DNA of 64,000 nt, taken from a bacterium. GTDB taxonomy: Bacteria; Planctomycetota; Planctomycetia; Planctomycetales; Planctomycetaceae. The translations under genes and the position numbers were made by a program. The DNA lies in contig WGMU01000023.1 of the NCBI GenBank assembly GCA_016124895.1, forward strand, positions 1 through 64,000, in the 5' to 3' direction. Shown piece after piece: positions 1 through 64,000 of this stretch. The notes below the pieces were generated by a model, which was given only the letters and a program-made list of their open reading frames with translations, made no database searches and was not told where the DNA came from. How positions within the stretch are numbered: the stretch's first letter is position 1; every line of letters begins with the position of its first letter.

Positions 1-1
1 C

Positions 2-172
2 GGCTCACGACTCGTCCGCTCGGTCAGCGTGCAGAAGCGTTACATGGACGGCGACGACGTGAAGTACAGCTCGTCGTTCAACCTCGCCGAACTGCCCCAG
101 GCCATCCGAGCCCTCCAGCTCGCCCAGCAGTACGTCGAAGACCAGGAAGCCGAGATCGACCTCACAGACTGA
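2..172 (+). CDS. Hypothetical protein, C-terminal 56 residues (5' end outside window)
   Basis: Only the end of this gene is in the window. The frame opens at base 2 and runs to a TGA at 170-172, giving 56 residues rich in Gln, Glu and Asp, including QKRYMDGDDVKYSSSFNLAE and a helical stretch ending in QLAQQYVED. I do not recognise a domain. Its position upstream of an excisionase-like gene and an integrase, in the same direction as the former, suggests it is cargo or a structural gene of the element integrated at the adjacent tRNA-Leu gene. It has Gly/Ser-poor, charged composition typical of a small cytoplasmic protein. Function unknown; that it is a real coding end is likely because the frame is open from the window edge and the composition is protein-like. 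Confidence 0.55.
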   Translation, partial: GSRLVRSVSVQKRYMDGDDVKYSSSFNLAELPQAIRALQLAQQYVEDQEAEIDLTD

Positions 173-260
173 GACCATCGATTCGTTTCAACGCCGGCAG
201 CTCCCTCACTTCGAGCTGCCGGCCTTTCTTACATGTCGCACTTCCCTATCTGATTCTGAG

Positions 261-545
261 ATGGCTGGCCCCATGAATCTTCAGGAAATTGTCGAGCGTC
301 TGGGACGCATTGAATCCGCACTTGATCAATTGGTGGCGCAACGGACGATCAAGGAGTATTACTCAACATCTGAGGTTGCACGCATTGTCAAACGGTCCGA
401 GTTCACGGTTCGTGAATGGTGCCGACTCGGTCGCATCGCAGCAGACAAGCGTCCCTGCGGTCGTGGCCGCTCGCAGGAGTGGATGATCCCTCACGATGAA
501 CTGCTCCGGTTCCAGTGCGAAGGGCTACTGCCTTTCGAAAACTGA
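261..545 (+). CDS. Excisionase-like helix-turn-helix DNA-binding protein
   Basis: A 94-residue protein. Residues about 35-85 (YYSTSEVARIVKRSEFTVRE, then WCRLGRI) match the MerR/excisionase-type HTH found in recombination directionality factors (HTH_17-like): a Tyr-Ser/Thr-x-x-Glu-Val-Ala helix, a turn, and a recognition helix followed by a basic wing (KRPCGRGRSQEW). The N-terminal 30 residues look like a short coiled coil (EIVERLGRIESALDQLV). Its 3' end overlaps the 3' end of the convergent integrase gene by 21 bp, the usual arrangement of an xis-like gene beside int. The first ATG is used; a second in-frame ATG four codons later (273) is equally possible. It probably binds near the attachment site to bias recombination or regulates the element, but the precise role is inferred. 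Confidence 0.75.
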   Translation: MAGPMNLQEIVERLGRIESALDQLVAQRTIKEYYSTSEVARIVKRSEFTVREWCRLGRIAADKRPCGRGRSQEWMIPHDELLRFQCEGLLPFEN

Positions 546-1775
546 CTGGATCGCCTGCTGTTGCGAGTCCGGAAAGAGATGCTGGTATCGCTTCATCATG
601 TCCTCGGTCTGATGCCCCATCCAGGCGTTGATCAGCCGCTGGTCGACTCCCTTCGCTGCGCAGTTCGATGCAAAGCTGTGCCGGAGGACATGCCAGCCGC
701 GAACCTTCGACCAGCGAGTTCCTGACAGCGTTCGTTTCAGATGGTCGTGCGCCTGATCGACAGTCAGTGGCTCAGCGTGCTCGCGGTCAGCACGGCTGCG
801 TGCAACGTTGCCAAGACAGAATGCGTGTTTTCCGCCCGGATGCCTGTCGAACCACTCCGTCAGTATGCGAGACAGCCCCTTCGCCAATGGAACGGTCCGC
901 GTCGTGTATTTCTGACGGTTCCGTTTCTTTTCCCGCAGCGTCACTGTGCCAGCTTCGAGGTCAAAGTCTCGAACCTGCGCACGGACCAGTTCGCTCCGCC
1001 GTGCCCCCGTGTATGCTGCTGTCGCCACCATTGGATAGATGAAATCGTGGCGTGCCTGTTGAGACGCGCATGACAGTAGCTCGGTGATCTCCGGGAGAGT
1101 CAGAAACAGGCAGTCCCACAATTCAGCCTGTTCGTCGTCATCCAAGGCTCCTCGTCTGAGCTGATGTTCGATTTCCTTCCAGGTTTGAAATCGCGGTTTC
1201 TCGTCGGCTTTCGGAAATCTGAGCCCCTTTCCGGGAAACGCCGTGCAGACGTAGTCGTGCTTGAGTGCCCACGACCAGATCGCCCTCAGCGTGGCCAGTT
1301 CTTTCTTGATCGTGGTCGGACTGAGCGACCTGTTGCGCCGCCCCTTCTGCTTGGCTCGCGAGTCGACGTACTTCTGAAGATCGGCGAACGACAGAGACCT
1401 GATCGGCAATGCGGAACCGAGGACACCCTGCAGGTGCTTCATGTGAATCCTGATCGTGGACAGCGAGTTCGCTTCCATCGAACCGTTCGACATGGCTTCA
1501 GCGTAAGCGTCCAACACCTCCGAGAGTGAAGACACACTCGAAAGCATTGGCTTGCTGTTCAGATTCCCGTCAGAGAGCAGAAAGGTTGGCAGGTCAGGAA
1601 CATCCTCAGGCAGCGTCAGCCGGCCTCTCTCAATGAGGCGGATGTTCTCGTCGACGCGTGCGACCGCCGCGTTTGCGGTCCGCCGATCGGCCGTCTTCAG
1701 TGACGTTCGGAAGATTCTTCCCGAGTACCTGAAGCCCAGATGGAAAACGTTTCCGCGTTTCGTGAGCCACGCCAT
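525..1775 (-). CDS. Tyrosine recombinase/integrase of a tRNA-Leu-associated element
   Basis: A 416-residue phage-type tyrosine recombinase. The N-terminal 60 residues resemble an arm-binding domain (RGNVFHLGFRYSGRIFRTSL). A core-binding SAM-like domain follows at about 90-190, then the catalytic domain. The catalytic signatures are visible: TGARRSELVR (first Arg), a Lys in the beta-hairpin EKKRNRQKYTTRTVPL, HVLRHSFASN (His-x-x-Arg), GHQT (second His) and the nucleophile Tyr in MKRYQHL near the C-terminus. Length and motif spacing are normal, so the enzyme appears intact. It is transcribed away from the tRNA-Leu gene 172 bp upstream, as expected for an integrase using the tRNA 3' end as attachment site. 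The ATG at 1773-1775 is preceded two bases away by AGGAGTCGGA, which is itself one arm of a 10-bp inverted repeat. Confidence 0.93.
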   Translation of the reverse strand: MAWLTKRGNVFHLGFRYSGRIFRTSLKTADRRTANAAVARVDENIRLIERGRLTLPEDVPDLPTFLLSDGNLNSKPMLSSVSSLSEVLDAYAEAMSNGSMEANSLSTIRIHMKHLQGVLGSALPIRSLSFADLQKYVDSRAKQKGRRNRSLSPTTIKKELATLRAIWSWALKHDYVCTAFPGKGLRFPKADEKPRFQTWKEIEHQLRRGALDDDEQAELWDCLFLTLPEITELLSCASQQARHDFIYPMVATAAYTGARRSELVRAQVRDFDLEAGTVTLREKKRNRQKYTTRTVPLAKGLSRILTEWFDRHPGGKHAFCLGNVARSRADREHAEPLTVDQAHDHLKRTLSGTRWSKVRGWHVLRHSFASNCAAKGVDQRLINAWMGHQTEDMMKRYQHLFPDSQQQAIQSVFERQ

Positions 1776-1777
1776 GG

Positions 1778-1824
1778 TCCGACTCCTGTGAGCGCGTTGC
1801 GCGCATCAGATCGTAGGAGTCGGA
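1778..1824 (-). promoter_or_regulatory. Leader hairpin that sequesters the integrase ribosome-binding site
   Basis: On the minus strand the bases TCCGACTCCT (1824-1815) and AGGAGTCGGA (1787-1778) form a perfect 10-bp inverted repeat with a 27-base loop. The second arm contains the Shine-Dalgarno AGGAG and ends two bases before the integrase ATG. If the message starts upstream of 1824, the ribosome-binding site would be paired. That it represses translation is inferred; the base pairing is seen directly. Confidence 0.55.
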
Positions 1825-1887
1825 AGCAGGCGTCGACCATCGACGCAAACCGTGCGCAAATCCAACGGCGCTCACAATGCGCTCACA
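1787..1887. repeat. Three copies of GCGCTCACA around the integrase leader
   Basis: The 9-mer GCGCTCACA occurs as direct copies at 1868-1876 and 1879-1887 (11-bp period) and once inverted at 1787-1795 (TGTGAGCGC). They lie between the integrase start and the tRNA 3' end, where integrase arm sites, excisionase sites or an operator would be expected. The pattern is seen directly; the role is inferred. Confidence 0.45.
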
Positions 1888-1901
1888 GAACGGCCAGTCC
1901 A

Positions 1902-1938
1902 CGAAAAAAGGACTTACGCCTGAGCGACGTAAGTCCTT
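1902..1938 (-). terminator. Rho-independent terminator of tRNA-Leu
   Basis: On the minus strand AAGGACTTACG (1938-1928) pairs perfectly with CGTAAGTCCTT (1918-1908) over 11 bp around a 9-base loop, followed by a T-run (complement of the A-run 1904-1909). It begins 10 bases after the tRNA 3' end and is oriented to terminate that transcript. Confidence 0.75.
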
Positions 1939-1947
1939 GCGAGGTAA

Positions 1948-1970
1948 TGCGCAAGAGAGGACTCGAACCT
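1948..1970. other. Candidate attachment site at the 3' end of tRNA-Leu
   Basis: The integrase lies directly beyond the 3' end of the tRNA gene and reads away from it, the standard geometry for integration at a tRNA 3' end. The 3' half of the tRNA (acceptor stem and T-arm) is therefore the likely crossover segment. The matching direct repeat at the far end of the element would lie to the left of this window, and I see no second copy inside it. Boundaries are a guess. Confidence 0.35.
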
Positions 1971-2033
1971 CCACGGGGTTTAAACCCCACCAGGCCCTCA
2001 ACCTGGCGCGTCTGCCAATTCCGCCACTTGCGC
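1948..2033 (-). tRNA. tRNA-Leu (anticodon GAG)
   Basis: The minus strand folds as a class II tRNA of 86 nt. The acceptor stem is GCGCAAG paired with CTTGCGC plus discriminator A. The D-arm contains GGCAGACGC. The anticodon stem CCAGG/CCTGG encloses a seven-base loop TTGAGGG with anticodon GAG. A long variable arm (TGGGGTTTAAACCCCG region) and the T-loop GGTTCGAGTCC follow. The long variable arm and GAG anticodon identify leucine. CCA is not encoded. An 11-bp terminator follows at once. Confidence 0.95.
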
Positions 2034-2100
2034 GTTGGGGCGGGATTATAGCCAGCACCTGGTCGCACTCAAGAGACTCGCGATGCCGGTCTTCTGCTGC

Positions 2101-2139
2101 AGGCCGAGCGGACCATTCGCCGCTCGGCCTGACGTTTTT
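2101..2139 (+). terminator. Terminator-like hairpin facing rightward
   Basis: AGGCCGAGCGG (2101-2111) and CCGCTCGGCCT (2120-2130) form a perfect 11-bp stem with an 8-base loop, followed on the plus strand by GACGTTTTT. The T-run places it as a plus-strand terminator, although both neighbouring genes (tRNA-Leu and the sigma factor) read leftward. It could stop antisense transcription toward the sigma gene, or the hairpin could serve as a 3' processing or stability element for the sigma mRNA. Confidence 0.5.
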
Positions 2140-2228
2140 CCCTGGAAAACAAAGAGGCTTCAGGCTTCTGTCCGGTTCACTGCCGAACGATTCGCGAGTC
2201 AGCAGCGGTGGTCTCGCCAGCGAGACGA

Positions 2229-3110
2229 TCATTCGCCGTTCAGGCCGCGAGCCAGGCGGTTGAGGGCGTCGCCTTCGATCTGCCGGACTCGTTCGCGGGT
2301 CAGCCCGAGCGCTTCGCCGATTTCCTTCAGCGTCTTCGGCTCCGAATCGTCCAGGCCGAATCGCATCCGCAGGATCGTTGCCTCGCGCGGGTCCATTGTG
2401 TCGAGCATCTGGAAGACGTGCTTCAGATTGTCGCTTTCCATCAGCTCGTGGTCAGGCCCCTGCTGACGTTCGTCGGCCACGACTTCGCCCAGCGTCCAGG
2501 TTCCGTCTGGCTGATCGGTCTGCGGTGTCGAGTTGTAAAGCTGAATCGCCTTCTTGACGATCCGCAGTTTCTTCTTTGGCAGCCCGAGGTCGGCGGCAAC
2601 TTCTTCGGGTGTCGGCGTGCGGCCGAGCGTGTCGCTGAGCTTCGCTGTCGCTCGACGCCACTTCGAGAGCAGTTCGACCATGTATGCCGGAATCCGGATC
2701 GTCTTGGCGGAATTGACCAGAGCCCGCTTGATCGACTGCTTGATCCAGTAGCTGGCGTACGTGCTGAACCGCGTATTCATCTCGGGGTCGAAGCCTTCGA
2801 CGGCGCGCAACAGGCCGAGGTTGCCTTCTTCGATCAGGTCCTGCAGCGGCAGCCCCTTGCCGGTATAGGCCCGGGCGATATTCACAACGAGTCGCAGGTT
2901 TGCTCGAACCATCCGGTCGCGGGCGGCGCCGTCTCCATCCGAGATCGCGTAAGAAAGGTCTTTTTCTTCCTGAGCAGTCAGCAGCGCTGTTTCATTGATT
3001 TCCTTTAAATAGGTTTCAAGAGGATTCTGAACTCGCGAGGTCGCTCGGCGGCGCGGCTTGGCGGTCGTCGTATCTGGCCGGGCGGAACTCTTTTTTGTAG
3101 TAGTCGACAT
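2229..3110 (-). CDS. RNA polymerase sigma factor, RpoD/group 2 sigma-70 type
   Basis: A 293-residue sigma-70 factor that directs RNA polymerase to -10/-35 promoters. A Lys/Arg/Thr-rich N-terminus of about 27 residues precedes region 1.2 (NPLETYLKEINETALLTAQE). Region 2 follows at about 60-130 with DLIEEGNLGLLRAVEGFD and TRFSTYASYWIKQSIKRAL, the -10 recognition helix of housekeeping-type factors. Region 3 is at about 140-200. Region 4 ends in the -35 HTH (KEIGEALGLTRERVRQIE). The long region 1.1 of classical RpoD is absent, so it could be either the planctomycete primary factor or a group 2 paralogue. The start ATG has AAGGA six bases upstream. It is a single-gene unit downstream of rpsA on the same strand, separated from it by a terminator and about 600 bp. 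Confidence 0.9.
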   Translation of the reverse strand: MSTTTKKSSARPDTTTAKPRRRATSRVQNPLETYLKEINETALLTAQEEKDLSYAISDGDGAARDRMVRANLRLVVNIARAYTGKGLPLQDLIEEGNLGLLRAVEGFDPEMNTRFSTYASYWIKQSIKRALVNSAKTIRIPAYMVELLSKWRRATAKLSDTLGRTPTPEEVAADLGLPKKKLRIVKKAIQLYNSTPQTDQPDGTWTLGEVVADERQQGPDHELMESDNLKHVFQMLDTMDPREATILRMRFGLDDSEPKTLKEIGEALGLTRERVRQIEGDALNRLARGLNGE

Positions 3111-3714
3111 GGATGTCCTTCTGATTCGTCTGGAGGCTCGCGATGCAGCGTGGGGGGGAGCGATCCTTCACAGTGAGGCGACCCGATCAGTCGAATGGTC
3201 AGACCGAAACGGCTCGACTCGAAATGAATGATTCTTTCCGCGGAAGTTCGCAGTCCCACTGCTGACAATCCGGGCTCCGAACCAGAGTTCCATCAACAGA
3301 CGTCAGCTCTGTCCCTGGGGTGATTCGTCTGCTGTGTAACTCAGCGGGAGGGAATGAATGAGAGCGGCACTCCGTACCGCGCAATCCGATGAACTCGCAC
3401 CGGGTGATTTCTGAGAGAGTGCCAGAGCTGACCGTCGTCGCCAGACCTTGCGGCCCACGCAGCGAAGCTCCGAACACGTTCTCAGAACGCTGCTCTGCTT
3501 TGATCGCGGCCCGCCGGGACGGAAAGCCGAGCCACCATTACGAAAGGCGACGTTCGACCGAGCAGAGATTTGGTTCGCTGGAAACCGTGTGAAGGATGTA
3601 TCGGCCGACTGGTCCGGTGAGCTGGACCTGGACAGCCAGCGATTCTGCGAAGACAGCGGGGCAGCTTCCGGTTGCGGCACCCGTTACGACTGGCTCGGGC
3701 ATTCGGGCTGGCGC
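3111..3714. other. Intergenic region upstream of the sigma gene
   Basis: About 600 bp without a convincing gene. Several open frames overlap each other on both strands but show no recognisable family, no good ribosome-binding site and Arg/Ser-rich shadow composition. It should hold the promoter of the sigma gene; I could not identify a confident -10/-35 pair. A G7 run occurs near 3151. Confidence 0.5.
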
Positions 3715-3753
3715 AATAAAAACGGCCCGTCGAACATTGCGTTCGACGGGCCG
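3715..3753 (-). terminator. Rho-independent terminator of rpsA
   Basis: CGGCCCGTCGAAC (3723-3735) and GTTCGACGGGCCG (3741-3753) form a perfect 13-bp GC-rich stem with a 5-base loop. On the minus strand it is followed by TTTTTATT. It lies about 55 bp after the rpsA stop codon and is oriented to end that transcript. Confidence 0.88.
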
Positions 3754-3809
3754 CAGAACTCATTCAATCCGACTCAGCCGAATGCTGAGTCAGCGGCTTG
3801 TCCGGCCGC

Positions 3810-5708
3810 TTACTCGGCAGACTCCTCAGAAGCGGAATCTTCCGCAGCTTCGTCAGCCGGAGTTGCGTCTGCTGTTGCCGGAGCGGCTTCTTCAACGGCT
3901 GCTTCCGGCACAGCTTTGGCTGCTGCCGCGCCACCGCCAACCGGGAAGTCGATCAGCAGTCCACCGCCACCACCTCCAATACCGCCCTTGAGCGGTTCAC
4001 GTGGAGCAGTCGCGCGAGCTTCGCCGCCTTCGCCAGCCGCGGCTTCCGGAATCTCGTCAGCTTCCAGCTTGCGGCTCAGGCCGATCTTGCGGTCGTCGAT
4101 GTCAACTCGCAGCACGCGGACTTCGAGTTCGTCACCAACGTTCACCACGCTTTCCGGGTTGTCGACCTTATGGTCAGCCAGTTCGGAAACGTGGAGCAGA
4201 CCTTCGAGTTCCGGCTCCAGTTCGACGAAGACACCAAAGTTCGTAATCTTGGTGACTTTGCCTTTGACCACAGCATTGACGCCGTACTTTTCGGGGATGG
4301 TCGTTTCCCACGGGTCATTGTCGAGCTGCTTCAGGCCGAGCGCGATGCGCTTTCGCTCTTCGTCAACCGACAGAACCTTGCACTCCAGTTCCATGCCCTT
4401 TTTGAGCATCTCGTTGGCGTGCGAAATCTTCCGGGTCCACGACATGTCCGAAACGTGCAGCAGACCGTCGACGCCTTCTTCCAGCTCGATAAACGCACCG
4501 TAGTTCGTGAGATTGCGAACGGTGCCTTTGACCTTCGAGCCTTCCGGGTACTTCTCGGAAACGTTGTCCCAGGGGTTCGGCTGGGTCTGCTTCATCCCCA
4601 GCGAGATTTCCTGCTTGTCCTTGTTGATGCCAAGCACGACCACTTCAACTTCGTCACCAATCTGCACGAGTTCCGTCGGGTGGTTGATGCGCTTGGTCCA
4701 GGACATTTCGGAAATGTGAACCAGCCCTTCGATGCCGTCTTCCAGCTTCACGAAGGCACCGTACGTCATCACGTTGACGACTTCTCCTTTGACCTTCGCA
4801 CCGACCGGGTACTTGGCTTCGACACCGTCCCACGGGCTTGGTGTGAGCTGTTTCAGACCCAGAGCGATCTTCTCCCGGTCGCGGTCAATGTTCAGGACCT
4901 TGACCTCGATGCGGTCGTCGATCTTGACCATGTCCGTCGGGTGGCTGATCCGGCCCCAGCTCATATCAGTGATGTGCAGCAGGCCGTCAATGCCGCCGAG
5001 GTCCACGAACGCACCAAAGTCGGCGATGTTCTTGACAACACCCGTGCGGGTATCGCCTTCGACCAGTTCGGCGAGTAGTTCCTTCTTCAGCTTTTCGCGT
5101 TTCTCTTCGATCAGTTTGCGGCGTGAAACCACGATGTTGCGGCGCGATTCGTCGATCTTGAGGATCACGCATTCGATGTCCTGATCGATGTATGCTCCAA
5201 TGTCCGGTGGACGGCGAATGTCGACCTGGCTGGCCGGCAGAAAGACATTGACGCCGATATTGACCAGCAGTCCGCCTTTGATTTTGCGGACGACTTTGCC
5301 GGTAACGACATCGCCTTCCTTGTTCTCCGAGATGATTTTTTCCCATTCCCGGATGCGATCGGCCTTGCGCTTGGACAGTAGCAGCAGACCGAACTCGTCC
5401 TCGAATTCCTCCATCAGGACTTCGATTTTGTCGCCGGGCTTCGGCGGTTCCGGCTGGTCATCCCACTCATTCAGCGGGACCATGCCTTCGCTTTTGTAGC
5501 CAACGTCGACGAGGACATCATCGCCTTCGATCCGAATGACTTTGCCAGGAACGATAGTTCCCGCATCGAATTCCAGAGGCGCATCCGAATACAGCGCTCC
5601 CCAGTCGTCGCTGATTTCGATGTCGTCCTCGTCGAATGCCTTGCGGAATTCGGCATCAAGGATTTCGTCGGGGATTTGATACTCACGCAGCAGATTACGA
5701 TCGACCAT
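3810..5708 (-). CDS. rpsA: 30S ribosomal protein S1
   Basis: A 632-residue protein with six S1 RNA-binding OB-folds in tandem from about residue 45 to 545. Each begins with a Gly-x-Val turn and repeats of the kind YGAFVKLEDGIEGLVHISEM. The first two are divergent, and the last four carry the G-A/V-F-V, L-L/V-H and MSW signatures, as in S1 of other bacteria. S1 helps the small subunit bind and unwind mRNA. The C-terminal 80 residues are unusual: a Gly run (GGIGGGGGG), then an Ala/Pro/Glu-rich acidic tail. The start is placed at MVDRNLLREYQ; an in-frame extension to 5798 exists but adds a Phe/Arg/Ser-rich stretch unlike S1. No strong Shine-Dalgarno is present, which is common for rpsA. A strong terminator follows the stop. 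Confidence 0.93.
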   Translation of the reverse strand: MVDRNLLREYQIPDEILDAEFRKAFDEDDIEISDDWGALYSDAPLEFDAGTIVPGKVIRIEGDDVLVDVGYKSEGMVPLNEWDDQPEPPKPGDKIEVLMEEFEDEFGLLLLSKRKADRIREWEKIISENKEGDVVTGKVVRKIKGGLLVNIGVNVFLPASQVDIRRPPDIGAYIDQDIECVILKIDESRRNIVVSRRKLIEEKREKLKKELLAELVEGDTRTGVVKNIADFGAFVDLGGIDGLLHITDMSWGRISHPTDMVKIDDRIEVKVLNIDRDREKIALGLKQLTPSPWDGVEAKYPVGAKVKGEVVNVMTYGAFVKLEDGIEGLVHISEMSWTKRINHPTELVQIGDEVEVVVLGINKDKQEISLGMKQTQPNPWDNVSEKYPEGSKVKGTVRNLTNYGAFIELEEGVDGLLHVSDMSWTRKISHANEMLKKGMELECKVLSVDEERKRIALGLKQLDNDPWETTIPEKYGVNAVVKGKVTKITNFGVFVELEPELEGLLHVSELADHKVDNPESVVNVGDELEVRVLRVDIDDRKIGLSRKLEADEIPEAAAGEGGEARATAPREPLKGGIGGGGGGLLIDFPVGGGAAAAKAVPEAAVEEAAPATADATPADEAAEDSASEESAE

Positions 5709-6158
5709 TTGACCTGAACTTGACTCAGACGAGCGACGCAGAAACGTCAGTTTTGACAGAGACCAAAAGAAAAACGCGTGTCGCCGAATAGCTGACACAC
5801 GTTACCGTGGCATTCCGATTCGCTCTGAGGCCAGTGCCTGCTCCGGTCAGAAGACCACGCTCCCGAACCAGCCGCAGCAGACGAAAACTCCGCCGGAAAC
5901 AGCGGATCGCGAACTATATCAGTATCGCTGGAGTTTGATCTACCCAGCGGGCTTTCGCCGACATTACTCGCGTTGAAGCTCTTTCGGCGAAATCGGGACA
6001 ACGTCTCCGGTAAACTACGAGCAGTCGCACATCCAATCGCCAATCTCTGATCGGATACCGCGCCGTTGGCTGTGTCTCTGAAGGCAGTCATTCGGCTGAT
6101 CCTGGAATCATCAGCGCACTCATTCCGGTCTCAGGAAACTAACGAGGATACTGGCCCA
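5709..6158. other. Divergent intergenic region between rpsA and the hydrolase
   Basis: 450 bp containing the start regions of two divergent genes. No gene with a recognisable family is present. An AT-richer stretch (GAACTATATCAGTATCG, near 5911-5927) could hold a promoter for either direction. I cannot assign boxes with confidence. Confidence 0.4.
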
Positions 6159-7307
6159 ATGAATTACAACCGCTGTGGCCTGCTGGTCGGCTTTCTGTTC
6201 GTCGCACTGTCCCGCGCCCTCACACCGGGCCTCGCTGCCGATCCGGAACTCCTGCAGCACGCCGACGTTTCCTGGTGGCTCGATGAGCCTGGAAACCGGC
6301 AGCCGATCCGAAGTCTGGACGACTGGGCACACCGTCGGCAGAGCATTTTCACTGAGATGCAACGCGTGATGGGACCGCTGCCGCAGCCCCAATCGCCGGT
6401 ACCGCTCGATGTGCAGACGGTCGAGGAAACCCGACTTGCTGATGACAGACTGATTCGTCGAAAAGTGGCTTATCACACGGACTCGATGCAGCGACGCGTG
6501 CGTGCCTGGCTGTTTCTGCCGGAGAAGCTCGCCGCCGCCTCTACTTCAAAGACGGACGACCGGAATCAGTCCGATCGACGGGCGGCGATCCTCTGCCTGC
6601 ATCAGACAACGCGAATCGGTAAAGACGAGCCGGCCGGCCTGGGCGGCAATCCGAATCTGCATTATGCCCTGCATCTGGCGCGGCGTGGTTACGTGACGCT
6701 CGCCCCGGACTATCCGAGCTTCGGCGAGTATCCGTACGATTTCCCGCTCACCGACGGTTACATCAGCGGGACCATGAAAGCCGTTTATGACAACGTGAGG
6801 GCGATCGATCTGCTGCAGTCGCTGCCGTTTGTCGACGGCGAGCGGATTGGCTGCATTGGGCACTCGCTGGGCGGCCACAACACGATGTTCACGGCGGCGT
6901 TCGAGCCGCGGATCAAGGTGCTGGTCTCGAACTGCGGCTTCACGCGGTTTCACAAATATTACGAAGGCCGGCTGAAAGGCTGGACCAGCGCCCGCTACAT
7001 GCCTCTGATCGATCGCGACTTTGGCAACGATCCGGACCGAGTCCCGTTCGACTTCCCGGAAATCGTCGCGAGCTTCGCCCCGCGCCCGTTCCTGGCGAGT
7101 GCTCCCGTCCGCGACAGCAACTTCGAGGTTTCGGGAGTCCGCGACACAATCGCCGCCGCAAAGCAGATCTACCGTCTGCACGGCGCCGAGCAGAACCTGC
7201 AGGAGAACTACCCGGACAGTGCCCACGACTTTCCGGAAGATGCCCGCAAGGTTGCTTACGAGTTCTTCGACCAGCATCTTCGAGACGCCCCGGCGTCCGG
7301 GCGCTAA
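6159..7307 (+). CDS. Secreted alpha/beta hydrolase (dienelactone hydrolase/acetyl xylan esterase-like)
   Basis: A 382-residue protein starting at MNYNRCGLLVGFLF, a signal peptide of about 28 residues ending near LAAD, so it is probably exported. The hydrolase core includes CLHQTTRIG (oxyanion-loop region), the nucleophile elbow GHSLGGH with Ser as catalytic nucleophile, and a C-terminal SAHDFPEDAR that supplies the catalytic His. The acid is likely an Asp in the APVRDSNFEV region. Planctomycete relatives are annotated as dienelactone hydrolases or acetyl xylan esterases and often accompany polysaccharide degradation, but the substrate cannot be read from the sequence. The start is preceded by GAGGA about 12 bases upstream. 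An in-frame ATG at 6066 would hide the signal peptide behind 31 extra residues and is less likely. Confidence 0.82.
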   Translation: MNYNRCGLLVGFLFVALSRALTPGLAADPELLQHADVSWWLDEPGNRQPIRSLDDWAHRRQSIFTEMQRVMGPLPQPQSPVPLDVQTVEETRLADDRLIRRKVAYHTDSMQRRVRAWLFLPEKLAAASTSKTDDRNQSDRRAAILCLHQTTRIGKDEPAGLGGNPNLHYALHLARRGYVTLAPDYPSFGEYPYDFPLTDGYISGTMKAVYDNVRAIDLLQSLPFVDGERIGCIGHSLGGHNTMFTAAFEPRIKVLVSNCGFTRFHKYYEGRLKGWTSARYMPLIDRDFGNDPDRVPFDFPEIVASFAPRPFLASAPVRDSNFEVSGVRDTIAAAKQIYRLHGAEQNLQENYPDSAHDFPEDARKVAYEFFDQHLRDAPASGR

Positions 7308-7652
7308 CGCAGTTGACGTCTCCGTTTCTGCAGTCGGTCGACGGCAGAACGCATCGAAATCCGCTCGATTCCAGCCGGACGTGCCGCGTCGTAAACTGTC
7401 TTGTCTGGCTGGCAGTAAAGTCGCTGATCTCTCAGCGATTGAAGCGTTTCGGTCAAGGCTGCAACGGCCGCCAGGACGGCCGATCCGTCAACCAGACGTC
7501 GAATGCTCGAAGGTTCCTTTCGGTCTCGAAGCGATCTCCGGCAGCCCGTTTCGATTGCGGAGCGATCAACGACTTGAAAACCACCAGCGATCCCGCCCCG
7601 GCGTTTCGCTGTCGGATCGATGTCAAACCAACTCTCAGTTGAGGCTTCCACC
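7308..7652. other. Intergenic region upstream of argG
   Basis: 345 bp between the hydrolase stop and argG. Open frames on either strand here are Arg/Ser-rich and match nothing I recognise. It presumably carries the argG promoter. I see no obvious ARG-box palindrome or long stem. Confidence 0.4.
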
Positions 7653-8954
7653 ATGTCTGACAAAGGCAAAATCGTGCTCGCTTACTCTGGCGGGCTGGAC
7701 ACGACCGTCATTCTGCACTGGCTGGCGCAGCAGGGGTACGAGGTGATCTGCTACCTGCTCGACATCGGGCAGCAGGTTGAGGATCTCGACGAGATTGGCG
7801 AGCGGGCGAAGCGCAACGGTGCGTCGACCTACGTGGCCGTCGATGCCCGCGAGGAGTTTCTCCACGACTATTTCATTCCGATTTTGCACGCAAACTGCGT
7901 TTACGAAGGCCGGTACCTGCTGGGCACGTCGATCGCGCGGCCGCTGATCGCGAAGCATCAGGTCCGGATCGCTCACGAAACCGGTGCTCAGACCGTCTGT
8001 CACGGAGCAACCGGCAAGGGCAACGATCAGGTTCGGTTTGAACTCGGGTACCAGGCGCTCGATGCCGATCTGAAGATCCTGGCTCCGTGGAAGAACACCG
8101 ACTTCATCAACCAGTTTTCCGCTGGCCGCAAGACGATGCTCGACTATGTCGAGAAGCACGGTCTGGAAGCGAAGGCCAGTCGTAAGAAACCGTGGTCGTC
8201 CGACGACAATCTGTTGCACATCTCGTACGAAGCGGGGGTGCTCGAAGATCCGTGGGTGACGGCGCCGGAAGAAATCTACGAGCGCATGGTTCACCCGACG
8301 CAGGCTCCGGACGAAGTCGAGCGCTTCATCATTCGCTGGGAAGCCGGCGTGCCGGTCAAAGTCAGCTCGGTCAAGTCAAAGCCGGGCACGTTCGAGGGCG
8401 TCGACATCGAAGTCTGCGAGCCGGACAAAACACTGGCGGAAGGTCTGCTGCCCGTTTTCAAGTACGTCGACGAAGCCGCGGCGCGAAACGGCGTCGGTTC
8501 CCTGGGCATGGTCGAGACTCGCTACGTCGGTATGAAGTCGCGCGGCGAGTACCACTCGCCCGGCCACACGACACTGCTGGAAGCGCATCGCGATCTGGAG
8601 GGCCTGTGCCTGACGGGCAGCGTGATCGCCGAGAAGGAACGCCGTATGGCCGACTTCGCAGGGCTGGTTTACAACGGCTACTGGTTCGATCCTGTCGCCG
8701 AAGCTCACCGGGCCTTTACCGCCGCGACGCAGAAGTTCGTCAGTGGTGAAACCCGCGTTGCGCTTTACAAAGGCAACGTCTTCATCGAAGGCCGCCGCTC
8801 GCCGTACAGCCTGTATGATGCTGGAGTCGCGACAATGGATGGTCAGGACGAAAGCTACCGTCAGGAAGACGCGGCCGGTTTCATCCGTCTGCATGGTCTG
8901 CCGCTGCGAGTCAAACGCAAAGTGCAGGGCGCTCCGGAAGGCGGCGACGTTTAA
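7653..8954 (+). CDS. argG: Argininosuccinate synthase
   Basis: A 433-residue enzyme joining citrulline and aspartate with ATP to make argininosuccinate, the penultimate step of arginine synthesis. The N-terminal PP-loop AYSGGLDTTVILHWL binds ATP. CHGATGKGNDQVRFELGYQ is the conserved citrulline/aspartate-binding segment, SSDDNLLHISYEAGVLEDPW follows, and VETRYVGMKSRGEYHSPGHT is the family signature. The length is slightly above the usual 400 residues. The chosen ATG (MSDKGKIVLAYSGG) has GAGG about 8 bases upstream. An upstream in-frame ATG at 7620 would add 11 residues not found in the family. No other arginine gene is adjacent, so it seems to be transcribed alone. Confidence 0.96.
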   Translation: MSDKGKIVLAYSGGLDTTVILHWLAQQGYEVICYLLDIGQQVEDLDEIGERAKRNGASTYVAVDAREEFLHDYFIPILHANCVYEGRYLLGTSIARPLIAKHQVRIAHETGAQTVCHGATGKGNDQVRFELGYQALDADLKILAPWKNTDFINQFSAGRKTMLDYVEKHGLEAKASRKKPWSSDDNLLHISYEAGVLEDPWVTAPEEIYERMVHPTQAPDEVERFIIRWEAGVPVKVSSVKSKPGTFEGVDIEVCEPDKTLAEGLLPVFKYVDEAAARNGVGSLGMVETRYVGMKSRGEYHSPGHTTLLEAHRDLEGLCLTGSVIAEKERRMADFAGLVYNGYWFDPVAEAHRAFTAATQKFVSGETRVALYKGNVFIEGRRSPYSLYDAGVATMDGQDESYRQEDAAGFIRLHGLPLRVKRKVQGAPEGGDV

Positions 8955-9113
8955 GCACGTCTCTGACTCGCGTCCCGGCAGAACGTCGCACGACAGATTG
9001 TCTATCCGTCCAGAAAGACGCTCGCCACTGGCGACGCCGTCCGTGCGGACAGACGGCTCGACAATCCGACTGACTCGTCGCGGGAGCGGATCCCCGTTTC
9101 CTGGGGCGCCTCT

Positions 9114-10019
9114 TCAGAATTCGCCGATGTCTTCCTCGCGTGCCCGTGTCGAGAGCCCCTTCAGCGTTTTCAGATCGATGCTGTTCGAGAGAAACCGGAC
9201 CGAACCGTCAACCAGCGCGAAGTGGGCTCCGCCGTCGTGCCAGCTCCAGAAGCGTTCGACGATGCCTGTCGTCCACGGGGCGCTGGCGCCTGGCGAGAGC
9301 CCGCGGTCGGTAGCGATGTACTGCTCGCACTCTTCGCCGCCGCAAAGCAGCCAGCCCCAGATGCGATCGTTCGGAATTCCGCGTTCGCCGACAAACAACG
9401 TGTTCGACGTGCCGTCTGTCACGTCGCGCATCTCGGTACTGCTTAACGTGTAGAGCATTCCGTTGCCGTTTTTGTTACTGCCACAGGCGACACTGGCAGG
9501 ATTGTCTCCGGACACGCCCAGATAATTGCCAGGATACAGATTGCCGCACGGGTACGCGCCCGGCGTCAGATGCTTCAGTCGAAGCTGCCCGTTGGGATCG
9601 GACGGGCAGATGAAGAACTCGTAAACGTATGACGCCGGGTCCGGCAATGGCGGCGTCGCGTTCTGCAATCCAATGATTTCCAGACAGCAGTCGGGATTGT
9701 TGAAATTGACCTGGTAGTAAGCCTGTTCCTGATCGAGAAACGGCATCAGGTGCATGGCGAAACCCCACCCGCCGCCGATCTTTGTTCGTTCGTTGCCCAT
9801 TGGAAATGTGGCGTGCGCCCCGTGGTAGTTGTGCAGCGCCAGCGCGATCTGCTTGATGTTGTTCCTGCATTGCGATCGTCGCGCAGCTTCACGAGCCGAC
9901 TGCACAGCCGGCAGCAGCAGCGCGACCAGGACGGCGATAATCGCGATCACGACCAGCAGTTCGATCAGCGTGAATCCGCGCCGCCGTCCGCCGCCATTCG
10001 ACCCGTTGTGTTCGCCCAT
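9114..10019 (-). CDS. DUF1559 domain protein with prepilin-type N-terminus
   Basis: A 301-residue member of the family hugely expanded in planctomycetes. RRRGFTLIELLVVIAIIAVL is a type IV pilin-like N-methylation signal: cleavage after Gly, Phe then +1, Glu at +5 and a hydrophobic helix. The DUF1559 body follows (LLPAVQSAREAARRSQCRNN, then LHNYHGAHATFPMG) and ends in the characteristic WHDGGAHFALVDGSVRFL motif. It is probably a pseudopilin-like envelope protein; its exact function is unknown. The start chosen, MGEHNGSNGGG, has GCAGGAA about 9 bases upstream. An alternative ATG at 10055 overlaps the upstream lipoprotein stop (ATGA). The two genes form a two-gene leftward unit, a pairing seen repeatedly in this phylum. 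Confidence 0.93.
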   Translation of the reverse strand: MGEHNGSNGGGRRRGFTLIELLVVIAIIAVLVALLLPAVQSAREAARRSQCRNNIKQIALALHNYHGAHATFPMGNERTKIGGGWGFAMHLMPFLDQEQAYYQVNFNNPDCCLEIIGLQNATPPLPDPASYVYEFFICPSDPNGQLRLKHLTPGAYPCGNLYPGNYLGVSGDNPASVACGSNKNGNGMLYTLSSTEMRDVTDGTSNTLFVGERGIPNDRIWGWLLCGGEECEQYIATDRGLSPGASAPWTTGIVERFWSWHDGGAHFALVDGSVRFLSNSIDLKTLKGLSTRAREEDIGEF

Positions 10020-10051
10020 CGTTTGATCATTCCTGCATGAGACTGCCCGAC

Positions 10052-10438
10052 TCATTCCAGAACAAAGTCATGATGAAACACATCTTCGTCGGGAATCTCT
10101 AGAGGAAACACCCAGCTCATCTTTGGTTCCTTGCCTTCCGCCTGCAGACGCATCAGTTCGTCTTTGGGAATCAGCGATCGAATCACGATCCGATGCGGGC
10201 CGGGCGTCGGTCCATTTGATGAATCAAACACAAACTCGCCGTTTTCAACAGCCCCGTTCGCTGCCGGCCCCGAGTGGTCGCCACTCGGGAGAATTCCCAC
10301 CGAACCGATTTCGACCGGCGAACCGGCGCGCGTCACCGTTCCGGTGACAGCAACGCGGCGCGGTCCGTCACTCCCGCCGCAGCCGGCCAGGGCCAGAGTC
10401 AACATCTGCAAGACCAGCAACGGCTGCACAATCCGCAT
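10052..10438 (-). CDS. Small lipoprotein, transthyretin/carboxypeptidase-regulatory-like, paired with DUF1559 gene
   Basis: A 128-residue predicted lipoprotein. The N-terminus MRIVQPLLVLQMLTLALAGC is a signal peptide with a lipobox (LAGC), followed by GGSDGPRR. The rest looks like a beta-sandwich of the carboxypeptidase-regulatory type often found beside DUF1559 genes: VTGTVTRAGSPVEIGSVGIL, a FVFDSSNG core strand and PGPHRIVIRS. The start is set at the ATG with AAGGA nine bases upstream; in-frame starts farther up (10447, 10537) would bury the signal peptide. The stop overlaps or nearly touches the DUF1559 start, so the two are likely cotranscribed and perhaps translationally coupled. The role is presumably in the envelope; no substrate can be named. 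Confidence 0.75.
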   Translation of the reverse strand: MRIVQPLLVLQMLTLALAGCGGSDGPRRVAVTGTVTRAGSPVEIGSVGILPSGDHSGPAANGAVENGEFVFDSSNGPTPGPHRIVIRSLIPKDELMRLQAEGKEPKMSWVFPLEIPDEDVFHHDFVLE

Positions 10439-10584
10439 GACCCGCATTCCTTGAATTCTGACCGCCCGACGCCAACACCATGCGTCACAGATCTCACTCG
10501 CGATGCAGAGACTTTTCTCAGCTCGCCGCAAATTCACGATCAGTCATCCGACCACTCCGAATTCAGCGTCCTCGCCTGCCCGGA

Positions 10585-11172
10585 TCATTCGCCACTGTTC
10601 GGGTGGCCCTGAAGCTCCAGCAGCAGAGCGAGGTATGACCGCCGTTCCGCCGTTGTCAAACCCAGTTTTTCGCCGAGCTGCACCACAGCCTGCTGCGCGG
10701 CATCCAGCTTTTCCTGTTCTGTCACCAGTTCGATTTCGGCAAATGCACCCACCTGATCAACGTCGTCAACGGCAATCTCGAAGTCCCAGCCGTCGAAGTG
10801 CAGCGAAAACTGTCGTCGTTGCTTCCTGACCGTCGCCACGGGATGAAACGCCAGAATCTGCAGCACTTCAACAAGCTGTTCGGTCGTCTTCGAACTGTCG
10901 CCGAGCGGCAGCTCGATTTCGCGCCGCGTCTTCGTCTTCGCGTCGAGCTTCGGCCCCTTCCAGGTCAGCCAGTTCTGATCCCCAACCGACCGAATCCGCA
11001 GAGCCTCGTCCGTCACTGCGAAGTCCCGCACCGGATGGTTGAAGTACCGGTCTACCTGCAGAATCGTCTCCCGCTCCGCCGCACCCAGTTCCAGCAGCTT
11101 CCGCACAAAGTCATCGACGCCACCAGACAATGGAAACTTCTGCTCGACTTCAAACTGCTGTATGCCGCTCAT
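10585..11172 (-). CDS. CYTH domain protein (class IV adenylate cyclase/CyaB-like)
   Basis: A 195-residue single-domain protein. The N-terminal FEVEQKFPL carries the ExExK signature of the CYTH (CyaB-thiamine triphosphatase) tunnel fold. Paired basic and acidic strands follow as expected: LRIRSVGDQNWLTWKGPK, TRREIELPL, RRQFSLHFDGWDFEIAVDDV and FAEIELVTE. Members bind triphosphate compounds with Mg or Mn; bacterial CyaB-type proteins have been reported as adenylate cyclases, but most act as inorganic or organic triphosphatases, so the reaction here is open. It lies downstream of the ATP-grasp and nucleotidase genes on the same strand with a 72-bp gap, so it may belong to that unit. Confidence 0.85.
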   Translation of the reverse strand: MSGIQQFEVEQKFPLSGGVDDFVRKLLELGAAERETILQVDRYFNHPVRDFAVTDEALRIRSVGDQNWLTWKGPKLDAKTKTRREIELPLGDSSKTTEQLVEVLQILAFHPVATVRKQRRQFSLHFDGWDFEIAVDDVDQVGAFAEIELVTEQEKLDAAQQAVVQLGEKLGLTTAERRSYLALLLELQGHPNSGE

Positions 11173-11244
11173 CGCTCGCGCTTCTTCCGGTCAGATTTCA
11201 GGGGGCGTTCGCGGGCCAGATCAGCAGGCTGCCGCGACGGGAGA

Positions 11245-12393
11245 TTACCTTGCCCACAACGCCGTTCGCAGCCTCTCGGCCAGTCTGAGCAGTTTCGCGC
11301 GGCACTCGCCCTCGCAGTCGGCCGCTGTCAGGATGGAACAAACCGGCGTTCCGTTCCGCAGCGGGGAACCAGCGGCTGGAATGTCGACGACCTGAGCACT
11401 TGCCGGAAGCACACGCTCCACAACGTGGCTCAGATTCGGCGCCACCATGTCACGTGGCGAGTAAACAACGACTTTCCCTGCGGTCCGCCCGGTCCCGGCG
11501 AATGACTTTTCAAGTCGATCAGCGTCTGGCAGCCAGCCCGAGCGGCATGAGTCAATGTGCCAGCGCAGCAGCGGCCAGCCCGTCACAAGTTCGCACTGCT
11601 CGGCAGACGCCGGATACCGCGGATTCACTTCAATCGGCCAGAGTTCGCCGCGTTCATCGCGGACAAAGTCAATCCCGAACAGCCCGACGAGACCGGCTGA
11701 CTGAACGACAGCCTCTCCGGCCATCAGAGCCCGCTCATCGCACTCGCTCGGCCAGATCGATCCGCAATAAGCAAACCCGTTCGCCCCGGTCTCGGGACAG
11801 CCGACAAGCTGGCTCGACATGCCAAGCAGTCGGACATCGCGGCTATTCGCGAGAAACAGCCCCGAGACGACGTCACCAGAAACAAACTCCTGCAGCCAGC
11901 CATCCTTGACCTGCTCGACGTCACCTGCCAGAGAATCGGCAAACCGAACGCCAATCCCGCCAGCACTGCGCCGCGGCTTCCACAGCCAGACTCGATTGCC
12001 CTCCGGCTCAGCGCTTCCTGGCAGCAGCCGCGGCACGTTCAGCCCGGCCTCGTGCCAGCGATTTGCCAACCAGCAGGGATCGCGTACAAGCCTCAACGAC
12101 TTGACCGAACACCCCAGCAACTCGCGCGACGTCGCAAGTTCTCGAATCAGGTCCGGCCAGTTCTCCAGTCCGCCGCCGAAAACCCACGGAGCATCAGGCA
12201 GTGCCGCGACCGCTCCCAGCACGCCTCGCGGCCAGTCCTCAACCACGCAAACTTCCGAAGCAGCTTCGCGCAGGTCCCGATCACCAAACTGGTCAATCGC
12301 CAGCACCGAGTACCCAGCCCGCCGCGCCGACCAGGCCGCCGCTCGAGCGCTGGCTGAGATCACGATCAGCGGTTCGCCGACAGATTCGATCAA
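11245..12393 (-). CDS. ATP-grasp domain protein
   Basis: A 382-residue carboxylate-amine ligase-type protein. The N-terminal preATP-grasp Rossmann-like part (IVISASARAAAWSARRAGYS) leads to the ATP-grasp core: WLWKPRRSAGGIGVRF as the first ATP-binding lysine loop, WLQEFVSGDVVSGLFLAN, then GLFGIDFVRDERGELWPIEV and NPRYPAS with the Mg-binding Glu and Asn. The general architecture resembles DUF201/MfnD-type enzymes, but the substrate is unknown. The start is assigned to a TTG (LIESVGEPLIVIS) 12 bases after the upstream stop, with GAAGG about 10 bases upstream. The frame stays open into the preceding gene, but no better start lies after its stop; a GTG at 12363 is the alternative. Close spacing implies cotranscription with the nucleotidase-like gene. 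Confidence 0.78.
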   Translation of the reverse strand: MIESVGEPLIVISASARAAAWSARRAGYSVLAIDQFGDRDLREAASEVCVVEDWPRGVLGAVAALPDAPWVFGGGLENWPDLIRELATSRELLGCSVKSLRLVRDPCWLANRWHEAGLNVPRLLPGSAEPEGNRVWLWKPRRSAGGIGVRFADSLAGDVEQVKDGWLQEFVSGDVVSGLFLANSRDVRLLGMSSQLVGCPETGANGFAYCGSIWPSECDERALMAGEAVVQSAGLVGLFGIDFVRDERGELWPIEVNPRYPASAEQCELVTGWPLLRWHIDSCRSGWLPDADRLEKSFAGTGRTAGKVVVYSPRDMVAPNLSHVVERVLPASAQVVDIPAAGSPLRNGTPVCSILTAADCEGECRAKLLRLAERLRTALWAR

Positions 12394-12407
12394 AGGAGTG
12401 TGTACCT

Positions 12408-13334
12408 TCAGTCGACGTAACGCTGCTTCGGCCAGTCCTTCGCGAGTTCGCACAGCTTGCTGAGAATCTCGCGGTTCGGGCTCGTCGCGACGATGCCCGG
12501 CAGACGCAGCATGTCGGCGCGTTCGTCCATCCACAGCTCGTCGAAGTTGACCGACTTGCCGTTGTGAACCCACACCGCGTCACCGCCGAGGATCCGCGCG
12601 ATCTGCAGCGACGCCGGGTGGTCGTAGATATTCGGCGAGTGAACCAGCGATCCGCCAAACTGTCCGGTCGCCAGCAGCGGATAAATGCTGCCCGGCATGT
12701 CATCCGGTGCGACTCCGGTCAGCCCGATCTCCGTGACGTTGCCAGCTCGTTCGACATCGCGATCCTGAAACCCAATCAGGTAGATTCGGTCGCTGCCGCT
12801 CCAGTTGCTGACGTCGATCGGCGTCAGCGCATCCAGCACCTGCCGCGCCGGCCGAGAGGTATCGTCAGGTCCGCAGAGAATCCGATCGCCACAGGCTTCG
12901 ACCCACGTTCCGGTCTCGCCGTCTTCGGGCACGAAGATCAGCGAGTAATGCACGGTCTCGCGAGTCCGCAGCATCAGAATGACGCACCACTGGTCGCCGG
13001 TCCGATCACGGAAATACTTCGTCCCGTCGATCGGGTCGAGCGTGATGACGTAATCGGACTCGGACGCAAACGCGGCCAGGTCGCCGTTCTCTTCTTCCGC
13101 TTCGATCCGGCAGGCCAGCAGTTCCGGAGCCCGATCCCGCAGCGCCGCAATCGCCAGTTCCTGCACCGTCAGGTCAGCCAGCGTCAGCGCGTCCGTGTTG
13201 GAACTGCCCGACGACTTGCCTTCCAGCGAGACATCAAACTGCCGCAACTTCTTCGCAATCGCCCCACACCACCGCAGAATGTCGGGTCCATGAACAGACA
13301 GCGCATCGGTCAGCGTCGCCAGGTCAACAGCCAT
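12408..13334 (-). CDS. Inositol monophosphatase/3'(2'),5'-bisphosphate nucleotidase family protein
   Basis: A 308-residue metal-dependent phosphatase of the FIG superfamily. The motifs are present: a Glu-rich loop CRIEAEEENGDL supplying the first metal ligand, and DPIDGTKYFRD, the canonical DPIDGT metal-binding loop. A C-terminal Asp would be expected in GWDxAA; the region reads YDHPASLQIARILGG, with Asp and Ala conserved in spirit. Substrates in this family include inositol phosphate, fructose-1,6-bisphosphate and PAP; CysQ-like activity is the most common in planctomycetes, but this is inference. The start is the second ATG of GTGATGATG, five bases after AGAGGAG; the first ATG (13337) is also feasible. 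It is immediately followed by the ATP-grasp gene. Confidence 0.85.
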   Translation of the reverse strand: MAVDLATLTDALSVHGPDILRWCGAIAKKLRQFDVSLEGKSSGSSNTDALTLADLTVQELAIAALRDRAPELLACRIEAEEENGDLAAFASESDYVITLDPIDGTKYFRDRTGDQWCVILMLRTRETVHYSLIFVPEDGETGTWVEACGDRILCGPDDTSRPARQVLDALTPIDVSNWSGSDRIYLIGFQDRDVERAGNVTEIGLTGVAPDDMPGSIYPLLATGQFGGSLVHSPNIYDHPASLQIARILGGDAVWVHNGKSVNFDELWMDERADMLRLPGIVATSPNREILSKLCELAKDWPKQRYVD

Positions 13335-13365
13335 CATCACTCCTCTGCGAATTCCCGGCCTCTTT

Positions 13366-13471
13366 CTCGTTCCTATGCTCCGCTTTGGAATACATCACAC
13401 GGACGCTCCACACCCACAAAGCGGCGCGGAGCGTCGCCAACCGCCGTTCTCACGGGGACCGTGGGAACGAG
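13366..13471. repeat. MITE-like palindromic element, CTCGTTCC family, copy 1
   Basis: A 106-bp intergenic element begins CTCGTTCCTATGCTCCGCTT and ends with GGACCGTGGGAACGAG. The ends are imperfect inverted repeats, and an internal GCCAACCGCCGTT is shared with the copy at 17710-17826. It lies between the nucleotidase start and the heme-protein stop (both leftward). No reading frame. A short non-autonomous mobile or REP-like element is inferred. Confidence 0.65.
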
Positions 13472-13508
13472 TGATTCCAGCTCAGAGCAATGGAACGAGT
13501 AGAAGCTC

Positions 13509-16500
13509 TTACTTCGTAAACGCTGGATCGTTCGGGTTGCCGCGCGACATCAGGTAGGCCAGCAGGTCGAGCACTTCGTCGGTGTTGAGCTGATCGAGCA
13601 GCTTTGCGGGCATCAGAGAAGTCGGTGACACCAGAATCTCGTCAATGTCCGAGCGTTTGATTTCGACAATCTTTGTGGCGTCGACCGGGTCGATCAGCAC
13701 GGTCAGCGTGCCGTTGGCTTCGTTGAGAATCCGCCCGGTGTAGTTCCTGCCGCTGTTCGTCGTGATGATCGATGCGCGGTACTGATCCGACACGACCTTG
13801 CTCGGTTCGATGTTCGACTCGATGACATCCTTTGCTCCGAACCGACCGGCCAGATTTGTCAGGTCCGGCCCTGTGCTGCCCCCTTCGCCGGCAAACCGAT
13901 GACACGAAATGCAGCGTGCCGCCGAGAACGCCCGCTTGCCGCCTTCAAAGCTGCGGCCGGACAGCCCGTTCTTCGTCAGTTCAAGCAGCTCGTCGGTTGA
14001 CCAGGTTTTGCCAGGACCAATCGGCTTTGGCAGTTCGTCCTCTTTCGGAGCGATCGCTGCGACTTCACTTTCCAGAGCCTTGCGCTCAGCCTCGGTCGCG
14101 TTGTCGAGAAAGTCCTTTTGAATGTTCTGCAGGAAGCCCTTGTAACTGGCGCCGCCACTTTTTGTGGAGGCGTCGGCAATCCATTCGATGTACTGCTGCC
14201 GTTGCTCCAGCGTCCAGCCGAACTTCATGTTCCGCAGGCACAGGGCAAAGTGGATCTGATCGAGGTTCGGCATATTGGTCAGCATGTTCGCGACGGTGCC
14301 GCCGTATCCAGCGTTCCGAGTCAGAACATCAGGAATCTCGACCTCTGTTGGTTCCGACTGTCCCGGTTCCATGAGCTTCAGCGTTTTCGCGATGACCGTC
14401 GGCGAGTTCAAATACACCAGCATCTGACACAGTTCGCGATTCAGCGGCGACGACTTCGACGGATACAGCGGATCGAGTTTCGCGATCAGCGCGGCTGCCT
14501 GCTCGTTCGACGGCGGCGTCTGTCGGATAAACAGCAAACCAAACGCGCGCAGCAGATCGAGCTGCTGTTCGGCACTGAGTTCCGCGATGTCGAGTTCCAG
14601 CAGCCGATCGATCACTCGTCGAGCGACGGCCTCTCCGGCCTGCGACTGCCGAGCGAACGCGACTGCCGCAACAATCCGGCAGCCCGGCTGATTGATCGTC
14701 GTCGCCAGGTCTGCCAGTTCAACCTGGCTGAACGTCTTCTCGATCGCGATCCGTGTCGCGTAACGGATAAACCGATCGGTGCTCGCCAGATTCCGCAGCA
14801 GTTCGGCCTTCTGCTCAGCGTTGACCGCGTCCAGCGACTGCATGGCCTCGATGTGATGCCGCAGTTCACGCAGCCGCTTTGCTTCGACGTCGACGACCAG
14901 ATCGTCAGCGACCGGCTCGCCGGTATACGTCACGCGGAACAGTGCCGAATCCGTGTTACGTCCGCCGATCGTGAAGTAAAGCGCGCCGTCGGGGCCGACG
15001 GCGATATCCGTCAGCGGCAGCGGTGTCCGAGCGACGAACTCCTCTTTCTGACCGACGTAAGTCGAGCCCTGCGGCGTCAGATGAATCGCGTAAATGGTGC
15101 CGAACGTCCAGTCGCAGCAATACAGCGCCCGCTGATACTTCGGCGGGAACTTCGTGCCTGTTCCGAAGCTGACACCGACCGGAGAACCTGGCCCGATGTT
15201 GACCACTGGCGGCAGAGAGTCGACGTAATAAGTCGGCCATTTGCCGGTGCCACTGCGCCAGCCAAACTCGCTGCCGCTGATCGCGTGAACGACGCGCGTC
15301 GGGCGGTACCACGAGGTGCCCATGTCCCATTCCATGTCGGCGTCGTACGCGAACAGTTCGCCGTCCGGCGTAAAGTCGAAGTCATACGGATTGCGATAAC
15401 CGATGCTGACGATCTCCCATGTCTTGCCTTCCGGATCGGTCTTCGCGATCCAGCCGCCGGGAGCCAGCCGGCCGCGTGCATGACCGCGAGCGTCCCACTG
15501 CCGCGGCAGCAGATGATCCTCGCCCCAGTTCGTCGGAATGCGACTCGCGTCGAGCTTCTCCGGCGGATCGGTATGGTTGCCCGCGATGACGTAAATCGAT
15601 TTGCCGTCGGGGCTCAGCCGGAGCGCATGCGGACCGTGCTCACCGCCGCCACGGAAACTGCTCAGCTTGTCAATCTTGTCGAGTTCTCCGTCGCCGTCTG
15701 AATCTGTCGCTCGATACAACCCGCTGCCCGGCCCACCGTTGACTGACAGGTACAGCGAATCAAACGCCCACAGCATTCCCTGAGCCGAGGTAATCGGCAG
15801 GTCGAGCTTCTCGACCTGTGTTGGTTCTTCACTGCCCAGCGGTGCGGGAGTGATTCGATAAAGCCCCTGTCCGCCCTGGTCGCTCGCGATAATTCTCCCA
15901 CGATCGTCGAACGTGATGCAGACCCACGAGCCTTGAGTTTCCTTCGGGACCGTGTAGAGCAGTTCGACCTGAAAGCCTGGCTGCGTCTGGAATACGCCAT
16001 GTGGGACGGCTCCTTTCAACAGGTTGCTGCCGCCGCCGGGATTCGAGAAGACATCGCCCCACGGACCAACGCCCATTTCGCCTTCGGTTTTGACCTCGTA
16101 GAGGTCTTTGAATTCGCGGTCCTTCGCCATCGTCCATGACGTGTCGGATACGACGTAAGCCTTCGAACCGTCGGACTTCGTCAGAACCAGTTTCAATGCA
16201 AAGCCACCGGTACCGCCTTCGTTCGTCACGTCGGCAGTGATTTCATTGGTGCCCTGCTTCAACGCCTTCGTCACGTCGGCCGTGACCGGCTGCTGCCACT
16301 CGCTGCTGCGAGCGATGACTTCGCCGTTCAGCCGCACGGTCATGCCATTGTCACAGGTCGCGATCAGAGCCGCCGACTTTGCATTGGCCTCGAAGGACTT
16401 CCGCAGAAACGCCGTCTGCGCCGCCGAGCCCTGATTCCAGATCCAGGTCACGGCAGGCCCGCCAGACACGTCGACCTTCTTTGCCGGAGCGACCGTGCTG

Positions 16501-16640
16501 ACAACGGTTCCGTCCGCTGCCCGCGTCACTGACTCCTGGACTTCCGACTTCTGAGTGGCAACCTGAGCGACAGCAACCGACGAGATTGCGAACCAGGCAA
16601 AGGCTGCCGCAACAACGGCGAACGGATTTCGAGCGACCAT
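13509..16640 (-). CDS. PVC-type heme-binding protein: beta-propeller dehydrogenase-like, HEAT-like, c-type cytochrome
   Basis: A 1043-residue exported protein. The signal peptide MVARNPFAVVAAAFAWFAIS ends near VAVAQ. A lectin-like beta-sandwich at about 50-160 (CDNGMTVRLNGEVIARSSEW) is followed by a six-bladed-propeller membrane-bound dehydrogenase domain at about 210-580 (ITFDDRGRIIASDQGGQGLY, GPHALRLSPDGKSIYV, DFDFTPDGELFAYDADMEWD). A helical HEAT-like stretch lies at about 590-870. The C-terminal heme domain holds C910-I-S-C-H914 with a later Met (SLMPAKLLDQL) as probable axial ligand. This architecture is a hallmark of planctomycetes and verrucomicrobia and is thought to oxidise sugars or related compounds in the periplasm with electron transfer to the heme; the substrate is unknown. 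The ATG follows GGAG by six bases. Confidence 0.93.
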   Translation of the reverse strand: MVARNPFAVVAAAFAWFAISSVAVAQVATQKSEVQESVTRAADGTVVSTVAPAKKVDVSGGPAVTWIWNQGSAAQTAFLRKSFEANAKSAALIATCDNGMTVRLNGEVIARSSEWQQPVTADVTKALKQGTNEITADVTNEGGTGGFALKLVLTKSDGSKAYVVSDTSWTMAKDREFKDLYEVKTEGEMGVGPWGDVFSNPGGGSNLLKGAVPHGVFQTQPGFQVELLYTVPKETQGSWVCITFDDRGRIIASDQGGQGLYRITPAPLGSEEPTQVEKLDLPITSAQGMLWAFDSLYLSVNGGPGSGLYRATDSDGDGELDKIDKLSSFRGGGEHGPHALRLSPDGKSIYVIAGNHTDPPEKLDASRIPTNWGEDHLLPRQWDARGHARGRLAPGGWIAKTDPEGKTWEIVSIGYRNPYDFDFTPDGELFAYDADMEWDMGTSWYRPTRVVHAISGSEFGWRSGTGKWPTYYVDSLPPVVNIGPGSPVGVSFGTGTKFPPKYQRALYCCDWTFGTIYAIHLTPQGSTYVGQKEEFVARTPLPLTDIAVGPDGALYFTIGGRNTDSALFRVTYTGEPVADDLVVDVEAKRLRELRHHIEAMQSLDAVNAEQKAELLRNLASTDRFIRYATRIAIEKTFSQVELADLATTINQPGCRIVAAVAFARQSQAGEAVARRVIDRLLELDIAELSAEQQLDLLRAFGLLFIRQTPPSNEQAAALIAKLDPLYPSKSSPLNRELCQMLVYLNSPTVIAKTLKLMEPGQSEPTEVEIPDVLTRNAGYGGTVANMLTNMPNLDQIHFALCLRNMKFGWTLEQRQQYIEWIADASTKSGGASYKGFLQNIQKDFLDNATEAERKALESEVAAIAPKEDELPKPIGPGKTWSTDELLELTKNGLSGRSFEGGKRAFSAARCISCHRFAGEGGSTGPDLTNLAGRFGAKDVIESNIEPSKVVSDQYRASIITTNSGRNYTGRILNEANGTLTVLIDPVDATKIVEIKRSDIDEILVSPTSLMPAKLLDQLNTDEVLDLLAYLMSRGNPNDPAFTK

Positions 16641-16687
16641 AGGAAACTCCAGTGTCTGACAAACTCAGGTTGCAGCGAGCAGCAACA

Positions 16688-16773
16688 GTAGGCCGGATCA
16701 AGCGCAGCGCCGCTCCGGCAGGTCGGCCAATTCCTGGACAATGCCGGAACTCGCTGCACTCGGTCCGGCCTAC
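16688..16773. repeat. MITE-like palindromic element, GTAGGCCGGA family
   Basis: An 86-bp element starts GTAGGCCGGATCAAGCGCAG and ends CTGCACTCGGTCCGGCCTAC. The ends are inverted repeats (reverse complement of the right end GTAGGCCGGACCGAGTGCAG) with three mismatches in the first 20 bases. It lies between the heme-protein start and the isomerase stop. Non-coding. Confidence 0.7.
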
Positions 16774-16787
16774 GAGACTGCGGGACT

Positions 16788-17672
16788 TCAGCCTTCAACT
16801 CGCGACTTCATGAATGCCAGTGCGTCTGTCGCGAGAGCGTCTTCGGTGTCGTACATCCGGCGCCAGATTTTCGTCGCGGCGGCCAGATCCGGCAGAGCGA
16901 GGCCAAAGGCTTCGACGACCATCCAGCCGTCATAGCCGACTTCTTTCAGAGCGGCGAATGAAGCGTCCCAGTTGACTCCACCCTTGCCCGGCGTCGAACG
17001 ATCGTTCTCGGAAATATGCACGTGGACCATCTGGTCCTTACAGTCCTGCACTGCAGTGCGAATGCACTTCTCCTCGATGTTCGCATGGAAGGTGTCATAC
17101 ATCATCTTCAGATTTGGATGCCCGACCTCACGGCAGAACCGGGCGGCGTCAGCGGCACAGTTCGCAAAGTAGCATTCGAACCGGTTCAGATACTCGAAGA
17201 CCAGCGTCACGTCGTTCGTTTGAGCGTGATCTGCGACCTGACCGAGCACGTCCTGGCACCACTTCCATTCGTCTTCCGTACGAGCGACGCCGCGGGCAGC
17301 GAACTCGCGGAAGCCGAGCAATTCATCCGACGGCGGGAAGGTTCCCAGAGCCGAGTGCAGCGGTCCGCAGAGATGCGTGGCTCCGGCGGCGGCGGCACAG
17401 TCGACAGCGACCTTCAAACGATCGACGGCCTTCTGACGAACAGCCGCATCCGGCGAAATCGGATTCTCTTCGTCCGTACTGACCGTCACCGATGTCCGGC
17501 CGAGTCCCAGCTCGTCGCACTTAGCGCCGATCTTCGCGAAGTTGTCGACGTCGAGGTTGAAGATCGGCAGCTCAACACCGTCGTACCCGATCTCCTTGAG
17601 CTTCTCGAGTGTTGGGAAGTCAGCTTCCTGGACGTCAGTCGTCCACAGCAGCAGGTTGAATCCGTATTTCAT
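16788..17672 (-). CDS. Sugar phosphate isomerase/epimerase (xylose isomerase-like TIM barrel)
   Basis: A 294-residue cytoplasmic TIM-barrel enzyme of the D-tagatose/psicose 3-epimerase type. It starts MKYGFNLLLWTTDV and continues with IGYDGVELPIF. The four metal ligands of the family can be proposed: Glu in FEYLNRFECY, Asp in MYDTFHANIEEK, His in VHVHISENDRSTPGKGGVNW and Glu in VVEAFG. The RSTPGKG loop fits substrate phosphate or hydroxyl binding. The start is chosen because GAGGAGACAACCGCG precedes this ATG; the frame extends to 17816 but through the adjacent repeat element. It is isolated by MITE-like repeats on both sides, so it may be a single-gene unit. The substrate is not determinable. 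Confidence 0.88.
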   Translation of the reverse strand: MKYGFNLLLWTTDVQEADFPTLEKLKEIGYDGVELPIFNLDVDNFAKIGAKCDELGLGRTSVTVSTDEENPISPDAAVRQKAVDRLKVAVDCAAAAGATHLCGPLHSALGTFPPSDELLGFREFAARGVARTEDEWKWCQDVLGQVADHAQTNDVTLVFEYLNRFECYFANCAADAARFCREVGHPNLKMMYDTFHANIEEKCIRTAVQDCKDQMVHVHISENDRSTPGKGGVNWDASFAALKEVGYDGWMVVEAFGLALPDLAAATKIWRRMYDTEDALATDALAFMKSRVEG

Positions 17673-17709
17673 CGCGGTTGTCTCCTCAGTTGAAATGTTG
17701 TTTCTGCCC

Positions 17710-17826
17710 ACTCGTTCCAACGCTCTGCGTTGGAACGTTGCCACCGCCGTTGTGCAGCGATTCCGTTGCGGGAGTGGACGCGGATCGTTCAGACGCAGCG
17801 TTCCCACGCAGAGCATGGGAACGAGT
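17710..17826. repeat. MITE-like palindromic element, CTCGTTCC family, copy 2
   Basis: A 117-bp element with 28-bp terminal inverted repeats: 17710-17737 and 17799-17826 match at 25 of 28 positions when one is reverse-complemented (ACTCGTTCCAACGCTCTGCG against ACTCGTTCCCATGCTCTGCG). The internal GCCACCGCCGTT resembles copy 1 at 13366-13471. Each end is also self-complementary (CGTTCCAACGC...GCGTTGGAACG), so each can form its own hairpin. Confidence 0.8.
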
Positions 17827-17832
17827 ATCGTG

Positions 17833-18495
17833 TCAAAACTTAAAATGCTCGCGAGGCAGCAGGCCGTCGAAACGCTCGCGAACGATGTCCCAGCTCTCGG
17901 CCAGAGCTGCTTCCAGCGTGTCGGGAAGTTCCGCCAAGCGGACTCGAAGCATGATTTGATTCAGGCGAAATTTCAAGCGGCTCGGATCGACGTAGTCCCG
18001 CATGAACTGAGCCTCGCGGAAGCGCTCAATCAGCCACGCCAGCCGGTCAGACGTCTTCGTTGCCATCCGGTTCACCGACTCTTCGATCGCAGCCGCGTCG
18101 ACTTCGTCCAGTAGTTCGTAATAACGGTCCAGCAGTTCGGGATACTGCTCGATCAGCACTCCGTCGAGCTGCAGTTCCGTGACGATGTGACCAAGAAAGG
18201 CGCAGCGGGCTCCGCCGTCTTCATCACCAATTGTTTCGCGAAACAGCCGCGTCAGGTCGGCACAGGTTTCGACAAAGCAACGCGTCGAGTGAAACCACCG
18301 ATCATCTTCCAGATGCTGCAATGCCCCCGCTGCAACTTCCGCCTCGAACGATCCCGAGCCATCCGCAAAGGGCTCGACCCGCCGGGCTCGCAACCGCATC
18401 CGCCGATCCACGACTGACAGCATGTCCGGCAGTCCGGTCGCAATGGCGAAAACCGGCCGGTCGAGGAAACGGATGGCGTGAGCGAAATAGTTCAT
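17833..18495 (-). CDS. Acyl-carrier-protein phosphodiesterase-like protein (AcpH/DUF479-like)
   Basis: A 220-residue helical protein starting MNYFAHAIRFLDRP, which matches the N-terminal pattern of ACP phosphodiesterase AcpH (MNYLAH, with the His as a metal-ligand candidate). Further features include GALQHLEDDRWFHST, an HD-like His-x-x-Asp-Asp segment, a GHIVTELQLDGVLIEQYPEL segment with conserved His and Glu, and a basic C-terminal half. AcpH removes the phosphopantetheine arm from ACP. The similarity is partial: the usual GNFLGDFVKG segment reads ATGLPDMLSVVDRR here, so a related HD-like phosphohydrolase is possible. No clear Shine-Dalgarno. The frame continues upstream to 18744 through low-quality sequence. 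The stop lies 7 bp from a MITE-like element. Confidence 0.55.
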   Translation of the reverse strand: MNYFAHAIRFLDRPVFAIATGLPDMLSVVDRRMRLRARRVEPFADGSGSFEAEVAAGALQHLEDDRWFHSTRCFVETCADLTRLFRETIGDEDGGARCAFLGHIVTELQLDGVLIEQYPELLDRYYELLDEVDAAAIEESVNRMATKTSDRLAWLIERFREAQFMRDYVDPSRLKFRLNQIMLRVRLAELPDTLEAALAESWDIVRERFDGLLPREHFKF

Positions 18496-18878
18496 CAGGA
18501 CGCGAGGGCCGCGAAAGGGAGTGAGAAGTGGGGGGGGGCGATCGTCCGGGCTGGCCGGCATTTCGGCGGATAGCTGTCTGAATTGCAACGACTTTGACAC
18601 CCTGCATGGTAACCAGCGTCTTTGCCGCCTGCTGGTGGCGGAGTTCCCGGGGAGTTCGCCGATGCTGTCGGACGCGCCGGCATGAAAGTTTCGCACGGTC
18701 ATAAGTCGTCGATTGTCTGGCCGCAGGATCGGAACGACTGACACCGCCGATACAGCCGAGTCCGGAAACGGTGAAGTCTCTGTTCGTCCGCGCGAGGAAC
18801 AGTGACCTAAGCTTGCTTGCGCAGCTTTGTGCGCATTTCACCGGTCGATTCGCCGCGTCTGTCCCGCAGGTTTTCTGC
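18496..18878. other. Divergent intergenic region with a G-run
   Basis: 383 bp between two divergent genes. It contains a run of nine G at about 18530-18538 and no recognisable gene. It should carry promoters for both neighbours. No strong inverted repeat seen. Confidence 0.4.
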
Positions 18879-20465
18879 ATGTCGCAATCCAGTCAGTCCA
18901 TGAGTGAGTTTCTCGATGACCTGTGGTCGGAGCTGCGCGAACCAGTCGCCGCGGCATCTACCCAGAGTCGAGCGGCGGTGATTCCTCAGATTCAGTCCGG
19001 GAAATGTGATCAGGCAACCGACCCCTTATTGCCTGCTTGCCCTGTGGATTCCGGTGATGCGTCAGCCAGCCTTCTCGACGAACGTGTGGTCAAGCTGTTG
19101 AGTCCGTTTGACCAGTCAGTGTGTGCCACGAATTCACCTGGTGCTGATCCGGCGACAAAGCTCACGACCGCTGCCCGAACGCTGTCAGAACGCCCGGTTG
19201 TCGCACCGTTTCCGGAAGTTCCGCGGAGCCTGCGGACGATCGGCATTTCATCCGACTGGCTCAGCCGGCTGATTCTCAAACTGCTGGCCGCTCGCGGGGC
19301 GTTGCAGGGGCGTCAGATCGCCTCGCATATTCGTCTGCTGTTTCCGCTGGTCGAAGCGCTGCTCAGCGATTTGCGACGCGAACAGCTTGTCGTCCTGAAA
19401 GGCGAAGCGGTCGCCGGTGATTACACCTACGTGATTACCGAACGCGGCCTGACACTCGCCCGCGGATTCTCGCGCGAATGCACGTACTTTGGTGCGACCC
19501 CCGTCACGATCGATCAGTACAACGCGATGATGAAGCTGCAAAGCGTTATCGATGTGCGGGTACGCGCCGCTGATCTCGAGCGCGCATTCAAGGATCTGCT
19601 GGTCGACCCCGCGCTGCTGCGGATTCTCGGTCCAGCAATTAACTCCGGCCGTGGTCTGTTTCTGTTCGGAGAACCGGGTAACGGCAAGACGAGTATTGCC
19701 GAGCGTGTGTCGCGGGCGTTTGGCGAGCCGATCTGGATTCCTCGGGCTCTGCTCGCGGACGGAAACGTCATCCGCGTCTTTGATCCGGCGATTCACGAAC
19801 CGGTCCCGCTAGAGTCACCTGAGTTTCCGAAAATTGATCCGGCTGCGGCCGACCAGCGCTGGATCTGCGTACGACGTCCGACTGTGATCGCGGGCGGTGA
19901 GCTGACGATGTCGGAACTGGAAGTCAGCGAAGACGCGGGATCGCACATCAGCGAAGCGCCGCTGCAGCTCAAAAGTAACGGCGGTGTGCTGCTGATCGAT
20001 GACTTCGGCCGACAGCGAATGCCTGTTGACGAATTGCTCAACCGCTGGATCGTGCCGCTCGAAAAGCGTTACGACCTGCTGAACCTGCCGAGCGGTAAGA
20101 AGGTCCGCGTGCCGTTTGACCAGCTCGTCATCTTCTCCACGAATCTGGAGCCACGAGACCTGGTCGACGACGCCTTTCTGCGCCGCATTCCGTACAAAGT
20201 CGAAGTTCCGAATCCGACGCCGGAGCAGTTCCACGAACTGTTTCAGATCATGTGCCGCCATCTGGATGTTGAGTATCGTCGCGACGCAGTCGACTATCTG
20301 ATCCACACGCATTATCAGCGAACCAGCCGCGTGCTGCGGGCCTGCCATCCGCGCGACCTGCTGCTGCAGATCCGCAATTTCTGCCAGTACGAGGACGTCC
20401 CGCTGGAACTGACCCGGGACAGCATCGACTTCGCCGTCCGCTGCTACTTCTCCGTGCTGGGCTAG
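18879..20465 (+). CDS. AAA+ ATPase with winged-helix-like N-terminal domain
   Basis: A 528-residue cytoplasmic ATPase. The first 130 residues are low-complexity and probably disordered. Residues about 145-215 look like a winged helix (LKLLAARGALQGRQIASHIR ending in YVITERGLTLA), followed by FGATPVTIDQYN, a linker seen in this ATPase type. The AAA+ core has Walker A GEPGNGKT (264-271), Walker B LLIDDFG (Asp374), sensor 1 LVIFSTNLEP and an arginine-finger region DAFLRRIPYK; a helical lid follows. The family is related to MoxR-like and pilus-associated ATPases; the client is unknown. The start is MSQSSQSMSEFLDDL with GCAGG about 10 bases upstream; M at 18900 is possible. It precedes queF and a second ATPase in the same direction, 232 bp from queF. 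Confidence 0.8.
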   Translation: MSQSSQSMSEFLDDLWSELREPVAAASTQSRAAVIPQIQSGKCDQATDPLLPACPVDSGDASASLLDERVVKLLSPFDQSVCATNSPGADPATKLTTAARTLSERPVVAPFPEVPRSLRTIGISSDWLSRLILKLLAARGALQGRQIASHIRLLFPLVEALLSDLRREQLVVLKGEAVAGDYTYVITERGLTLARGFSRECTYFGATPVTIDQYNAMMKLQSVIDVRVRAADLERAFKDLLVDPALLRILGPAINSGRGLFLFGEPGNGKTSIAERVSRAFGEPIWIPRALLADGNVIRVFDPAIHEPVPLESPEFPKIDPAAADQRWICVRRPTVIAGGELTMSELEVSEDAGSHISEAPLQLKSNGGVLLIDDFGRQRMPVDELLNRWIVPLEKRYDLLNLPSGKKVRVPFDQLVIFSTNLEPRDLVDDAFLRRIPYKVEVPNPTPEQFHELFQIMCRHLDVEYRRDAVDYLIHTHYQRTSRVLRACHPRDLLLQIRNFCQYEDVPLELTRDSIDFAVRCYFSVLG

Positions 20466-20697
20466 AACGAAGTCACTCTTTTCGCAGCGAAAGTCATGCA
20501 GGATTTCGGTATCCGTTCTGCCCGGAACTCTTTGCGAGTTTCGCTGTAACGGCATTCGATTCCGGTAAACCGCTTCAGCGTCTGCGCTGCTCGCGATCGG
20601 CCCTGCTGGTCGCCTCTCTCGACCCCGCTACAATCCGCCGAACACCGGGCCTGCTTAAACAAGGCTCGCCGAATCTGTTCTGAGTGGATCACGTAAA

Positions 20698-21057
20698 ATG
20701 GCTGAGATCAAACGCGACGTTCTGGAGACGTTCCAGAATCCGTTTCCGAACCGCGACTACGAAATCGAAACGGTCTGCCCCGAATTCACGTCGATGTGCC
20801 CGAAGACCGGCCAGCCAGACTTCGGCACGCTGACGATTACGTGCATTCCGGATCAGAAGTGTTACGAGCTGAAGTCGCTGAAGCTCTATCTGCAGCAGTA
20901 CCGCAATCACGGAGCCTTTTACGAGAACGTGACGAACGCAATCCTCGACGACCTGGTCGCTGTGACCAAACCGCGGTGGATGAAGATTGTCGCCGAGTTC
21001 ACTCCCCGCGGCGGGATTCACACGACGGTGACCGTCGAGCATCGTGCCGGCGAATAA
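20698..21057 (+). CDS. queF: NADPH-dependent 7-cyano-7-deazaguanine reductase (preQ0 reductase)
   Basis: A 119-residue unimodular QueF of the T-fold superfamily. It reduces preQ0 to preQ1 in queuosine synthesis, using NADPH. The active-site Cys34 lies in [16 protein letters not shown], with Asp41 as proton donor. [20 protein letters not shown] is the QueF motif with the substrate-binding Glu and the NADPH-binding segment, and the length is normal for the short class. ATG start; the upstream GGATCACGTAAA is a weak ribosome-binding site. It sits between two AAA+ ATPase genes of the same orientation, with a palindromic element just downstream. No other queuosine gene is adjacent. Confidence 0.95.
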
Positions 21058-21077
21058 GTCGTATTCTCGTTTGGCCG

Positions 21078-21134
21078 CAAGCCGCAGGCGTGCGAGTACT
21101 TCCCCCCAGCGTGAACGCGCACGCCTGCGGCTTG
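21078..21134. repeat. Palindromic element, CAAGCCGCAGGCGTGCG
   Basis: Perfect 17-bp inverted repeats at 21078-21094 and 21118-21134 enclose a 23-base loop. With one gap the pairing extends outward through GTTTGRCC. It fills most of the queF-ATPase gap. There is no T-run in either direction, so it is a repeat element rather than a standard terminator. Confidence 0.75.
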
Positions 21135-21163
21135 GTCAAACATTTTCTGCAGAGGCCTCAGCG

Positions 21164-22594
21164 ATGACTGATCGACCGAAGACGCTCGGCGAACTGCGGG
21201 ACAGTGGTTACGCGCCGGTCAGCGTGAAGACCGAGATGCGGCGCAATCTGATCCGCAAGCTGCGTTCCGGCGAGCCGCTGTTTCCGGGCATCGTTGGCTA
21301 CGACGAGACCGTTCTGCCGCAGATTCAGAATGCGATCCTCTCGCAGCATGACATGCTGTTTCTCGGCCTGCGCGGTCAGGGCAAAACGCGGATGCTGCGG
21401 ATGCTGACGCAGTTTCTCGACGACGCGATTCCGGTCGTCGCCGGTTCGGAAATCAACGACGACCCACTGGCTCCGCTGTCGAAATACGCACGCGACCGGA
21501 TCGCCTCAGAAGGTGACGACTGCCCGATTGAGTGGGCTGGACGGGACGCTCGCTATCACGAAAAGCTGGCGACGCCGGACGTCACCATCGCGGACCTGAT
21601 CGGCGAAGTCGACCTGATCAAACACGCGGAGGGACGGCACCTTTCCAGTGAAGACGTGATGCACTTTGGTCTGATTCCGCGCAGCCATCGCGGCATTTTC
21701 TGCATGAACGAACTGCCGGATCTGAGTCCGAAGATTCAGGTGGGACTGTTCAACGTTCTGGAAGAGCGCGATGTTCAGATTCGCGGCTTCACCGTCCGCC
21801 TGCCGCTCGATCTGTGCCTCGTCTTCAGTGCCAACCCTGAGGACTACACCAATCGCGGCCGCATCGTTACACCGCTGAAGGACCGCATCGGCTCGGTCGT
21901 TCGCACGCACTATCCGTTGTCGCGCGAGTTGGGCATCGAGATCACTTGTGAGAATGCCTGGGAAGATCGCGGCGACGAAATCCGCGTCGTTGTGCCGGGC
22001 TTCATGCGCGAGATTCTCGAAGAGACGTCGCGGCTCGCGCGAACGAGCCCGCACGTTAATCAGGCGTCGGGAGTCAGCGTCCGCATGTCGATCGCGAATC
22101 TCGAAAATACAATTTCAAACGCCGAACGCCGTGGCCTGCTGCACGGCGAGCCGGTCTGCGTCGCGAGGATCAGCGACCTGAGCCACATTGCCGCCAGTTC
22201 GCGCGGCAAGATGGAACTGGCTATGACCGAAGACACGGGCGACGAGGACTACCTCGTGCGACGCCTCGTCGGCGAGGCCGTCAAAACGATCTTCGACGAG
22301 TGGTTCAAGCCGAAGCAGTTCCGCGCTCTCGTCGAGCACATCGAGACTGGCGGCTCGATTCAGACGGGCGACGGCATCTCGTCACAGCAACTGCTCCACC
22401 AGCTCGGTTCCATTCCCGGCCTGACAGACGAACTGCAACGCGTCACGGAATCACTCGAGCCGGAACTGGCAAACAGCGACGTGTCTACCGGCCTGCTCGC
22501 GTCCGTCGCCGAATTCATCCTTGACGGCCTGCACTGTCACAACCGGCTGAACAAGAAACCGTCGACTGGAAACGCCACGACCTACGGGCTTTGA
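21164..22594 (+). CDS. Magnesium chelatase/MoxR-like AAA+ ATPase
   Basis: A 476-residue ATPase. Walker A is GLRGQGKT (68-75). The Walker B position reads GIFCMNELPDL, where the usual Asp-Glu is Asn-Glu, so the Glu is kept but the Asp is replaced. An insert rich in His and Asp (VDLIKHAEGRHLSSEDVMHF) precedes it, as in ChlI/MoxR-type helix-2 inserts. LVFSANPEDYTNRGRIVTPL is the sensor 1 region and KDRIGSVVRTHYP supplies the arginine finger. The C-terminal third is helical. Such ATPases normally work with a VWA-domain partner; none is next door. It is not a true chlorophyll gene. The start has AGAGG eight bases upstream; the frame runs to 21044 through the palindromic element. Confidence 0.85.
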   Translation: MTDRPKTLGELRDSGYAPVSVKTEMRRNLIRKLRSGEPLFPGIVGYDETVLPQIQNAILSQHDMLFLGLRGQGKTRMLRMLTQFLDDAIPVVAGSEINDDPLAPLSKYARDRIASEGDDCPIEWAGRDARYHEKLATPDVTIADLIGEVDLIKHAEGRHLSSEDVMHFGLIPRSHRGIFCMNELPDLSPKIQVGLFNVLEERDVQIRGFTVRLPLDLCLVFSANPEDYTNRGRIVTPLKDRIGSVVRTHYPLSRELGIEITCENAWEDRGDEIRVVVPGFMREILEETSRLARTSPHVNQASGVSVRMSIANLENTISNAERRGLLHGEPVCVARISDLSHIAASSRGKMELAMTEDTGDEDYLVRRLVGEAVKTIFDEWFKPKQFRALVEHIETGGSIQTGDGISSQQLLHQLGSIPGLTDELQRVTESLEPELANSDVSTGLLASVAEFILDGLHCHNRLNKKPSTGNATTYGL

Positions 22595-22718
22595 AGCTGA
22601 GTCTGTGATGAATAGCCGGTGCCCTCAGCAGGACAGTTCGTCAGTCCGTCCCGCGGGAGACCGCTTCTTACGGGTTCCTGCTGTCTGCGCGAACATGGCT
22701 CATGTTGCCTGCAGATTC

Positions 22719-23285
22719 TTACGACGGCAGCGGTGGCGCCTCGGCTGTCACGGCTCGTAAGTGTTCGAGCCTCTCCAGCGTCTCGGGATCATCCGGTGGA
22801 TGAAGCACGCGGTGACGTGGAGCCCAGCGGAAGCACACCGGTTCTTTGGAGTCGGTCGGCGCAACCTTGTTAAACAGCCGTACGATGGCCAGGCCACCAA
22901 TCAACAATGCCCCCAGAATGCAGATCCTCAGCAGTGCTCCCTGAGCGGCCAGGGCGTTTCCGGTCAGAATGGCGGCAGCAAATCCGCAGAACGTGAGCAG
23001 GATCAGACGGACAAGGACACTCGGCTTCGCGATGTTGAACGGCCAGAAGAGGATCATGCAGAACCCGACGCCGATGACCGCCTTGTAAACAAAGTCTTCG
23101 TACAGCGAGCGGCCGATTTCCTGTTCAAGAGCCACTTTCACGGCCGTGGAATCATCCCAGTCGAGATTCCGCGTAACCGGCTGCGGATCTGTCGGCTCCG
23201 GAATCCCAACGCACAGGATGCCGATTGTCCCGACAAGAAGAAACAGCACGACAAACGTCGGCGTGAGAAGCGAACGAGGATCCAT
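22719..23285 (-). CDS. Hypothetical membrane protein
   Basis: A 188-residue protein with about four predicted transmembrane segments: TPTFVVLFLLVGTIGILCVG near the N-terminus, AVIGVGFCMILFWPF, VRLILLTFCGFAAAILTG and LRICILGALLIGGLAIVRLF. The soluble tail is basic and Pro-rich (RWAPRHRVLHPPDDPETLER). I do not recognise a family. The start MDPRSLLTPTF is chosen for GAGGG about 7 bases upstream; the frame stays open to 23528 but that stretch overlaps the HtrA terminator. It is convergent with the MoxR-like gene and on the same strand as htrA upstream. Confidence 0.65.
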   Translation of the reverse strand: MDPRSLLTPTFVVLFLLVGTIGILCVGIPEPTDPQPVTRNLDWDDSTAVKVALEQEIGRSLYEDFVYKAVIGVGFCMILFWPFNIAKPSVLVRLILLTFCGFAAAILTGNALAAQGALLRICILGALLIGGLAIVRLFNKVAPTDSKEPVCFRWAPRHRVLHPPDDPETLERLEHLRAVTAEAPPLPS

Positions 23286-23510
23286 GACTATCCCTCGGCG
23301 ATGTGCAGCGTCAGCCAGTAAGTCTTCTGAATTTATCACTCCAGCAGGTCGAGGCACTGTCCAGTCCCCGTTCGCCGCTGCCCGGTACGTTGCCTTTCGG
23401 AAACATGCTGCCGCAAACTGACAATCGCGTTTCGCACGCGTTGCCGAATGGCAACACGACCATTGGGTGATTCGACGAAGCGGAACGAGGTCGCGCCGGA
23501 CGCTGGTATC

Positions 23511-23550
23511 AACAGAAACCGCCGGCACATCTCAATGGACGTGCCGGCGG
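23511..23550 (-). terminator. Rho-independent terminator of the HtrA gene
   Basis: CCGCCGGCAC (23519-23528) and GTGCCGGCGG (23541-23550) form a perfect 10-bp GC-rich stem. On the minus strand it is followed by TTTCTGTT. It lies about 70 bp after the protease stop. Confidence 0.75.
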
Positions 23551-23618
23551 CTGGTTGCCGTGCTGTCTGCAGTTTTGCTCAGAACTGAGTCTGTCAAGCG
23601 ACGCTCTGTCGCCTTGCG

Positions 23619-25109
23619 TTACCGCTGCGGTTGAATCACGACGAACCGGGTCGCCCCGGACGAGCGAACCAGCAGCAGCAGACCCTTGCCTGGATCAGAC
23701 TCCTTGACCGCCGTATTGAACTCTTCGACGGTCGTAACACGGCGGTTGCCGACCTTTTCGATCACGTCGCCGACGCGCAGGGCACGCGCTGCCGCACCGT
23801 CATCATCAACAGAGCTGACGACGACACCAGCGTCCGCCGAAATGTCGAGCTGTTCGGCAATTTCCGGTGTCAGATCACGTACCTGGAATCCGAAGCTGTC
23901 AACGGTCACAGCATCGTCCGGTTGAGCCTTCTCGCGCTCGCCGCGTTTCCTTGACACGTTGGCCAGCGAGTAATCCTGTGGCATCGGCTTAAGTATGATC
24001 GAGACGGTTACGCGTTTGCCGTCACGCAACAGTTCGACGGGATACTGCTTGTCGACTTCAAGCTGTTCGACGATTCCCTGCAGACTGCGCGGGCCGTTCA
24101 CTGCCTTTCCTGCCAGCGACAGAACGACGTCACCGTCCTGCAGTTTCGCAGTCGAGCCGGGCGAGTTCTCCAGCACCTGAGTAATGATAGCTCCTTCGCC
24201 GACCTTTAAACCGAACTGCTCGGCCAGAGCGGCATCAATCGGCTGGATACTGATCCCGATATAGGCACGCTCAACTTCTCCCTTTTCGATGAGTTGCTTC
24301 GCGACCCACCATGCCATCCGGCCCGGCACCGCGAAGCCAATCCCGTCGAACCCGCCACTGCGCGACGAGATTGCCGTATTCACACCGATGACGTCACCGT
24401 CCAGGTTCAGCAATGGCCCGCCGCTGTTTCCCGGATTGATGGCTGCATCGGTCTGGAGAAAGTCTTCACGTTCGGTAATTCCGGGCCCACGGCCTTTCGC
24501 CGAGATAATGCCTGACGTGACAGTCAGCTCGTTGCCGAAGGGATTGCCAATGGCGACGACCCAGTCACCGACCCGTGTCTCGTCGCTGTTGCCAAAGCGG
24601 AGCGCCGGCAGATGCTCGCCGGTATTGATTTTCAGAATCGCGATATCCGTCCGCTCATCGCGTTTTACTTCTTCGCCGCGGAATTCGCGCCCGTCATGCA
24701 GTCTCACCATGATCTCGTCAGCGTCTGCCACGACGTGATTGTTCGTCACGATGATGCCCGACGGGTCGACGATAAATCCGGAACCCATCCCTTCACGCTC
24801 CGGCATTCGGCGCGGTCCCTGGCGGCGGAAGAATTCGCGAAACCGAGGATCGCCGCCAAAGAAATCTTCGAGGGGATCAGGGACGTCCTGGGCGATTTCC
24901 CGCGACTTCTGCCGCGTCTCAATCGTGACCGTGCAGGGCAGAGCTTTGCTGGCGACGTTCCGGAACACAGACGACAGTTCATGTGTGTCACGAGCTGTGA
25001 CCGGCTCCGGCAACACGGTCTTCTGAGCACCGGTTACCGCAGCGGCGACCAGACCAAAGCCAGCGATCAGCGCAATCATCCAGTGAATCTGACTTCGCAA
25101 CGTTCGCAT
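23619..25109 (-). CDS. HtrA/DegP-type serine protease with two PDZ domains
   Basis: A 496-residue periplasmic protease/chaperone for misfolded envelope proteins. The N-terminus MRTLRSQIHWMIALIAGFGL is a signal peptide or anchor. The trypsin-like domain carries the full triad: His125 in TNNHVVADADE, Asp155 in RTDIAILKI and Ser229 in NPGNSGGPLLN. PDZ1 at about 295-385 (AYIGISIQPIDAALAEQFGL) and PDZ2 at about 405-490 (VGDVIEKVGNRRVTTVEEFN) follow, the usual Do-family layout and length. A charged loop with FFGGDPRFREFFRRQGPRR lies where DegP has its LA loop. The ATG has GGAGGA six bases upstream; a longer frame to 25223 lacks this. It is monocistronic with its own terminator. Confidence 0.95.
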   Translation of the reverse strand: MRTLRSQIHWMIALIAGFGLVAAAVTGAQKTVLPEPVTARDTHELSSVFRNVASKALPCTVTIETRQKSREIAQDVPDPLEDFFGGDPRFREFFRRQGPRRMPEREGMGSGFIVDPSGIIVTNNHVVADADEIMVRLHDGREFRGEEVKRDERTDIAILKINTGEHLPALRFGNSDETRVGDWVVAIGNPFGNELTVTSGIISAKGRGPGITEREDFLQTDAAINPGNSGGPLLNLDGDVIGVNTAISSRSGGFDGIGFAVPGRMAWWVAKQLIEKGEVERAYIGISIQPIDAALAEQFGLKVGEGAIITQVLENSPGSTAKLQDGDVVLSLAGKAVNGPRSLQGIVEQLEVDKQYPVELLRDGKRVTVSIILKPMPQDYSLANVSRKRGEREKAQPDDAVTVDSFGFQVRDLTPEIAEQLDISADAGVVVSSVDDDGAAARALRVGDVIEKVGNRRVTTVEEFNTAVKESDPGKGLLLLVRSSGATRFVVIQPQR

Positions 25110-25429
25110 TGGATTCCTCCAGAAAAGCAGACTGTTCATGCCGAGGGGCGAGAGACAGCGTGTCTGACCGGTTGCATCTGAGTCCGGCCGGCTCGTGACT
25201 CCGGTACTGCCAACGGGTGTCAACGTCGCTGTTCATCAACCAGCCCATCACCTTGACGGAGCCTCGGCAGTTCGTGTTCAAACCAGCGGTTGCCATTGTG
25301 CCTGGCCCGCGGCAGGAACTTAGCAATCACTGCCAATCGGACAACCAAACCGGGACGCCGCCAGGCAACCGCGGGCTAACCACTACGCCGTCTGGCCTGC
25401 GTCTGTTGAGTCGCGCCGCGGGATTTCGA
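25110..25429. other. Intergenic region between WD40 gene and htrA
   Basis: 320 bp between two leftward genes. It contains GCCCGCGG-type segments (CCTGGCCCGCGGCAGG near 25302-25317, and CGCCAGGCAACCGCGGGCTAA near 25360-25380) that look like a degenerate dispersed repeat, but the arms do not pair cleanly. It presumably holds the htrA promoter; no clear boxes seen. Confidence 0.4.
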
Positions 25430-26449
25430 TCAGTTTCGAGCGTCAGGCTTCTTCAACAGATCTGTCAGCCGGACGGAAGCAATCTGCCCGTGGTGTCCGG
25501 CGACAACCAGTCGCTTTGCCGCATCTTGAGCCGCGATGCAGTACGCCGGTCCGTCGATGACCGGCCGTTCTACCAGGATCTCGGCAGTATCGACGGAAAC
25601 AATCCGCACCTGTCCGTCGCGGCAGGCAACCGCCAGCAGCTCACCGTGCTCGGTGGCCTGCACATTTTCCGAGAGCCAGATGACGGCCAGCGGTTTCGAG
25701 GGCAGCCGGACGAACCGGACCAGGCGGCCGATTCCCGGTTGCCACAGCCGAACGGTGCGATCGTCACCAAATGAAGCGGCCAGTCGCAATTGAGCAGGTT
25801 CTCGCGGCGGCCCGATTGTCAGCCCTGTCACCGCTCCTGAGTGATTGGCCAGTGTCCTTTGCAGCTCCCCCGACGTTGCATTCCAGAGTCTGACTGAACC
25901 GTCGAGACCCGCTGTCACCAGCCACTGTGGCGAGAGGAAGCCAATCCCCGTCAGCCCGCGCGAATGTCCGCTCAGGCGGGTGCGTTCGTGGCCAGTTGCG
26001 ACATCGAGAACGCGTCCGAAACCATCCAGTCCAGCGACGGCAATCAGCCCGCCGTCCGGAGACCACGCCGCGGCATACAGACTGTCGCCACCCACTTGAA
26101 ACGACTGCCGTGCTGTGCCCGTCACATGATCGGATACGGGCCAGCCAAAGATTTCAATCCGACCGGTCTGACCCGGCTCGCCACCGCAAACAAGTACCGA
26201 TCGTCCATCCGGGGCAAACGCAACTGCGTGTGGATTGACGATCTCTGTTCGCAGCGACAAGGGACTCAATCCTGCCTGCGACGCTGAGACGACGCCTTCT
26301 CCGTCGAACTCGACAGCCAGCGCGACAACTGGCGGCAAGGTCGCTCGACGATTCACCGCAGCTTCATCGGCCGCCACTGTCACGGACCGAACAACCTGTG
26401 CGCTGAGAACGACGAAAGCAGCCAATCCAGTCAACAGTCGACTCGGCAC
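25430..26449 (-). CDS. Secreted WD40 repeat protein
   Basis: A 339-residue protein with a signal peptide (MPSRLLTGLAAFVVLSAQVV, cut near VAADE). At least five WD40-like blades are readable: PHAVAFAPDGRSVLVCGGE, YAAAWSPDGGLIAVAGLDGF, RLSGHSRGLTGIGF with GLDGSVRLWNATSG, ANHSGAVTGL with FGDDRTVRLWQPG, and LLAVACRDGQVRIVSVDTAE. The GH and WD dipeptides are partly kept (RLW, VRLWN). Such propellers are protein-interaction platforms; the partner is unknown. It lies leftward, 84 bp after the CBS gene, which reads in the same direction, so the two may be cotranscribed. Confidence 0.83.
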   Translation of the reverse strand: MPSRLLTGLAAFVVLSAQVVRSVTVAADEAAVNRRATLPPVVALAVEFDGEGVVSASQAGLSPLSLRTEIVNPHAVAFAPDGRSVLVCGGEPGQTGRIEIFGWPVSDHVTGTARQSFQVGGDSLYAAAWSPDGGLIAVAGLDGFGRVLDVATGHERTRLSGHSRGLTGIGFLSPQWLVTAGLDGSVRLWNATSGELQRTLANHSGAVTGLTIGPPREPAQLRLAASFGDDRTVRLWQPGIGRLVRFVRLPSKPLAVIWLSENVQATEHGELLAVACRDGQVRIVSVDTAEILVERPVIDGPAYCIAAQDAAKRLVVAGHHGQIASVRLTDLLKKPDARN

Positions 26450-26533
26450 AGGACACTCCGCCGACGGCCAAAGCTTTGATCAATGTCACGAGGGCAGGGC
26501 AGTTGCCCTGGATACCGGGCAGTCGTGCGCACC

Positions 26534-27055
26534 TCAGGCGCCTTCGCGTGTCTGCGTAATCGACTTATTGGGATGCGACGGCAGCTTCATCACTTCATCC
26601 GGATACAGCGAGACGATGAAACCAACAATGTCCCGCATGGAAACAACGGCGACGGGCTCCCCGTTCGCATCGAGCAACGGAACGTGACGGTAGCCGCCGA
26701 GCGCCATCTGATGCAGTGCGTAAACCAGTTCGTCATCCTCCTGCAGCGATTCCGGGTTCCGCGTCATCAGTTCGCCCACCGGCGTCGCGTCAATGTCGAC
26801 GCCAGACGTGACCACCTTTCGCAGAACATCACGTTCACTGAAAACGCCCACCAGGCGGCTGTCTTCAATCACGAGAGCGCAACCAACCCGCCTCTCGACA
26901 AGCAGATTGATCACCGTGCGGATCGAATCATGCGGGGACGCTGAAACCACAGGCTGAAGTTCAGGCAACTCGCAGATTGGTCGCTGCAGTGCACCGTCAC
27001 AGACCACATCCTGCTCGGCTGCAATTTGCTGTTCGTCGTCAAGATAATGGCTCAT
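26534..27055 (-). CDS. CBS domain pair protein
   Basis: A 173-residue protein made almost entirely of two CBS domains, which bind adenine nucleotides and regulate partners. The first at about 40-95 has TVINLLVERRVGCALVIEDS and LVGVFSERDVLRKV. The second at about 105-160 has LMTRNPESLQEDDELVYALH and YRHVPLLDANGEPVAVVSMR with DIVGFI. The Asp of the ERD/MRD motifs that contacts ribose is present in both. The start is the second ATG of ATGATG, five bases after AGAGGAG; the upstream frame to 27166 is discarded. No fused enzyme domain, so it is a stand-alone sensor. Confidence 0.9.
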   Translation of the reverse strand: MSHYLDDEQQIAAEQDVVCDGALQRPICELPELQPVVSASPHDSIRTVINLLVERRVGCALVIEDSRLVGVFSERDVLRKVVTSGVDIDATPVGELMTRNPESLQEDDELVYALHQMALGGYRHVPLLDANGEPVAVVSMRDIVGFIVSLYPDEVMKLPSHPNKSITQTREGA

Positions 27056-27457
27056 CATCACTCCTCTGAGATTCGCGGTATTTCCGAACGGACTGTCTGA
27101 AAGGGCTTCCAACTGAGCAGCACTGAGTGACTTTTCTGGCAAATACGAAGTAAGAACTCTCCGCATTCGTGCTCAGTGGGCAGGAAGGGACGCTGAGAAT
27201 ACCCTTGCCGTTACGTCTCTGCCATGAAAATGACTCTGCCGGTCGAATTGGTTCTGAGCGATTGAATAGTTGGGCAGCTTCACTTTCGGTTGCCGTGCAA
27301 GCACGAAGCGCCAGCGAGTGAGTCATTTACGTCAAATACACTCGCTGGCGCTTCGTGCTTGTCTCCTCGCAGATTTCCCCAAAGTGGAGCGGCCCAGAGA
27401 GTTTCCAGTCTCGAAACTGTTCCACCGCCAGCCCGGGTTCACGATTAGGAAATCGTC
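27056..27457. other. Divergent intergenic region containing a palindrome
   Basis: 402 bp between the CBS and sialidase-like genes. Apart from the 64-bp palindromic element I see no gene. It should hold promoters for both divergent genes. Confidence 0.4.
27298..27361. repeat. Palindromic element, CAAGCACGAAGCGCCAGCGAGTG
   Basis: Perfect 23-bp inverted repeats at 27298-27320 and 27339-27361 enclose an 18-base loop (each arm begins CAAGCACGAAGCGCCAGCGA on its own strand). No T-run follows. This motif is familiar to me as a dispersed intergenic repeat of planctomycete genomes, but only one copy is in this window. Confidence 0.85.
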
Positions 27458-28549
27458 ATGACACGTCACTCCGTTTGTCATCTGCTTCTGTTTCTGACGC
27501 TGGTCCCGTTGGCGGGTTTGGGCGAATCAGTTCTGGGCGCCGATTCACTGCCGGAAGTTCGCGTCTCGAACATCCGTCGAATCGAGCACAACGGCGAGCA
27601 CAATGCCTTTACCGACCTGTGCCACTATCGAGGCCGAATCTGGCTGGCGTTCCGCAGTTGTCCGGACGGCCACGGAGTACATCCAACGTCGTCGATCACC
27701 GTGCTCAGCAGCGACGACGGAAGAGAATGGACGCCGGCCTTCCGCTTCAGCGTGCCGAAGCGCGACGTCCGTGACCCGCACTTTCTGGTATTTCGAGACC
27801 GGCTGTTCGTCTACACGGGAGCGTGGTATTGCGGCGACTCGTCCCCGACGTCGTACGATATGAATCAGCACCTGGGCTTCGCGGCGTGGACGGCTGACGG
27901 CGAGAACTGGCGCGGTCCGGAAATGCTCGAAGGCACGTACGGCCATTATGTCTGGCGAGCCGCCGCGTTCGGCGACAAGGCGTACCTCTGCGGACGCCGT
28001 AAGAAACTGTTCGCCGAAACCGCCACGCGAACGGAACGCGATCCGCTTGTCGAATCCGCACTGCTCGAAAGCGATGACGGTATCGTCTGGCGAAAGCGCG
28101 GCCTGTTTCAGAAAACCTTTGGCGACGAAACCGCGTTTCTGTTCGAGCCCGACGGATCGATCCTCGCTGTCGCCCGCAGTGGCGGCGGACGCAATGCACA
28201 GATCTGTCGTGCGAAGCCGCCTTATTCCGAGTTTCAACGAGTCGACCTCGACCGCTACATCGGCGGTCCGCTCGTCACAAAATGGGGAGGCCGTACCGTC
28301 GTCGGAGGCCGCAGGACGTTCGGTGGGCAAGCTCGCTGCTCACTGTACTGGTTGCTCGACGATCAGCTTCACGAGTTCGCAGAACTGCCCAGCGGCGGCG
28401 ATACGTCGTATCCCGGCTTTCTCGAAACCGGCTCAAACCGAGCCCTCGTGAGCTGGTATTCGTCGCACGAAAAGGATGCCGCCGGAAAGACGATCACTGC
28501 GGTTTACCTCGCCGATCTGATGATCGCCGCGCCGGTCGGCGACGATTGA
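27458..28549 (+). CDS. Secreted sialidase-like beta-propeller protein
   Basis: A 363-residue protein with a signal peptide (MTRHSVCHLLLFLTLVPLAG, cleavage near VLGAD). The body has sialidase/BNR-type blade features: NAFTDLCHYRGRIWLAFRSC with an Arg of possible catalytic type, SSDDGREWTPAF, WTADGENWRGPE and SDDGIVWRKRG (Asp-box-like S-x-D-x-G-x-x-W), and ALVSWYSSHE near the end. This suggests an exo-acting glycosidase or carbohydrate-binding propeller outside the cytoplasm. The full set of sialidase catalytic residues (Arg triad, Tyr, Asp) is not clearly assignable, so hydrolase activity is uncertain. It is followed 215 bp later by the DUF1080 gene, another putative sugar-acting protein. Confidence 0.72.
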   Translation: MTRHSVCHLLLFLTLVPLAGLGESVLGADSLPEVRVSNIRRIEHNGEHNAFTDLCHYRGRIWLAFRSCPDGHGVHPTSSITVLSSDDGREWTPAFRFSVPKRDVRDPHFLVFRDRLFVYTGAWYCGDSSPTSYDMNQHLGFAAWTADGENWRGPEMLEGTYGHYVWRAAAFGDKAYLCGRRKKLFAETATRTERDPLVESALLESDDGIVWRKRGLFQKTFGDETAFLFEPDGSILAVARSGGGRNAQICRAKPPYSEFQRVDLDRYIGGPLVTKWGGRTVVGGRRTFGGQARCSLYWLLDDQLHEFAELPSGGDTSYPGFLETGSNRALVSWYSSHEKDAAGKTITAVYLADLMIAAPVGDD

Positions 28550-28764
28550 GAACTGGCCACCATTCGTCAATGCTTCGCTCCGCAACACGGTTCAGGTCCA
28601 GTTGCGTCCCACCTGCTTTCCCGCCCGGAGCGATTGGCCATTATCCGTAGAGAAAGTCGCGCAGCCTTTCGGCAGCGACGTCGATCCGAAACTCTCCACG
28701 AATGTCGCGACGACCACAGATTCTGGAAAGCCGCTCTACTCACCCAACCAAAGGAACCCCTCCG

Positions 28765-29706
28765 ATGCGCTTCTGCCACTCGATCTGCCTGCTGACTGTC
28801 CTGGCCGCCAGCCCGCTGTTTGCTGCTGGAGAAAAAGCTTACACAACCGTCGAAGAAGCCGGACCAGACTACCTGCTGCAGGGGGAGTACGCTGGCGAGA
28901 AGTTCGGCGTTCAGGTCATCGCACTTGGCGATGGCAAATTCGACGCCGTCGTCCTGACGGGCGGCCTGCCTGGAGCGGGCTGGGATAAGCAGGGCCGCAC
29001 CGTCATCAACGGCGAAACGAAAGATGGCGGCGTTGCCTTCTCAAAAGACGGCCACTCGCTGACGCTGACCGACGGCCAGATCAACGGCAACCTCGGTGAC
29101 GCCCGCGTCTCGGCAAAAAAGATCGAACGCAAGTCGCCGACACTCGGCGCGAAGCCGGTAGCAGGTGCGATCGTTCTGTTCGACGGTTCCAGCACGGACG
29201 AATGGAAAGAAGGCAGAATCGTCGAGGACAAACTGCTCGGCGTTGCCGCTCGAACGAAGCGCGAGTTTCGTGACTTCCACCTGCACCTCGAATTCCGCAC
29301 GCCCTTCATGCCGAAGTCACGCGGTCAGTCGCGCGGCAACAGCGGCATGTACCTGCTCGATCAGTACGAGTGTCAGGTGCTCGATTCGTTCGGTCTGGAA
29401 GGCCTCGATAACGAGTGCGGCGGCATCTACAAAATCGCCCGCCCCGACCTGAATATGTGCCTGCCACCGTTGACCTGGCAGACGTACGACGTCGACTTCA
29501 AAGCCGCACGCTTCGATGAAGATGGCAACAAAACGAGCCCCGCGGTCACGACGATCAAACTGAACGGCGTCGCCATTCACAGCAATCTGGAACTGCCCAA
29601 AGCAACGCCCGGCGGCGGACGCAGCGACGAGAAAGCCGGCGGCCTGTTCCTGCAGAACCACGGCGACCCGGTCGTTTATCGCAACATCTGGATCGTCGAG
29701 AAATAA
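28765..29706 (+). CDS. DUF1080 protein (3-keto-disaccharide hydrolase family)
   Basis: A 313-residue exported protein: signal peptide MRFCHSICLLTVLAASPLFA, then an N-terminal part of about 130 residues (YAGEKFGVQVIALGDGKFDA) not typical of the core. The DUF1080 jelly-roll domain begins at IVLFDGSSTDEWKEG and continues with REFRDFHLHLEFRTPF, RGNSGMYLLDQYECQVLDSF and AGGLFLQNHGDPVVYRNIWI. Some members cleave 3-keto-glycosides in bacterial sugar degradation; many planctomycete members have no known substrate. The start has AAGGAACCCCTCCG before the ATG. It lies in a small sugar-related cluster with the sialidase-like gene. Confidence 0.88.
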   Translation: MRFCHSICLLTVLAASPLFAAGEKAYTTVEEAGPDYLLQGEYAGEKFGVQVIALGDGKFDAVVLTGGLPGAGWDKQGRTVINGETKDGGVAFSKDGHSLTLTDGQINGNLGDARVSAKKIERKSPTLGAKPVAGAIVLFDGSSTDEWKEGRIVEDKLLGVAARTKREFRDFHLHLEFRTPFMPKSRGQSRGNSGMYLLDQYECQVLDSFGLEGLDNECGGIYKIARPDLNMCLPPLTWQTYDVDFKAARFDEDGNKTSPAVTTIKLNGVAIHSNLELPKATPGGGRSDEKAGGLFLQNHGDPVVYRNIWIVEK

Positions 29707-29763
29707 GCGGCAACGAACGGCGGCCTGGCGTTTTGCTGCAAACTCTGCCCCGGATTTCCCGCC

Positions 29764-30921
29764 TCAGGAATCACGCCCCGGCAGAAAGCCGACGGTTGAT
29801 TCCAGAATGCGATGACGAGCGGACTCGGTCGACGCTTCGGCCGAGTTCAGCTCGTTCGTCAGGTCGTCGAGGTTCGCTGAGCAGAACCGGCAACCGAGTT
29901 CGCTCGTGTGAAAAGCGACGTACCGATCCCACTCGTCGGTCAGCGCGCCCAGCACGAACTTCCCCAGCGTCGACCGCTTCGGACACGTTGGTCGAGTCGA
30001 CTCCCAGACGCGCGTCAGTAGTTCGTCGGATGGAGAGCCGCTGCGATCCGGCACCGCATCGTCGCTCTCTGCCGCTTCAACGCGGCTTGCGACGCGGCGC
30101 AGAAACCGGTGCTTCAACACGGCGACCGCGGTTTCCTCAAGTTTAACCAGCGCCGCAATCTCACAGTTACGTCGCCCGGCGAAGAACAGCAGATCGAAGA
30201 CGACCAGATCGCGAAATTTCTGCTGGGTTTTCAGTTGTCCGGTGACTGCTGCAACCGCCGCGGCCAGCGTCTGCAGATCAGCCGCGTCCTGTTCGGCGCG
30301 CCGTACGTACCAGCTCGGCGACTGAGCCGCTGGCTGGTCGAGTTCGCTCGCCTCAATGTCCGCACCGGAACCGCCTCCGGTCACCAGCGTCACTTCGCGG
30401 CGGCTTCCGAGCCGTCGATATTGATCCGCAATCCGCCGCCGCAGGATCTGAAACAGCCAGGTCTCCAGACTGGCTTCGCCGCGAAAACCGCTCAACGACT
30501 TCAACAGACTGACGAAGGTTTCCTGCACGGCGTCTTCGGCATCGGATTCCTGCCTGAGCTGCGTTCGGGCAAACGCCAGCAGACGACCGTGATACTCGGC
30601 GACGAGCTGCGACCACGCCTGCGCATCTCCACCACGAATTGCCTTGATCAAGGGTTCAGAGCAGGTCGGTTCGACTGGCACACATTGCTCTCCAGCAGGC
30701 TCGCTCATCGGCCCATTAGATTCGTTGATTGAAAAGCCGCCATCGCAGGGATCAGGAACCAGCGGCTCGTCAAAGTCCGACAGTAAATCAGCGACGGCTC
30801 GACATTGAGCACACTCTGCCAGATGCCGTGCGATGGTCGCTGTCCCGGCTGCCGACGCAACCCTTCCACGCAGAATCGTGGCGAGCAGTTCGCCATCGGG
30901 ACATGGAAGAGGGATCGCCAT
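29764..30921 (-). CDS. ECF-type sigma factor with N- and C-terminal zinc-finger motifs
   Basis: A 385-residue protein, about twice the usual ECF length. Residues 33-40 (HLAECAQC) form an H-x3-C-x2-C motif like the zinc site of anti-sigma factors. Sigma region 2 lies at about 100-170 (LAFARTQLRQESDAEDAVQE then TWLFQILRRRIADQYRR). Region 4 is at about 240-285 (LFFAGRRNCEIAALVKLEET), ending RFLRRV. The C-terminus has a second site, His338-x5-Cys344-x2-Cys347, after TCPKRSTLGKFVLGAL; this tail resembles a domain common in planctomycete regulators. The gene starts 20 bp after the stop of the DUF4129-type gene, so it is probably the last gene of a three-gene operon. Zinc-finger ends may make the sigma redox- or metal-responsive or mediate autoinhibition; this is inference. 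Confidence 0.85.
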   Translation of the reverse strand: MAIPLPCPDGELLATILRGRVASAAGTATIARHLAECAQCRAVADLLSDFDEPLVPDPCDGGFSINESNGPMSEPAGEQCVPVEPTCSEPLIKAIRGGDAQAWSQLVAEYHGRLLAFARTQLRQESDAEDAVQETFVSLLKSLSGFRGEASLETWLFQILRRRIADQYRRLGSRREVTLVTGGGSGADIEASELDQPAAQSPSWYVRRAEQDAADLQTLAAAVAAVTGQLKTQQKFRDLVVFDLLFFAGRRNCEIAALVKLEETAVAVLKHRFLRRVASRVEAAESDDAVPDRSGSPSDELLTRVWESTRPTCPKRSTLGKFVLGALTDEWDRYVAFHTSELGCRFCSANLDDLTNELNSAEASTESARHRILESTVGFLPGRDS

Positions 30922-30941
30922 CGGAATTCTTCATCAGGTTG

Positions 30942-32906
30942 TCAGGAAGCCTGCCCCAGTTTTCGCCACAGCTTTTCCAGCAACGCCAGATTATCCGGCT
31001 GAGCGCGATACCCGGCGTAAGCAACGCGGGCGTAAAGCTGGCTGAGGTCGTTCGCTTCCGCCGCAAACGGCAGCCTGCGTGTCTGGAGTTGCTGGCCGTA
31101 CTCCATCGGTGTCTGATCCGGCGACCGCGGGCAGCCATGCTCGAAGCCCCACGCCTGCAGGGCCTCAAACGTATATCGCACCAGTTCCGACGGCGAGTGC
31201 TTCGCCGCCGCTCCTGACGCAAACGGATTTTGAAACGCAGCGAACGGCCGCGGCGGAGGTTCGGGCTCGGCGGTTTCTTCAACGGTCGAAGTTGCCGGCG
31301 TCCGGCGCCCAAACAGACCGAGCAGCTCGCTCCACAGCCGCGTGAAAAAGTTCGCGATCGAATCACGATAGACATACAGCAGCCAGAGCGACGCGATCGC
31401 CAGCAGGCCGTACATCACCCACTTGAAGAGACCACCGATCGAGCTGAAGACGGACGTCAGATCTGGAGTGCTGGTCTCCGGCGTCTGCGGAGTATCCATC
31501 CCGGCCGAGTCGCTCTCCGAGTCACCTGCCGCGTCCTGCGACTCCTGATTCTGCGCGACCTGGTCGTTTCCCGACTGCTGCGACTGCTCGCCGCTCTCCT
31601 GCTGCTGGCCGCTCTGCTGCGAGCCATCCTGTTGCTGCGACTGCTGACCGTTTTGCGACTGGTCTCCCTGCTGACCGCTTTGCTGTTGCTGGCCACCCTC
31701 GTTCTGCTGATTACTCTGCTGCTGCGACTGGCCGTCCTGTCTGGACTGCTGAGAATTTGCCGACTGCTGCTGCTGAGACTGCCCCGAAGACTGACCGTCT
31801 CCCGGCGACTGCGAATCCGGCTGCCCCTGATCGGTCTGTTGAGCGTTGTCATCGCTCAGATTGCCCTGCTGCTGCCCGCCGGCCTGTCCCTGCTGATCCT
31901 GAGCTTCGGCCGCACCCTGTTCGGCTTCGTGCGACGCCGGCCCGGAATGCTGACCGTCGCCCTCTCCGCCTTCGTCATTCAGAAACGCGACGTCGGCTGC
32001 TTCCTGCAGTTCGTCGCCGGCTCGATCGATCAGGTCAACCAGCGAGTAGTCGCTCTGCGGACGCGGGATCAGCAGCGCCACGATCAGAATGCCAATCGCA
32101 ATCGTTGCTCCCATTCCGACCCAGGTCGCAGCCATCGTTGTCGGCATCTGCAGTTGCCGCTGTCGCAGGTAGCGTCGCAGCCCGAGAAAACTCGTCAGCA
32201 GCAGCAGCCCGAGTCCCGCCGCCACATAAATCAGCAGCAGCTTGAACGCCGCATCCCGCGATGCCGCGCGGCCTGCGGGAATCATCGTCTGCCCGAAACC
32301 GAAGATCGGCAACGCGGCCAGAGAGAAGTAAACAACCCACAACCCCGGAGCGTGCGGTCGGCCTTCCCGCTCGCCCACGTTCAAAAACAGCCGCTTCCAC
32401 AGCGGCGTACGCTGGCCGTCGCTGTCTGCCGCGGCGCCCCGCTGCTCCGATTCACCGGTCTCTGACGACTGCGTCAAATCCGCGCCGTCGTCGACGCCAG
32501 CCACCTGCAGCAGGCCCTCGCCCGACGCGTCTTCGGACTCGTCGATCAGAGTGCAGTCCCAGGTCAGCTTGTCGGTACACCACCAGATGACGGCGAGACA
32601 CGCGATCGGCAACCACGGAGAATCTGGCACGAATCTGAAGATCGCCAGCGCCGTCGCTCCCGCCAGACCCGCAGTAAACAGGCCCGACTGAGCCCGACCG
32701 CTTTCGATCGCGATCCGTGAAATCAGCACCATGCCGAACACGAACCAGAACAGAATCCACCGCACTCGGCTTTCGTAAGTGACGCTCCCCGAAAACAGTT
32801 CGAGTAGAAAAAACACGAGACTGCCGACCAGCAGCATGATCAGCACCGGCGTCACCGCGATCGCCAGATAGTCAGCCAGCGTTTTGTCGAGTCGCTTGCG
32901 AGCCAT
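30942..32906 (-). CDS. DUF4129-type membrane protein with a Gln/Ser/Gly-rich tract
   Basis: A 654-residue protein. Four transmembrane segments lie in the first 115 residues (YLAIAVTPVLIMLLVGSLVF, WILFWFVFGMVLISRI and two more). Three follow at about 190-285, then a 140-residue low-complexity stretch of Gln, Ser, Gly and Asp (about 335-475), one more membrane helix (WVMYGLLAIASLWLLYVYRD) and a C-terminal domain of DUF4129 type (LVRYTFEALQAWGFEHGC, QTPMEYGQQL, LYARVAYAGYR). DUF4129 proteins usually accompany transglutaminase and MoxR/DUF58 genes in envelope clusters. ATG start without a visible Shine-Dalgarno; an in-frame TTG lies two codons upstream. It is 137 bp downstream of the large coiled-coil gene and 20 bp upstream of the sigma gene, same strand. 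Confidence 0.75.
   Translation of the reverse strand: MARKRLDKTLADYLAIAVTPVLIMLLVGSLVFFLLELFSGSVTYESRVRWILFWFVFGMVLISRIAIESGRAQSGLFTAGLAGATALAIFRFVPDSPWLPIACLAVIWWCTDKLTWDCTLIDESEDASGEGLLQVAGVDDGADLTQSSETGESEQRGAAADSDGQRTPLWKRLFLNVGEREGRPHAPGLWVVYFSLAALPIFGFGQTMIPAGRAASRDAAFKLLLIYVAAGLGLLLLTSFLGLRRYLRQRQLQMPTTMAATWVGMGATIAIGILIVALLIPRPQSDYSLVDLIDRAGDELQEAADVAFLNDEGGEGDGQHSGPASHEAEQGAAEAQDQQGQAGGQQQGNLSDDNAQQTDQGQPDSQSPGDGQSSGQSQQQQSANSQQSRQDGQSQQQSNQQNEGGQQQQSGQQGDQSQNGQQSQQQDGSQQSGQQQESGEQSQQSGNDQVAQNQESQDAAGDSESDSAGMDTPQTPETSTPDLTSVFSSIGGLFKWVMYGLLAIASLWLLYVYRDSIANFFTRLWSELLGLFGRRTPATSTVEETAEPEPPPRPFAAFQNPFASGAAAKHSPSELVRYTFEALQAWGFEHGCPRSPDQTPMEYGQQLQTRRLPFAAEANDLSQLYARVAYAGYRAQPDNLALLEKLWRKLGQAS
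31505..31905. repeat. Coding low-complexity tract (CAG/CTG-rich)
   Basis: About 400 bp dominated on the plus strand by CTGCTG, CTGACC and CTGCGACTG units, encoding QQSGQQGDQSQNGQQSQQQD-like sequence in the DUF4129-type protein. Such DNA is prone to slippage, so length variation between strains is likely. It is part of the gene, not a separate element. Confidence 0.7.
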
Positions 32907-33042
32907 GGGCAATCAGAGGCAGGAAACAGGGAACAGCGAACACGGAACTGAAGAGGGCAGACAGACAGAACAGTCACGCGGGAATTCAGACGACGACCGA
33001 ACCCGGAACGGCAAAGCCACCAACGAACACAGAGAACCAGAC

Positions 33043-36000
33043 TCAACGATTGTTTCCGGGCCGCTGCCCGCTGCTCGCTGCTCCCTGCTTGCCTTCTTCT
33101 GCCGCAACCTGCTCGAAGTAAAGCTTAATGATCTCGGCGTACTCGCCGTTTGTCTTGCGGTCCGACGACTGCAGAATTTCGGTCCGCAGCGTAACCGGCA
33201 GACGGCCCCAGTCGCGCATGACCTGCTGGCGAAGCTGCAGTTCGAGCGGAGACTCGGCCTCCTCGAAGCCCGCTGCTCCCGTGCCGTCACTGCCGAGTTC
33301 CGAAGCAAGCTGCGAATTCTCACCGTTGCTCATCCCGCGTCCCGGTTCTCCCTGAGCCAGGCCGTTCTGCGGAGCGAACTGCTGCGACGCTCCGGAGAGC
33401 AAACCGGCGGCCTGCGCCAGCGCCTGTGCCGCGCGCCGCAACGATTCCGCAGCCGGCGACGCTTGCTGACCGGCGGGACCACCCGCGGATGGATCGCCCG
33501 CCGAACCGCTCGATGACTCGCTCTTCTGACCCGACTGGCTCGATGAATTCGCGTTCGACGCTTCGCCTGGCTGTCCTGGTGACGACTCTGAGCCGCCCGG
33601 TTTTCCGTTAGTCGCGGCACTGTTTGCGGCGGGGTCGTTCTGATTCGACGCGGCAGATGGCGAACTCGACTGCTGACCCGACTGACCTGACTCCGCGCTA
33701 CCCGGACTTGAAGCCGCCGCTTCACCGGGTGTCGGCTGTCCTGACTGATTTGCCGTCGGACTGCCCGATGCTGGCTGTCCGTTCGCACTCGATGGCTGCG
33801 CGGCGACGATTGCGTCGCCAAGCTGCTGCTGTGCCTGCAGCAACTGCTGCGCGGCCGCGACGACCTGAGCTGCCAGTTCGCCAGGCACGTCGTTTGACGG
33901 GGTATCACCAGCCGGATTTCCCGAAATAGTCGGACTGCCTGGCGTCGGTTGTTCCTGCGAACTCGCGCTGCCGCTTGATGCCTCCGCACCGCCCACTGGC
34001 TGACCGGACTGATCAGTCGGCTGACCGGACCCACTCGCTGACTGCCCTGCATCGCTGGCTGGAGGCTGTCTGGTCTGACTGTCCGACTGCTGTCCGGTCG
34101 CGCTTGAGGCTGCCTCGCGCAGTGACTCGGCCGACTGTTGAGCGGCCTGCGCGGCTGCGTCGGGCGAACCGTTCTGCAGATTCTCCACGGCCTGACCTGC
34201 GGTCTGAGTTGCCGACTGCGTCGCCTGCTGAGCTGTCGCGGCGTTCTGCCCGGGCTCGTTCAACCCGAGCGGCTCAGCACCGAGTGACTCGGACAATTCG
34301 CCGAGCAGTTCGGCAAGCTGGGAAGCAGCATCGGCAATCTGCTGCTGCTGAGCCTGCCGGGCGGCCGAACGTCGCGGCTCGGAATTCTGCAGTGCCTCGA
34401 ACTCTCGCGCCAGTTCACGCTGCCCGGAGGCAACGTCTTCCGCCCGGCTGGCGAGAGCCGGCTGCTCATTCGCCAGTGCTTCCTGAGCCTGCTGCGCCGC
34501 GTCGGCCGCCTGCTGAGCCTGCCTTGCCGCCTCGGCAAACCGGCCTCCTTCCGCCTGCTGCTGCGACTGCAGAGCTGACAGCGCCGAATCGAGTGCCGAC
34601 GTTGCCGCGGGTGACTCTCTACCCTGCGACTCCGCCGCTGCGAGACCGACTTCCGCCGCTTCCGCCGCCAGTTCCCGCTGGCGTTGAATCAGCTCGTCGA
34701 ACGACGGTGCCTGTTCAGCTTCCCCGACCTGAGCGGAACTTTCTCCCGCGATTTTCGGAGACGATGCGTTCGACGCATCAGCCGCCTGCTGAGTATCACC
34801 TGCTGTTTGCAGGTTCGTCGCCGGGTTCTCTTCCGTCAGCGCCTGAGCGAGCAACCCTTCGCGATCGGCAAGCTGACTCGCCTGTTGTGCAAGTCGGCTC
34901 AGACGTTCGAGTTGCTGATCCCGCGCGGCGTCAAGAACTTCAGGGCATTCTGCAAGCAACGAGTTCAGGTAGTCCGCCAGCTCGCGGTACTCCCCTTGTA
35001 ACTGCTGCTGCGCCGCTGCGAGTTCGTTTTGTGCGGCAGCCAGACGCTCTGTCTCAGCGGTTTGGCCTTCGTTTGAATCCGAATCGTTCGAATCTGAGTT
35101 TGACTTTGCTGCCTGCTGTGCCGCGTCAAGTTCCGCGCGCAGCTCACTGAGCCGCTCGGCATCGTCTGCCAGTCGCCCGGCCCGTTCGGCGATCCGATTC
35201 AGTTCGAGCAGGTCCTGCTCCAGTTCAGCGAGCCGATCAAAACGCGATTCCAGTTCCCGAAGCTGTTCGGCCGCGAGGTCCGTTGCGTCACCGTTCTGCT
35301 TGAGCGTCTTGGCCTGCTGCTGCGCTGGCGCGTCGCGAGCTTCCAGCAGACGATCGGCAAGCGGAGCCAGTTCGTTGCCCGCCGTCCGCTCAGCCGTTGC
35401 CGCCACTTTGTCGAACAGCGGCCGTTCTCGAAGCTGCTCAGCCAGCTTCTGCAACCGATCGGTCAGCTCGGCTTCGCGCCGCGCCAGCTCATCGAGCTTC
35501 TCTGCTCCGGCCAACGGTTTGTCCGACTCTGCAGCTTCAGTCGCCTGCTTCTGCAACTCGTCGCTCGCTACCGTCGCCTGCTGCAGTCCTTCGCGGATCG
35601 CCTGCAACTCGGCATGGAGCTGCTTCTGCTGCGCGAGCAGGTCGTTCGTGCCCGGCGCGTCTCCGGTATCGGATACGGCGACGTACCGGACCGCCGACCA
35701 GACTTCATTGGGCCGCGGCACCGGCCGGCCATCGGCCGCTCGCGCCTGCAGCCGCAGAATCGTTCCCGCTTGAACGCCGAGCTTCGCCAGATCGACCCGG
35801 AAGCGATGCGTCAGCGTTCGCTTCCCGAGTTCCTCTGTCGGTACTGTCTGCACAACGTCGAGCCCCTCGCGTGACGAAATGCGAAGTTCGAGTTGCTCGA
35901 CGCCGACGTCGTCACTCACTGCCAGCTCAAACGGATAAACGTCCGACGGCCGGGCCGTGTCCTGCTGCCCGCCGGCCACTTCGAGTTGCGGCGGCTGGTC

Positions 36001-37311
36001 GCGTTCGATCTTCAGATGTCGGAACGGCTCATCCGGATTCAGCAACCCGTGCGGGTCGGCGAGCCGAAACGCGAGTGTGCCCTGGACCGTCGCGGTCGAT
36101 TCGAGTGATGCCGATCGACGGTCGTCCGACAACGTCAGCGGCACACGCGGTAATTCGTCAACGGCGGTCAACTCGTTACGAAACCCACCGACGTGGCGCT
36201 CAATTGATTCGCGGTTCGCTGCGTCATCGATCGCGGCGCGATCCTCTTTGGGAATGATCAGCGGCCCCAGCCATTCGACTTCCGCCGACTCGACCGGCTT
36301 GTTGAATGTCAGCTTGAACCGCAACTGGCTGTGCTCGAATGCCGCCATCTCGCCGGTCACGCCATCGAAGGATTGCCGTGGCAGACCGACATACGCCGGC
36401 GGCGTGACTTCCAGCGACGCGGTCACGATCTGTGGAGCGTCTTCAACGGTAACTGCCACTGACTGCGACCGCGTTCGAGCGGCAGCAATCCGAAACTGAA
36501 AACTCTCCTGAGCATCCGGGACGACGGCGACAAACGCGTTGGCATCAGCATCAAACCGCAACTCGCGCCGATCCACCTGCCCCGCGGCGTTCTCCCAGAC
36601 CAGCGTTACCGGCTCGGGGATCGGATCATCGCTTTTGTCCCGCCATGTGATCGACGCCGCGATCGATACGTCGGTTCCGCGGGCAACGACGCAATCCCCT
36701 GGAGTGATCTCAAACGTCAATGGACCGGCAGATGCGTAATTGCCCCACGGATTGAAGAGCCTCGCGACAAGCAGTCGCGACGGGTCGGGAAACAGCAACC
36801 AGCAGAACAGGCACGCCGCAACGGCGAACATTCCGGTCACCGTACATCGGACGGCGCGGCCCGACGCAACCGCATCGAGCAGATCATTGCGCCGGACGCC
36901 CCGAACGGTTTCCCGTTGCAGCATCTCACGCATCAGTGCCGAACCACGTTCCGATTCCGGAAGCCGTTCGTCGGAGAGTTCAACCAGTGACGTCAAACGC
37001 TCCCGCAGTTCCGGAAATCGACGCTCTGCCAGCGCCGCGATTTCTTCATCAGGAAGCCGCCGTAAAAACGGTCGCACAACGCCGAAAACGCTGACCACTC
37101 CACACAGCAGAACCAGACCACTCAGCAGGAGCGAACGCGTCGACGCTTCAAAGTCGAATAGAAAATCGGACACGGTGACAGCCAGCAGGGCACTGGTTCC
37201 AATCAGCAGCAGTCGGCCGAACCCGCGCAGTGCCACCGTCCGCCGCAGATGAGCCCGTAACTCATCCAGTTGCTGCTGCACTTCCGCCGGAAGTTCCAGA
37301 ACCTGCTCCAT
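33043..37311 (-). CDS. Large membrane-anchored coiled-coil protein, DUF4175-like
   Basis: A 1422-residue protein. Two N-terminal membrane helices (LLLIGTSALLAVTVSDFLF and LLLSGLVLLCGVVSVFGVV) are followed by an intervening charged segment with RRFPELRERLTSLVELSDE. A third helix is VTGMFAVAACLFCWLLF. Ig-like beta segments follow (PLTFEITPGDCVVARGTDVS, LEVTPPAYVGLPRQSFDG), then several hundred residues of Gln/Glu/Ala coiled coil (LLAQQKQLHAELQAIREGL onward). The last 500 residues are Ala/Gln/Ser/Gly/Pro low complexity, ending in a folded tail with WGRLPVTLRTEILQSSDRKT. The pattern fits the DUF4175-like giant proteins of planctomycete envelope operons; no enzymatic motif is seen. The start ATG follows GGGGAGGGCGT. 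It is the first gene of the leftward operon with the DUF4129-type and sigma genes. Confidence 0.72.
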   Translation of the reverse strand: MEQVLELPAEVQQQLDELRAHLRRTVALRGFGRLLLIGTSALLAVTVSDFLFDFEASTRSLLLSGLVLLCGVVSVFGVVRPFLRRLPDEEIAALAERRFPELRERLTSLVELSDERLPESERGSALMREMLQRETVRGVRRNDLLDAVASGRAVRCTVTGMFAVAACLFCWLLFPDPSRLLVARLFNPWGNYASAGPLTFEITPGDCVVARGTDVSIAASITWRDKSDDPIPEPVTLVWENAAGQVDRRELRFDADANAFVAVVPDAQESFQFRIAAARTRSQSVAVTVEDAPQIVTASLEVTPPAYVGLPRQSFDGVTGEMAAFEHSQLRFKLTFNKPVESAEVEWLGPLIIPKEDRAAIDDAANRESIERHVGGFRNELTAVDELPRVPLTLSDDRRSASLESTATVQGTLAFRLADPHGLLNPDEPFRHLKIERDQPPQLEVAGGQQDTARPSDVYPFELAVSDDVGVEQLELRISSREGLDVVQTVPTEELGKRTLTHRFRVDLAKLGVQAGTILRLQARAADGRPVPRPNEVWSAVRYVAVSDTGDAPGTNDLLAQQKQLHAELQAIREGLQQATVASDELQKQATEAAESDKPLAGAEKLDELARREAELTDRLQKLAEQLRERPLFDKVAATAERTAGNELAPLADRLLEARDAPAQQQAKTLKQNGDATDLAAEQLRELESRFDRLAELEQDLLELNRIAERAGRLADDAERLSELRAELDAAQQAAKSNSDSNDSDSNEGQTAETERLAAAQNELAAAQQQLQGEYRELADYLNSLLAECPEVLDAARDQQLERLSRLAQQASQLADREGLLAQALTEENPATNLQTAGDTQQAADASNASSPKIAGESSAQVGEAEQAPSFDELIQRQRELAAEAAEVGLAAAESQGRESPAATSALDSALSALQSQQQAEGGRFAEAARQAQQAADAAQQAQEALANEQPALASRAEDVASGQRELAREFEALQNSEPRRSAARQAQQQQIADAASQLAELLGELSESLGAEPLGLNEPGQNAATAQQATQSATQTAGQAVENLQNGSPDAAAQAAQQSAESLREAASSATGQQSDSQTRQPPASDAGQSASGSGQPTDQSGQPVGGAEASSGSASSQEQPTPGSPTISGNPAGDTPSNDVPGELAAQVVAAAQQLLQAQQQLGDAIVAAQPSSANGQPASGSPTANQSGQPTPGEAAASSPGSAESGQSGQQSSSPSAASNQNDPAANSAATNGKPGGSESSPGQPGEASNANSSSQSGQKSESSSGSAGDPSAGGPAGQQASPAAESLRRAAQALAQAAGLLSGASQQFAPQNGLAQGEPGRGMSNGENSQLASELGSDGTGAAGFEEAESPLELQLRQQVMRDWGRLPVTLRTEILQSSDRKTNGEYAEIIKLYFEQVAAEEGKQGAASSGQRPGNNR

Positions 37312-37462
37312 ACGTCGCCCTCCCCGCTCGCGGCGTCCTCGACGGTCTGAGCCCGCCGCTTCACGCTCGAAGCCATTCGCAGCAGTGTCCTGCCGAATTT
37401 CAGACGAATCAAGCACGGCGTTCGATGCGCGACGTCGGATCGGTCCGTTCACTCCCAGGCCA

Positions 37463-37506
37463 CAAAAGAACCGAGGCAGCAGGTTGTCCGTCCTGCTGCC
37501 TCGGTT
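37463..37506 (-). terminator. Rho-independent terminator of the giant gene
   Basis: AACCGAGGCAGCAGG (37469-37483) and CCTGCTGCCTCGGTT (37492-37506) form a perfect 15-bp stem with an 8-base loop. On the minus strand it is followed by CTTTTG. It lies about 55 bp beyond the giant gene stop and isolates it from the operon starting at 37311. Confidence 0.88.
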
Positions 37507-37561
37507 TCAAGCCTGTGGTTCCGCAGCCAGACGACTCCGGAGCCAGTCTTTCACTCGCCGT

Positions 37562-40500
37562 TCAGATCAGCAGAGCATCAAAGTCGAACGAGAAGGCATC
37601 ATCAATGACGTCCCCTGTCCCGGCCAGAATCACATCACCAGCCGTCGCGGTTGTCCCGTTGCCGCCTCCCGCAAGATTGTCGCGTCCACCCTGACCTTTG
37701 ATCAGATCGTCGCCATCTTCACCGAGAATGAGATCGCGACCTGCTCCGCCGAACAGGAAATCGTTGCCGGCGGACCCCAGCAGAGTATCGTCATCGGCAT
37801 TGCCGATCAGTCGATCGATTCCCGCTCCGCCACGCACCGCATCCGCACCCGCACCCGCGTAGACGATGTCGTTGCCGTCGCGTCCGTCGACAATGTCGTT
37901 GCCATCGCCTGCGAAGATCACGTCGGCCCCCAGGCCGCCCAGGATCGTGTCGTCACCGCCCAAAGCATAAACAAACAGTCGACCTGTATAGTCGCCGCCG
38001 TTGAAGTGATCCGCTCCGTCACTGAGAGTGACTTCGATCCGCTCAACGCGATTATGAATATCGGTTTCTGCCCCGTGCGAAATGCTGCCGGCATTGACCG
38101 TTACAGTGGTGCCGGACGCGATGACGAGCATGACGTCGCCAGTCGCTCCCTGGCCGTCGATGTCGTCGTTGCCCAGACCGCCAGCCATCGTGTCGACGCC
38201 GGCTCCGCCAAGTATGCGGTCATTACCGTCATCACCGTTGAGCTGATCGTCGCCGGCATTGCCGATCAGCAGGTCGTTCCCGACGCCGCCGAACACAATG
38301 TCGTTGCCACTGCCGGCAGAAACGGAATCGTTTCCGCCAGTCACGATGCTCGTATTGCTGCTGTCGCCAAAGATCACGTCATTCAGCGCGGTACCCGTGA
38401 TGGAATCATTGCCGTCGCCGCCTTCGATCCGCACGCCGTACTGCGTAAAGCCGCTGGCATTGATATTGTCATCGCCGCTGCCGCCAATCAGAACGATACT
38501 CTCAATCCGGTTGAGCGTATTTGATCCCGTGTCCCAGGTGAGCAGGCCGTCGGTCAGAACGACGGTCCCGGTGACGTCTTCCTGAAGCACATCGAACGAC
38601 GTGCCGTTGCCGTCAACCACATTGTTGCCGGCGCCACCGCTGACCGTGTCGCGTCCAGCACCGCCGAGCACAACATCGTCTCCAGTACCCCCGCGGACGA
38701 TGTCGTCACCCGCGTTGCCAACGACCTGATCGTTTCCGGATCCGCCAGTCAGGGTGTCGTTGCCGTCGTCGCCGTTGATGATGGCGTTGGTACTGATTCC
38801 TGACAAATCGACGACGTCGGCGCCGGCTCCCGCGTTCACCGTCAGTGTGCCATTGAATGTACTGTCGAGGCCGGTTGCCTGCAGTGAATCGTTCCCATCA
38901 CCGAGATTGACCGTGACGGACGAACCCGAGGTTTCAAACGTGACCGACTCGCTCGTTCCCATGCTGGAAATCATTGAGACGCCATCGCCGTTGCTCGAAT
39001 CACTGATCAGAACGCTGTCGGCCGCCGGGCCGAAGTTAAAGACTCGGCTGGCTGCACTAAGGTTGTCAGCGATCGGCTCAAGACCCGTGTATGAGATTAT
39101 CTGGCCATCGACATCGATTGTCCCGGCGCTGCCACTCGTAAACGTGTGCGTGACGCTGGCAAAGGAAGCTGCACCTCCATCTTCGAGCACCAGCGTATCG
39201 ATGCCGGCACCGGAACCACCGTTATAGCTCAGGCCGCCCGCCGGCAGAGGGTTGCCCGTTGCAAAGTCAACGGTCAGCTTGTCGGAGCCACCAGTCTGCC
39301 CGATGAACGAGATGCTCGTGACGTTGGCAAACTCGTGAGCCGGTGCGCCTGGAATGTCAAATCCCGTCACCGAGTTCACAAATCGAACCTTTGTCCCGTC
39401 ACGCCGGACGGTGACATTCCCCGCGGCTGCAGCAAAGTCCGCCGCGTCGAAGGTGACCGCTTCGGCCTGGTCTGACAGATTGATCGTGACCGTCGCTTCC
39501 GAACTGCCCGGTGTGGCTGCGTCGTCGGTCGCTCGAACTGTCAACGTAAATGTCGGAGATGTCTCGAAGTCCAGAGCGGCTGGATTATTCACTGTGATAT
39601 TGCCGGAGTTGTCGATCGCAAACGCACTTGACGTATTCCCGGCAATGATCGCGAGCGAAACGTTGTCCATGTTGGGATCGCTGACGGATACAGTGCCGAC
39701 CAGCGTGCCCGATCCCGAGTTTTCAGCAACGGACAGAGTGCCACCGGTGATAACTGGCGCCGCGTTAATGGAAATTGTTACGGTCACCGTGTTGCCAACG
39801 GCGTTCAATTCTCCACTGGTGTCCTTAACGGTGTACTGGAATGAATCCGACGTGGCCGTCGTCATCGCGTCCGGTGTGTAAGTGAACTGTCCCGTCACGA
39901 AGTCCATATTGACCATGCCATGCGTTGGCAGGCTGACGAGCGGATTGACGACGGCGAGCGCCGGACCGTCGACATCCGTGTCATTGGTCAGCACGTTGCC
40001 TGTCACTGAACCGCCCACCAGAACCGAGAAACTGTCGGGGACGGCAACCGGCGTATCGTTTACGCCGCTGACTGAAATCATCAACGTGTCGGTGTCCGTT
40101 TTTGCGCCACCGCTGCCGTTCTGGCCGAGATCGTTCGACGTGACCGTCAGCGTGTCGTTGCCGGAGAAGTCTGGAGCTGGCGTATAATCGAGCCCGTCGA
40201 GCGCGGCGTTGATATCGGCCAGTGTTCCACGGAACGTCATCGAGGCGTTGCCGCTCCCCGTGCCTGCCCCCGTCCCGTTGGCATCGCTGAATGAGAAACT
40301 GAGTCCCGACGTGCCGTTCAGCGACAGCGTGCCGTGATTGACACTTAACATAACCTGCACGAGTTGTGCGGTCAGGACATCGACATCCGAAACAGAAATC
40401 AGGTTTGAGTTACCGGTGCTGAACACCAGCGGCCCCATCGGAGCGTCTTCTTCAACTGACGCAGTGGCCATCTGCAGCGAGTTGACCGGCGCGTCGTTGA

Positions 40501-43500
40501 CCGCCGACACGCTAATCGCGATAGCACCGGAAGCCGTTTTCGCTCCACCGCTGCCCGTATTCCCGAGGTCGTTGACAGAGACAGTCAGCGACTCCGCGCC
40601 GGCCGAACTGTTGTAGTTCGCAGTCGGAATGTACCGCAGGCCGCTGAGTGCGACGTTGACCGCATTGACCGTCCCGCGGAACGTCATTGCTGCATCAGCG
40701 GTTCCGTCTCCAGCACTCGTTCCGTTGACGTCGCTGAACGAGAAACTCAATCCGGACGTCGTGCTCAGCGTCAACGCTCCGTGACTGACTCCCAGCGAAA
40801 CCTGTACCTGACCACCCATCGTCTCAGATACATCAACGTCGGAGACTGTAATGGAGTTTCCGTTTACCGCCGCGAAGACCAGCGTCGCGTCTTCGTTAAT
40901 CGACTGAGTCGTAGGCAGGCCCAGGGCCGGGGCGTCGTTGACTGGAGTGACGGTAATGGCGACGTTCTGTGACGTCATCATTGGTCCGCCGTTTCCTGTG
41001 CTGCCCTGGTCATCCAGCATGACGGCCAGATTGTCCATGCCGACGTAACCTGGATCCGGCGTATAGATCATTCCGTCGAGGGCCAGATTGACTGCTGTCT
41101 GACCTCCACTGAATGTCATCGTCCGATCGCCAATGCCGTCACCGGTCGAGAAGACCAGCCCGGTCGTTCGGAACAGTTGCAGCGTTCCGTGATCAACAGT
41201 CAGCGTGACCAGCAGCTTGCCGGATCCGAGGTCGACATCATTCACGGCGACCCGGTTGCCATTTGCTGCGCTGATTGTGACATCCGTATCTTCCGCAACA
41301 GTCAGTGGTCCCTGCGTTGTGACGACCGGAGGATCGTTCTCTGGCGTGACCGTAATCCCGACAATGTCGATGTCGCTGAGCGGCGCGTTATTGGGAGCGA
41401 CGCCCGAGTTTCCGAGATCGTTGGTATTAATCTGAATCTGAGCCGGTCCGGCGAAGTTCATCACCGGCGTAAAGGTCAGGCCTTCCAGTGCTGTATTGAT
41501 GTTTCCGAGCGTGCCGCGGAACGTCATGGCTGCATCGGCAAAACCATCGCCCTGAGGGCCACCCTGACCATCCGGAGTAAAGGCAAAGTCCACCAGGGCC
41601 GGATTTCCAAGCGTCAGCACACCATTCGTCGACGTCAGGGTCACTTGGACCACGCCTCCACCAGCGTCCAGGTCCGTAACAGTGATCGCGTTGCCGTTGC
41701 CCGTTGAGAAGATCAACGGATTGTCTTCCGCAACCGTCTGCGCGCCCGGCACAACATTCACTGGAGCATCGTTGTTGCCATCGATCTGAATGGTCACCGT
41801 CGAATTCACAATGCCGTCCGTTGCCGCGGTCATACCAGGCAGGCCGACGTTACCCAGGTCGTTCAGTTCAATGTCCAGTGACCGATTCTGACCGTCGACA
41901 CCAGCCGGCGGCGTATAAATCAGCCCGTTCAGAGCTGCATTGATGTCCGTTTTTGTTCCACGGAACGTCATCGTGACATCGTCAACACCGTCACCTGTTC
42001 CCGTTCCGTCAGCGTCGGAGAATACGAAGTTCAGACCAACCGTCGTTGCAAGTGTCAAAGTTCCGTCACCGTCAGTCAGGTTCAGCGTCAACTGATACAT
42101 GTACATGCCCGCTCCCGTCCCGGTCGGGTCGTCCAGCAGGTCACTGACCGTGATCCCGTTCCCAGCGGATGGCGAAAACGTCAATGGCGTGTCTTCCACA
42201 GCCTGAACGAGCGTTGGTGCATTGATCTGCGGATCGTCGTTCACGTCGTTGACCGTGAGCGCGATCGTACCAGTCGCCGTCTTGCTGCCGCCTGCTCCCT
42301 GATGGCCAAGATCGTTTACGGTGATTGTCAGCGTGTCCGCGCCGAAGAAGTTCGCATTTGGAGTATAGACCAGTCCATCCAGTGCGGCGTTGATATCGGC
42401 CACGTCGCCACGGAACGTCATCGTTGCGTCGGCCGTCCCGTCACCGGTTCCGACACCGTCAGGGTCCATGACAAAGCTGAAGTCCAGTCCGGAAATCCCG
42501 GAAAGAGTCAGCGACCCGCTGTTGACGGTGAGTGTGACCTGGAATGTGTCTCCCACGCCGGGCACCGGATCGAGCGGCGAGTCACCGACCGAGAACTCAT
42601 TCGCTGGCATGTTCATGCTGCTGAAGGTCAGCGTCGTGTCCTCGCTGACGAACTCCTGAGCATCGGGGTCACCGAGGTTGACCGGGGGTGGCATAATCGG
42701 ATTCGCGAACGTGATCACAGGGGCGTCGTTGACTTCCCGGACGTTGATCTCAAACAGTTCGCTGTCCATCAGCGTTCCGCCGGAACCTGTTCGTCCGCCA
42801 TCGTTCACGTCGACCTGAACTGTCCCGAACGGTCCCGCCATCGCGTCCGGAGTGACGAACATCATATCCGGTCGGAAGATCATGCCGTCGAGTGCGGCGT
42901 TGATGTCAGCGACAAGGCCGTCGAACGTCACTGTCGTTGAACCGTCCGCTCCAGCCGTGATGTTCAGGTTGGCTGTCGACGAGAGAATAATCACGCCATT
43001 CGTGGCGGTCAGGGTGACTTCCAGTTTCCCGGAGTCCACCGTCATATCCTCAGCGGTATCGACATCGCTCACACTGATCAGACTACCGTTCGCGTTGTCA
43101 AAGACAAAGTTCTGTCGTTCGAGACCGTCGAACTCGGGCCCGGCGACGGCCATGAATTCCGAGCCGTTGAGGCTGACCACCGGCGCGTCATTCACCGGAT
43201 CAATCGTGATCGTTGTCGTAGACATGCTGGTCAGTGGCGAACCAGCTCCCGTGTTGCCCTGGTCATCGACGGTCAGCGTGAGCGTTGCAGTCCCATTGAA
43301 ATTCAGATTGCTCATTCCCGGACCGTACGGGTGATAAAGCAGTCCGGTCAGAGCTGCGTTGATATTCGCGACCGTACCGGTAAATGAAATTGACGCTTCG
43401 TCGGCGCCTGTTTCCATGTTCTGGAACGTCAGGCCGGTCGTCTGTGAAAGCGTCAGCGTACCCTGATCGACGCTGATCGTGACCAGCATGTCTCCGAGAT

Positions 43501-46500
43501 CGCCATCCACCGCGTCTGAGACACTCACCGTATTGGTAAAGTCGAAGTCGATATCTTCCGTTGCGGTTACCGCCATCGGTGAGGTCGCCACCGGGGCACT
43601 GTTGACCGGTGTGACAACAATCAGGACTGAATCTGTATCGAGCATCTCTGTTGGCGGTACTTCCGAACCAAAGTTGCCCAGGTCGCTGGTCGTAATCGTC
43701 AGTCCGGCGTTGCCATTGAAGTTGAGCGTCGGGACAAAGACGAGGCCGTCCAGTGCGGTATTCAGAGCAGTGATGGTCCCACGGAACGTCATTACGACAT
43801 CGTCGACACCATCTCCCTGCGGCGAGCCGTAGCTGTCAGTGGCGAACGCAAAGTCGACCAGCGCCGGATTGGACAGCGAGATTGTCCCGTTTGAAGCCGT
43901 CAGTGTGATCTGCAGTTCGTTGGTGCTGATGAATGCATCTGGATCGTCAACCGTAATGGCGTTTCCGTTCGCCGAAGAGAAAGTCACGGACGTCGGAACG
44001 GCTGCAGTATTCTCCGGGACACTCTGGCTGGATGGCACCGTATTGACGGGAGGGTCGTTAGCCCCATTGGTCACCAGCAGACTGAACAGGATTGTTCCGT
44101 CCAGTTGGTTCCCCAGCAGTTCGTTTCCGGCGAGGTCCCTGATCCCGGACGTGGTCGAATTGTCGACAGTCAGTGTGTAACGGGCGTCCTGCGGGAACGT
44201 CGTCACCGACGTCAGAATTGCCTCATTGGTATTGGAGTTATACGCAAACACATAGTCAGTCCCTTCCACAAGCGTAGTGGTACCGGTTCGAAGTGTCTGC
44301 GTGAGCACGAACTGTGAGCCGGTCGGATCGACGGTTGCGTCATCGATGCCGATGCCCAGGTCTGTCAGCCTCACGATGATCTGATTGAAGAATGAGGGCT
44401 GATCGATATGCACGACCGTATCGGTCGGATCAAGATCGTCGGTTCCGTTGTCTTCCGGAACCACCAGCACAGCCATTCCGCGAATGAAGTCCACACGGTC
44501 GATGGCACCACGGTCTTTTACAATGTTGGAGCCCAGGCCGGGGAACGAGTTCTGGCTCGGGTCATCATCGCGAAGCTGGCCGTAAAGGTCGAGTCGCGGC
44601 GCGACCACTTCTGAATCCGGAATCCCCAGGGGCGACAGCACGGCGCTGATTGCCGTTCGTTCGCCGAGCGTGTTCAGCGAGCTATCGATCGCCGGGCTGC
44701 CGGCTTCCAGGTAGAAGTTAAACGTAGTCGGATCGACAAACAGGGGATCGCCCGGATTGAGGACGATCGATTTATTTCCCTGACGGCCGAGCGCGCCGTT
44801 GTTGGAAAACAGCGTTGTTTGAACGACCGTCAGCGGTTGTCCCTGCCCGTCGTTACCGGCCGACGATGCTGCCACCGGAATGGCCGTATTTGTATTCACA
44901 ATAATATTGTTGATCAGCGTCGGCGCCACATTGTTGTCGACTTCGATTCCGAACGCCGCCCGGCTCGCACCGCCGTAGATAGTGTTGTTAACAACCTTGA
45001 CAACCGGAATCGCGGCCTGCGGCAGTGCCCCACCGGCGGTTACCTCACCCTGAATCGAAATGCCCCCGTTACCGACTTCAGCCACGACATTATTGGCGAT
45101 AAACAGGCCCGTCACCAGATTGTCGTTGTTGAGCGTTGGCGTTGCTCGCGGTGCTCCGTACTGTGAGACGTTAGTGCCAGCGTTTCGTGCGCCGGGGCTG
45201 ACCTGAATTCCGACATCTCCGACATTGCGGATCAGGTTGTTCTCGATGATCACGACGCCCTGCTGGCGATGCAGGTTGGTATCGCCACGGCTTCGTGTGT
45301 TGCCTTCCAGGTCGATCGGATTTTCCTGATCGTAGGCGTCAATCGTGACGACGTCGGGCCGGCCGACCTCAAGGTCGATCTGATAGAATCCTGTATCTCC
45401 AGGAGCGTAGGTTGTCGGATCCACGCCGGGATCGACGGCTGGGTCGTAGTACCGGTTGGGAGTCTGCGGCAGCATCGAGACGCCGGGGTTCCCGCCGCTG
45501 ACAGCGATCAGATAAGTGTCCGTCGCTGGAGCGTTGAAGATCAGGAACGGCCCCTGATCTGAGAACAGATCGTTCAAGGACTGGCCGTTATCTGCACTGG
45601 CAAGTTCCGTCAGCGTCGACAGATCGAAAATACGAAGGAACAGATCGATGCCGAAGGTGCTGATGTCGACAACCAGACGGTCACCAGCGTTGAGCTGCAC
45701 CTGGTAGTAGTCGACTTCGATGTCACCGTTGCCACTGTCTCCCAGATTTGCGAAAGCTGTCCAGAAACCCGGCGAGTTGGTCGTCAGCGTGGTGTCGTAA
45801 GCGCCGGCCGGAGTATCTCCCGTATCGACCAGAACTCCGTCGTCGATCATGTTCTCGGCGATCGGCGTCAGCGTGCCTGTCACGTGTTGGGCATTCAGGA
45901 TATTGACCCGGTCGCCCTGAGTGTTGCCGGTGTAGGCTTCTGCGATGACATCGTGCATCCCGGACGCGTTGATCGCAGCAGCGAGTGCTGCAGCCACATC
46001 GGCTGCATCGGAATCGAGCGTGTACACAACCGGCGTGTTTGTACCCGAAACGCCGCCTCCATTAAGGTCAAACTCGAACGTGACGGTAATTGGTGATCCG
46101 TTGATGCTGACGCCAGCGTCGACGGTGATTGTGTCGCCGTCGTTTATATACGGCCCGTCGGCGGTAAAGATTGTCTGAGCCGGCGTCAGTCGATCGTTCG
46201 TATCGATCGTGCTGAAAATGAAGAGGTCCGGCAATGTCGGCATCACCGGATAGGCGAACTGCTCTCCACGCCGAATCTCAAGCTGGTATTCACCATTGAG
46301 CTGCTGCTGATCTCCAGCCGGATCCGGATCCTGCGGCACTGCGAAGAATGTCGAAACATTCGTTGTTGCCGGGAACGTCGCTACCTCGCCACGTTCGGCG
46401 AAGCCGACGATAATGTCATCGACGTAGAACCCTTCAAAGGCGTTGTTCTGGTCTTTTAATCGGTTGTTGAAGTTACCGAACGCGTCACCGTCGGCGGGGA

Positions 46501-49500
46501 CGTAGCTCGGGTTGTTCGGGTCACCACTGACACCGGACGTGCTGAAATCGAATCGCAGAATCAGATTCTTTTCACCGGCGTAGTCATTGAGATCGACGCG
46601 TGCCTGTCGCCAGGTGCCGGTGTTATCAAATAAATCCTGCACCTGTTGGTTCGGTTTGTCTGACGCCAGACGCGACGTTGACAGGAAGGCCGGCAGTTCG
46701 GCGTCCGGGGTATCGGGTGCTGACGGAGTCGAGTTGTTCGTCGCCAGCAGTTCCCAGGTCAGGCCGTTGTCGCGTGAGATTTCGACACGGGCGCTGTCCC
46801 GCATCAGGTTCGTTTTCGAAGCCGCACCTTCGGTTTCCAGGAAATAGTTGAAGTACAGCGTTGGCTTATCGGTACCTCGATATCCTTCCAGACTGAACGA
46901 GTTTGTCTGCAGACTTCCGTAGGCTCCGCCCGGCAGGTTGTAGTTATTACCGATCTGAGAACCGTTCGACGACCCGGCTGTCAGGTCGCGCTGCCACGTA
47001 CTGTTCAGCACACCAAGCTGCCCGGTCGAAGTCTGGTAGCCGATATAGGCATCATTCGTAATCGGCGAGTTGGTCCACTCTTCCAGACCGAAGTAGAAGC
47101 TGATGCCTCCCTGGCCTTCGTCAAGAGCCCGGCCATTGATTGCCAGTGTCTCGGCAGTCGGAGTACGGGTATTGTCATTAAATGCGTTGATCCCGTGGCC
47201 TGGATCGGTACCCCGAGTCTCGGTCGGATGCCACAGATTGATATCCAGCGGGCTGAACGCCAGGCCCGTGGCAAATGGCAGGAATGTCGTCAGCACGTCG
47301 GTATCGGCAACACCGTCACCATTGCTGTCAAAGATCTGCTTCAGCGTACCCGTCGCCGGATCGATGGCGACCAGCCGCCCGGAGGTCGAGATTGCAAACA
47401 GCAGATTGGCATAGGTCCCGTTCTCGACATTCTCGGGAGCATTCGCCAGACCGGCAAACCCTTCCGGGACCTGGGCAGAGAAATCGACAACGTTCGACGC
47501 CAGGAACGGCTGAATGCCGTTTCCATTGGAATTGTTTGGCGAGTTTCCTTCAGCAACCTGATAGAACTGTCCGCCCTCGCTCACTCCATAGAGGATGCCA
47601 TTGAAGAACTCCAGGCCACTGGTGATCGTCGTGATCGTCATGGCCATATCCTGGATGGTTCCGATTGCTCCGTTAGCATTCTGTGTGAACGAGGCGGAAC
47701 CCGTTGATGTCGCGCGATAGAGCTTCGAGACGCCTGGAGTGCTTCCTGAAATGTCGGCACTCCGCACGGCGTAGTAAACACGGTCATAGCTGGCAAAGTT
47801 GTTCCGGCGGAACACGACAGCATCGACCGTGCCGGCATTATTCTGCTGCTGAGTCGGACTGTTCACATTGACGCCGGGGATGCCGTCGGACTGCGATGTA
47901 ATCGCACCGGCAGTCCCGGTGTTCAATTCGATCAGAGTGCTTTCACTTCCGCCGTTGTTACCCGACCCGTTGACGCTGTAGAGACGCCCGTCACTGCGCA
48001 TGTCGAGGTCGCCGGTGTTGTTGCCGGGGTTTCCAACAAACGTCTCAAACCCGCCATTAAACGGGTCGATTGTGTATAAGCCGCCGCCAACGGACACGAA
48101 GAGTGTCACATCGCTGAGCGTGAACGGTTTTACGTTGGCCTGAAGAGTGATTTCGTCCGTGATGTCAAACAGTGGCAGGTCAGTCGTTGGGGTAACCGGG
48201 ACGCCATTCGAGGTGTAACCCGTGAAGCCGATATGGTCTTCGACGACACGATCGACTGAATTGACCGGTTCCAGGCGGGTCAACGGTGCCGCCGCGTTTG
48301 AGACGAAGTACTGATTCAAAACGGTCGGCAACTGGCCGTTGGACGCGACCGCAACGTAATACCGGGTCTCGGTTGACGGCGGTGTTTGTGAGACACCTTC
48401 CACTTCCGGCTGTGTCGTGGTCGCACCAGCGGGCAGCAGAACCGGACCGATGTAGGGGTCCAGTTTGCCGACCGTACCGCGGCTGAGATCGTTCAGGTCG
48501 TTGCCCTGGCCGGGCGCTGGCTGGTCGTCCGCGATGTCTGAATCGCGTCCGATATACAGCAACTGGCCGTTCACGTCGTAAACAGCAATCGTAGTGTCAG
48601 CACGACCAATTCCGTCGGCCCAGTCGAGATCGAAAATGGTGGCAAATGTCTTGCCGCCGTCACTGAAGCCGCCAATCGCCTGAACCTGCTCGAAGTCGAC
48701 GGTGAAGGTGTAGAAGTCAATATCGTCAGCCGCGCTCAGATTGCCAGCCACGGAAATCGTATTCTTATCCACGACCAGCAGATGACCGATATCCTGAGCC
48801 TGGTCGCGAGCCCCGTTCACCGTGGTGTCTTCGGCGGATTCGCCGAGCAGTGGTGAGTGGTCGGGCAGACCAACCAGATTCACACCAACGGTTGCGTAGC
48901 GAATCTCAGCTCCGCGGACCGTCGAGCCCGGTTTTTCGTCGACCTGGTTGACGCGGATCTGCATCTGATACCGGCCGCTCGTCTGACCACCTTCGCTGGT
49001 GACGCGTACGAAGTACGTTCCCAGAGCAGCCCCGGAACCATTCAGTACGACGCGCATGCCGGCGTCGAGGTAGTTACTGGTGTAGTAATCGCCACCCAGC
49101 CAGTCAGCTTTGGTCAGTGGATACTCGATGAGGAACGTTCCGGCATCATCACCGGTAACGTTGTTCGTAGCCCGCGCCAGGACGTTACCCAGCGAGTCGA
49201 TTACCTCAATCTGGGTATCCAGCGAGTCCGTCGTCCGGTCGATGTCCAGCCAGACTTCTGTCTGTCCCATGGCCTGGAAGCTGTAGACGTCGGTGTCACC
49301 GGGATCGTCGCCACTGATGAAGCCGTGTACTTCAAATCCGAGGCGTCGGTTTTCGTCGCCGCTGTTTTCGTTCGGGGCCAGCACTCCGAGAAACTGAGCT
49401 TTTGCCGGATTGTTGTTTTCTTCATTCCCGTTCGTTGCGACTGACTCTTCTTCAAGAATCGTCGCTACGTTGCGGTCATTGCTGTACTGGCGGAGTTCGA

Positions 49501-52500
49501 TGCCACCCCAGTCATTCGGAGCTGGCGTCGCGACGACCCCGTCGGTGTCCGTCTGAGGGAAGCCATTCAGATCGAAGCTGGCTCCCACAGTGTCGTCTGC
49601 GAGTGATGTTAAGATGACCGGGAACCCAGGTCGTCCAATGACCTGAACCGTTCCGCCGATCCGGTCGGCAATGTCCAGCGGATCGCCGGTCGCGATGAGC
49701 TGAGCGCCGTTGGTCGCCTTGACAACCAGGCTGCCGAACTCGTTGGACTGCAGTCGCAGACCGCCATAGACGTGCAGGTCGCTGACGACGACGTCGCTGC
49801 GCAGCACATGGACGATGTCGGTGTCGTCCCACACGCTTTCGATGGTGAGCAGCTCGCCGCGGACATTCATGCCGTTCGTGCCGTTACCGTCCATCAGGTT
49901 GAGGCGTACGAGTGGTCCTGAGTTATCGAAGTAACGCGACAGGGCATCAGCAAAGACGAGCGGTGAATCCATCCCGCTGCCCGATGCGTTGACGACGAAC
50001 GCCGACGTAATGTCCTGATAGCCCGTTGACCGCCCGTAGTCGGGCAACTGATCTGACTTCAGCGAGTTTGCATTGATGCTGATCACGTTTCCGACGTTGC
50101 CCCGGAAAGTGTTTCCGACAATGACCGGCTGTGCTCCACGCACGAAAATCGTTGATGAATCATTACCACCGCGGCCATTCCGGTTAGACGTCGCCAGTCC
50201 TCCCGCGTTGTTCTCAAACGAGCTGTTCGCGACTCGTACCTGCGCCTGAACGATTTCTACAGCGTTGAAGTTGTCGGAACCGCCGAGGATCGGCGTCGAT
50301 CCGCCACCGTAGGTGATCGATGTGTAATCAAGACTGCCGCCGGACGTCGGGTTGAACATGAACCCGCCCCAGTCGCCGGGAACCGGAACAGTACCGCCGT
50401 CGTTACTGGTGTCGAATGTTCCGCCAGCACCGAACTGGTCGTCTCGCAGAGCCGTGAAGCGGATCAGATCCTGAGGCGTGCCTTCGGCAATGATGTTTGA
50501 TGCACCCCGTTCGGCCTCCAGGCGAGACCCCTGCAGTTTGACAATCACTCCGGGATCGATCGCCAGTCGTCCGGACAGTCGGGCCACGCCGTCCAGCGGT
50601 CCACCGGGCGAACCTTCGACCTGCAGGTTTTCCGTCACGATATGGACGATGTCCGTGTCATCGAACCGCCCCTGAACGGTGAGACGCTCCACCGGCACAC
50701 CGGACTGAGTCAGAATCCGGACGAACAGACCGTTCAGACTGTTGTTAACAATCAGATTGCCATAAATATCCGGACCGATTCGGTTGAGCGAGTCATCGAA
50801 GCTGTCCGGGTTGGCGGACATGGCGGCGTTGGCGCTACGCATAATCGTGTTAAAGGTCGCCGCCGGCCGCGAACTCACCATATGAATCGGATCGAACGTC
50901 TGCACGACCGAGTCGACGTTCGCCTGGCCGCCGCCGTATTCCATGGTCGCGTGGTTAACGACGTTCAGAAAGACGCCCGAAGTCGCGGAATCAGAATCCT
51001 GACGGAAGACGATCCCGCCCCAGTCGCCAGGAGCCGCCGGTCCATTCACTCCGTCACTGTTTCCGCCCTTGGCGTCGTCACGGTAGGACGAGAAATAGAC
51101 TTCCTGATGCGGTGTACCGAGAACCTGCACGGCCCCGTGGCTGCGATCCACTCCGACTGCCGACGTGCCCGCGTCGATCACGGCGCCCCGGAGTTTCATC
51201 AGGACGCCGGCGTCGATCATCACGGTGACGTCCTGCGGAACCTTGAATTCAGCTCCGTCCTGCAGTGGATTACCCGCGAAGCTCAGTCCGACCAGGTAGG
51301 CATCGTTGTCGGCCAGTGTCGTGACGTCGTTGTCAGCGCCGCCGTTGCCGATGATCCGGACAATATCTCCCGGTCCGGCTGCCGCCAGTGCCTTGTCAAT
51401 TTCGTTGTATGGCTGTGCCGCTGAACCTGTCTCAGCGCCGGTATAAGTACTGTCGACGAAAATTGTATTGTCCGTACGGAACCAGAACTGATTCTTCCCG
51501 CCGGCGGCGCCGTCACGGTCTCCGTCGAAACGGGTTCCGGTTTCATCCAGGATGTTGCTGTTCGCAGATGTCGAGAAATTCAGCGACAGTGTGTAAGCAC
51601 CATCGGTTGTTCCGCCCTGGCCACTGTCTTCAATGGACGGGTTGTAAAGATCATTGCCGTGAGCTGTCACACCGATGTAGTACGTGCCAGCCGGCAGATT
51701 GAGATTCAGGAACGAATCGTTCGAGTAGTAGTTATCGTTGCGGGCGATTTCTTTCCGGACCGTCTGGCCTCCGATGATTTCTTCCCGGTAGAGAATGAGA
51801 TTGGAGTCCAGATTTGAGTTATCCCGCTCAGCGCGGATTTCAGCAGTGACGGTTCCAGCTTCATCGAGCGTAAAACGGTACATGTCGATGTCGCTGGCGT
51901 CGGGCCGGTACAGGCTGAGCAGGTGTTCGTAGTCGTATTCCCCCGTGAAAAAGTTTTCGACCGTAAATGCCGATGCGCCACTCGTTGGAGTCTCAGCCCC
52001 CCCCTGAGTGGACACAATGTCATACGAGTGGCCAAGTCCCAGTGAGTGGCCGATTTCGTGCAGAGCGGTTCCCATCCAGGCGCCGCCAAATTCGCTCTGT
52101 CCCCAGTTGATGTTGGCGTTGATGATGGCGCGACCACCATCCGAGATACCGCCGACGTTATTGGGAGGCAGTGTCGGCTCGACAGCCCGAACGTCGCCGG
52201 TGATAACCGCAATCGATGCCGCCCCAAGAACGTTCGAGCTGACTTCCTGAATCTGCAGCCCGGTATACCAGGAGAACAGTTCAAAGATTTCCCGGGCGCG
52301 CTGCTTCTGATTTGCAGTGATCACATTGTGCAGAATGTTGCCCTGCACATCGAGCCCGTACACGTCTGGAAAATTGAACGTGATCGTCGCGATCGGCCCC
52401 GGCGTGACGGGGTCTGTACCGGTCGATACTCCGTGATTTGTTTCGACGCTGAATTGTCCTGGCGGAAGGTCCCGATGTCCTGGTTCGCCCGCTCCTGGCA

Positions 52501-55186
52501 ACGGTGGCATCAGGATGTGGGTCTGTGGCGTAATGGCACCACTGAATGCCGTCTCGGACAGACCCAGACGTCCAAGCTCGGTTGCCAGATCAAAACTTGA
52601 GTTGAAATCGTCGGCGGAAATTGACGGCGTCGTGCTGACAGTCAGCTTATAGGATCCAAATCCGCTGCCCCCGCCGGTACCCGAGCCGTCGACGGGGTCA
52701 TACATGTCGTTGCCGTTTGAAGACACTCCGACGATGTAATCGCCGGCTGCCAGACTGGAAAACGTGAACGTGTCGGTTGCGCCTGCCGCGCCCGTATTGA
52801 CGGCCACGCCAACCGGAGTTCCATCGGTCTGAAACAGTCGAATAACGGTGTCGAGGCCAGCCACCGGCGCAACCGTTACCGTTGCATCACCAGTCGACGT
52901 GAGGTTGAATGAAAACAGATCGACATCATTGACGTCGGTGCTGACACCATTGATCGCGCCTAGAAACGCGGTGAACTCAAAGCTGCTGTCGGCAAAGATG
53001 GTTCCCGCATCGAGAGCATCAGTGATCGTCCCGTTCCCCTCATTTGACGTGCCGGTATCGAGACGGAACTGCACGCCAGTCGGCAAGCTACTGGCGAACT
53101 TCAGAACAGCAGTGTTCTCAGTGTTGGAGTACGTGACCGTAGCGGGAAGCAGAATATCCTGGTTCGCCGAGTCGACGTTGACGGCGCGGTAGAACTTCGG
53201 ATCCTGCGCCCGCGTTCGATCGAGCGTGTCATTGTTAAAGTAGACGATGATCGTATCGTCGATCTGCCGAATGCCTCCGGCGGCCAGAGCGATCGAACTG
53301 GCGGAGGCTCTGCTGAGCGTAAGCCGTGGGTCAAAGGCGGCTCCGCTGACAGTGACAACGTTCGCATTGACTGCCGCCGTCACTCCGCGTGATTCCGTGG
53401 AGACTGAGTTAATCGCGTTGCGAATCAGCGTGGCAAGGGCAGATGGTGACGTCGATGTCTTGTCGAAATTGATCGCGATGTTTCCGCTGCGGACACCGCC
53501 ACCGGGAGTCACATCATTCGACGTGTCGTTGAATTCAAATACAAAGACATCGGCGGCACCGCTTGTCACCAGCGACGTCAGCATGGGAGCGGTGGCACCA
53601 ATTGCGGCAGCGCCGCTGCCGCCGGCCAGGGAGACAGTGACCAGTGCGCTGGCATCGGCACTGGCCGTCACGGCATCGATCAGATCCTGTGCCGTTGACT
53701 CGCTCCCGGCCAGTGAGTTGACGGTGATATTGATCGTTCTGCCGTCGACCGTGACGGTCGGAGTCACACCTATGCCCAGGTTGGAGGTGAGCACGTTAAT
53801 CCGGATGCCGTTACCGCCCGTGCCTCCTTCCACCGCGGTGAACTGCACGGTTGCGGCACCACCGGAACCAAAATCGTCAGCGGCCGCACCAAACGTCGCC
53901 GTCTGCGTTCCCGGATCAAGCAGAAACATGTCGCCGTCCGCGACCGCGGCGACAGAATTCACTGTCAGCTTCTGGTCACGCAGGACCGGCTGCGGGACGA
54001 CACCTTCGACCTGGGCTCCCAGATCAAGTGTGAATGTCAGTCTGCTGTCAGTACCGTTATTGACAATTTCACCATTGGTATTTGTCAGTGGGCTGGCCCC
54101 GGCCCCGACGATCTGAATTCGATAGTCATCGTCGGTCAGGTTTTCCGCAAAACGGTAAAAGACTTCATTCTGACTGTCTGGATTAACGCCGCGATAACCA
54201 GGAATCATGACCGCATCAGCGCCACTGAGATGCAGCACAGTACCGTCCGGCTGAGCTGCAAGACTGGTGGCCGGATCACCAAACGACACCGCAGCCGTGA
54301 TCAGTGCATCGGCGGCGGCATTTCCGGAAATCGCCGTGAGCAGATCACCGGCGGTTGTCGGCGTCATCGTGTTGTCGTTCAGTGTGACCTCGATACGATT
54401 TCCGACGACGTTGACCAGAGGTGCTGACGAACTGCTGCCCAGATCGCGACGCAGGAACTGCAGCGAAATCAGATTGCCATCAAGACTCGCATTGCGCGCC
54501 CGAAACTGCATTGTCAGATCGCTCACGCCGAAACTGTCGTGAGCTGTCGCGGCCCCGGCCCCGGCCAGCGTCAACGTTTGAGCCGCTCCGGAAATGTCCG
54601 TGTTCACGTTGCCGCTGAGCAGTTCAATGCTCAGCAGAGACTTCGCAGTGGTGTCGTTTGTAATAAAATCGATCAGGTCGGCCGCGGTCGTTGGCAGGAC
54701 CATGTTGTTATCGAGTGTCAGGGCGATCATCCCGGGACTCGACGAAATCGTTGGTCCATTGCCGAGATTGTCGACCGAATCAATCACCAGTTGAGTGCCG
54801 TTTTCAGCAGCACCCAGCCGGACTGTCCCAATGCGGACGACAACGGCCCCCCCAGTGCCGAAGTCGGTCAGTTCGGAGGCTGGACGAAACTCGCCGTCGT
54901 GTCCGGCGGCTGTGATCTGAATCGCTCCCAGCGTCGTGCTGTCGATGGTCTGACCGGGACTGAACTGCAGTACGAGTTCACGCGGAGCTTCACTGCGAAC
55001 CTGTCCGTCAACAACAAACTCTCCAACGTTCGGGCTGACGGAAACGAACTGAGGCGATGTCAGCAACGTTCGAGCTTCAAGCAGTTCAGACACCTGCGGC
55101 AGCCGGACCTGCTGATCGCGACGGGAAAGGTTGCGACGTGATTTGACTGCGTTGCGAAACGTGCTCAGCCAGGGAGTGAACAGCAT
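37562..55186 (-). CDS. Giant multidomain surface/secreted protein (5874 aa) with zincin motif, repeats and RTX C-terminus
   Basis: An unbroken 17.6-kb frame. The N-terminus has RLPQVSELLEARTLLTS, a variant of the planctomycete LEPR-xLL motif, and no classical signal peptide. In order follow three related DLI/DLL segments (about 150-530), a prepeptidase C-terminal-like (PPC) domain near 770-850, a HEIGHSLGLGH zincin motif (His1043, His1047, His1053), a second PPC domain (DIDMYRFTLDEAGTVTAEIR), parallel beta-helix-like regions (1230-1900), a third PPC domain (DTDVYSFQAMGQTEVWLD), a propeller-like part (about 2380-2640), more PPC and beta-helix, nine related repeats (about 3707-5040), a VCBS-like and a cadherin-like domain, then RTX nonapeptides (GGNDSVSAGSGNDIVFGG type). 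It is probably exported by a type I or other planctomycete route, Ca2+-stabilised, and adhesive or proteolytic. ATG preferred over a GTG at 55201. Confidence 0.88.
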   Translation of the reverse strand: MLFTPWLSTFRNAVKSRRNLSRRDQQVRLPQVSELLEARTLLTSPQFVSVSPNVGEFVVDGQVRSEAPRELVLQFSPGQTIDSTTLGAIQITAAGHDGEFRPASELTDFGTGGAVVVRIGTVRLGAAENGTQLVIDSVDNLGNGPTISSSPGMIALTLDNNMVLPTTAADLIDFITNDTTAKSLLSIELLSGNVNTDISGAAQTLTLAGAGAATAHDSFGVSDLTMQFRARNASLDGNLISLQFLRRDLGSSSSAPLVNVVGNRIEVTLNDNTMTPTTAGDLLTAISGNAAADALITAAVSFGDPATSLAAQPDGTVLHLSGADAVMIPGYRGVNPDSQNEVFYRFAENLTDDDYRIQIVGAGASPLTNTNGEIVNNGTDSRLTFTLDLGAQVEGVVPQPVLRDQKLTVNSVAAVADGDMFLLDPGTQTATFGAAADDFGSGGAATVQFTAVEGGTGGNGIRINVLTSNLGIGVTPTVTVDGRTINITVNSLAGSESTAQDLIDAVTASADASALVTVSLAGGSGAAAIGATAPMLTSLVTSGAADVFVFEFNDTSNDVTPGGGVRSGNIAINFDKTSTSPSALATLIRNAINSVSTESRGVTAAVNANVVTVSGAAFDPRLTLSRASASSIALAAGGIRQIDDTIIVYFNNDTLDRTRAQDPKFYRAVNVDSANQDILLPATVTYSNTENTAVLKFASSLPTGVQFRLDTGTSNEGNGTITDALDAGTIFADSSFEFTAFLGAINGVSTDVNDVDLFSFNLTSTGDATVTVAPVAGLDTVIRLFQTDGTPVGVAVNTGAAGATDTFTFSSLAAGDYIVGVSSNGNDMYDPVDGSGTGGGSGFGSYKLTVSTTPSISADDFNSSFDLATELGRLGLSETAFSGAITPQTHILMPPLPGAGEPGHRDLPPGQFSVETNHGVSTGTDPVTPGPIATITFNFPDVYGLDVQGNILHNVITANQKQRAREIFELFSWYTGLQIQEVSSNVLGAASIAVITGDVRAVEPTLPPNNVGGISDGGRAIINANINWGQSEFGGAWMGTALHEIGHSLGLGHSYDIVSTQGGAETPTSGASAFTVENFFTGEYDYEHLLSLYRPDASDIDMYRFTLDEAGTVTAEIRAERDNSNLDSNLILYREEIIGGQTVRKEIARNDNYYSNDSFLNLNLPAGTYYIGVTAHGNDLYNPSIEDSGQGGTTDGAYTLSLNFSTSANSNILDETGTRFDGDRDGAAGGKNQFWFRTDNTIFVDSTYTGAETGSAAQPYNEIDKALAAAGPGDIVRIIGNGGADNDVTTLADNDAYLVGLSFAGNPLQDGAEFKVPQDVTVMIDAGVLMKLRGAVIDAGTSAVGVDRSHGAVQVLGTPHQEVYFSSYRDDAKGGNSDGVNGPAAPGDWGGIVFRQDSDSATSGVFLNVVNHATMEYGGGQANVDSVVQTFDPIHMVSSRPAATFNTIMRSANAAMSANPDSFDDSLNRIGPDIYGNLIVNNSLNGLFVRILTQSGVPVERLTVQGRFDDTDIVHIVTENLQVEGSPGGPLDGVARLSGRLAIDPGVIVKLQGSRLEAERGASNIIAEGTPQDLIRFTALRDDQFGAGGTFDTSNDGGTVPVPGDWGGFMFNPTSGGSLDYTSITYGGGSTPILGGSDNFNAVEIVQAQVRVANSSFENNAGGLATSNRNGRGGNDSSTIFVRGAQPVIVGNTFRGNVGNVISINANSLKSDQLPDYGRSTGYQDITSAFVVNASGSGMDSPLVFADALSRYFDNSGPLVRLNLMDGNGTNGMNVRGELLTIESVWDDTDIVHVLRSDVVVSDLHVYGGLRLQSNEFGSLVVKATNGAQLIATGDPLDIADRIGGTVQVIGRPGFPVILTSLADDTVGASFDLNGFPQTDTDGVVATPAPNDWGGIELRQYSNDRNVATILEEESVATNGNEENNNPAKAQFLGVLAPNENSGDENRRLGFEVHGFISGDDPGDTDVYSFQAMGQTEVWLDIDRTTDSLDTQIEVIDSLGNVLARATNNVTGDDAGTFLIEYPLTKADWLGGDYYTSNYLDAGMRVVLNGSGAALGTYFVRVTSEGGQTSGRYQMQIRVNQVDEKPGSTVRGAEIRYATVGVNLVGLPDHSPLLGESAEDTTVNGARDQAQDIGHLLVVDKNTISVAGNLSAADDIDFYTFTVDFEQVQAIGGFSDGGKTFATIFDLDWADGIGRADTTIAVYDVNGQLLYIGRDSDIADDQPAPGQGNDLNDLSRGTVGKLDPYIGPVLLPAGATTTQPEVEGVSQTPPSTETRYYVAVASNGQLPTVLNQYFVSNAAAPLTRLEPVNSVDRVVEDHIGFTGYTSNGVPVTPTTDLPLFDITDEITLQANVKPFTLSDVTLFVSVGGGLYTIDPFNGGFETFVGNPGNNTGDLDMRSDGRLYSVNGSGNNGGSESTLIELNTGTAGAITSQSDGIPGVNVNSPTQQQNNAGTVDAVVFRRNNFASYDRVYYAVRSADISGSTPGVSKLYRATSTGSASFTQNANGAIGTIQDMAMTITTITSGLEFFNGILYGVSEGGQFYQVAEGNSPNNSNGNGIQPFLASNVVDFSAQVPEGFAGLANAPENVENGTYANLLFAISTSGRLVAIDPATGTLKQIFDSNGDGVADTDVLTTFLPFATGLAFSPLDINLWHPTETRGTDPGHGINAFNDNTRTPTAETLAINGRALDEGQGGISFYFGLEEWTNSPITNDAYIGYQTSTGQLGVLNSTWQRDLTAGSSNGSQIGNNYNLPGGAYGSLQTNSFSLEGYRGTDKPTLYFNYFLETEGAASKTNLMRDSARVEISRDNGLTWELLATNNSTPSAPDTPDAELPAFLSTSRLASDKPNQQVQDLFDNTGTWRQARVDLNDYAGEKNLILRFDFSTSGVSGDPNNPSYVPADGDAFGNFNNRLKDQNNAFEGFYVDDIIVGFAERGEVATFPATTNVSTFFAVPQDPDPAGDQQQLNGEYQLEIRRGEQFAYPVMPTLPDLFIFSTIDTNDRLTPAQTIFTADGPYINDGDTITVDAGVSINGSPITVTFEFDLNGGGVSGTNTPVVYTLDSDAADVAAALAAAINASGMHDVIAEAYTGNTQGDRVNILNAQHVTGTLTPIAENMIDDGVLVDTGDTPAGAYDTTLTTNSPGFWTAFANLGDSGNGDIEVDYYQVQLNAGDRLVVDISTFGIDLFLRIFDLSTLTELASADNGQSLNDLFSDQGPFLIFNAPATDTYLIAVSGGNPGVSMLPQTPNRYYDPAVDPGVDPTTYAPGDTGFYQIDLEVGRPDVVTIDAYDQENPIDLEGNTRSRGDTNLHRQQGVVIIENNLIRNVGDVGIQVSPGARNAGTNVSQYGAPRATPTLNNDNLVTGLFIANNVVAEVGNGGISIQGEVTAGGALPQAAIPVVKVVNNTIYGGASRAAFGIEVDNNVAPTLINNIIVNTNTAIPVAASSAGNDGQGQPLTVVQTTLFSNNGALGRQGNKSIVLNPGDPLFVDPTTFNFYLEAGSPAIDSSLNTLGERTAISAVLSPLGIPDSEVVAPRLDLYGQLRDDDPSQNSFPGLGSNIVKDRGAIDRVDFIRGMAVLVVPEDNGTDDLDPTDTVVHIDQPSFFNQIIVRLTDLGIGIDDATVDPTGSQFVLTQTLRTGTTTLVEGTDYVFAYNSNTNEAILTSVTTFPQDARYTLTVDNSTTSGIRDLAGNELLGNQLDGTILFSLLVTNGANDPPVNTVPSSQSVPENTAAVPTSVTFSSANGNAITVDDPDAFISTNELQITLTASNGTISLSNPALVDFAFATDSYGSPQGDGVDDVVMTFRGTITALNTALDGLVFVPTLNFNGNAGLTITTSDLGNFGSEVPPTEMLDTDSVLIVVTPVNSAPVATSPMAVTATEDIDFDFTNTVSVSDAVDGDLGDMLVTISVDQGTLTLSQTTGLTFQNMETGADEASISFTGTVANINAALTGLLYHPYGPGMSNLNFNGTATLTLTVDDQGNTGAGSPLTSMSTTTITIDPVNDAPVVSLNGSEFMAVAGPEFDGLERQNFVFDNANGSLISVSDVDTAEDMTVDSGKLEVTLTATNGVIILSSTANLNITAGADGSTTVTFDGLVADINAALDGMIFRPDMMFVTPDAMAGPFGTVQVDVNDGGRTGSGGTLMDSELFEINVREVNDAPVITFANPIMPPPVNLGDPDAQEFVSEDTTLTFSSMNMPANEFSVGDSPLDPVPGVGDTFQVTLTVNSGSLTLSGISGLDFSFVMDPDGVGTGDGTADATMTFRGDVADINAALDGLVYTPNANFFGADTLTITVNDLGHQGAGGSKTATGTIALTVNDVNDDPQINAPTLVQAVEDTPLTFSPSAGNGITVSDLLDDPTGTGAGMYMYQLTLNLTDGDGTLTLATTVGLNFVFSDADGTGTGDGVDDVTMTFRGTKTDINAALNGLIYTPPAGVDGQNRSLDIELNDLGNVGLPGMTAATDGIVNSTVTIQIDGNNDAPVNVVPGAQTVAEDNPLIFSTGNGNAITVTDLDAGGGVVQVTLTSTNGVLTLGNPALVDFAFTPDGQGGPQGDGFADAAMTFRGTLGNINTALEGLTFTPVMNFAGPAQIQINTNDLGNSGVAPNNAPLSDIDIVGITVTPENDPPVVTTQGPLTVAEDTDVTISAANGNRVAVNDVDLGSGKLLVTLTVDHGTLQLFRTTGLVFSTGDGIGDRTMTFSGGQTAVNLALDGMIYTPDPGYVGMDNLAVMLDDQGSTGNGGPMMTSQNVAITVTPVNDAPALGLPTTQSINEDATLVFAAVNGNSITVSDVDVSETMGGQVQVSLGVSHGALTLSTTSGLSFSFSDVNGTSAGDGTADAAMTFRGTVNAVNVALSGLRYIPTANYNSSAGAESLTVSVNDLGNTGSGGAKTASGAIAISVSAVNDAPVNSLQMATASVEEDAPMGPLVFSTGNSNLISVSDVDVLTAQLVQVMLSVNHGTLSLNGTSGLSFSFSDANGTGAGTGSGNASMTFRGTLADINAALDGLDYTPAPDFSGNDTLTVTSNDLGQNGSGGAKTDTDTLMISVSGVNDTPVAVPDSFSVLVGGSVTGNVLTNDTDVDGPALAVVNPLVSLPTHGMVNMDFVTGQFTYTPDAMTTATSDSFQYTVKDTSGELNAVGNTVTVTISINAAPVITGGTLSVAENSGSGTLVGTVSVSDPNMDNVSLAIIAGNTSSAFAIDNSGNITVNNPAALDFETSPTFTLTVRATDDAATPGSSEATVTINLSDQAEAVTFDAADFAAAAGNVTVRRDGTKVRFVNSVTGFDIPGAPAHEFANVTSISFIGQTGGSDKLTVDFATGNPLPAGGLSYNGGSGAGIDTLVLEDGGAASFASVTHTFTSGSAGTIDVDGQIISYTGLEPIADNLSAASRVFNFGPAADSVLISDSSNGDGVSMISSMGTSESVTFETSGSSVTVNLGDGNDSLQATGLDSTFNGTLTVNAGAGADVVDLSGISTNAIINGDDGNDTLTGGSGNDQVVGNAGDDIVRGGTGDDVVLGGAGRDTVSGGAGNNVVDGNGTSFDVLQEDVTGTVVLTDGLLTWDTGSNTLNRIESIVLIGGSGDDNINASGFTQYGVRIEGGDGNDSITGTALNDVIFGDSSNTSIVTGGNDSVSAGSGNDIVFGGVGNDLLIGNAGDDQLNGDDGNDRILGGAGVDTMAGGLGNDDIDGQGATGDVMLVIASGTTVTVNAGSISHGAETDIHNRVERIEVTLSDGADHFNGGDYTGRLFVYALGGDDTILGGLGADVIFAGDGNDIVDGRDGNDIVYAGAGADAVRGGAGIDRLIGNADDDTLLGSAGNDFLFGGAGRDLILGEDGDDLIKGQGGRDNLAGGGNGTTATAGDVILAGTGDVIDDAFSFDFDALLI
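37615..38860. repeat. RTX calcium-binding nonapeptide array (coding)
   Basis: The last 410 residues of the giant protein contain several blocks of GGxGxDxUx nonapeptides (DDGNDTLTGGSGNDQVVGNA, RDGNDIVYAGAGADAVRGG and others), broken by short linkers. These form Ca2+-binding parallel beta-rolls and typically mark secretion outside the cell. The array ends about 20 residues before the stop with a hydrophobic FSFDFDALLI tail, resembling a type I secretion signal. Confidence 0.85.
40060..44068. repeat. Nine tandem repeats of 133-164 residues (coding)
   Basis: Nine related units begin with N-D/S-A/P/D-P (DNA starts near 44066, 43608, 43192, 42734, 42242, 41777, 41340, 40942 and 40500). Each has a TVAEDNPLIFS-like strand, a NAITVTDLD segment and a DAAMTFRGTLGNINTALEGL-like helix or strand block. 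They look like cadherin-type Ig-fold adhesion repeats. A tenth, divergent VCBS-like unit starts near 40060. Confidence 0.85.
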
Positions 55187-55918
55187 TTGGACAAGCCCCA
55201 CGAGTGAAATAGATTGCTGACGTCAGGAGTTCCGTCTGGAAGTCCACAGAAGCTGCGGCGGTGCAGCGTTGGTTTGCCCGAAGTGCGCGCGAGCAGAATG
55301 CGACACCCCTGCATTCTGATCCGCCTGCAACGGAAGCCTGGTCAGATTGCCCAGACCGCCGAGAAAGAGAACTCGCCACGGTAATGACTGCGCCAGCGGA
55401 CTGGCAACGTAAAAGGACTGGCTGGTTTCGATGTCCAGACTCAGACTGCGAGCGAACGGAAATCCTCTCAGTTCTGCTGCAGACAGGGCAGTGTGTCGAT
55501 TCCTCACCAGCGGTACACAACGTCCCGACTTGCGCCGGAACGCAACCCCATGAATGTGCCACCCGGAGGCGGACACTGCGGAGCAGTTGCAGGAAGTCAG
55601 ACAATGAATCATTGACAGGAAGGTCGAGTACTGACGGCTGTAACAACGGTCCGAAATAACCGTACCGGGAAATGGCTCAACATAGACTGCCTCGTCCAGT
55701 GACGTTGCCTGGTCGCTGCTGCCTGCAGGATCGGCAGCCGGCCATCACGCAGAAGAAGTCAAATCGACAACGGCAACCACTGCCGATTCTTTCCGGGAAA
55801 ATCCGGCAGTAGACGTCTGGCCGCGACAATCAGTTCCGTGGATTCCGCGACGTCGGTCGATTGAACCTGGTCGGCGTGTCTGCGGTTGTCTGCCGAGTGC
55901 TCGGCCTGTAACGGTTTG
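55187..55918. other. Intergenic region upstream of the giant gene
   Basis: 732 bp between the giant gene start and the end of the pseudouridine synthase gene. Short open frames on both strands overlap each other and match nothing known. It should contain the promoter and long leader of the giant gene. GTGGGGCTTGTCCA lies directly before the ATG. No terminator-like stem found for the upstream gene. Confidence 0.45.
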
Positions 55919-57016
55919 TCAGGACAAGCGGCGCGGTGGGGTCCCGCGGAGCCGAGTCAGTGTCTCGGCAAAGTCGGCGGTCAGTGGAGCCTTAAACGTC
56001 ATTGGCAGTTCACTGATCGGATGCTGGATCCGAATTTCTGATGCGTGCAAGGCGTGCCTGCGAAGTGGAAGTTCGGGATCGAAGAATGGCGAGTCTTCGG
56101 ATTCTGGCTCGTCATCGTCCTCAGCGGAGACGCCTGAGCGGGCCAAGCGAGATGGCCGGGACGCCGCGTCCGCAGCCAGAGCATCCGCCGGAAGTTCGAT
56201 CGGTGTGCCGTCTTTGATCACGCCAAAGTGGTCATAAAACTGGTCGGCCAGCAGCGCGTGGCCGATCTCGGCGAAGTGGATCCGGATCTGGTGATGCCGT
56301 CCCGTCAGCGGTCGGGCTTCGACGAACGTGTATTCATCAAAGCGTTCGAGCACTCGGAACTCGGTCCGCGCCATGCGAGCATCGACAGCGACCGGTTTGC
56401 AGCACATCAGCGTGCAGGTCGGGTTCGGCACCTTCCCGATTGGCAGATCGATCGAACCGGTGTCTTGCGTCAGCCGGCCGCGGACAATTGCGGCGTATTT
56501 TTTCGAGACGAGGCGTTCTTCAAACTGCTGCGTCAACCTGCGGTGCGAGAGGTGATCCTTCGGAACGATCATGACGCCACTGGTCTGCCGATCGATGCGA
56601 TGCACGATGCCAGGCCGGATCATGCCGGGCAGCGGCGACTGCTGGTCGATATGCCGCTGCAACCCGTTGATCAGAGTCCGGCCAGTGAAATCGCCGCCGG
56701 GATGCGCGATCTGGCCGGGCGGCTTGTTAACGACGACCAGCCACGGATCCTCGTACAGAATTTCGACCGGCAGGTCTTCCGCCACTGGAGCCCGGTCCGG
56801 CGGGCTGAACAGTCGAATTCTAATCCGCTCTCCCGGCTGCACCCGATGGTCGCAGCCGATCGGAGCGTCGTTCGCCGTCGCGCAGCCCTGCTGAATCATC
56901 CGCTGCAGCCGCCATGGCGACCAGTTCCGCAGATGCTTGCCGAGAAACGTTTCGATCCGCTTACCGCGAAAGAACGACTCGACAATGAACTCGCAGACGA
57001 GCGGCTGAGCGGACAT
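55919..57016 (-). CDS. RluA-family RNA pseudouridine synthase
   Basis: A 365-residue enzyme that isomerises uridine to pseudouridine in rRNA or tRNA. An N-terminal S4-like RNA-binding domain lies at about 15-75 (GKRIETFLGKHLRNWSPWRL). The catalytic domain begins at EILYEDPWLVVVNKPPGQIA and holds the catalytic Asp in GIVHRIDRQTSGVMIVPKD (family consensus HRLDRxTSG). The second signature is RPLTGRHHQIRIHFAEIGH. An unusual acidic insertion of about 50 residues (GVSAEDDDEPESEDSPFFDP) precedes the final strand RHALHASEI. The target site (RluA, C or D type) cannot be told. ATG start with AGG about 13 bases upstream. It is the last gene of a leftward trio with the DUF1015 protein and trpF. Confidence 0.93.
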   Translation of the reverse strand: MSAQPLVCEFIVESFFRGKRIETFLGKHLRNWSPWRLQRMIQQGCATANDAPIGCDHRVQPGERIRIRLFSPPDRAPVAEDLPVEILYEDPWLVVVNKPPGQIAHPGGDFTGRTLINGLQRHIDQQSPLPGMIRPGIVHRIDRQTSGVMIVPKDHLSHRRLTQQFEERLVSKKYAAIVRGRLTQDTGSIDLPIGKVPNPTCTLMCCKPVAVDARMARTEFRVLERFDEYTFVEARPLTGRHHQIRIHFAEIGHALLADQFYDHFGVIKDGTPIELPADALAADAASRPSRLARSGVSAEDDDEPESEDSPFFDPELPLRRHALHASEIRIQHPISELPMTFKAPLTADFAETLTRLRGTPPRRLS

Positions 57017-57081
57017 TCGTCAGAACAAACCTGATACAGAACTGTTTGACCCGAAGCCAGGGCCATCCTGCGACGCGATTG

Positions 57082-58374
57082 CTAACTCAACGGATTGAAC
57101 ACCAGCCCGGACAGCAGTTTCGGATAGAAGAACGTACTCTTGGGCGGCATTCGTTCGAGGTGCTCGGAGATTGCCTGCACGTGACCGATCTCAGCCGGCA
57201 TGACGAGAATCGCGAGCTGACACGACTTCTGCTTCATCGCATCGTTCACTTCGTCCATCAGATGCACGAACTTGAAAGCCGGCCTGGCGTCCGGGTGTTT
57301 TCCCTTCAGCAGATGGTCCACGATCATTCGATGCAGAATGCTGACGCCCAGGCTTCGCCAGACATTGCTCTGTTCCGGGGCGAGTTCCTTCATCGGACTC
57401 GTGTCAGTTGCGCGAGCCAGCAGCCACTTGCCGTCGGCCGGGGTCCCGAAGCCGAAGACACTCTGATCGCCTTCCGCGTCCATCGTCGCCCACGCTGTCT
57501 CGGCGCTGTCGACTTCCTCAATGCTGAAGTGACCATCGACGGCTGCTCTCACGTCGTCCGCCGTGAGTTCCGGGAAGCCGGAGACCAGCCGGTGCGTCGG
57601 CAGAATCGCCAGGCCCGGATCGTCCATCCCGCAGAACATCATCAGCGTGAAATTGGCCGCTGAGGTGTCGTCGAGTCTGCCGGCTTCGGCCTGCTGTGCC
57701 TTGTAGTTGCACGACGTTTCGTAGCGGTGGTGGCCGTCGGCAATGAAGATCGGCTTGTCAGCCAGAGTCTGCTGCACCTGAGCGATGACGGACGGATCAG
57801 TCACCGGCCACATGCGGTGCGTCACACCGAGATGATCGATCGCGACGAGCGGCGTCACCGAACGAGCCGCGTCTTCCAGTGCGTTTTGAGCCGCCTGGTC
57901 GGCATCCGGATACAGACCGAAGATCGGCGAGAGGTTTGCTTCGCAGGCGGTCATCAGAGCCAGTCGGTCTTTCTTCGGACCGGGCATTGTCTGCTCGTGC
58001 GGAAAGACGTTGCCCTTGCCGAACTCTTCGAGCCGGAGCCGGCCGAGGAAACCTTTCCGGACGAATGTCTGACCTTCCCACTCGAACTCCTGGTGGTAGA
58101 CGTACAGCGCGGCTTCGTGCTCACGGATCAGGACGCAGTCCTCCTGCCACTGTCGGAAGAACTTTGACGCACGGGCATAACGGTCGTCCGTGCTTTCGTC
58201 GGTCGGCTCGTCGCGGTTGAGGATCAGCCGGACGCAGTTGCACGGATGCTTTTTGTAAAGCTCGTCCTGCTGCGCGGTGTCGATTACGTCATACGGAGGC
58301 GCGACGACGTCCGAAAGATCGCCGACCTGACCCACGTCATACCGCCACGCCTGAAATGCCTGCACTTCCGCCAT
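57082..58374 (-). CDS. DUF1015 family protein
   Basis: A 430-residue cytoplasmic protein matching the DUF1015 family across its length. The start is AEVQAFQAWRYDVGQVGDLS followed by VVAPPYDVID, the family hallmark. Next come NCVRLILNRDEP, YVYHQEFEWEGQTFVRKGFL, FPHEQTMPGPKKDRLALM, IADGHHRYETSCNYK (conserved ADGHHRY) and FVHLMDEVN near the end. The biochemical function of most members is unsettled; a few have been linked to serine kinase-like activity. The ATG is chosen because the family begins here; the frame continues upstream through a palindromic repeat to 58476. Gene order trpF-DUF1015-rluA in one direction. Confidence 0.92.
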   Translation of the reverse strand: MAEVQAFQAWRYDVGQVGDLSDVVAPPYDVIDTAQQDELYKKHPCNCVRLILNRDEPTDESTDDRYARASKFFRQWQEDCVLIREHEAALYVYHQEFEWEGQTFVRKGFLGRLRLEEFGKGNVFPHEQTMPGPKKDRLALMTACEANLSPIFGLYPDADQAAQNALEDAARSVTPLVAIDHLGVTHRMWPVTDPSVIAQVQQTLADKPIFIADGHHRYETSCNYKAQQAEAGRLDDTSAANFTLMMFCGMDDPGLAILPTHRLVSGFPELTADDVRAAVDGHFSIEEVDSAETAWATMDAEGDQSVFGFGTPADGKWLLARATDTSPMKELAPEQSNVWRSLGVSILHRMIVDHLLKGKHPDARPAFKFVHLMDEVNDAMKQKSCQLAILVMPAEIGHVQAISEHLERMPPKSTFFYPKLLSGLVFNPLS

Positions 58375-58391
58375 GATTAAAATTCCCGTAT

Positions 58392-58448
58392 CAGGGTGCG
58401 TGCAACGCACCTTCACCAGCATAGTCTCGGTGCGTTTCACGCACCCTG
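58392..58448. repeat. Palindromic element, CAGGGTGCGTGMAACGCACC
   Basis: Arms 58392-58411 and 58429-58448 are inverted repeats matching at 19 of 20 positions, around a 17-base spacer. Each arm also contains a small internal palindrome (GGTGCGT...ACGCACC). It fills the gap between trpF and the DUF1015 gene. Non-coding. Confidence 0.8.
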
Positions 58449-58472
58449 CGATGGCACGGCCTTCAACTCGCG

Positions 58473-59141
58473 TCACTCGACATGCGACGCAGCTCTCGCC
58501 GCGACGATGAACTTGCGAACGAGGTCGAGGTCCTTGACGCCGCGGGCTGACTCGACGCCGCTGGCGACATCGACTCCAAACGGCCGAGTGACGCGAATGG
58601 CCTCGGCGACGTTCGCCGGGGTCAGTCCGCCGGCAACGATCAGTCGTGGCCAGCGCGCGGCATCATACTGATCCGCCAGCAGATCCCAAGGCGCCGTCTT
58701 CCCGGTGCCTCCATACTCGCCGCTGACGTGTGCATCAATCAGACACCCGCCCAGGCGAACGTTGAGTCGCTCGCATTCGACGAGGTACTCCGCGACCGCC
58801 CCGCATCCGGACTCGTCGATGCGAAACGCCCGCAACAGTCGGAGGTCCGGTCGCTGGCTCGTCAGTTCGGCGAGATACTCGGGAGTTTCGTTGCCGTGTA
58901 GCTGCACTGTCCTGAATCTGCAGTCAGCGACCGTCGCGAGCACGTCGGTCAGGTCGTGGTTGACGAACAGTCCGACCAGCTCGACGGAATTGCCAATCGC
59001 CTGCGCAATTTCGTGTGCGACCGATCGGTCCACACACCGCGGGCTCGGCGCAAAGAAATTGAGCCCGATCGCGTCCGCACCGAGATCGCAGACGCGCTGC
59101 GCCGTCACTAAGTCGCGGATGCCGCAGACCTTAACCCACAT
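58473..59141 (-). CDS. trpF: Phosphoribosylanthranilate isomerase
   Basis: A 222-residue TIM-barrel enzyme for the third step of tryptophan synthesis, an Amadori rearrangement of PRA to CdRP. The catalytic Cys is in MWVKVCGIRD at the N-terminus and the catalytic Asp in GGCLIDAHVSGEYGGTGK. LVGLFVNHDL, TVQLHGNETPEY, LIVAGGLTPANVAEA and GVDVASGVESARGVKD (phosphate-binding loops) follow. Normal length. The start at MWVKVCGI fits the family; ATGs at 59168 and 59192 would add residues absent from relatives, although GGAGGGAGT lies closer to the upstream pair. No other trp gene is adjacent, so the pathway is dispersed. Confidence 0.95.
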   Translation of the reverse strand: MWVKVCGIRDLVTAQRVCDLGADAIGLNFFAPSPRCVDRSVAHEIAQAIGNSVELVGLFVNHDLTDVLATVADCRFRTVQLHGNETPEYLAELTSQRPDLRLLRAFRIDESGCGAVAEYLVECERLNVRLGGCLIDAHVSGEYGGTGKTAPWDLLADQYDAARWPRLIVAGGLTPANVAEAIRVTRPFGVDVASGVESARGVKDLDLVRKFIVAARAASHVE

Positions 59142-59347
59142 CGCCACTGACTCCCTCCGGCTGGCAGGCATCGAAATCCACCGATCCGGCACGACAAATG
59201 TTTCAGCTTAAAGAAGAAGCGTCTCCAGATTCGCAATGACACATCCGGAATTCACCTGAGCTGCTGGAAGATGTCACGCAAAAAGGGCATCATCCTGAAA
59301 GTGTGCCGAGTCGCAAGCACCCCTCTCACAGCCATTGGCAAACTCCC

Positions 59348-60628
59348 ATGCGAAAGAACATCGTCTGCCTGATTCTCGGTGGTGGCCGCGGAACCCGTCT
59401 CTTCCCGCTGACCGAGTACCGATCGAAACCCGCCGTACCGCTCGCCGGGAATTACCGCCTGATCGACATCCCGATTTCCAACTGCCTGAACTGCGACATC
59501 AACCGCATTTACGTGCTGACCCAGTTCAACTCGGTGAGCCTGCACCGCCACATCCGACAGACGTACCGCTTCGACCGCTTCAGCAATGGATTCATCGAAA
59601 TCCTTGCCGCCCAGCAGACGATGGAAGGCGACAACTGGTACCAGGGCACGGCGGACGCCGTTCGCAAGCAGATCCGGTATATCCAGCAGCCCGATATCGA
59701 TTACGTGCTCGTGCTGTCCGGCGACCAGCTTTACCGGATGGACTTTGAGGCGATGCTCGAAAACCACCTGGCCGCAGGAGCCGACGCGTCCATCGCCGCG
59801 CTTCCCGTCACCGACGAAGACGCCAAAGCCTTCGGCGTGATGCGAATCGACGAATCCGGCCGGGTCCACGGTTTTCTGGAGAAGCCGCAGACGACCAAAG
59901 AGATGGACATGGTTCGGATGGATCCGGCCTGGATCGATCACCAGGGCATTCCGAGCAAAGGGCGCAGCCTGCTGGCCAGCATGGGCATCTACCTGTTCAA
60001 CCGCGACTGCCTTGTCGAACTGCTGCAGAAGAACGACTACACCGACTTCGGCAAGGAAGTCTTCCCGATGTCGATCCGGGCGCGCAACGTCCACGTCAAC
60101 CTGTTCGACGGCTACTGGGAGGACATCGGAACCATCCGAGCGTTTTACGATGCCAATCTCGCGCTGGCCGGTGAGCATCCGCCGTTTGATCTGATCGACG
60201 AACGGAACCCGATCTTCACGCGAGCCCGTGCGCTGGCTCCGGCCCGCATCCTCGACGCGACCGTCCGCCGCAGCCTGATCGCGCCGGGGGCGTTTATCGA
60301 AACGAACGCCGTGATCGAGAATTCGATCGTCGGCCTGCGCTGCCATGTCGGTAACAGCGCGAGCATCCGCAGCTCGATTATCATGGGAGATGACTTCTAC
60401 GAAAGTGCCGACGGCAGCTTTTCCAGCGAACTGCCGGCGCTCGGTATTGGCGAAGGCTCAATTGTCGAAGGCGCGATCGTCGATAAGAACGTCCGAATCG
60501 GCCGAAACTGCAAGGTCCGCCTGCGTCCCGGAATCGAAGCAGACTGCGACATTAACGGCGTCAACGTCCGCGACGGCATCATCGTCGTGCCGAAGGGAGC
60601 CGTTCTGCCGGATGGTTGGGAACTGTGA
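59348..60628 (+). CDS. glgC: Glucose-1-phosphate adenylyltransferase
   Basis: A 426-residue ADP-glucose pyrophosphorylase that makes ADP-glucose from ATP and glucose-1-phosphate for glycogen synthesis. The nucleotidyltransferase signature is LGGGRGTRLFPLTEYRSKPA. VPLAGNYRLIDIPISNCLNC, WYQGTADAVRKQI and SGDQLYRMDF (metal-binding Asp) follow, then FLEKP for glucose-1-phosphate contact. GYWEDIGTIRAFYDAN leads into the left-handed beta-helix (about 300-420: IENSIVGLRCHVGNSASIRS) used for allosteric control. Length and motifs are typical of cyanobacterial and plant-like GlgC. The start is MRKNIVCLILGG; upstream ribosome binding is weak. It lies divergently from trpF. Confidence 0.96.
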   Translation: MRKNIVCLILGGGRGTRLFPLTEYRSKPAVPLAGNYRLIDIPISNCLNCDINRIYVLTQFNSVSLHRHIRQTYRFDRFSNGFIEILAAQQTMEGDNWYQGTADAVRKQIRYIQQPDIDYVLVLSGDQLYRMDFEAMLENHLAAGADASIAALPVTDEDAKAFGVMRIDESGRVHGFLEKPQTTKEMDMVRMDPAWIDHQGIPSKGRSLLASMGIYLFNRDCLVELLQKNDYTDFGKEVFPMSIRARNVHVNLFDGYWEDIGTIRAFYDANLALAGEHPPFDLIDERNPIFTRARALAPARILDATVRRSLIAPGAFIETNAVIENSIVGLRCHVGNSASIRSSIIMGDDFYESADGSFSSELPALGIGEGSIVEGAIVDKNVRIGRNCKVRLRPGIEADCDINGVNVRDGIIVVPKGAVLPDGWEL

Positions 60629-60781
60629 CCTGCCCGGAATGAGGCGAAACGCCGGGCTGACGAACCGGTCGCGTTTCAGCATGATCAAACGACGCTGAGA
60701 AATCTTTCGCGGCGAGCGCGTGGTGGTCGAAGAGAGAAGTGGATCTGTTTCTGCGTCTCTGAATCACTGAAGCCGCCTGCC

Positions 60782-61483
60782 GTGATTGCCCCGCACATTT
60801 TCGAACCGTCTTCTGGCGACACCGCGACCGGCCCGCTTCACGACAATCCGCCGTCGCGGATTTCCTCAACAGACGAGCCAGCCACTTTGTCGGTCTGGTC
60901 GCGATGGGTTCGATCGGTCGTCTCGATCATCCTCGTCCTGCACCTGCTGGCAATTGTCTCTGCCCCGTGGGCAATGGCGCCATCGTCGGTGCTTGCTCAG
61001 CGAGTGTTCTCATTTTTTCAGCCGTACGTTGATCTGGCGTTTCTCAATCATGGTTACCACTTCTTCGCTCCAGAGCCGGGTCCGAGCCACATCATCCGGT
61101 ACGAACTGCAGCTCGACGACGGCCGGCAGGTCACCGGCAAGTTTCCCGACCCACAACAACACTCACCGCGGCTGCTGTATCACCGCCACTTTATGCTCAG
61201 CGAAACAGCCAACCGCCTCGCTGTCGATCCAGCTCAACAGGCCGCGCTGGATGAACTGACGCGATCGTTCGCCAAGCACCTGATGACTCAGTATTCAGCG
61301 AGCCGGGCGACGCTCTTTCTGAGACGCCACTACATCCCGACGCCCGAGCAGGTCGCGTCCGGCCTGCCGCTCGACGCCCCGGAACTCTTCGCGGAACGAC
61401 CGCTCGGCACGTTCGATCGAAACTCGCTGTACACCTCGGGAGAAAAACGAGTTGCCTTTGGCCAGCAAGGAGCCGTCCGATGA
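60782..61483 (+). CDS. Single-pass membrane protein paired with HTTM protein
   Basis: A 233-residue protein starting with GTG (60782). After 40 polar residues a single membrane helix (SVVSIILVLHLLAIVSAPWA) leads into a periplasmic domain with a FFQPYVDLAFLNHGYHFFAP segment, PGPSHIIRYELQLDDGRQV, LLYHRHFMLSE and a C-terminal Leu/Arg-rich helix. I know this protein type as the standing neighbour of HTTM genes in planctomycetes; its function is unknown. Its TGA overlaps the next ATG (ATGA), so the pair is translationally coupled. No ATG with a good Shine-Dalgarno was found near the start. Confidence 0.72.
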   Translation: MIAPHIFEPSSGDTATGPLHDNPPSRISSTDEPATLSVWSRWVRSVVSIILVLHLLAIVSAPWAMAPSSVLAQRVFSFFQPYVDLAFLNHGYHFFAPEPGPSHIIRYELQLDDGRQVTGKFPDPQQHSPRLLYHRHFMLSETANRLAVDPAQQAALDELTRSFAKHLMTQYSASRATLFLRRHYIPTPEQVASGLPLDAPELFAERPLGTFDRNSLYTSGEKRVAFGQQGAVR

Positions 61484-62583
61484 TCCGCGACTGGTTCCGT
61501 TCGCTGTTCAGTGCCTCCGTCGACGGCTGGAACCGCTTCTGGTTTACGCCGAGCCACCCGGCGGCACTTTCCATCATCCGTATCGCGACCGGCACGCTGC
61601 TGTTCTATTCCCACCTGATCTGGGCGCTGAACTCATCGAACTTCTTCGGTCCGGAAAGCTGGCTGAACGGACCGGCGGCCGACGCCCTGCGCGGCGGCAG
61701 CTATTCCTGCAGCCTGCTGTCACTGATCGACGGGCACCCCGCCGCGCTGTTCGCCGTTCACGCTCTGGCGCTGACGGCGTCGCTGTGCCTGACCGTCGGC
61801 TGCTTCTCGCGAGTCGCTGCGTTAGCGACGTTCGTTCTGACAGTCTCTTTTGCGAACCGGAATCCCGCGGCGCTGTATGGCTTCGACCAGATACTCGGCT
61901 TCGTGACGCTGTACCTGAGCGTCAACCCCGGTCACGGCTGGCTGTCAATTGACGCCTGGCGAACCCACCGAAAGAGTGCCACTGCCGGCTTGCCCGGCAG
62001 TGCTTCAGTCCAGACGAAACTCACTGCTGGACAAGCCGGCAGTGGCACCCGGCCAACCGGCCGTCGGTCCTCAGCCGTCGGCCGTCAGCCGTCCGTCACC
62101 ATCGCGACGCGGCTGATCCAGCTCCACCTGTGCCTGCTCTATTTCGTGGCGGGAATCTCGAAGCTGAAAGGGGCGACGTGGTGGAGCGGCGTGGCGTTCT
62201 GGGGAGCAATCGGCAATCAGGAATACCAGACCGTCAACCTGACAAGCCTCGTCCACTGGCCGGTGATCATCAACCTACTGACCCACGTGACGCTGGCCTG
62301 GGAGCTCTCGTACGTCTTCGTCGTCTGGAACCGCTGGCTGCGCCCGTTCGTCCTGGCAATGGCCGTCGCTGTCCACGCCGGCATCGGCCTCTGCTTCGGT
62401 ATGATGACCTTTGGAATGATCATGATCACTGCCAACGTCGCCTTCGTGAGTCCACAGTTGATCCTGCAACTGGCCGGAGTACCGACTCTCGATCCGACCC
62501 GTTCCGAGCCGTCCACGAATCGAGCCTCCCGCCTGCACACTCCGGGTCGAACCGGTACTCTGGAAAAAACGCGACCGGCGTAA
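61480..62583 (+). CDS. HTTM domain membrane protein (gamma-carboxylase-like fold) with an internal repeat-encoded segment
   Basis: A 367-residue polytopic protein related to the horizontally transferred transmembrane domain shared with vitamin K-dependent gamma-carboxylase. Membrane segments include ALSIIRIATGTLLFYSHLIW, ALFAVHALALTASLCLTVG, LCLLYFVAGISKLKGATWWS and LAMAVAVHAGIGLCFGMMTF. LKGATWWSGVAFW and HAGIGLCFGM are family motifs with conserved Lys, Trp and His. Between two helices the sequence reads RKSATAGLPGSASVQTKLTA, encoded by a MITE-like palindrome. The start overlaps the upstream stop (ATGA) with AAGGAG in place. Activity (carboxylase or other) cannot be told. Confidence 0.82.
   Translation: MIRDWFRSLFSASVDGWNRFWFTPSHPAALSIIRIATGTLLFYSHLIWALNSSNFFGPESWLNGPAADALRGGSYSCSLLSLIDGHPAALFAVHALALTASLCLTVGCFSRVAALATFVLTVSFANRNPAALYGFDQILGFVTLYLSVNPGHGWLSIDAWRTHRKSATAGLPGSASVQTKLTAGQAGSGTRPTGRRSSAVGRQPSVTIATRLIQLHLCLLYFVAGISKLKGATWWSGVAFWGAIGNQEYQTVNLTSLVHWPVIINLLTHVTLAWELSYVFVVWNRWLRPFVLAMAVAVHAGIGLCFGMMTFGMIMITANVAFVSPQLILQLAGVPTLDPTRSEPSTNRASRLHTPGRTGTLEKTRPA
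61976..62048. repeat. Palindromic element inside the HTTM coding sequence
   Basis: Inverted repeats at 61976-62002 and 62022-62048 match at 25 of 27 positions (outer 17 bases, GTGCCACTGCCGGCTTG, are perfect) around a 19-base loop. The element is translated in frame as part of a loop of the HTTM protein. Directly downstream (about 62050-62098) a short GCCGTC-rich tandem pattern follows. Confidence 0.8.
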
Positions 62584-62957
62584 CACGAGAGGCAGTGCCC
62601 GGCTGACGCTGTCGGTTCTGATCCGGATAAACCAGCCTGTTGTTCTGCATTGTCATTAGTAAACCGGCTGGCCGATCTGAGCATTTCAGATGAAGAAGTA
62701 TGTTCTTGGCACTGTTTCGTTGGAGGTGCCGTTTCGGCCTGCTGAGTCGGGTGGTGCGTAAAGACGTACCCTGACATGGCTGTTCAGTGAACGACCGCCA
62801 TGCAGGACGGAGGCTCACAGTAAAACGAAACACCCCGGCTCCGTGAGGAACCGGGGTGCTTTCAGGACAGGTCTGCCAATCCGTCAGCAGAGACCTGACT
62901 GTCTGACGGGCGAGTCCGGCCGGGGAGCGGACGAACGGACTCGTCATTCGGGCTGAG
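62584..62957. other. Convergent intergenic region
   Basis: 374 bp between the convergent HTTM and nrdJ genes. The nrdJ terminator lies within it. No gene recognisable; a mildly AT-richer stretch at 62640-62720. Confidence 0.45.
62821..62858 (-). terminator. Rho-independent terminator of nrdJ
   Basis: CACCCCGGCTCC (62831-62842) and GGAACCGGGGTG (62847-62858) form a 12-bp stem with one G-U pair in the minus-strand RNA and a 4-base loop, followed there by TTTCGTTTTA. It lies about 100 bp after the nrdJ stop. Confidence 0.85.
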
Positions 62958-64000
62958 TTAGCTGCAGCCCATGCTGTTGCCGCAGTTGTGGCACAGGTAG
63001 CAGTTGCCGTTGCGGACGGTGATCGATCCGCAGTTGTCGCACGCCGGGGCGTCCGACTGGAAACCCGAGAACTGCTGGCTGCGAGCGGCCGGGCTGTCCC
63101 ATTCTGGCAGACCGGCACTCGCCGACGTTCCGTCCGGCTGGGTCGCTGCGGCCCGCAGATGCGAATCGATCAGTGAGGCGACTTCGTCCGAGAGCTTCTC
63201 GGTCGAGTTAACACCTGCCGGCTTTGCTTCGGCAACAGTCGCAACCGGTACCAATTCCTCAGTTGTTTGATGAGCCGTTCCGTTCGGCGTGTTCGCTTCA
63301 CGGTAGCCCGGCAGGAACTCGATACCCAGCCAGCGGAAGATGTAATCAACAACGCTCTTCGCGTTCGGGATGTCCGGGTTGCCGGTCCAGCCCGACGGTT
63401 CAAACCGCATGTGCGTGAACTTGTTGACCAGGTCGGCCAGCGGCACTCCGTACTGCAGTGCCATCGAGGTCAGCGTCCCGATCGTGTCCATCAGACCGCC
63501 GACGGTCGAGCCTTCTTTGGCCATCGTGATGAACAGTTCGCCGGGAGTGCCGTCTTCAAACAGACCAACGGTGATATAGCCGTCGTGATTAGCGACCGAG
63601 AACTTGTGCGTCAGCGACTGACGCGTCCGCGGCAGACGACGCCGAACCGGACCGGTCTGAATGATGACTTCGTCCTTCTTCTTCCGGTCGCCTTCCTTCT
63701 TCGTCGCCAGCGGCTGACTCTGTTTTGAACCATCGCGGTAAATCGCGAGTGCCTTCAGGCCAAGCTTCCAGCCCTCGACGTAAGCTTCGCGGACATCCTG
63801 AACGGTCGACTCTTCCGGCATGTTGACCGTCTTCGAGATCGCTCCCGAGAGGAACGGCTGAGCGGCGGCCATCATGGTGATGTGCGCACGCCACGGGATT
63901 GTTCGCGTTCCGTGCGCCGGCTTGAACGCACAGTCGAAGACCGGCAGATGTTCGTCCTTCAGCCCCGGAGCACCTTCGATCGTCTCCTTCTGGTCGATGT
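62958..64000 (-). CDS. nrdJ: Adenosylcobalamin-dependent ribonucleotide reductase, C-terminal part (5' end outside window)
   Basis: 347 codons of class II ribonucleotide reductase, which reduces ribonucleotides to deoxyribonucleotides using B12. The frame is open from the right edge: TIEGAPGLKDEHLPVFDCAF, then MMAAAQPFLSGAISKTVNMP, the signature of the NrdJ large subunit's final barrel part. KLGLKALAIYRDGSKQSQPL follows. After a variable stretch the sequence resumes with FTHMRFEPSGWTGNPDIPNA. The C-terminus is a cysteine-rich tail (CDNCGSITVRNGNCYLCHNC) that carries the redox-active cysteines regenerating the active site and a zinc-ribbon-like fold. It is transcribed leftward with its own terminator. 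Confidence 0.95.
   Translation of the reverse strand, partial: IDQKETIEGAPGLKDEHLPVFDCAFKPAHGTRTIPWRAHITMMAAAQPFLSGAISKTVNMPEESTVQDVREAYVEGWKLGLKALAIYRDGSKQSQPLATKKEGDRKKKDEVIIQTGPVRRRLPRTRQSLTHKFSVANHDGYITVGLFEDGTPGELFITMAKEGSTVGGLMDTIGTLTSMALQYGVPLADLVNKFTHMRFEPSGWTGNPDIPNAKSVVDYIFRWLGIEFLPGYREANTPNGTAHQTTEELVPVATVAEAKPAGVNSTEKLSDEVASLIDSHLRAAATQPDGTSASAGLPEWDSPAARSQQFSGFQSDAPACDNCGSITVRNGNCYLCHNCGNSMGCS

Follow-up and report, generated by a model that had tools for sequence, protein, structure and literature searches.

Zinc anti-sigma factors that are encoded separately from their sigma factors hold these off RNA polymerase, and the zf-HC2 domain, which occurs in anti-sigma factors, is a putative zinc finger. 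The soluble zinc anti-sigma factors ChrR, RsrA and RslA are termed ZAS. Some ECF sigma factors, including IutY (ECF243) and members of ECF48, ECF52 and ECF53, are themselves fused to anti-sigma domains; these extensions contain one or two membrane helices, and release is thought to be proteolytic (PMC8999054). ECF groups that are linked to protein kinases usually lack an anti-sigma factor, and members of one such group, ECF43, also lack the DAED motif (PMC8999054).

We studied an ECF sigma factor gene (gene 3) that lies behind two genes for membrane proteins (genes 1 and 2) in a 64,000-nucleotide stretch of planctomycete DNA, here called the window. Gene 3 probably encodes the displaced sigma factor of a kinase-containing gene cassette, with a built-in ZAS-like domain that would act as its inhibitor.

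The locus and its three genes

The initial annotation described a leftward trio with gaps of 137 and 20 bp. We found the three open reading frames and the 20-bp gap, but the other gap is 136 bp (Table 1). Genes 1 and 2 had been described as encoding membrane proteins with coiled-coil or Gln/Ser-rich tracts, which agrees with our analysis: a Kyte-Doolittle scan predicts three membrane helices near the N-terminus of the gene 1 product and six in that of gene 2. Gene 3 had been described as an ECF sigma factor with two zinc sites, and the six ligands named (H33, C37, C40, H338, C344 and C347) are all correct. The annotation did not include the likely fourth ligand at each site, C7 and C313. The full sites are C7-x25-H33-x3-C37-x2-C40 and C313-x24-H338-x5-C344-x2-C347.

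Table 1. Positions in the window of the three genes and of the parts of gene 3
Feature	Position	Strand	Description
Gene 1	33043..37311	-	1422-aa membrane protein from ATG; weakly DUF4175-like; long coiled-coil, Gln/Ser-rich C-terminal part
Gene 2	30942..32906	-	654-aa membrane protein from ATG; Gln-rich loop and C-terminal DUF4129 domain
Gene 3	29764..30921	-	385-aa kinase-cassette-type ECF sigma factor with a zinc module at each end
N-terminal zf-HC2-type unit, gene 3	30778..30909	-	residues 5-48; ligands C7, H33, C37, C40
Internal GTG, gene 3	30679..30681	-	residue 81; preceded by GGAGAG; possible second start
ECF core, gene 3	30061..30657	-	residues 89-287; sigma2 and sigma4; DAED motif
C-terminal ZAS-like zinc domain, gene 3	29767..30033	-	residues 297-385; ligands C313, H338, C344, C347

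The resemblance of gene 1 to DUF4175 is weak (0.0065, 15 bits) and lies below the curated cut-off of 27. Its family is multicopy, and the neighbours vary between copies. An alternative upstream GTG start for gene 1 is possible at 37452. The DUF4129 match of gene 2 is above the cut-off (3.5e-10), and its Gln-rich tract has 54 Q within residues 319-470. Homologues of gene 2 occur behind MoxR and DUF58 genes in five genomes (G002, G009, G019, G028 and G037); no MoxR or DUF58 gene lies beside gene 2 in the window.

The gene 3 product matches Sigma70_r2 (1.9e-16) and Sigma70_ECF (1.7e-6), and contains sigma2 and sigma4 with no sigma1 or sigma3, as is the case for ECF (group 4) sigma factors. It keeps the DAED motif in sigma2.2, and an acidic motif of the DAED type is kept in the related fused sigma factors described below. 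No hydrophobic or transmembrane segment was found in the protein, including its C-terminal extension. In an AlphaFold2 model, the core has a pLDDT of ~90 or more over most of its length and matches AlgU, SigE and SigW. The zinc domain reaches a pLDDT of only about 40-75 in the model of the whole sigma factor, and its docking on the core is not trustworthy. Because MAFFT misplaced fragments in a mixed sigma/zinc alignment, we modelled the sigma factor and the zinc protein separately by AlphaFold2.

The C-terminal zinc module

Searching 40 related genomes with the window sigma factor mostly gave two partial matches in separate open reading frames, one covering query residues ~85-290 (the sigma core) and one covering ~300-381 (the C-terminal module). 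The second corresponds to a standalone zinc protein of ~135 aa, whose second half aligns with the C-terminus of the window sigma factor. In families f2 and f4-f7, the zinc gene is located just downstream of the sigma gene, as its neighbour. The W, C-P-x-R, H and C-x2-C positions are invariant in an alignment of standalone and fused versions. The standalone protein occurs in 279/298 genomes of the class, mostly as one copy per genome. The window's genome has the zinc module only as the fused copy; the sister species in the same genus (G001) and genome G007 each have fused and separate copies. Judged by sequence, the C-terminal module is a fused form of this standalone planctomycete protein. The earlier proposal that the sigma factor carries its own anti-sigma-like zinc domain is supported: related sigma factors have a zf-HC2/ZAS-like protein encoded beside them, of which the C-terminal module is a fused version.

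All four C-terminal ligands are present in each of the 120 homologous loci examined, and the Hx5Cx2C spacing is found in 120/120 as well. Between the two species of the window's genus, the strongest constraint in the sigma factor is on the C-terminal domain (dN 0.037, dS 0.657; sigma core: dN 0.114, dS 0.956). Conservation to this degree at the C-terminal site greatly exceeds what chance would give. The two zinc sites differ in their distribution: the C-terminal site is phylum-wide, but the N-terminal site occurs only in the genus.

Two lines of evidence point to an anti-sigma-type domain. Pfam zf-HC2 matches 42 of 45 standalone zinc proteins at E-values up to 1 (best 5e-7), although it has no match on the full window sigma factor. 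In addition, we modelled the zinc protein of Blastopirellula marina by AlphaFold2 with a 45-row alignment (pLDDT 74, pTM 0.41). The model consists of two consecutive helical units. When it was compared with 350,542 PDB chains by Foldseek, ChrR was ranked first with a probability of 0.96, but with E-values >1 and a model pLDDT of 74. ChrR or RslA chains made up 9/13 hits, and since all E-values exceed 1, this result is a ranking and not proof. A sequence search of the PDB with a profile of the zinc protein gave no relevant chain.

The signature of class I anti-sigma domains is Hx3Cx2C, two residues shorter than Hx5Cx2C (PMC7406223). The N-terminal unit of gene 3 has the shorter spacing (H33-x3-C37-x2-C40) and the C-terminal unit does not, so we call the C-terminal domain ZAS-like and not a ZAS. 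Outside the class, the standalone protein can have two complete zinc units, C...Hx3Cx2C and then C...Hx5Cx2C. This arrangement is clear in two genomes (G397 and G427) and is seen by pattern in two more (G374 and G450). Within the class, the first unit lacks the C...Hx3Cx2C ligands in all 80 loci tested.

A kinase cassette around related sigma factors

We sampled 80 named GTDB contigs that hold the zinc gene. The same orthologous ECF gene is near the zinc gene in 50/80 contigs; its position is almost invariably immediately upstream, in the same orientation. In the pooled loci, a membrane-protein gene is next upstream of the ECF gene in 46, and the gene preceding that position encodes a kinase in 48. 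Several loci also encode an FHA protein and a small coiled-coil protein farther upstream. Pfam matches in these loci are about 1e-42 to 1e-46 for Pkinase and 4e-6 for FHA. The best explanation is a cassette found across the planctomycete phylum, in the order coiled-coil protein with one membrane helix, TPR-/FHA-type protein, Ser/Thr kinase, membrane protein, and sigma factor plus zinc protein, the last two being fused or separate. In the window's family, the cassette of the separate type keeps the sigma gene and the zinc gene lies elsewhere. The window's genome also has a cassette of this type (contig C64, L154).

Fusion of the sigma factor to the zinc module occurs in 7/170 genomes of the family. 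These are the window's genome (G000) and the sister species G001, three genomes of genus g63 (G320, G322 and G323), and G007 and G094. Their fused sigma factors form one clade with support 100/100. Together with three fused sigma factors from outside the class (G412, G426 and G418), they form a clade of ten (93/81; 98/91 for nine rows). This tree used other ECF sigma factors as the outgroup, which was not clean because one row (L197) fell inside the family. Fusions are also found in other branches (G390, G393 and G436).

In relatives of the window sigma factor, the fused gene is found in a kinase cassette. It comes last, after the genes for a TPR-type protein, a kinase and a membrane protein in G007, G094, G412 and G418, and a kinase gene is also upstream of it in G426. 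Within the window, no kinase gene is adjacent to the sigma gene. The membrane protein of the G007 cassette is found in 8/170 genomes of the family, namely all seven with a fused sigma factor and G321, a metagenome-assembled genome (MAG) of g63 that is only 59% complete. Counted by genus, the co-occurrence is 4/4 among 58 (P about 2e-6, with phylogeny ignored). The matching kinase is beside this membrane protein in every tested genome, with E <1e-120 vs ~1e-85 for the next kinase.

Contig C136 of the window's genome encodes a 271-aa coiled-coil protein, a 583-aa TPR-type protein, a 924-aa kinase and a 500-aa membrane protein, and the cassette lacks a sigma gene. The same cassette likewise has no sigma gene in G001, G320 and G323. 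Given this cassette and the linkage in relatives, the window sigma factor is best seen as its displaced last gene. Moreover, the sigma and zinc parts are next to a kinase gene in relatives, whether joined or side by side, which argues for the kinase as the partner and not genes 1 and 2. It is therefore likely that the sigma factor's partner is the Ser/Thr kinase cassette rather than the neighbouring membrane proteins. Adjacency in one window can mislead as to the partner of a gene; here, co-occurrence across genomes pointed to a better candidate.

The N-terminal zinc unit

The N-terminal unit, whose spacing is the classical one, is specific to the genus. We saw no unit of this type upstream of the sigma gene in the other five family genomes with a fused sigma factor (G007, G094, G320, G322 and G323). 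G001 encodes it in a 60-codon open reading frame of its own, whose terminal TGA is three bases ahead of the GTG at which the sigma gene starts. On its own, the G001 unit matches zf-HC2 above the cut-off (6.3e-5). Comparison of the two species gives dN 0.245 and dS 1.31, so the unit looks translated and constrained; this purifying selection is weaker than that on the core and the C-terminal unit. The two genomes are compatible with a split in G001 or a fusion in the window species, and the TGA in G001 could also be a sequencing error in the MAG. The internal GTG of gene 3 sits where the G001 sigma factor starts. It could thus possibly yield a shorter sigma factor that lacks the N-terminal zinc unit.

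Proposed mechanism

Our preferred explanation draws on domain homology, ligand conservation, linkage, co-occurrence and displacement. Binding, inhibition and release by phosphorylation or redox change are the parts that it predicts. The zinc domain would fold back on sigma2/sigma4, and the sigma factor would thereby be kept off RNA polymerase. For release, the membrane-linked kinase might pass on a signal by phosphorylating the sigma factor or the zinc domain. Alternatively, loss of zinc or oxidation of thiols may open the self-inhibited form. On this reading, the sigma gene has moved away from its cassette in the window's genus, while the rest of the cassette is still together on C136. It now stands behind two unrelated envelope genes and has gained the additional N-terminal zf-HC2 unit.

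A broader proposal is more tentative, and we would put it at somewhat below an even chance. One planctomycete ECF sigma factor might be controlled by both a Ser/Thr kinase and a ZAS-like domain, either separate or built-in, in a widespread stress-signalling cassette that is possibly thiol- or zinc-sensitive.

Alternative explanations

The initial annotation suggested that the sigma factor is wired to the two membrane proteins, which would sense the envelope and control it via the zinc sites. The genes are on the same strand with short gaps, and the sister species has retained the trio. The annotation also suggested a survey of planctomycete genomes for conservation of the trio. In this survey, the three genes lie together only in G000 and G001, the two species of the window's genus. 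In G007 the three homologues are on separate contigs (C5, C74 and C186) with other neighbours, and in the three g63 genomes with a fused sigma factor, this gene is flanked by unrelated genes. Thus, in none of the other five genomes with a fused sigma factor is the membrane pair adjacent to it. Given this genus-only adjacency, an outcome that the annotation itself had named as refuting, we reject the trio as a conserved envelope-sensing unit, and the proposed wiring is not supported. In addition, homologues of gene 2 belong to MoxR-DUF58 operons, the gene 1 family is multicopy, and the fused sigma factor co-occurs with a different membrane protein and the kinase cassette. Comparison of homologue neighbourhoods gave no evidence for regulation of the sigma factor by gene 1 or gene 2. 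We consider control by these genes very improbable.

Other explanations concern the role of the C-terminal zinc domain. It could be an activating or metal-sensing extension, as in CorE, or a structural part of the protein, and not an inhibitor. C-terminal extensions of the CorE type are required for activity (PMC8999054). An activating or structural role would also fit the conservation of the domain, which is the highest in the sigma factor, and the fact that in many Pirellulaceae the standalone zinc gene and the sigma gene are far apart. However, the domain has four spaced ligands and a likeness to zf-HC2 and ChrR/RslA, not a Cys-rich domain, and the separate protein is encoded right after the sigma factor, the usual position of an anti-sigma gene. 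On balance we give this explanation perhaps one chance in a handful or slightly better. The domain might instead serve as a docking platform, recruiting the sigma factor to the FHA protein or the kinase, with phosphorylation alone as the means of regulation. The strict co-occurrence of the fused sigma factor with the kinase cassette is consistent with docking, as is the presence of an FHA protein where the cassette has separate sigma and zinc genes. Against this, the domain is similar to anti-sigma domains, and fused sigma factors retain their acidic DAED-type motif for core RNA polymerase, so that phosphorylation is not needed to create it. Docking is therefore an unlikely function, although less so than control by genes 1 and 2.

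Comparison with known systems

A literature search on this sigma/zinc family, with the primary ECF classification outside its scope, found no paper. Of the described systems, the ZAS resemble the planctomycete zinc protein in being a small zf-HC2-type domain linked to an ECF sigma factor, with a four-ligand C...H..C..C site, and ChrR and RslA head its structural matches. The planctomycete C-terminal unit differs in its Hx5Cx2C spacing and, in the window sigma factor, in being on the same chain as the sigma factor. The planctomycete cassette also holds a Ser/Thr kinase.

Like the window sigma factor, ECF48, ECF52, ECF53 and IutY carry an anti-sigma-like extension C-terminal to the sigma core, which includes a zinc finger in ECF48, ECF52 and ECF53 (PMC8999054). 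By contrast, the window sigma factor has no membrane helix, and its family is kinase-linked. CorE and CorE2 (ECF238) also have a metal-binding C-terminal extension on an ECF sigma factor, but the window sigma factor has neither a Cys-rich domain nor the CXC motif in the linker, and instead has a single four-ligand site of the zf-HC2 type. With regard to the neighbouring genes, gene 2 is homologous to the third gene of the MoxR-DUF58-DUF4129 envelope operon, although the window has no adjacent MoxR or DUF58 gene.

The kinase-linked ECF sigma factors (EcfP/PknT and EcfK/PknS of ECF43, as well as ECF59 and ECF60) share with relatives of the window sigma factor an ECF gene that is conserved beside a Ser/Thr kinase gene. 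They differ in that the window sigma factor keeps its DAED motif and has a ZAS-like partner, and that in its genome the kinase is on another contig. As the DAED motif is kept, the window sigma factor cannot work exactly like the kinase-activated ECF43 sigma factors, in which the kinase makes up for the charge that they lack. A kinase and a ZAS-like partner acting on one ECF sigma factor is a combination not described in the literature that we consulted on kinase-linked ECF groups. Since nearly all genomes of the class have the zinc protein, mostly as a single copy, and it is present in fused and unfused forms, the family offers clean natural constructs for studying the joint action of a kinase and an anti-sigma domain on a single sigma factor.

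Genes flanking the trio

Convergent with the sigma gene lies a gene on the forward strand for a secreted-looking protein. Because this gene is retained at the equivalent place in the sister species (G001), synteny between the two genomes reaches past the trio on the sigma side. On the other side, gene 1 is directly preceded on its own strand by a 5879-aa ORF, which has repeated segments that look cadherin/Ig-like and, at its C-terminus, GGxGxD repeats with a calcium-binding appearance. This ORF is absent from the position upstream of gene 1 in G001.

Coordinates of the features discussed
Feature	Sequence	Position (strand)
Secreted-looking protein gene	window	28702-29706 (+)
Its G001 equivalent	G001	L052:275-1216
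5879-aa ORF	window	37562-55201 (-)
Cassette with separate-type sigma	window genome, contig C64	L154:214-5823
Cassette without any sigma	window genome, contig C136	L230:4624-11525
Locus with zinc protein behind sigma, outside the class	locus L210	L210:5443-8044
Locus with zinc protein behind sigma, outside the class	locus L213	L213:6040-7082

Cassettes and zinc proteins

The window's genome has two kinase/membrane cassettes. The one on C64 includes a separate-type sigma, although no separate zinc protein was found across the whole genome; the one on C136 has no sigma.

Outside Planctomycetia, both zinc units of the zinc protein behind the sigma are complete, Hx3Cx2C being followed by Hx5Cx2C. 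Throughout the class, the ligands of the first unit are missing. In a group of Pirellulaceae (loci L107, L110, L113, L121 and others), a beta-ketoacyl-synthase-like gene and a gene for a small cold-shock-like protein each lie no more than a few bases from the detached zinc gene, on the same strand.

Homologues of gene 2

In several families, the homologues of gene 2 are part of a MoxR-DUF58-DUF4129 operon (loci L054, L056, L058, L059 and L061). The DUF4129 gene of the window's genus is separated from this operon.

Follow-up and report, generated by a model that had tools for sequence, protein, structure and literature searches.

A translated REPIN-like palindrome in a planctomycete HTTM-domain gene and the reading frame of its intragenic relatives

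Within the 64,000-nt stretch of planctomycete DNA analysed here (the window), a 73-bp palindrome is read as protein inside the gene for a putative membrane protein. This arrangement raises two questions, namely what kind of element the palindrome represents and how such DNA persists inside coding sequence.

The palindrome and its host gene

The host open reading frame encodes 367 aa and matches the Pfam HTTM family above its cut-off (E 1.7e-10). As the initial annotation had proposed, the palindrome lies in frame within this gene and comprises two 27-nt inverted arms, 25/27 complementary (93%) and 19 nt apart (Table 1). Each arm folds into a hairpin of 9 bp with GTGC as its four-base foot, and the two arms facing one another form a larger hairpin. 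The predicted DNA fold of the strand has an energy of -32 kcal/mol, compared with -13.0 +/- 2.4 for shuffled sequences (z -7.9; 0/200 as good).

Table 1. Positions of the element, its host gene and related features. Positions are those of the window unless a locus (L) or contig (C) is named.
Feature	Position	Strand	Basis
HTTM-domain membrane protein gene, REPIN host	61480..62583	+	ORF, 367 aa, Pfam match
REP arm 1: foot GTGC and hairpin CACTGCCGG-CTTGC-CCGGCAGTG	61976..62002	+	arm pairing, fold, genome-wide family
Spacer between arms, 19 nt	62003..62021	.	sequence differs from copy to copy
REP arm 2, inverted	62022..62048	-	arm pairing, consensus match, fold
Net insertion, 75 nt = 25 codons SATAGLPGSASVQTKLTAGQAGSGT, HTTM residues 166-190	61975..62049	+	absent from relatives
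Variable loop after REPIN, partly simple repeat (CAGCCGTCGGCCGTCAGCCGTC)	62050..62104	+	altered form in congener
Further translated repeats in host loops	L021 1576-1720; window 62059-62104; L018 1580-1610
REPs around the C10 RAYT gene	30633-30659 and 31327-31353	+ and -	arm search
Palindromes of other families, no coding frame through them	17710-17826, 27298-27361, 16688-16773, 21078-21134, 58392-58448, 1786-1888
Composite-repeat copies	L005, L009, L010, L017, L028, L118, L124, L134, around 1350-1730

Alignment of orthologues supports the earlier view of this segment as an insertion. Specifically, it is lineage-specific and absent in 15/15 relatives, in which the corresponding loop measures 18-32 residues compared with 49 here, and no distant orthologue was found to carry the segment without palindromic DNA. 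The DNA of a congener (genome G001) also lacks it and is shorter by a net 75 nt (25 residues); the alignment resolves this into a gain of 76 nt and a nearby loss of 1, leaving the exact insertion boundary uncertain. The arrival of the element in this gene is recent. The gene is still constrained, with a dN/dS of 0.25 over 325 codons in the comparison with the congener.

In an AlphaFold2 model built from 13 sequences, the insert forms a coil between helices 157-169 and 204-229 and is among the residues of lowest pLDDT. This model (mean pLDDT 52.5) is too poor for a fold search and serves as illustration only. The element lengthens a variable loop between two predicted helices.

Host loops next to the REPIN carry further translated repeats (PLTPALSPKGGEGAG, QPSALS and SAVGRQPSV; Table 1), which gives the impression that repeats of different classes accumulate in them.

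A dispersed REP family and its candidate transposase

A search of the 8.13-Mb genome that contains the window (G000) recovered the further copies that the initial annotation had anticipated: 76 arms of the consensus GTGCCACTGCYGGCTTGYCCRGCAGTG with <=3 mismatches (36 forward, 40 reverse), while the reversed pattern used as a control gave 0 matches. In the window itself only the two HTTM arms fit the consensus at <=5 mismatches. These counts bear on the notion that the palindrome is a chance product of point mutations, to which the variable and partly repetitive nature of the HTTM loop lends some appeal. Arm 1 matches the consensus without a mismatch, the genome holds 74 other arms, and this genome-wide copy count rules out a chance origin, leaving it a negligible probability.

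Inverted pairs account for 33/47 sites in G000, and at one hairpin pair a compensatory C-G/U-A change is found in 11/31 distinct arms. The foot is GTGC in nearly all G000 copies and GTGG in most copies of genome G040; the canonical form is GT[AG]G. Family-like matches are present in 18/59 genomes searched (own included), most of the others as single arms. Exact full pairs occur in 9/397 genomes of the class (own included), with 75 pairs in genome G399. The family has these traits of REPs and REPINs: a short palindrome that folds as a hairpin, inverted pairs, many dispersed copies far above chance, and a mainly extragenic distribution (35/47 sites not interior to genes). At 73 bp, the HTTM element falls short of the ~100-150 bp of the Rickettsia palindromic elements (RPE), which reportedly were described by Ogata and colleagues in 2000 and 2002.

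Other palindromes in the window had been regarded as intergenic elements of the same kind. The six that were tested have no coding frame through them, in agreement with the first part of that description, but they belong to other repeats. One of them, at 16688-16773, belongs to a second REP family (GTAGGCCGGAYCRAGCGCAGCG), for which the genome search gave 94 arms and the reversed pattern 1. In this second family (GTAGGCCGGA...), 3 of the 38 arms read lie interior to genes.

The genome contains eight matches to PF01797. One of these genes (G000:C10:30721-31305) has a single REP of the HTTM-palindrome family on each side, the two being inverted relative to one another. Its product matches the NCBIfam model REP_Tyr_transpos (NF047646) at 87.9 bits, above the cut-off of 80, and contains EHVH and YIHMNP; its best match of solved structure is TnpA-REP (4er8), a weak one (E 0.0016). 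This REP also flanks homologous RAYTs (54% identity) in G040 and G019, with 0-1 mismatches, and a variant of it at 3-4 mismatches flanks a RAYT in G004. No REP of this family was found beside 8/12 RAYT loci read. Judged from sequence, the architecture of the element and its cognate gene are those of a putative REPIN/RAYT system.

This assignment departs from the initial annotation, which had called the element MITE-like; it is better described as a RAYT-associated REPIN than as an IS-derived MITE. A classical MITE moved by a DDE-type IS, with the RAYT as a bystander, would share the small size and inverted ends seen here. However, each arm is a footed hairpin, the whole element has no separate terminal repeat, and the same arm flanks RAYT genes in three genera at 0-2 mismatches, which together render a DDE-type origin highly improbable. 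The target-site duplication that had been suggested as a mark of insertion is not visible at the HTTM site; none is expected from IS200/IS605-like HUH transposition. Across the family, GG and CC are strongly conserved at the edges (58/62 and 54/62) and could be part of either the element or its target. Strong conservation does not extend to any other base of the target.

Copies inside genes: frame, length and selection

A site was called genic if the frame is open through the element and both flanks are coding-like by codon usage, the element itself being left unscored. This rule places 12/47 G000 sites in gene interiors. The hosts, by Pfam or NCBIfam name, are HTTM, RecC, UvrA, IleRS, a squalene-hopene-cyclase-like protein (SHC), MurG, peptidase U32, LeuRS, a hydantoinase A/B junction, an Lhr-like helicase, an FGE-like protein and a PMT-type glycosyltransferase (GT) near its end; two of the 12 calls are weak, FGE because it has a single degenerate arm and GT because it is close to the protein end. 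Random window positions are interior to genes in 278/400 cases, and the family is thus depleted in genes, yet far from excluded. The proposal that these elements insert into genes and are tolerated as linkers gains eleven further genes with an in-frame copy. In G399, a genome of a second genus of which 378 kb of ~4.3 Mb was sampled, 6/15 sites are interior to genes (4 independent loci), and in G001 3/10 sites are, in the same frame and common to G000.

The MurG insert lies between the two domains, and the UvrA insert between the two ATPase halves, both in gaps of the alignment to solved structures. The inserts of IleRS (query 275 to 312 versus 213/213 of 1ile) and LeuRS (286 to 341 versus 236/237 of 2v0c and 1h3n) occupy stretches lacking from the solved structures, beside the editing domain. 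The intragenic copies all encode a linker of Gly/Ala/Ser/Thr, which in most cases lies in a loop or where two domains meet.

Two further observations concern individual hosts. In a QueC-family protein of G399 (L283 5009-5150), the region upstream of the Pfam match contains three tandem REP arms, translated as repeats of TAGQASSGTQTPGENSRKN. The UvrA insert is present in two species (L014 1503-1576 and L089 1500-1573), and REPs are reported in uvrA of Opitutus terrae and Thioalkalivibrio in the text consulted of PMC3733652; such elements may thus land in UvrA repeatedly.

All 12 genic copies in G000 are translated in one frame, xATAGLPGS...TAGQAGSGT, whichever contig strand holds the gene, and so are 6/6 genic copies in G399. 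The full linker form is GATAGLPGS-(~8)-TAGQAGSGT; a copy was assigned to this frame by (G/S/R)ATAGLPGS or a variant of it, or by the second-arm counterpart TAGQAGSGT. The linker frame has a GRAVY of 0.0, and in it the consensus arms lack Cys, Trp and His. The alternative frames read VPLLACPAV...LLGKPAVAP, which is hydrophobic (GRAVY +1.5), and CHCWLAQQ...HCWASQQWH, which is rich in Cys/His/Trp (GRAVY -0.7, with nine Cys/Trp/His). Stop codons as the cause of the single frame were considered and rejected: the consensus arms hold none, and of 44 readings of non-genic copies, 34 are open in phase 0, 38 in phase 1 and 34 in phase 2.

Copies at an ORF start or with one weak flank were dropped from these counts (L012, L015, L129, L123, L128 and L017 in G000; L284, L289:5963, L289:14934, L293, L304 and L305:902 in G399). 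Some of them are in other phases (phase 0 for L012, L015, L304 and L289:14934; phase 2 for L305:902 and L128), which fits N-terminal or non-coding places; were they coding, they would lower the 12/12 and 6/6.

A single frame could also arise from target choice, if the transposase cut beside a motif that falls mostly in one codon phase. The strength of the GG/CC at the element edges accords with this, as does its somewhat higher frequency at the needed phase within genes (0.37 in G000, 0.40 in G399), and TGG alone reaches 0.545 in G399. Nevertheless, at phase frequencies of 0.37-0.40 the probability of 12/12 is ~1e-5 and that of 16/16 independent loci (including four from G399) ~1e-7, and even the most favourable three-base motif tried gives 6e-5 for 16/16. 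Motifs such as CGG and TCGG favour other phases, and the target shows no strong conservation beyond GG/CC. Target choice is thus an unlikely source of the one-frame rule, and selection among insertions is the reading we prefer.

The length of the copies points in the same direction. The commonest genic length in G000 is 73 bp, and the copies of G399 measure 76 bp; both lengths are 1 mod 3, so that with two further bases the frame is kept. Genomes with frame-shifting copy lengths have 0/32 genic sites: 0/22 in G040 (mostly 74 bp; distinct sites from fetched loci) and 0/10 in six further genomes (74-86 bp). Given that frame-shifting insertions are not callable by the genic rule, these zeros signify that tolerated copies are absent, not that no insertion occurs. 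The contrast between genomes is significant (Fisher p 0.0002; 0.004 for pairs only). Within G000 alone, a length of 1 mod 3 is seen in 7/9 genic and 9/24 non-genic REPINs (p 0.06), a bias that we rejected as proof of frame selection, since p is 0.22 after copies belonging to a composite repeat are dropped. The case therefore rests on the reading frame and the between-genome comparison. The composite repeat itself (~110-310 bp aligned; Table 1) holds a REPIN and is found in at least 8 copies of 72-91% identity that are apparently intergenic.

Comparison with the congener indicates how the inserts evolve. Nine sites were compared at the DNA level, with RecC, IleRS and FGE left out; five are common to G001 (UvrA, SHC, U32, Lhr and GT), and four are absent from it (HTTM, MurG, LeuRS and hydantoinase). 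Host flanks have dN/dS values of 0.09-0.28 overall. For UvrA, U32 and Lhr, the values are 0.09-0.13 in the flanks and 1.1-1.7 in the insert; for SHC, the second arm of which is out of the linker frame, the insert gives 0.27. These insert values derive from 25-31 codons each and are rough. Purifying selection acts on the hosts, and three of the four shared inserts change at a roughly neutral rate. The pattern is most simply read as insertion at many positions followed by survival as a near-neutral linker.

It is very unlikely that intragenic copies are instead kept for a function of the RNA or DNA (an mRNA hairpin, attenuation, or a gyrase or IHF site), with the peptide incidental. Although the hairpin has high stability, and effects of REPs on mRNA stability and termination are known (PMC6006769, in the part consulted), such a function predicts neither one reading frame nor placement at domain boundaries, and some shared copies (U32, GT) have lost much of their pairing with the frame kept.

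A mechanism and its relation to known systems

We propose that the element is a REPIN, an inverted pair of REP hairpins that would be the non-autonomous unit of a RAYT system. The RAYT would transpose the unit in single-stranded form and place it beside a GG dinucleotide, and insertions would fall in any frame and place. Purifying selection would then remove those that shift the frame, interrupt structured parts, or are read in the hydrophobic or the Cys/His/Trp frame, and the remainder would be translated as mostly neutral linkers. At the HTTM gene, the 73-bp unit adds a net 75 nt, which preserves the frame. We consider this sequence of events, from RAYT-driven insertion in any frame to purifying selection that leaves in-frame linkers, very probable.

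A more far-reaching possibility, which we regard as rather doubtful, is that the element is itself protein-safe, selection for low host cost having shaped both a frame-keeping length and arms that encode a benign Gly/Ala/Ser/Thr linker in the surviving frame, which would let the unit persist inside essential enzymes. IleRS, LeuRS and MurG are essential. The idea would span two planctomycete lineages of different families, with 73-bp and 76-bp units.

REPs are named for their extragenic position, and here roughly twelve genes of a single genome contain copies of one family, always in one reading frame. Such copies would constitute a natural experiment in the conversion of mobile DNA into protein and in the tolerability of linkers. 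They are also informative about RAYT activity, which has hardly been studied in this phylum, and they caution annotators and structure modellers that 25-residue loops of this kind are probably transposon-derived.

REPINs, or REP doublets, and their RAYTs were described by Bertels and Rainey (2011; PMC3116915), where the text consulted calls REPs primarily extragenic. As in that account, an inverted pair of REP hairpins is the unit here, copies are dispersed, and a RAYT is flanked by REPs; unlike it, the foot is GTGC in place of GT[AG]G and a quarter of the copies are in frame inside genes. Intragenic dimers of GTAG and CGTC REPs, adding 20-30 aa, were reported by Di Nocera and colleagues (2013; PMC3733652), with hosts that include uvrA, recBCD and tRNA synthetase genes and with loops or linkers proposed as their fate. 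The REP dimers and these hosts resemble ours. A single reading frame is not reported in the main text of that study, which, its supplement aside, names planctomycetes for REP families and not for intragenic copies. REPs in frame inside RAYT genes have also been noted (PMC6006769, in the part consulted). In the literature searched, supplements aside and some papers seen in part, we found no report of a single reading frame, a length rule or intragenic planctomycete REPINs. Intragenic REPs and translated palindromes are already known, and it is the one-frame rule that we did not find in print.

Two other groups of repeats invite comparison. RPE are palindromic repeats found in frame in conserved genes, solvent-exposed and near neutral, with an active gmk product, according to the portions consulted of PMC2229807, PMC10969869 and PMC3767692. 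They resemble the present elements in being palindromes translated in frame inside genes and differ in their greater length, set against 73-76 bp here, and in that no RAYT link was found for them in those portions, whereas the present family is RAYT-tied; this comparison is by size, not by sequence. The Correia elements of Neisseria occur at 107 and 155 bp, one size class being open and present in genes and the other not (Delihas, 2007; PMC2229807, in the part consulted). They are alike in that one size class is tolerated in genes. Unlike the present family, they are MITEs with a TA target motif, and the difference between their classes stems from stop codons, whereas here it stems from length modulo 3.
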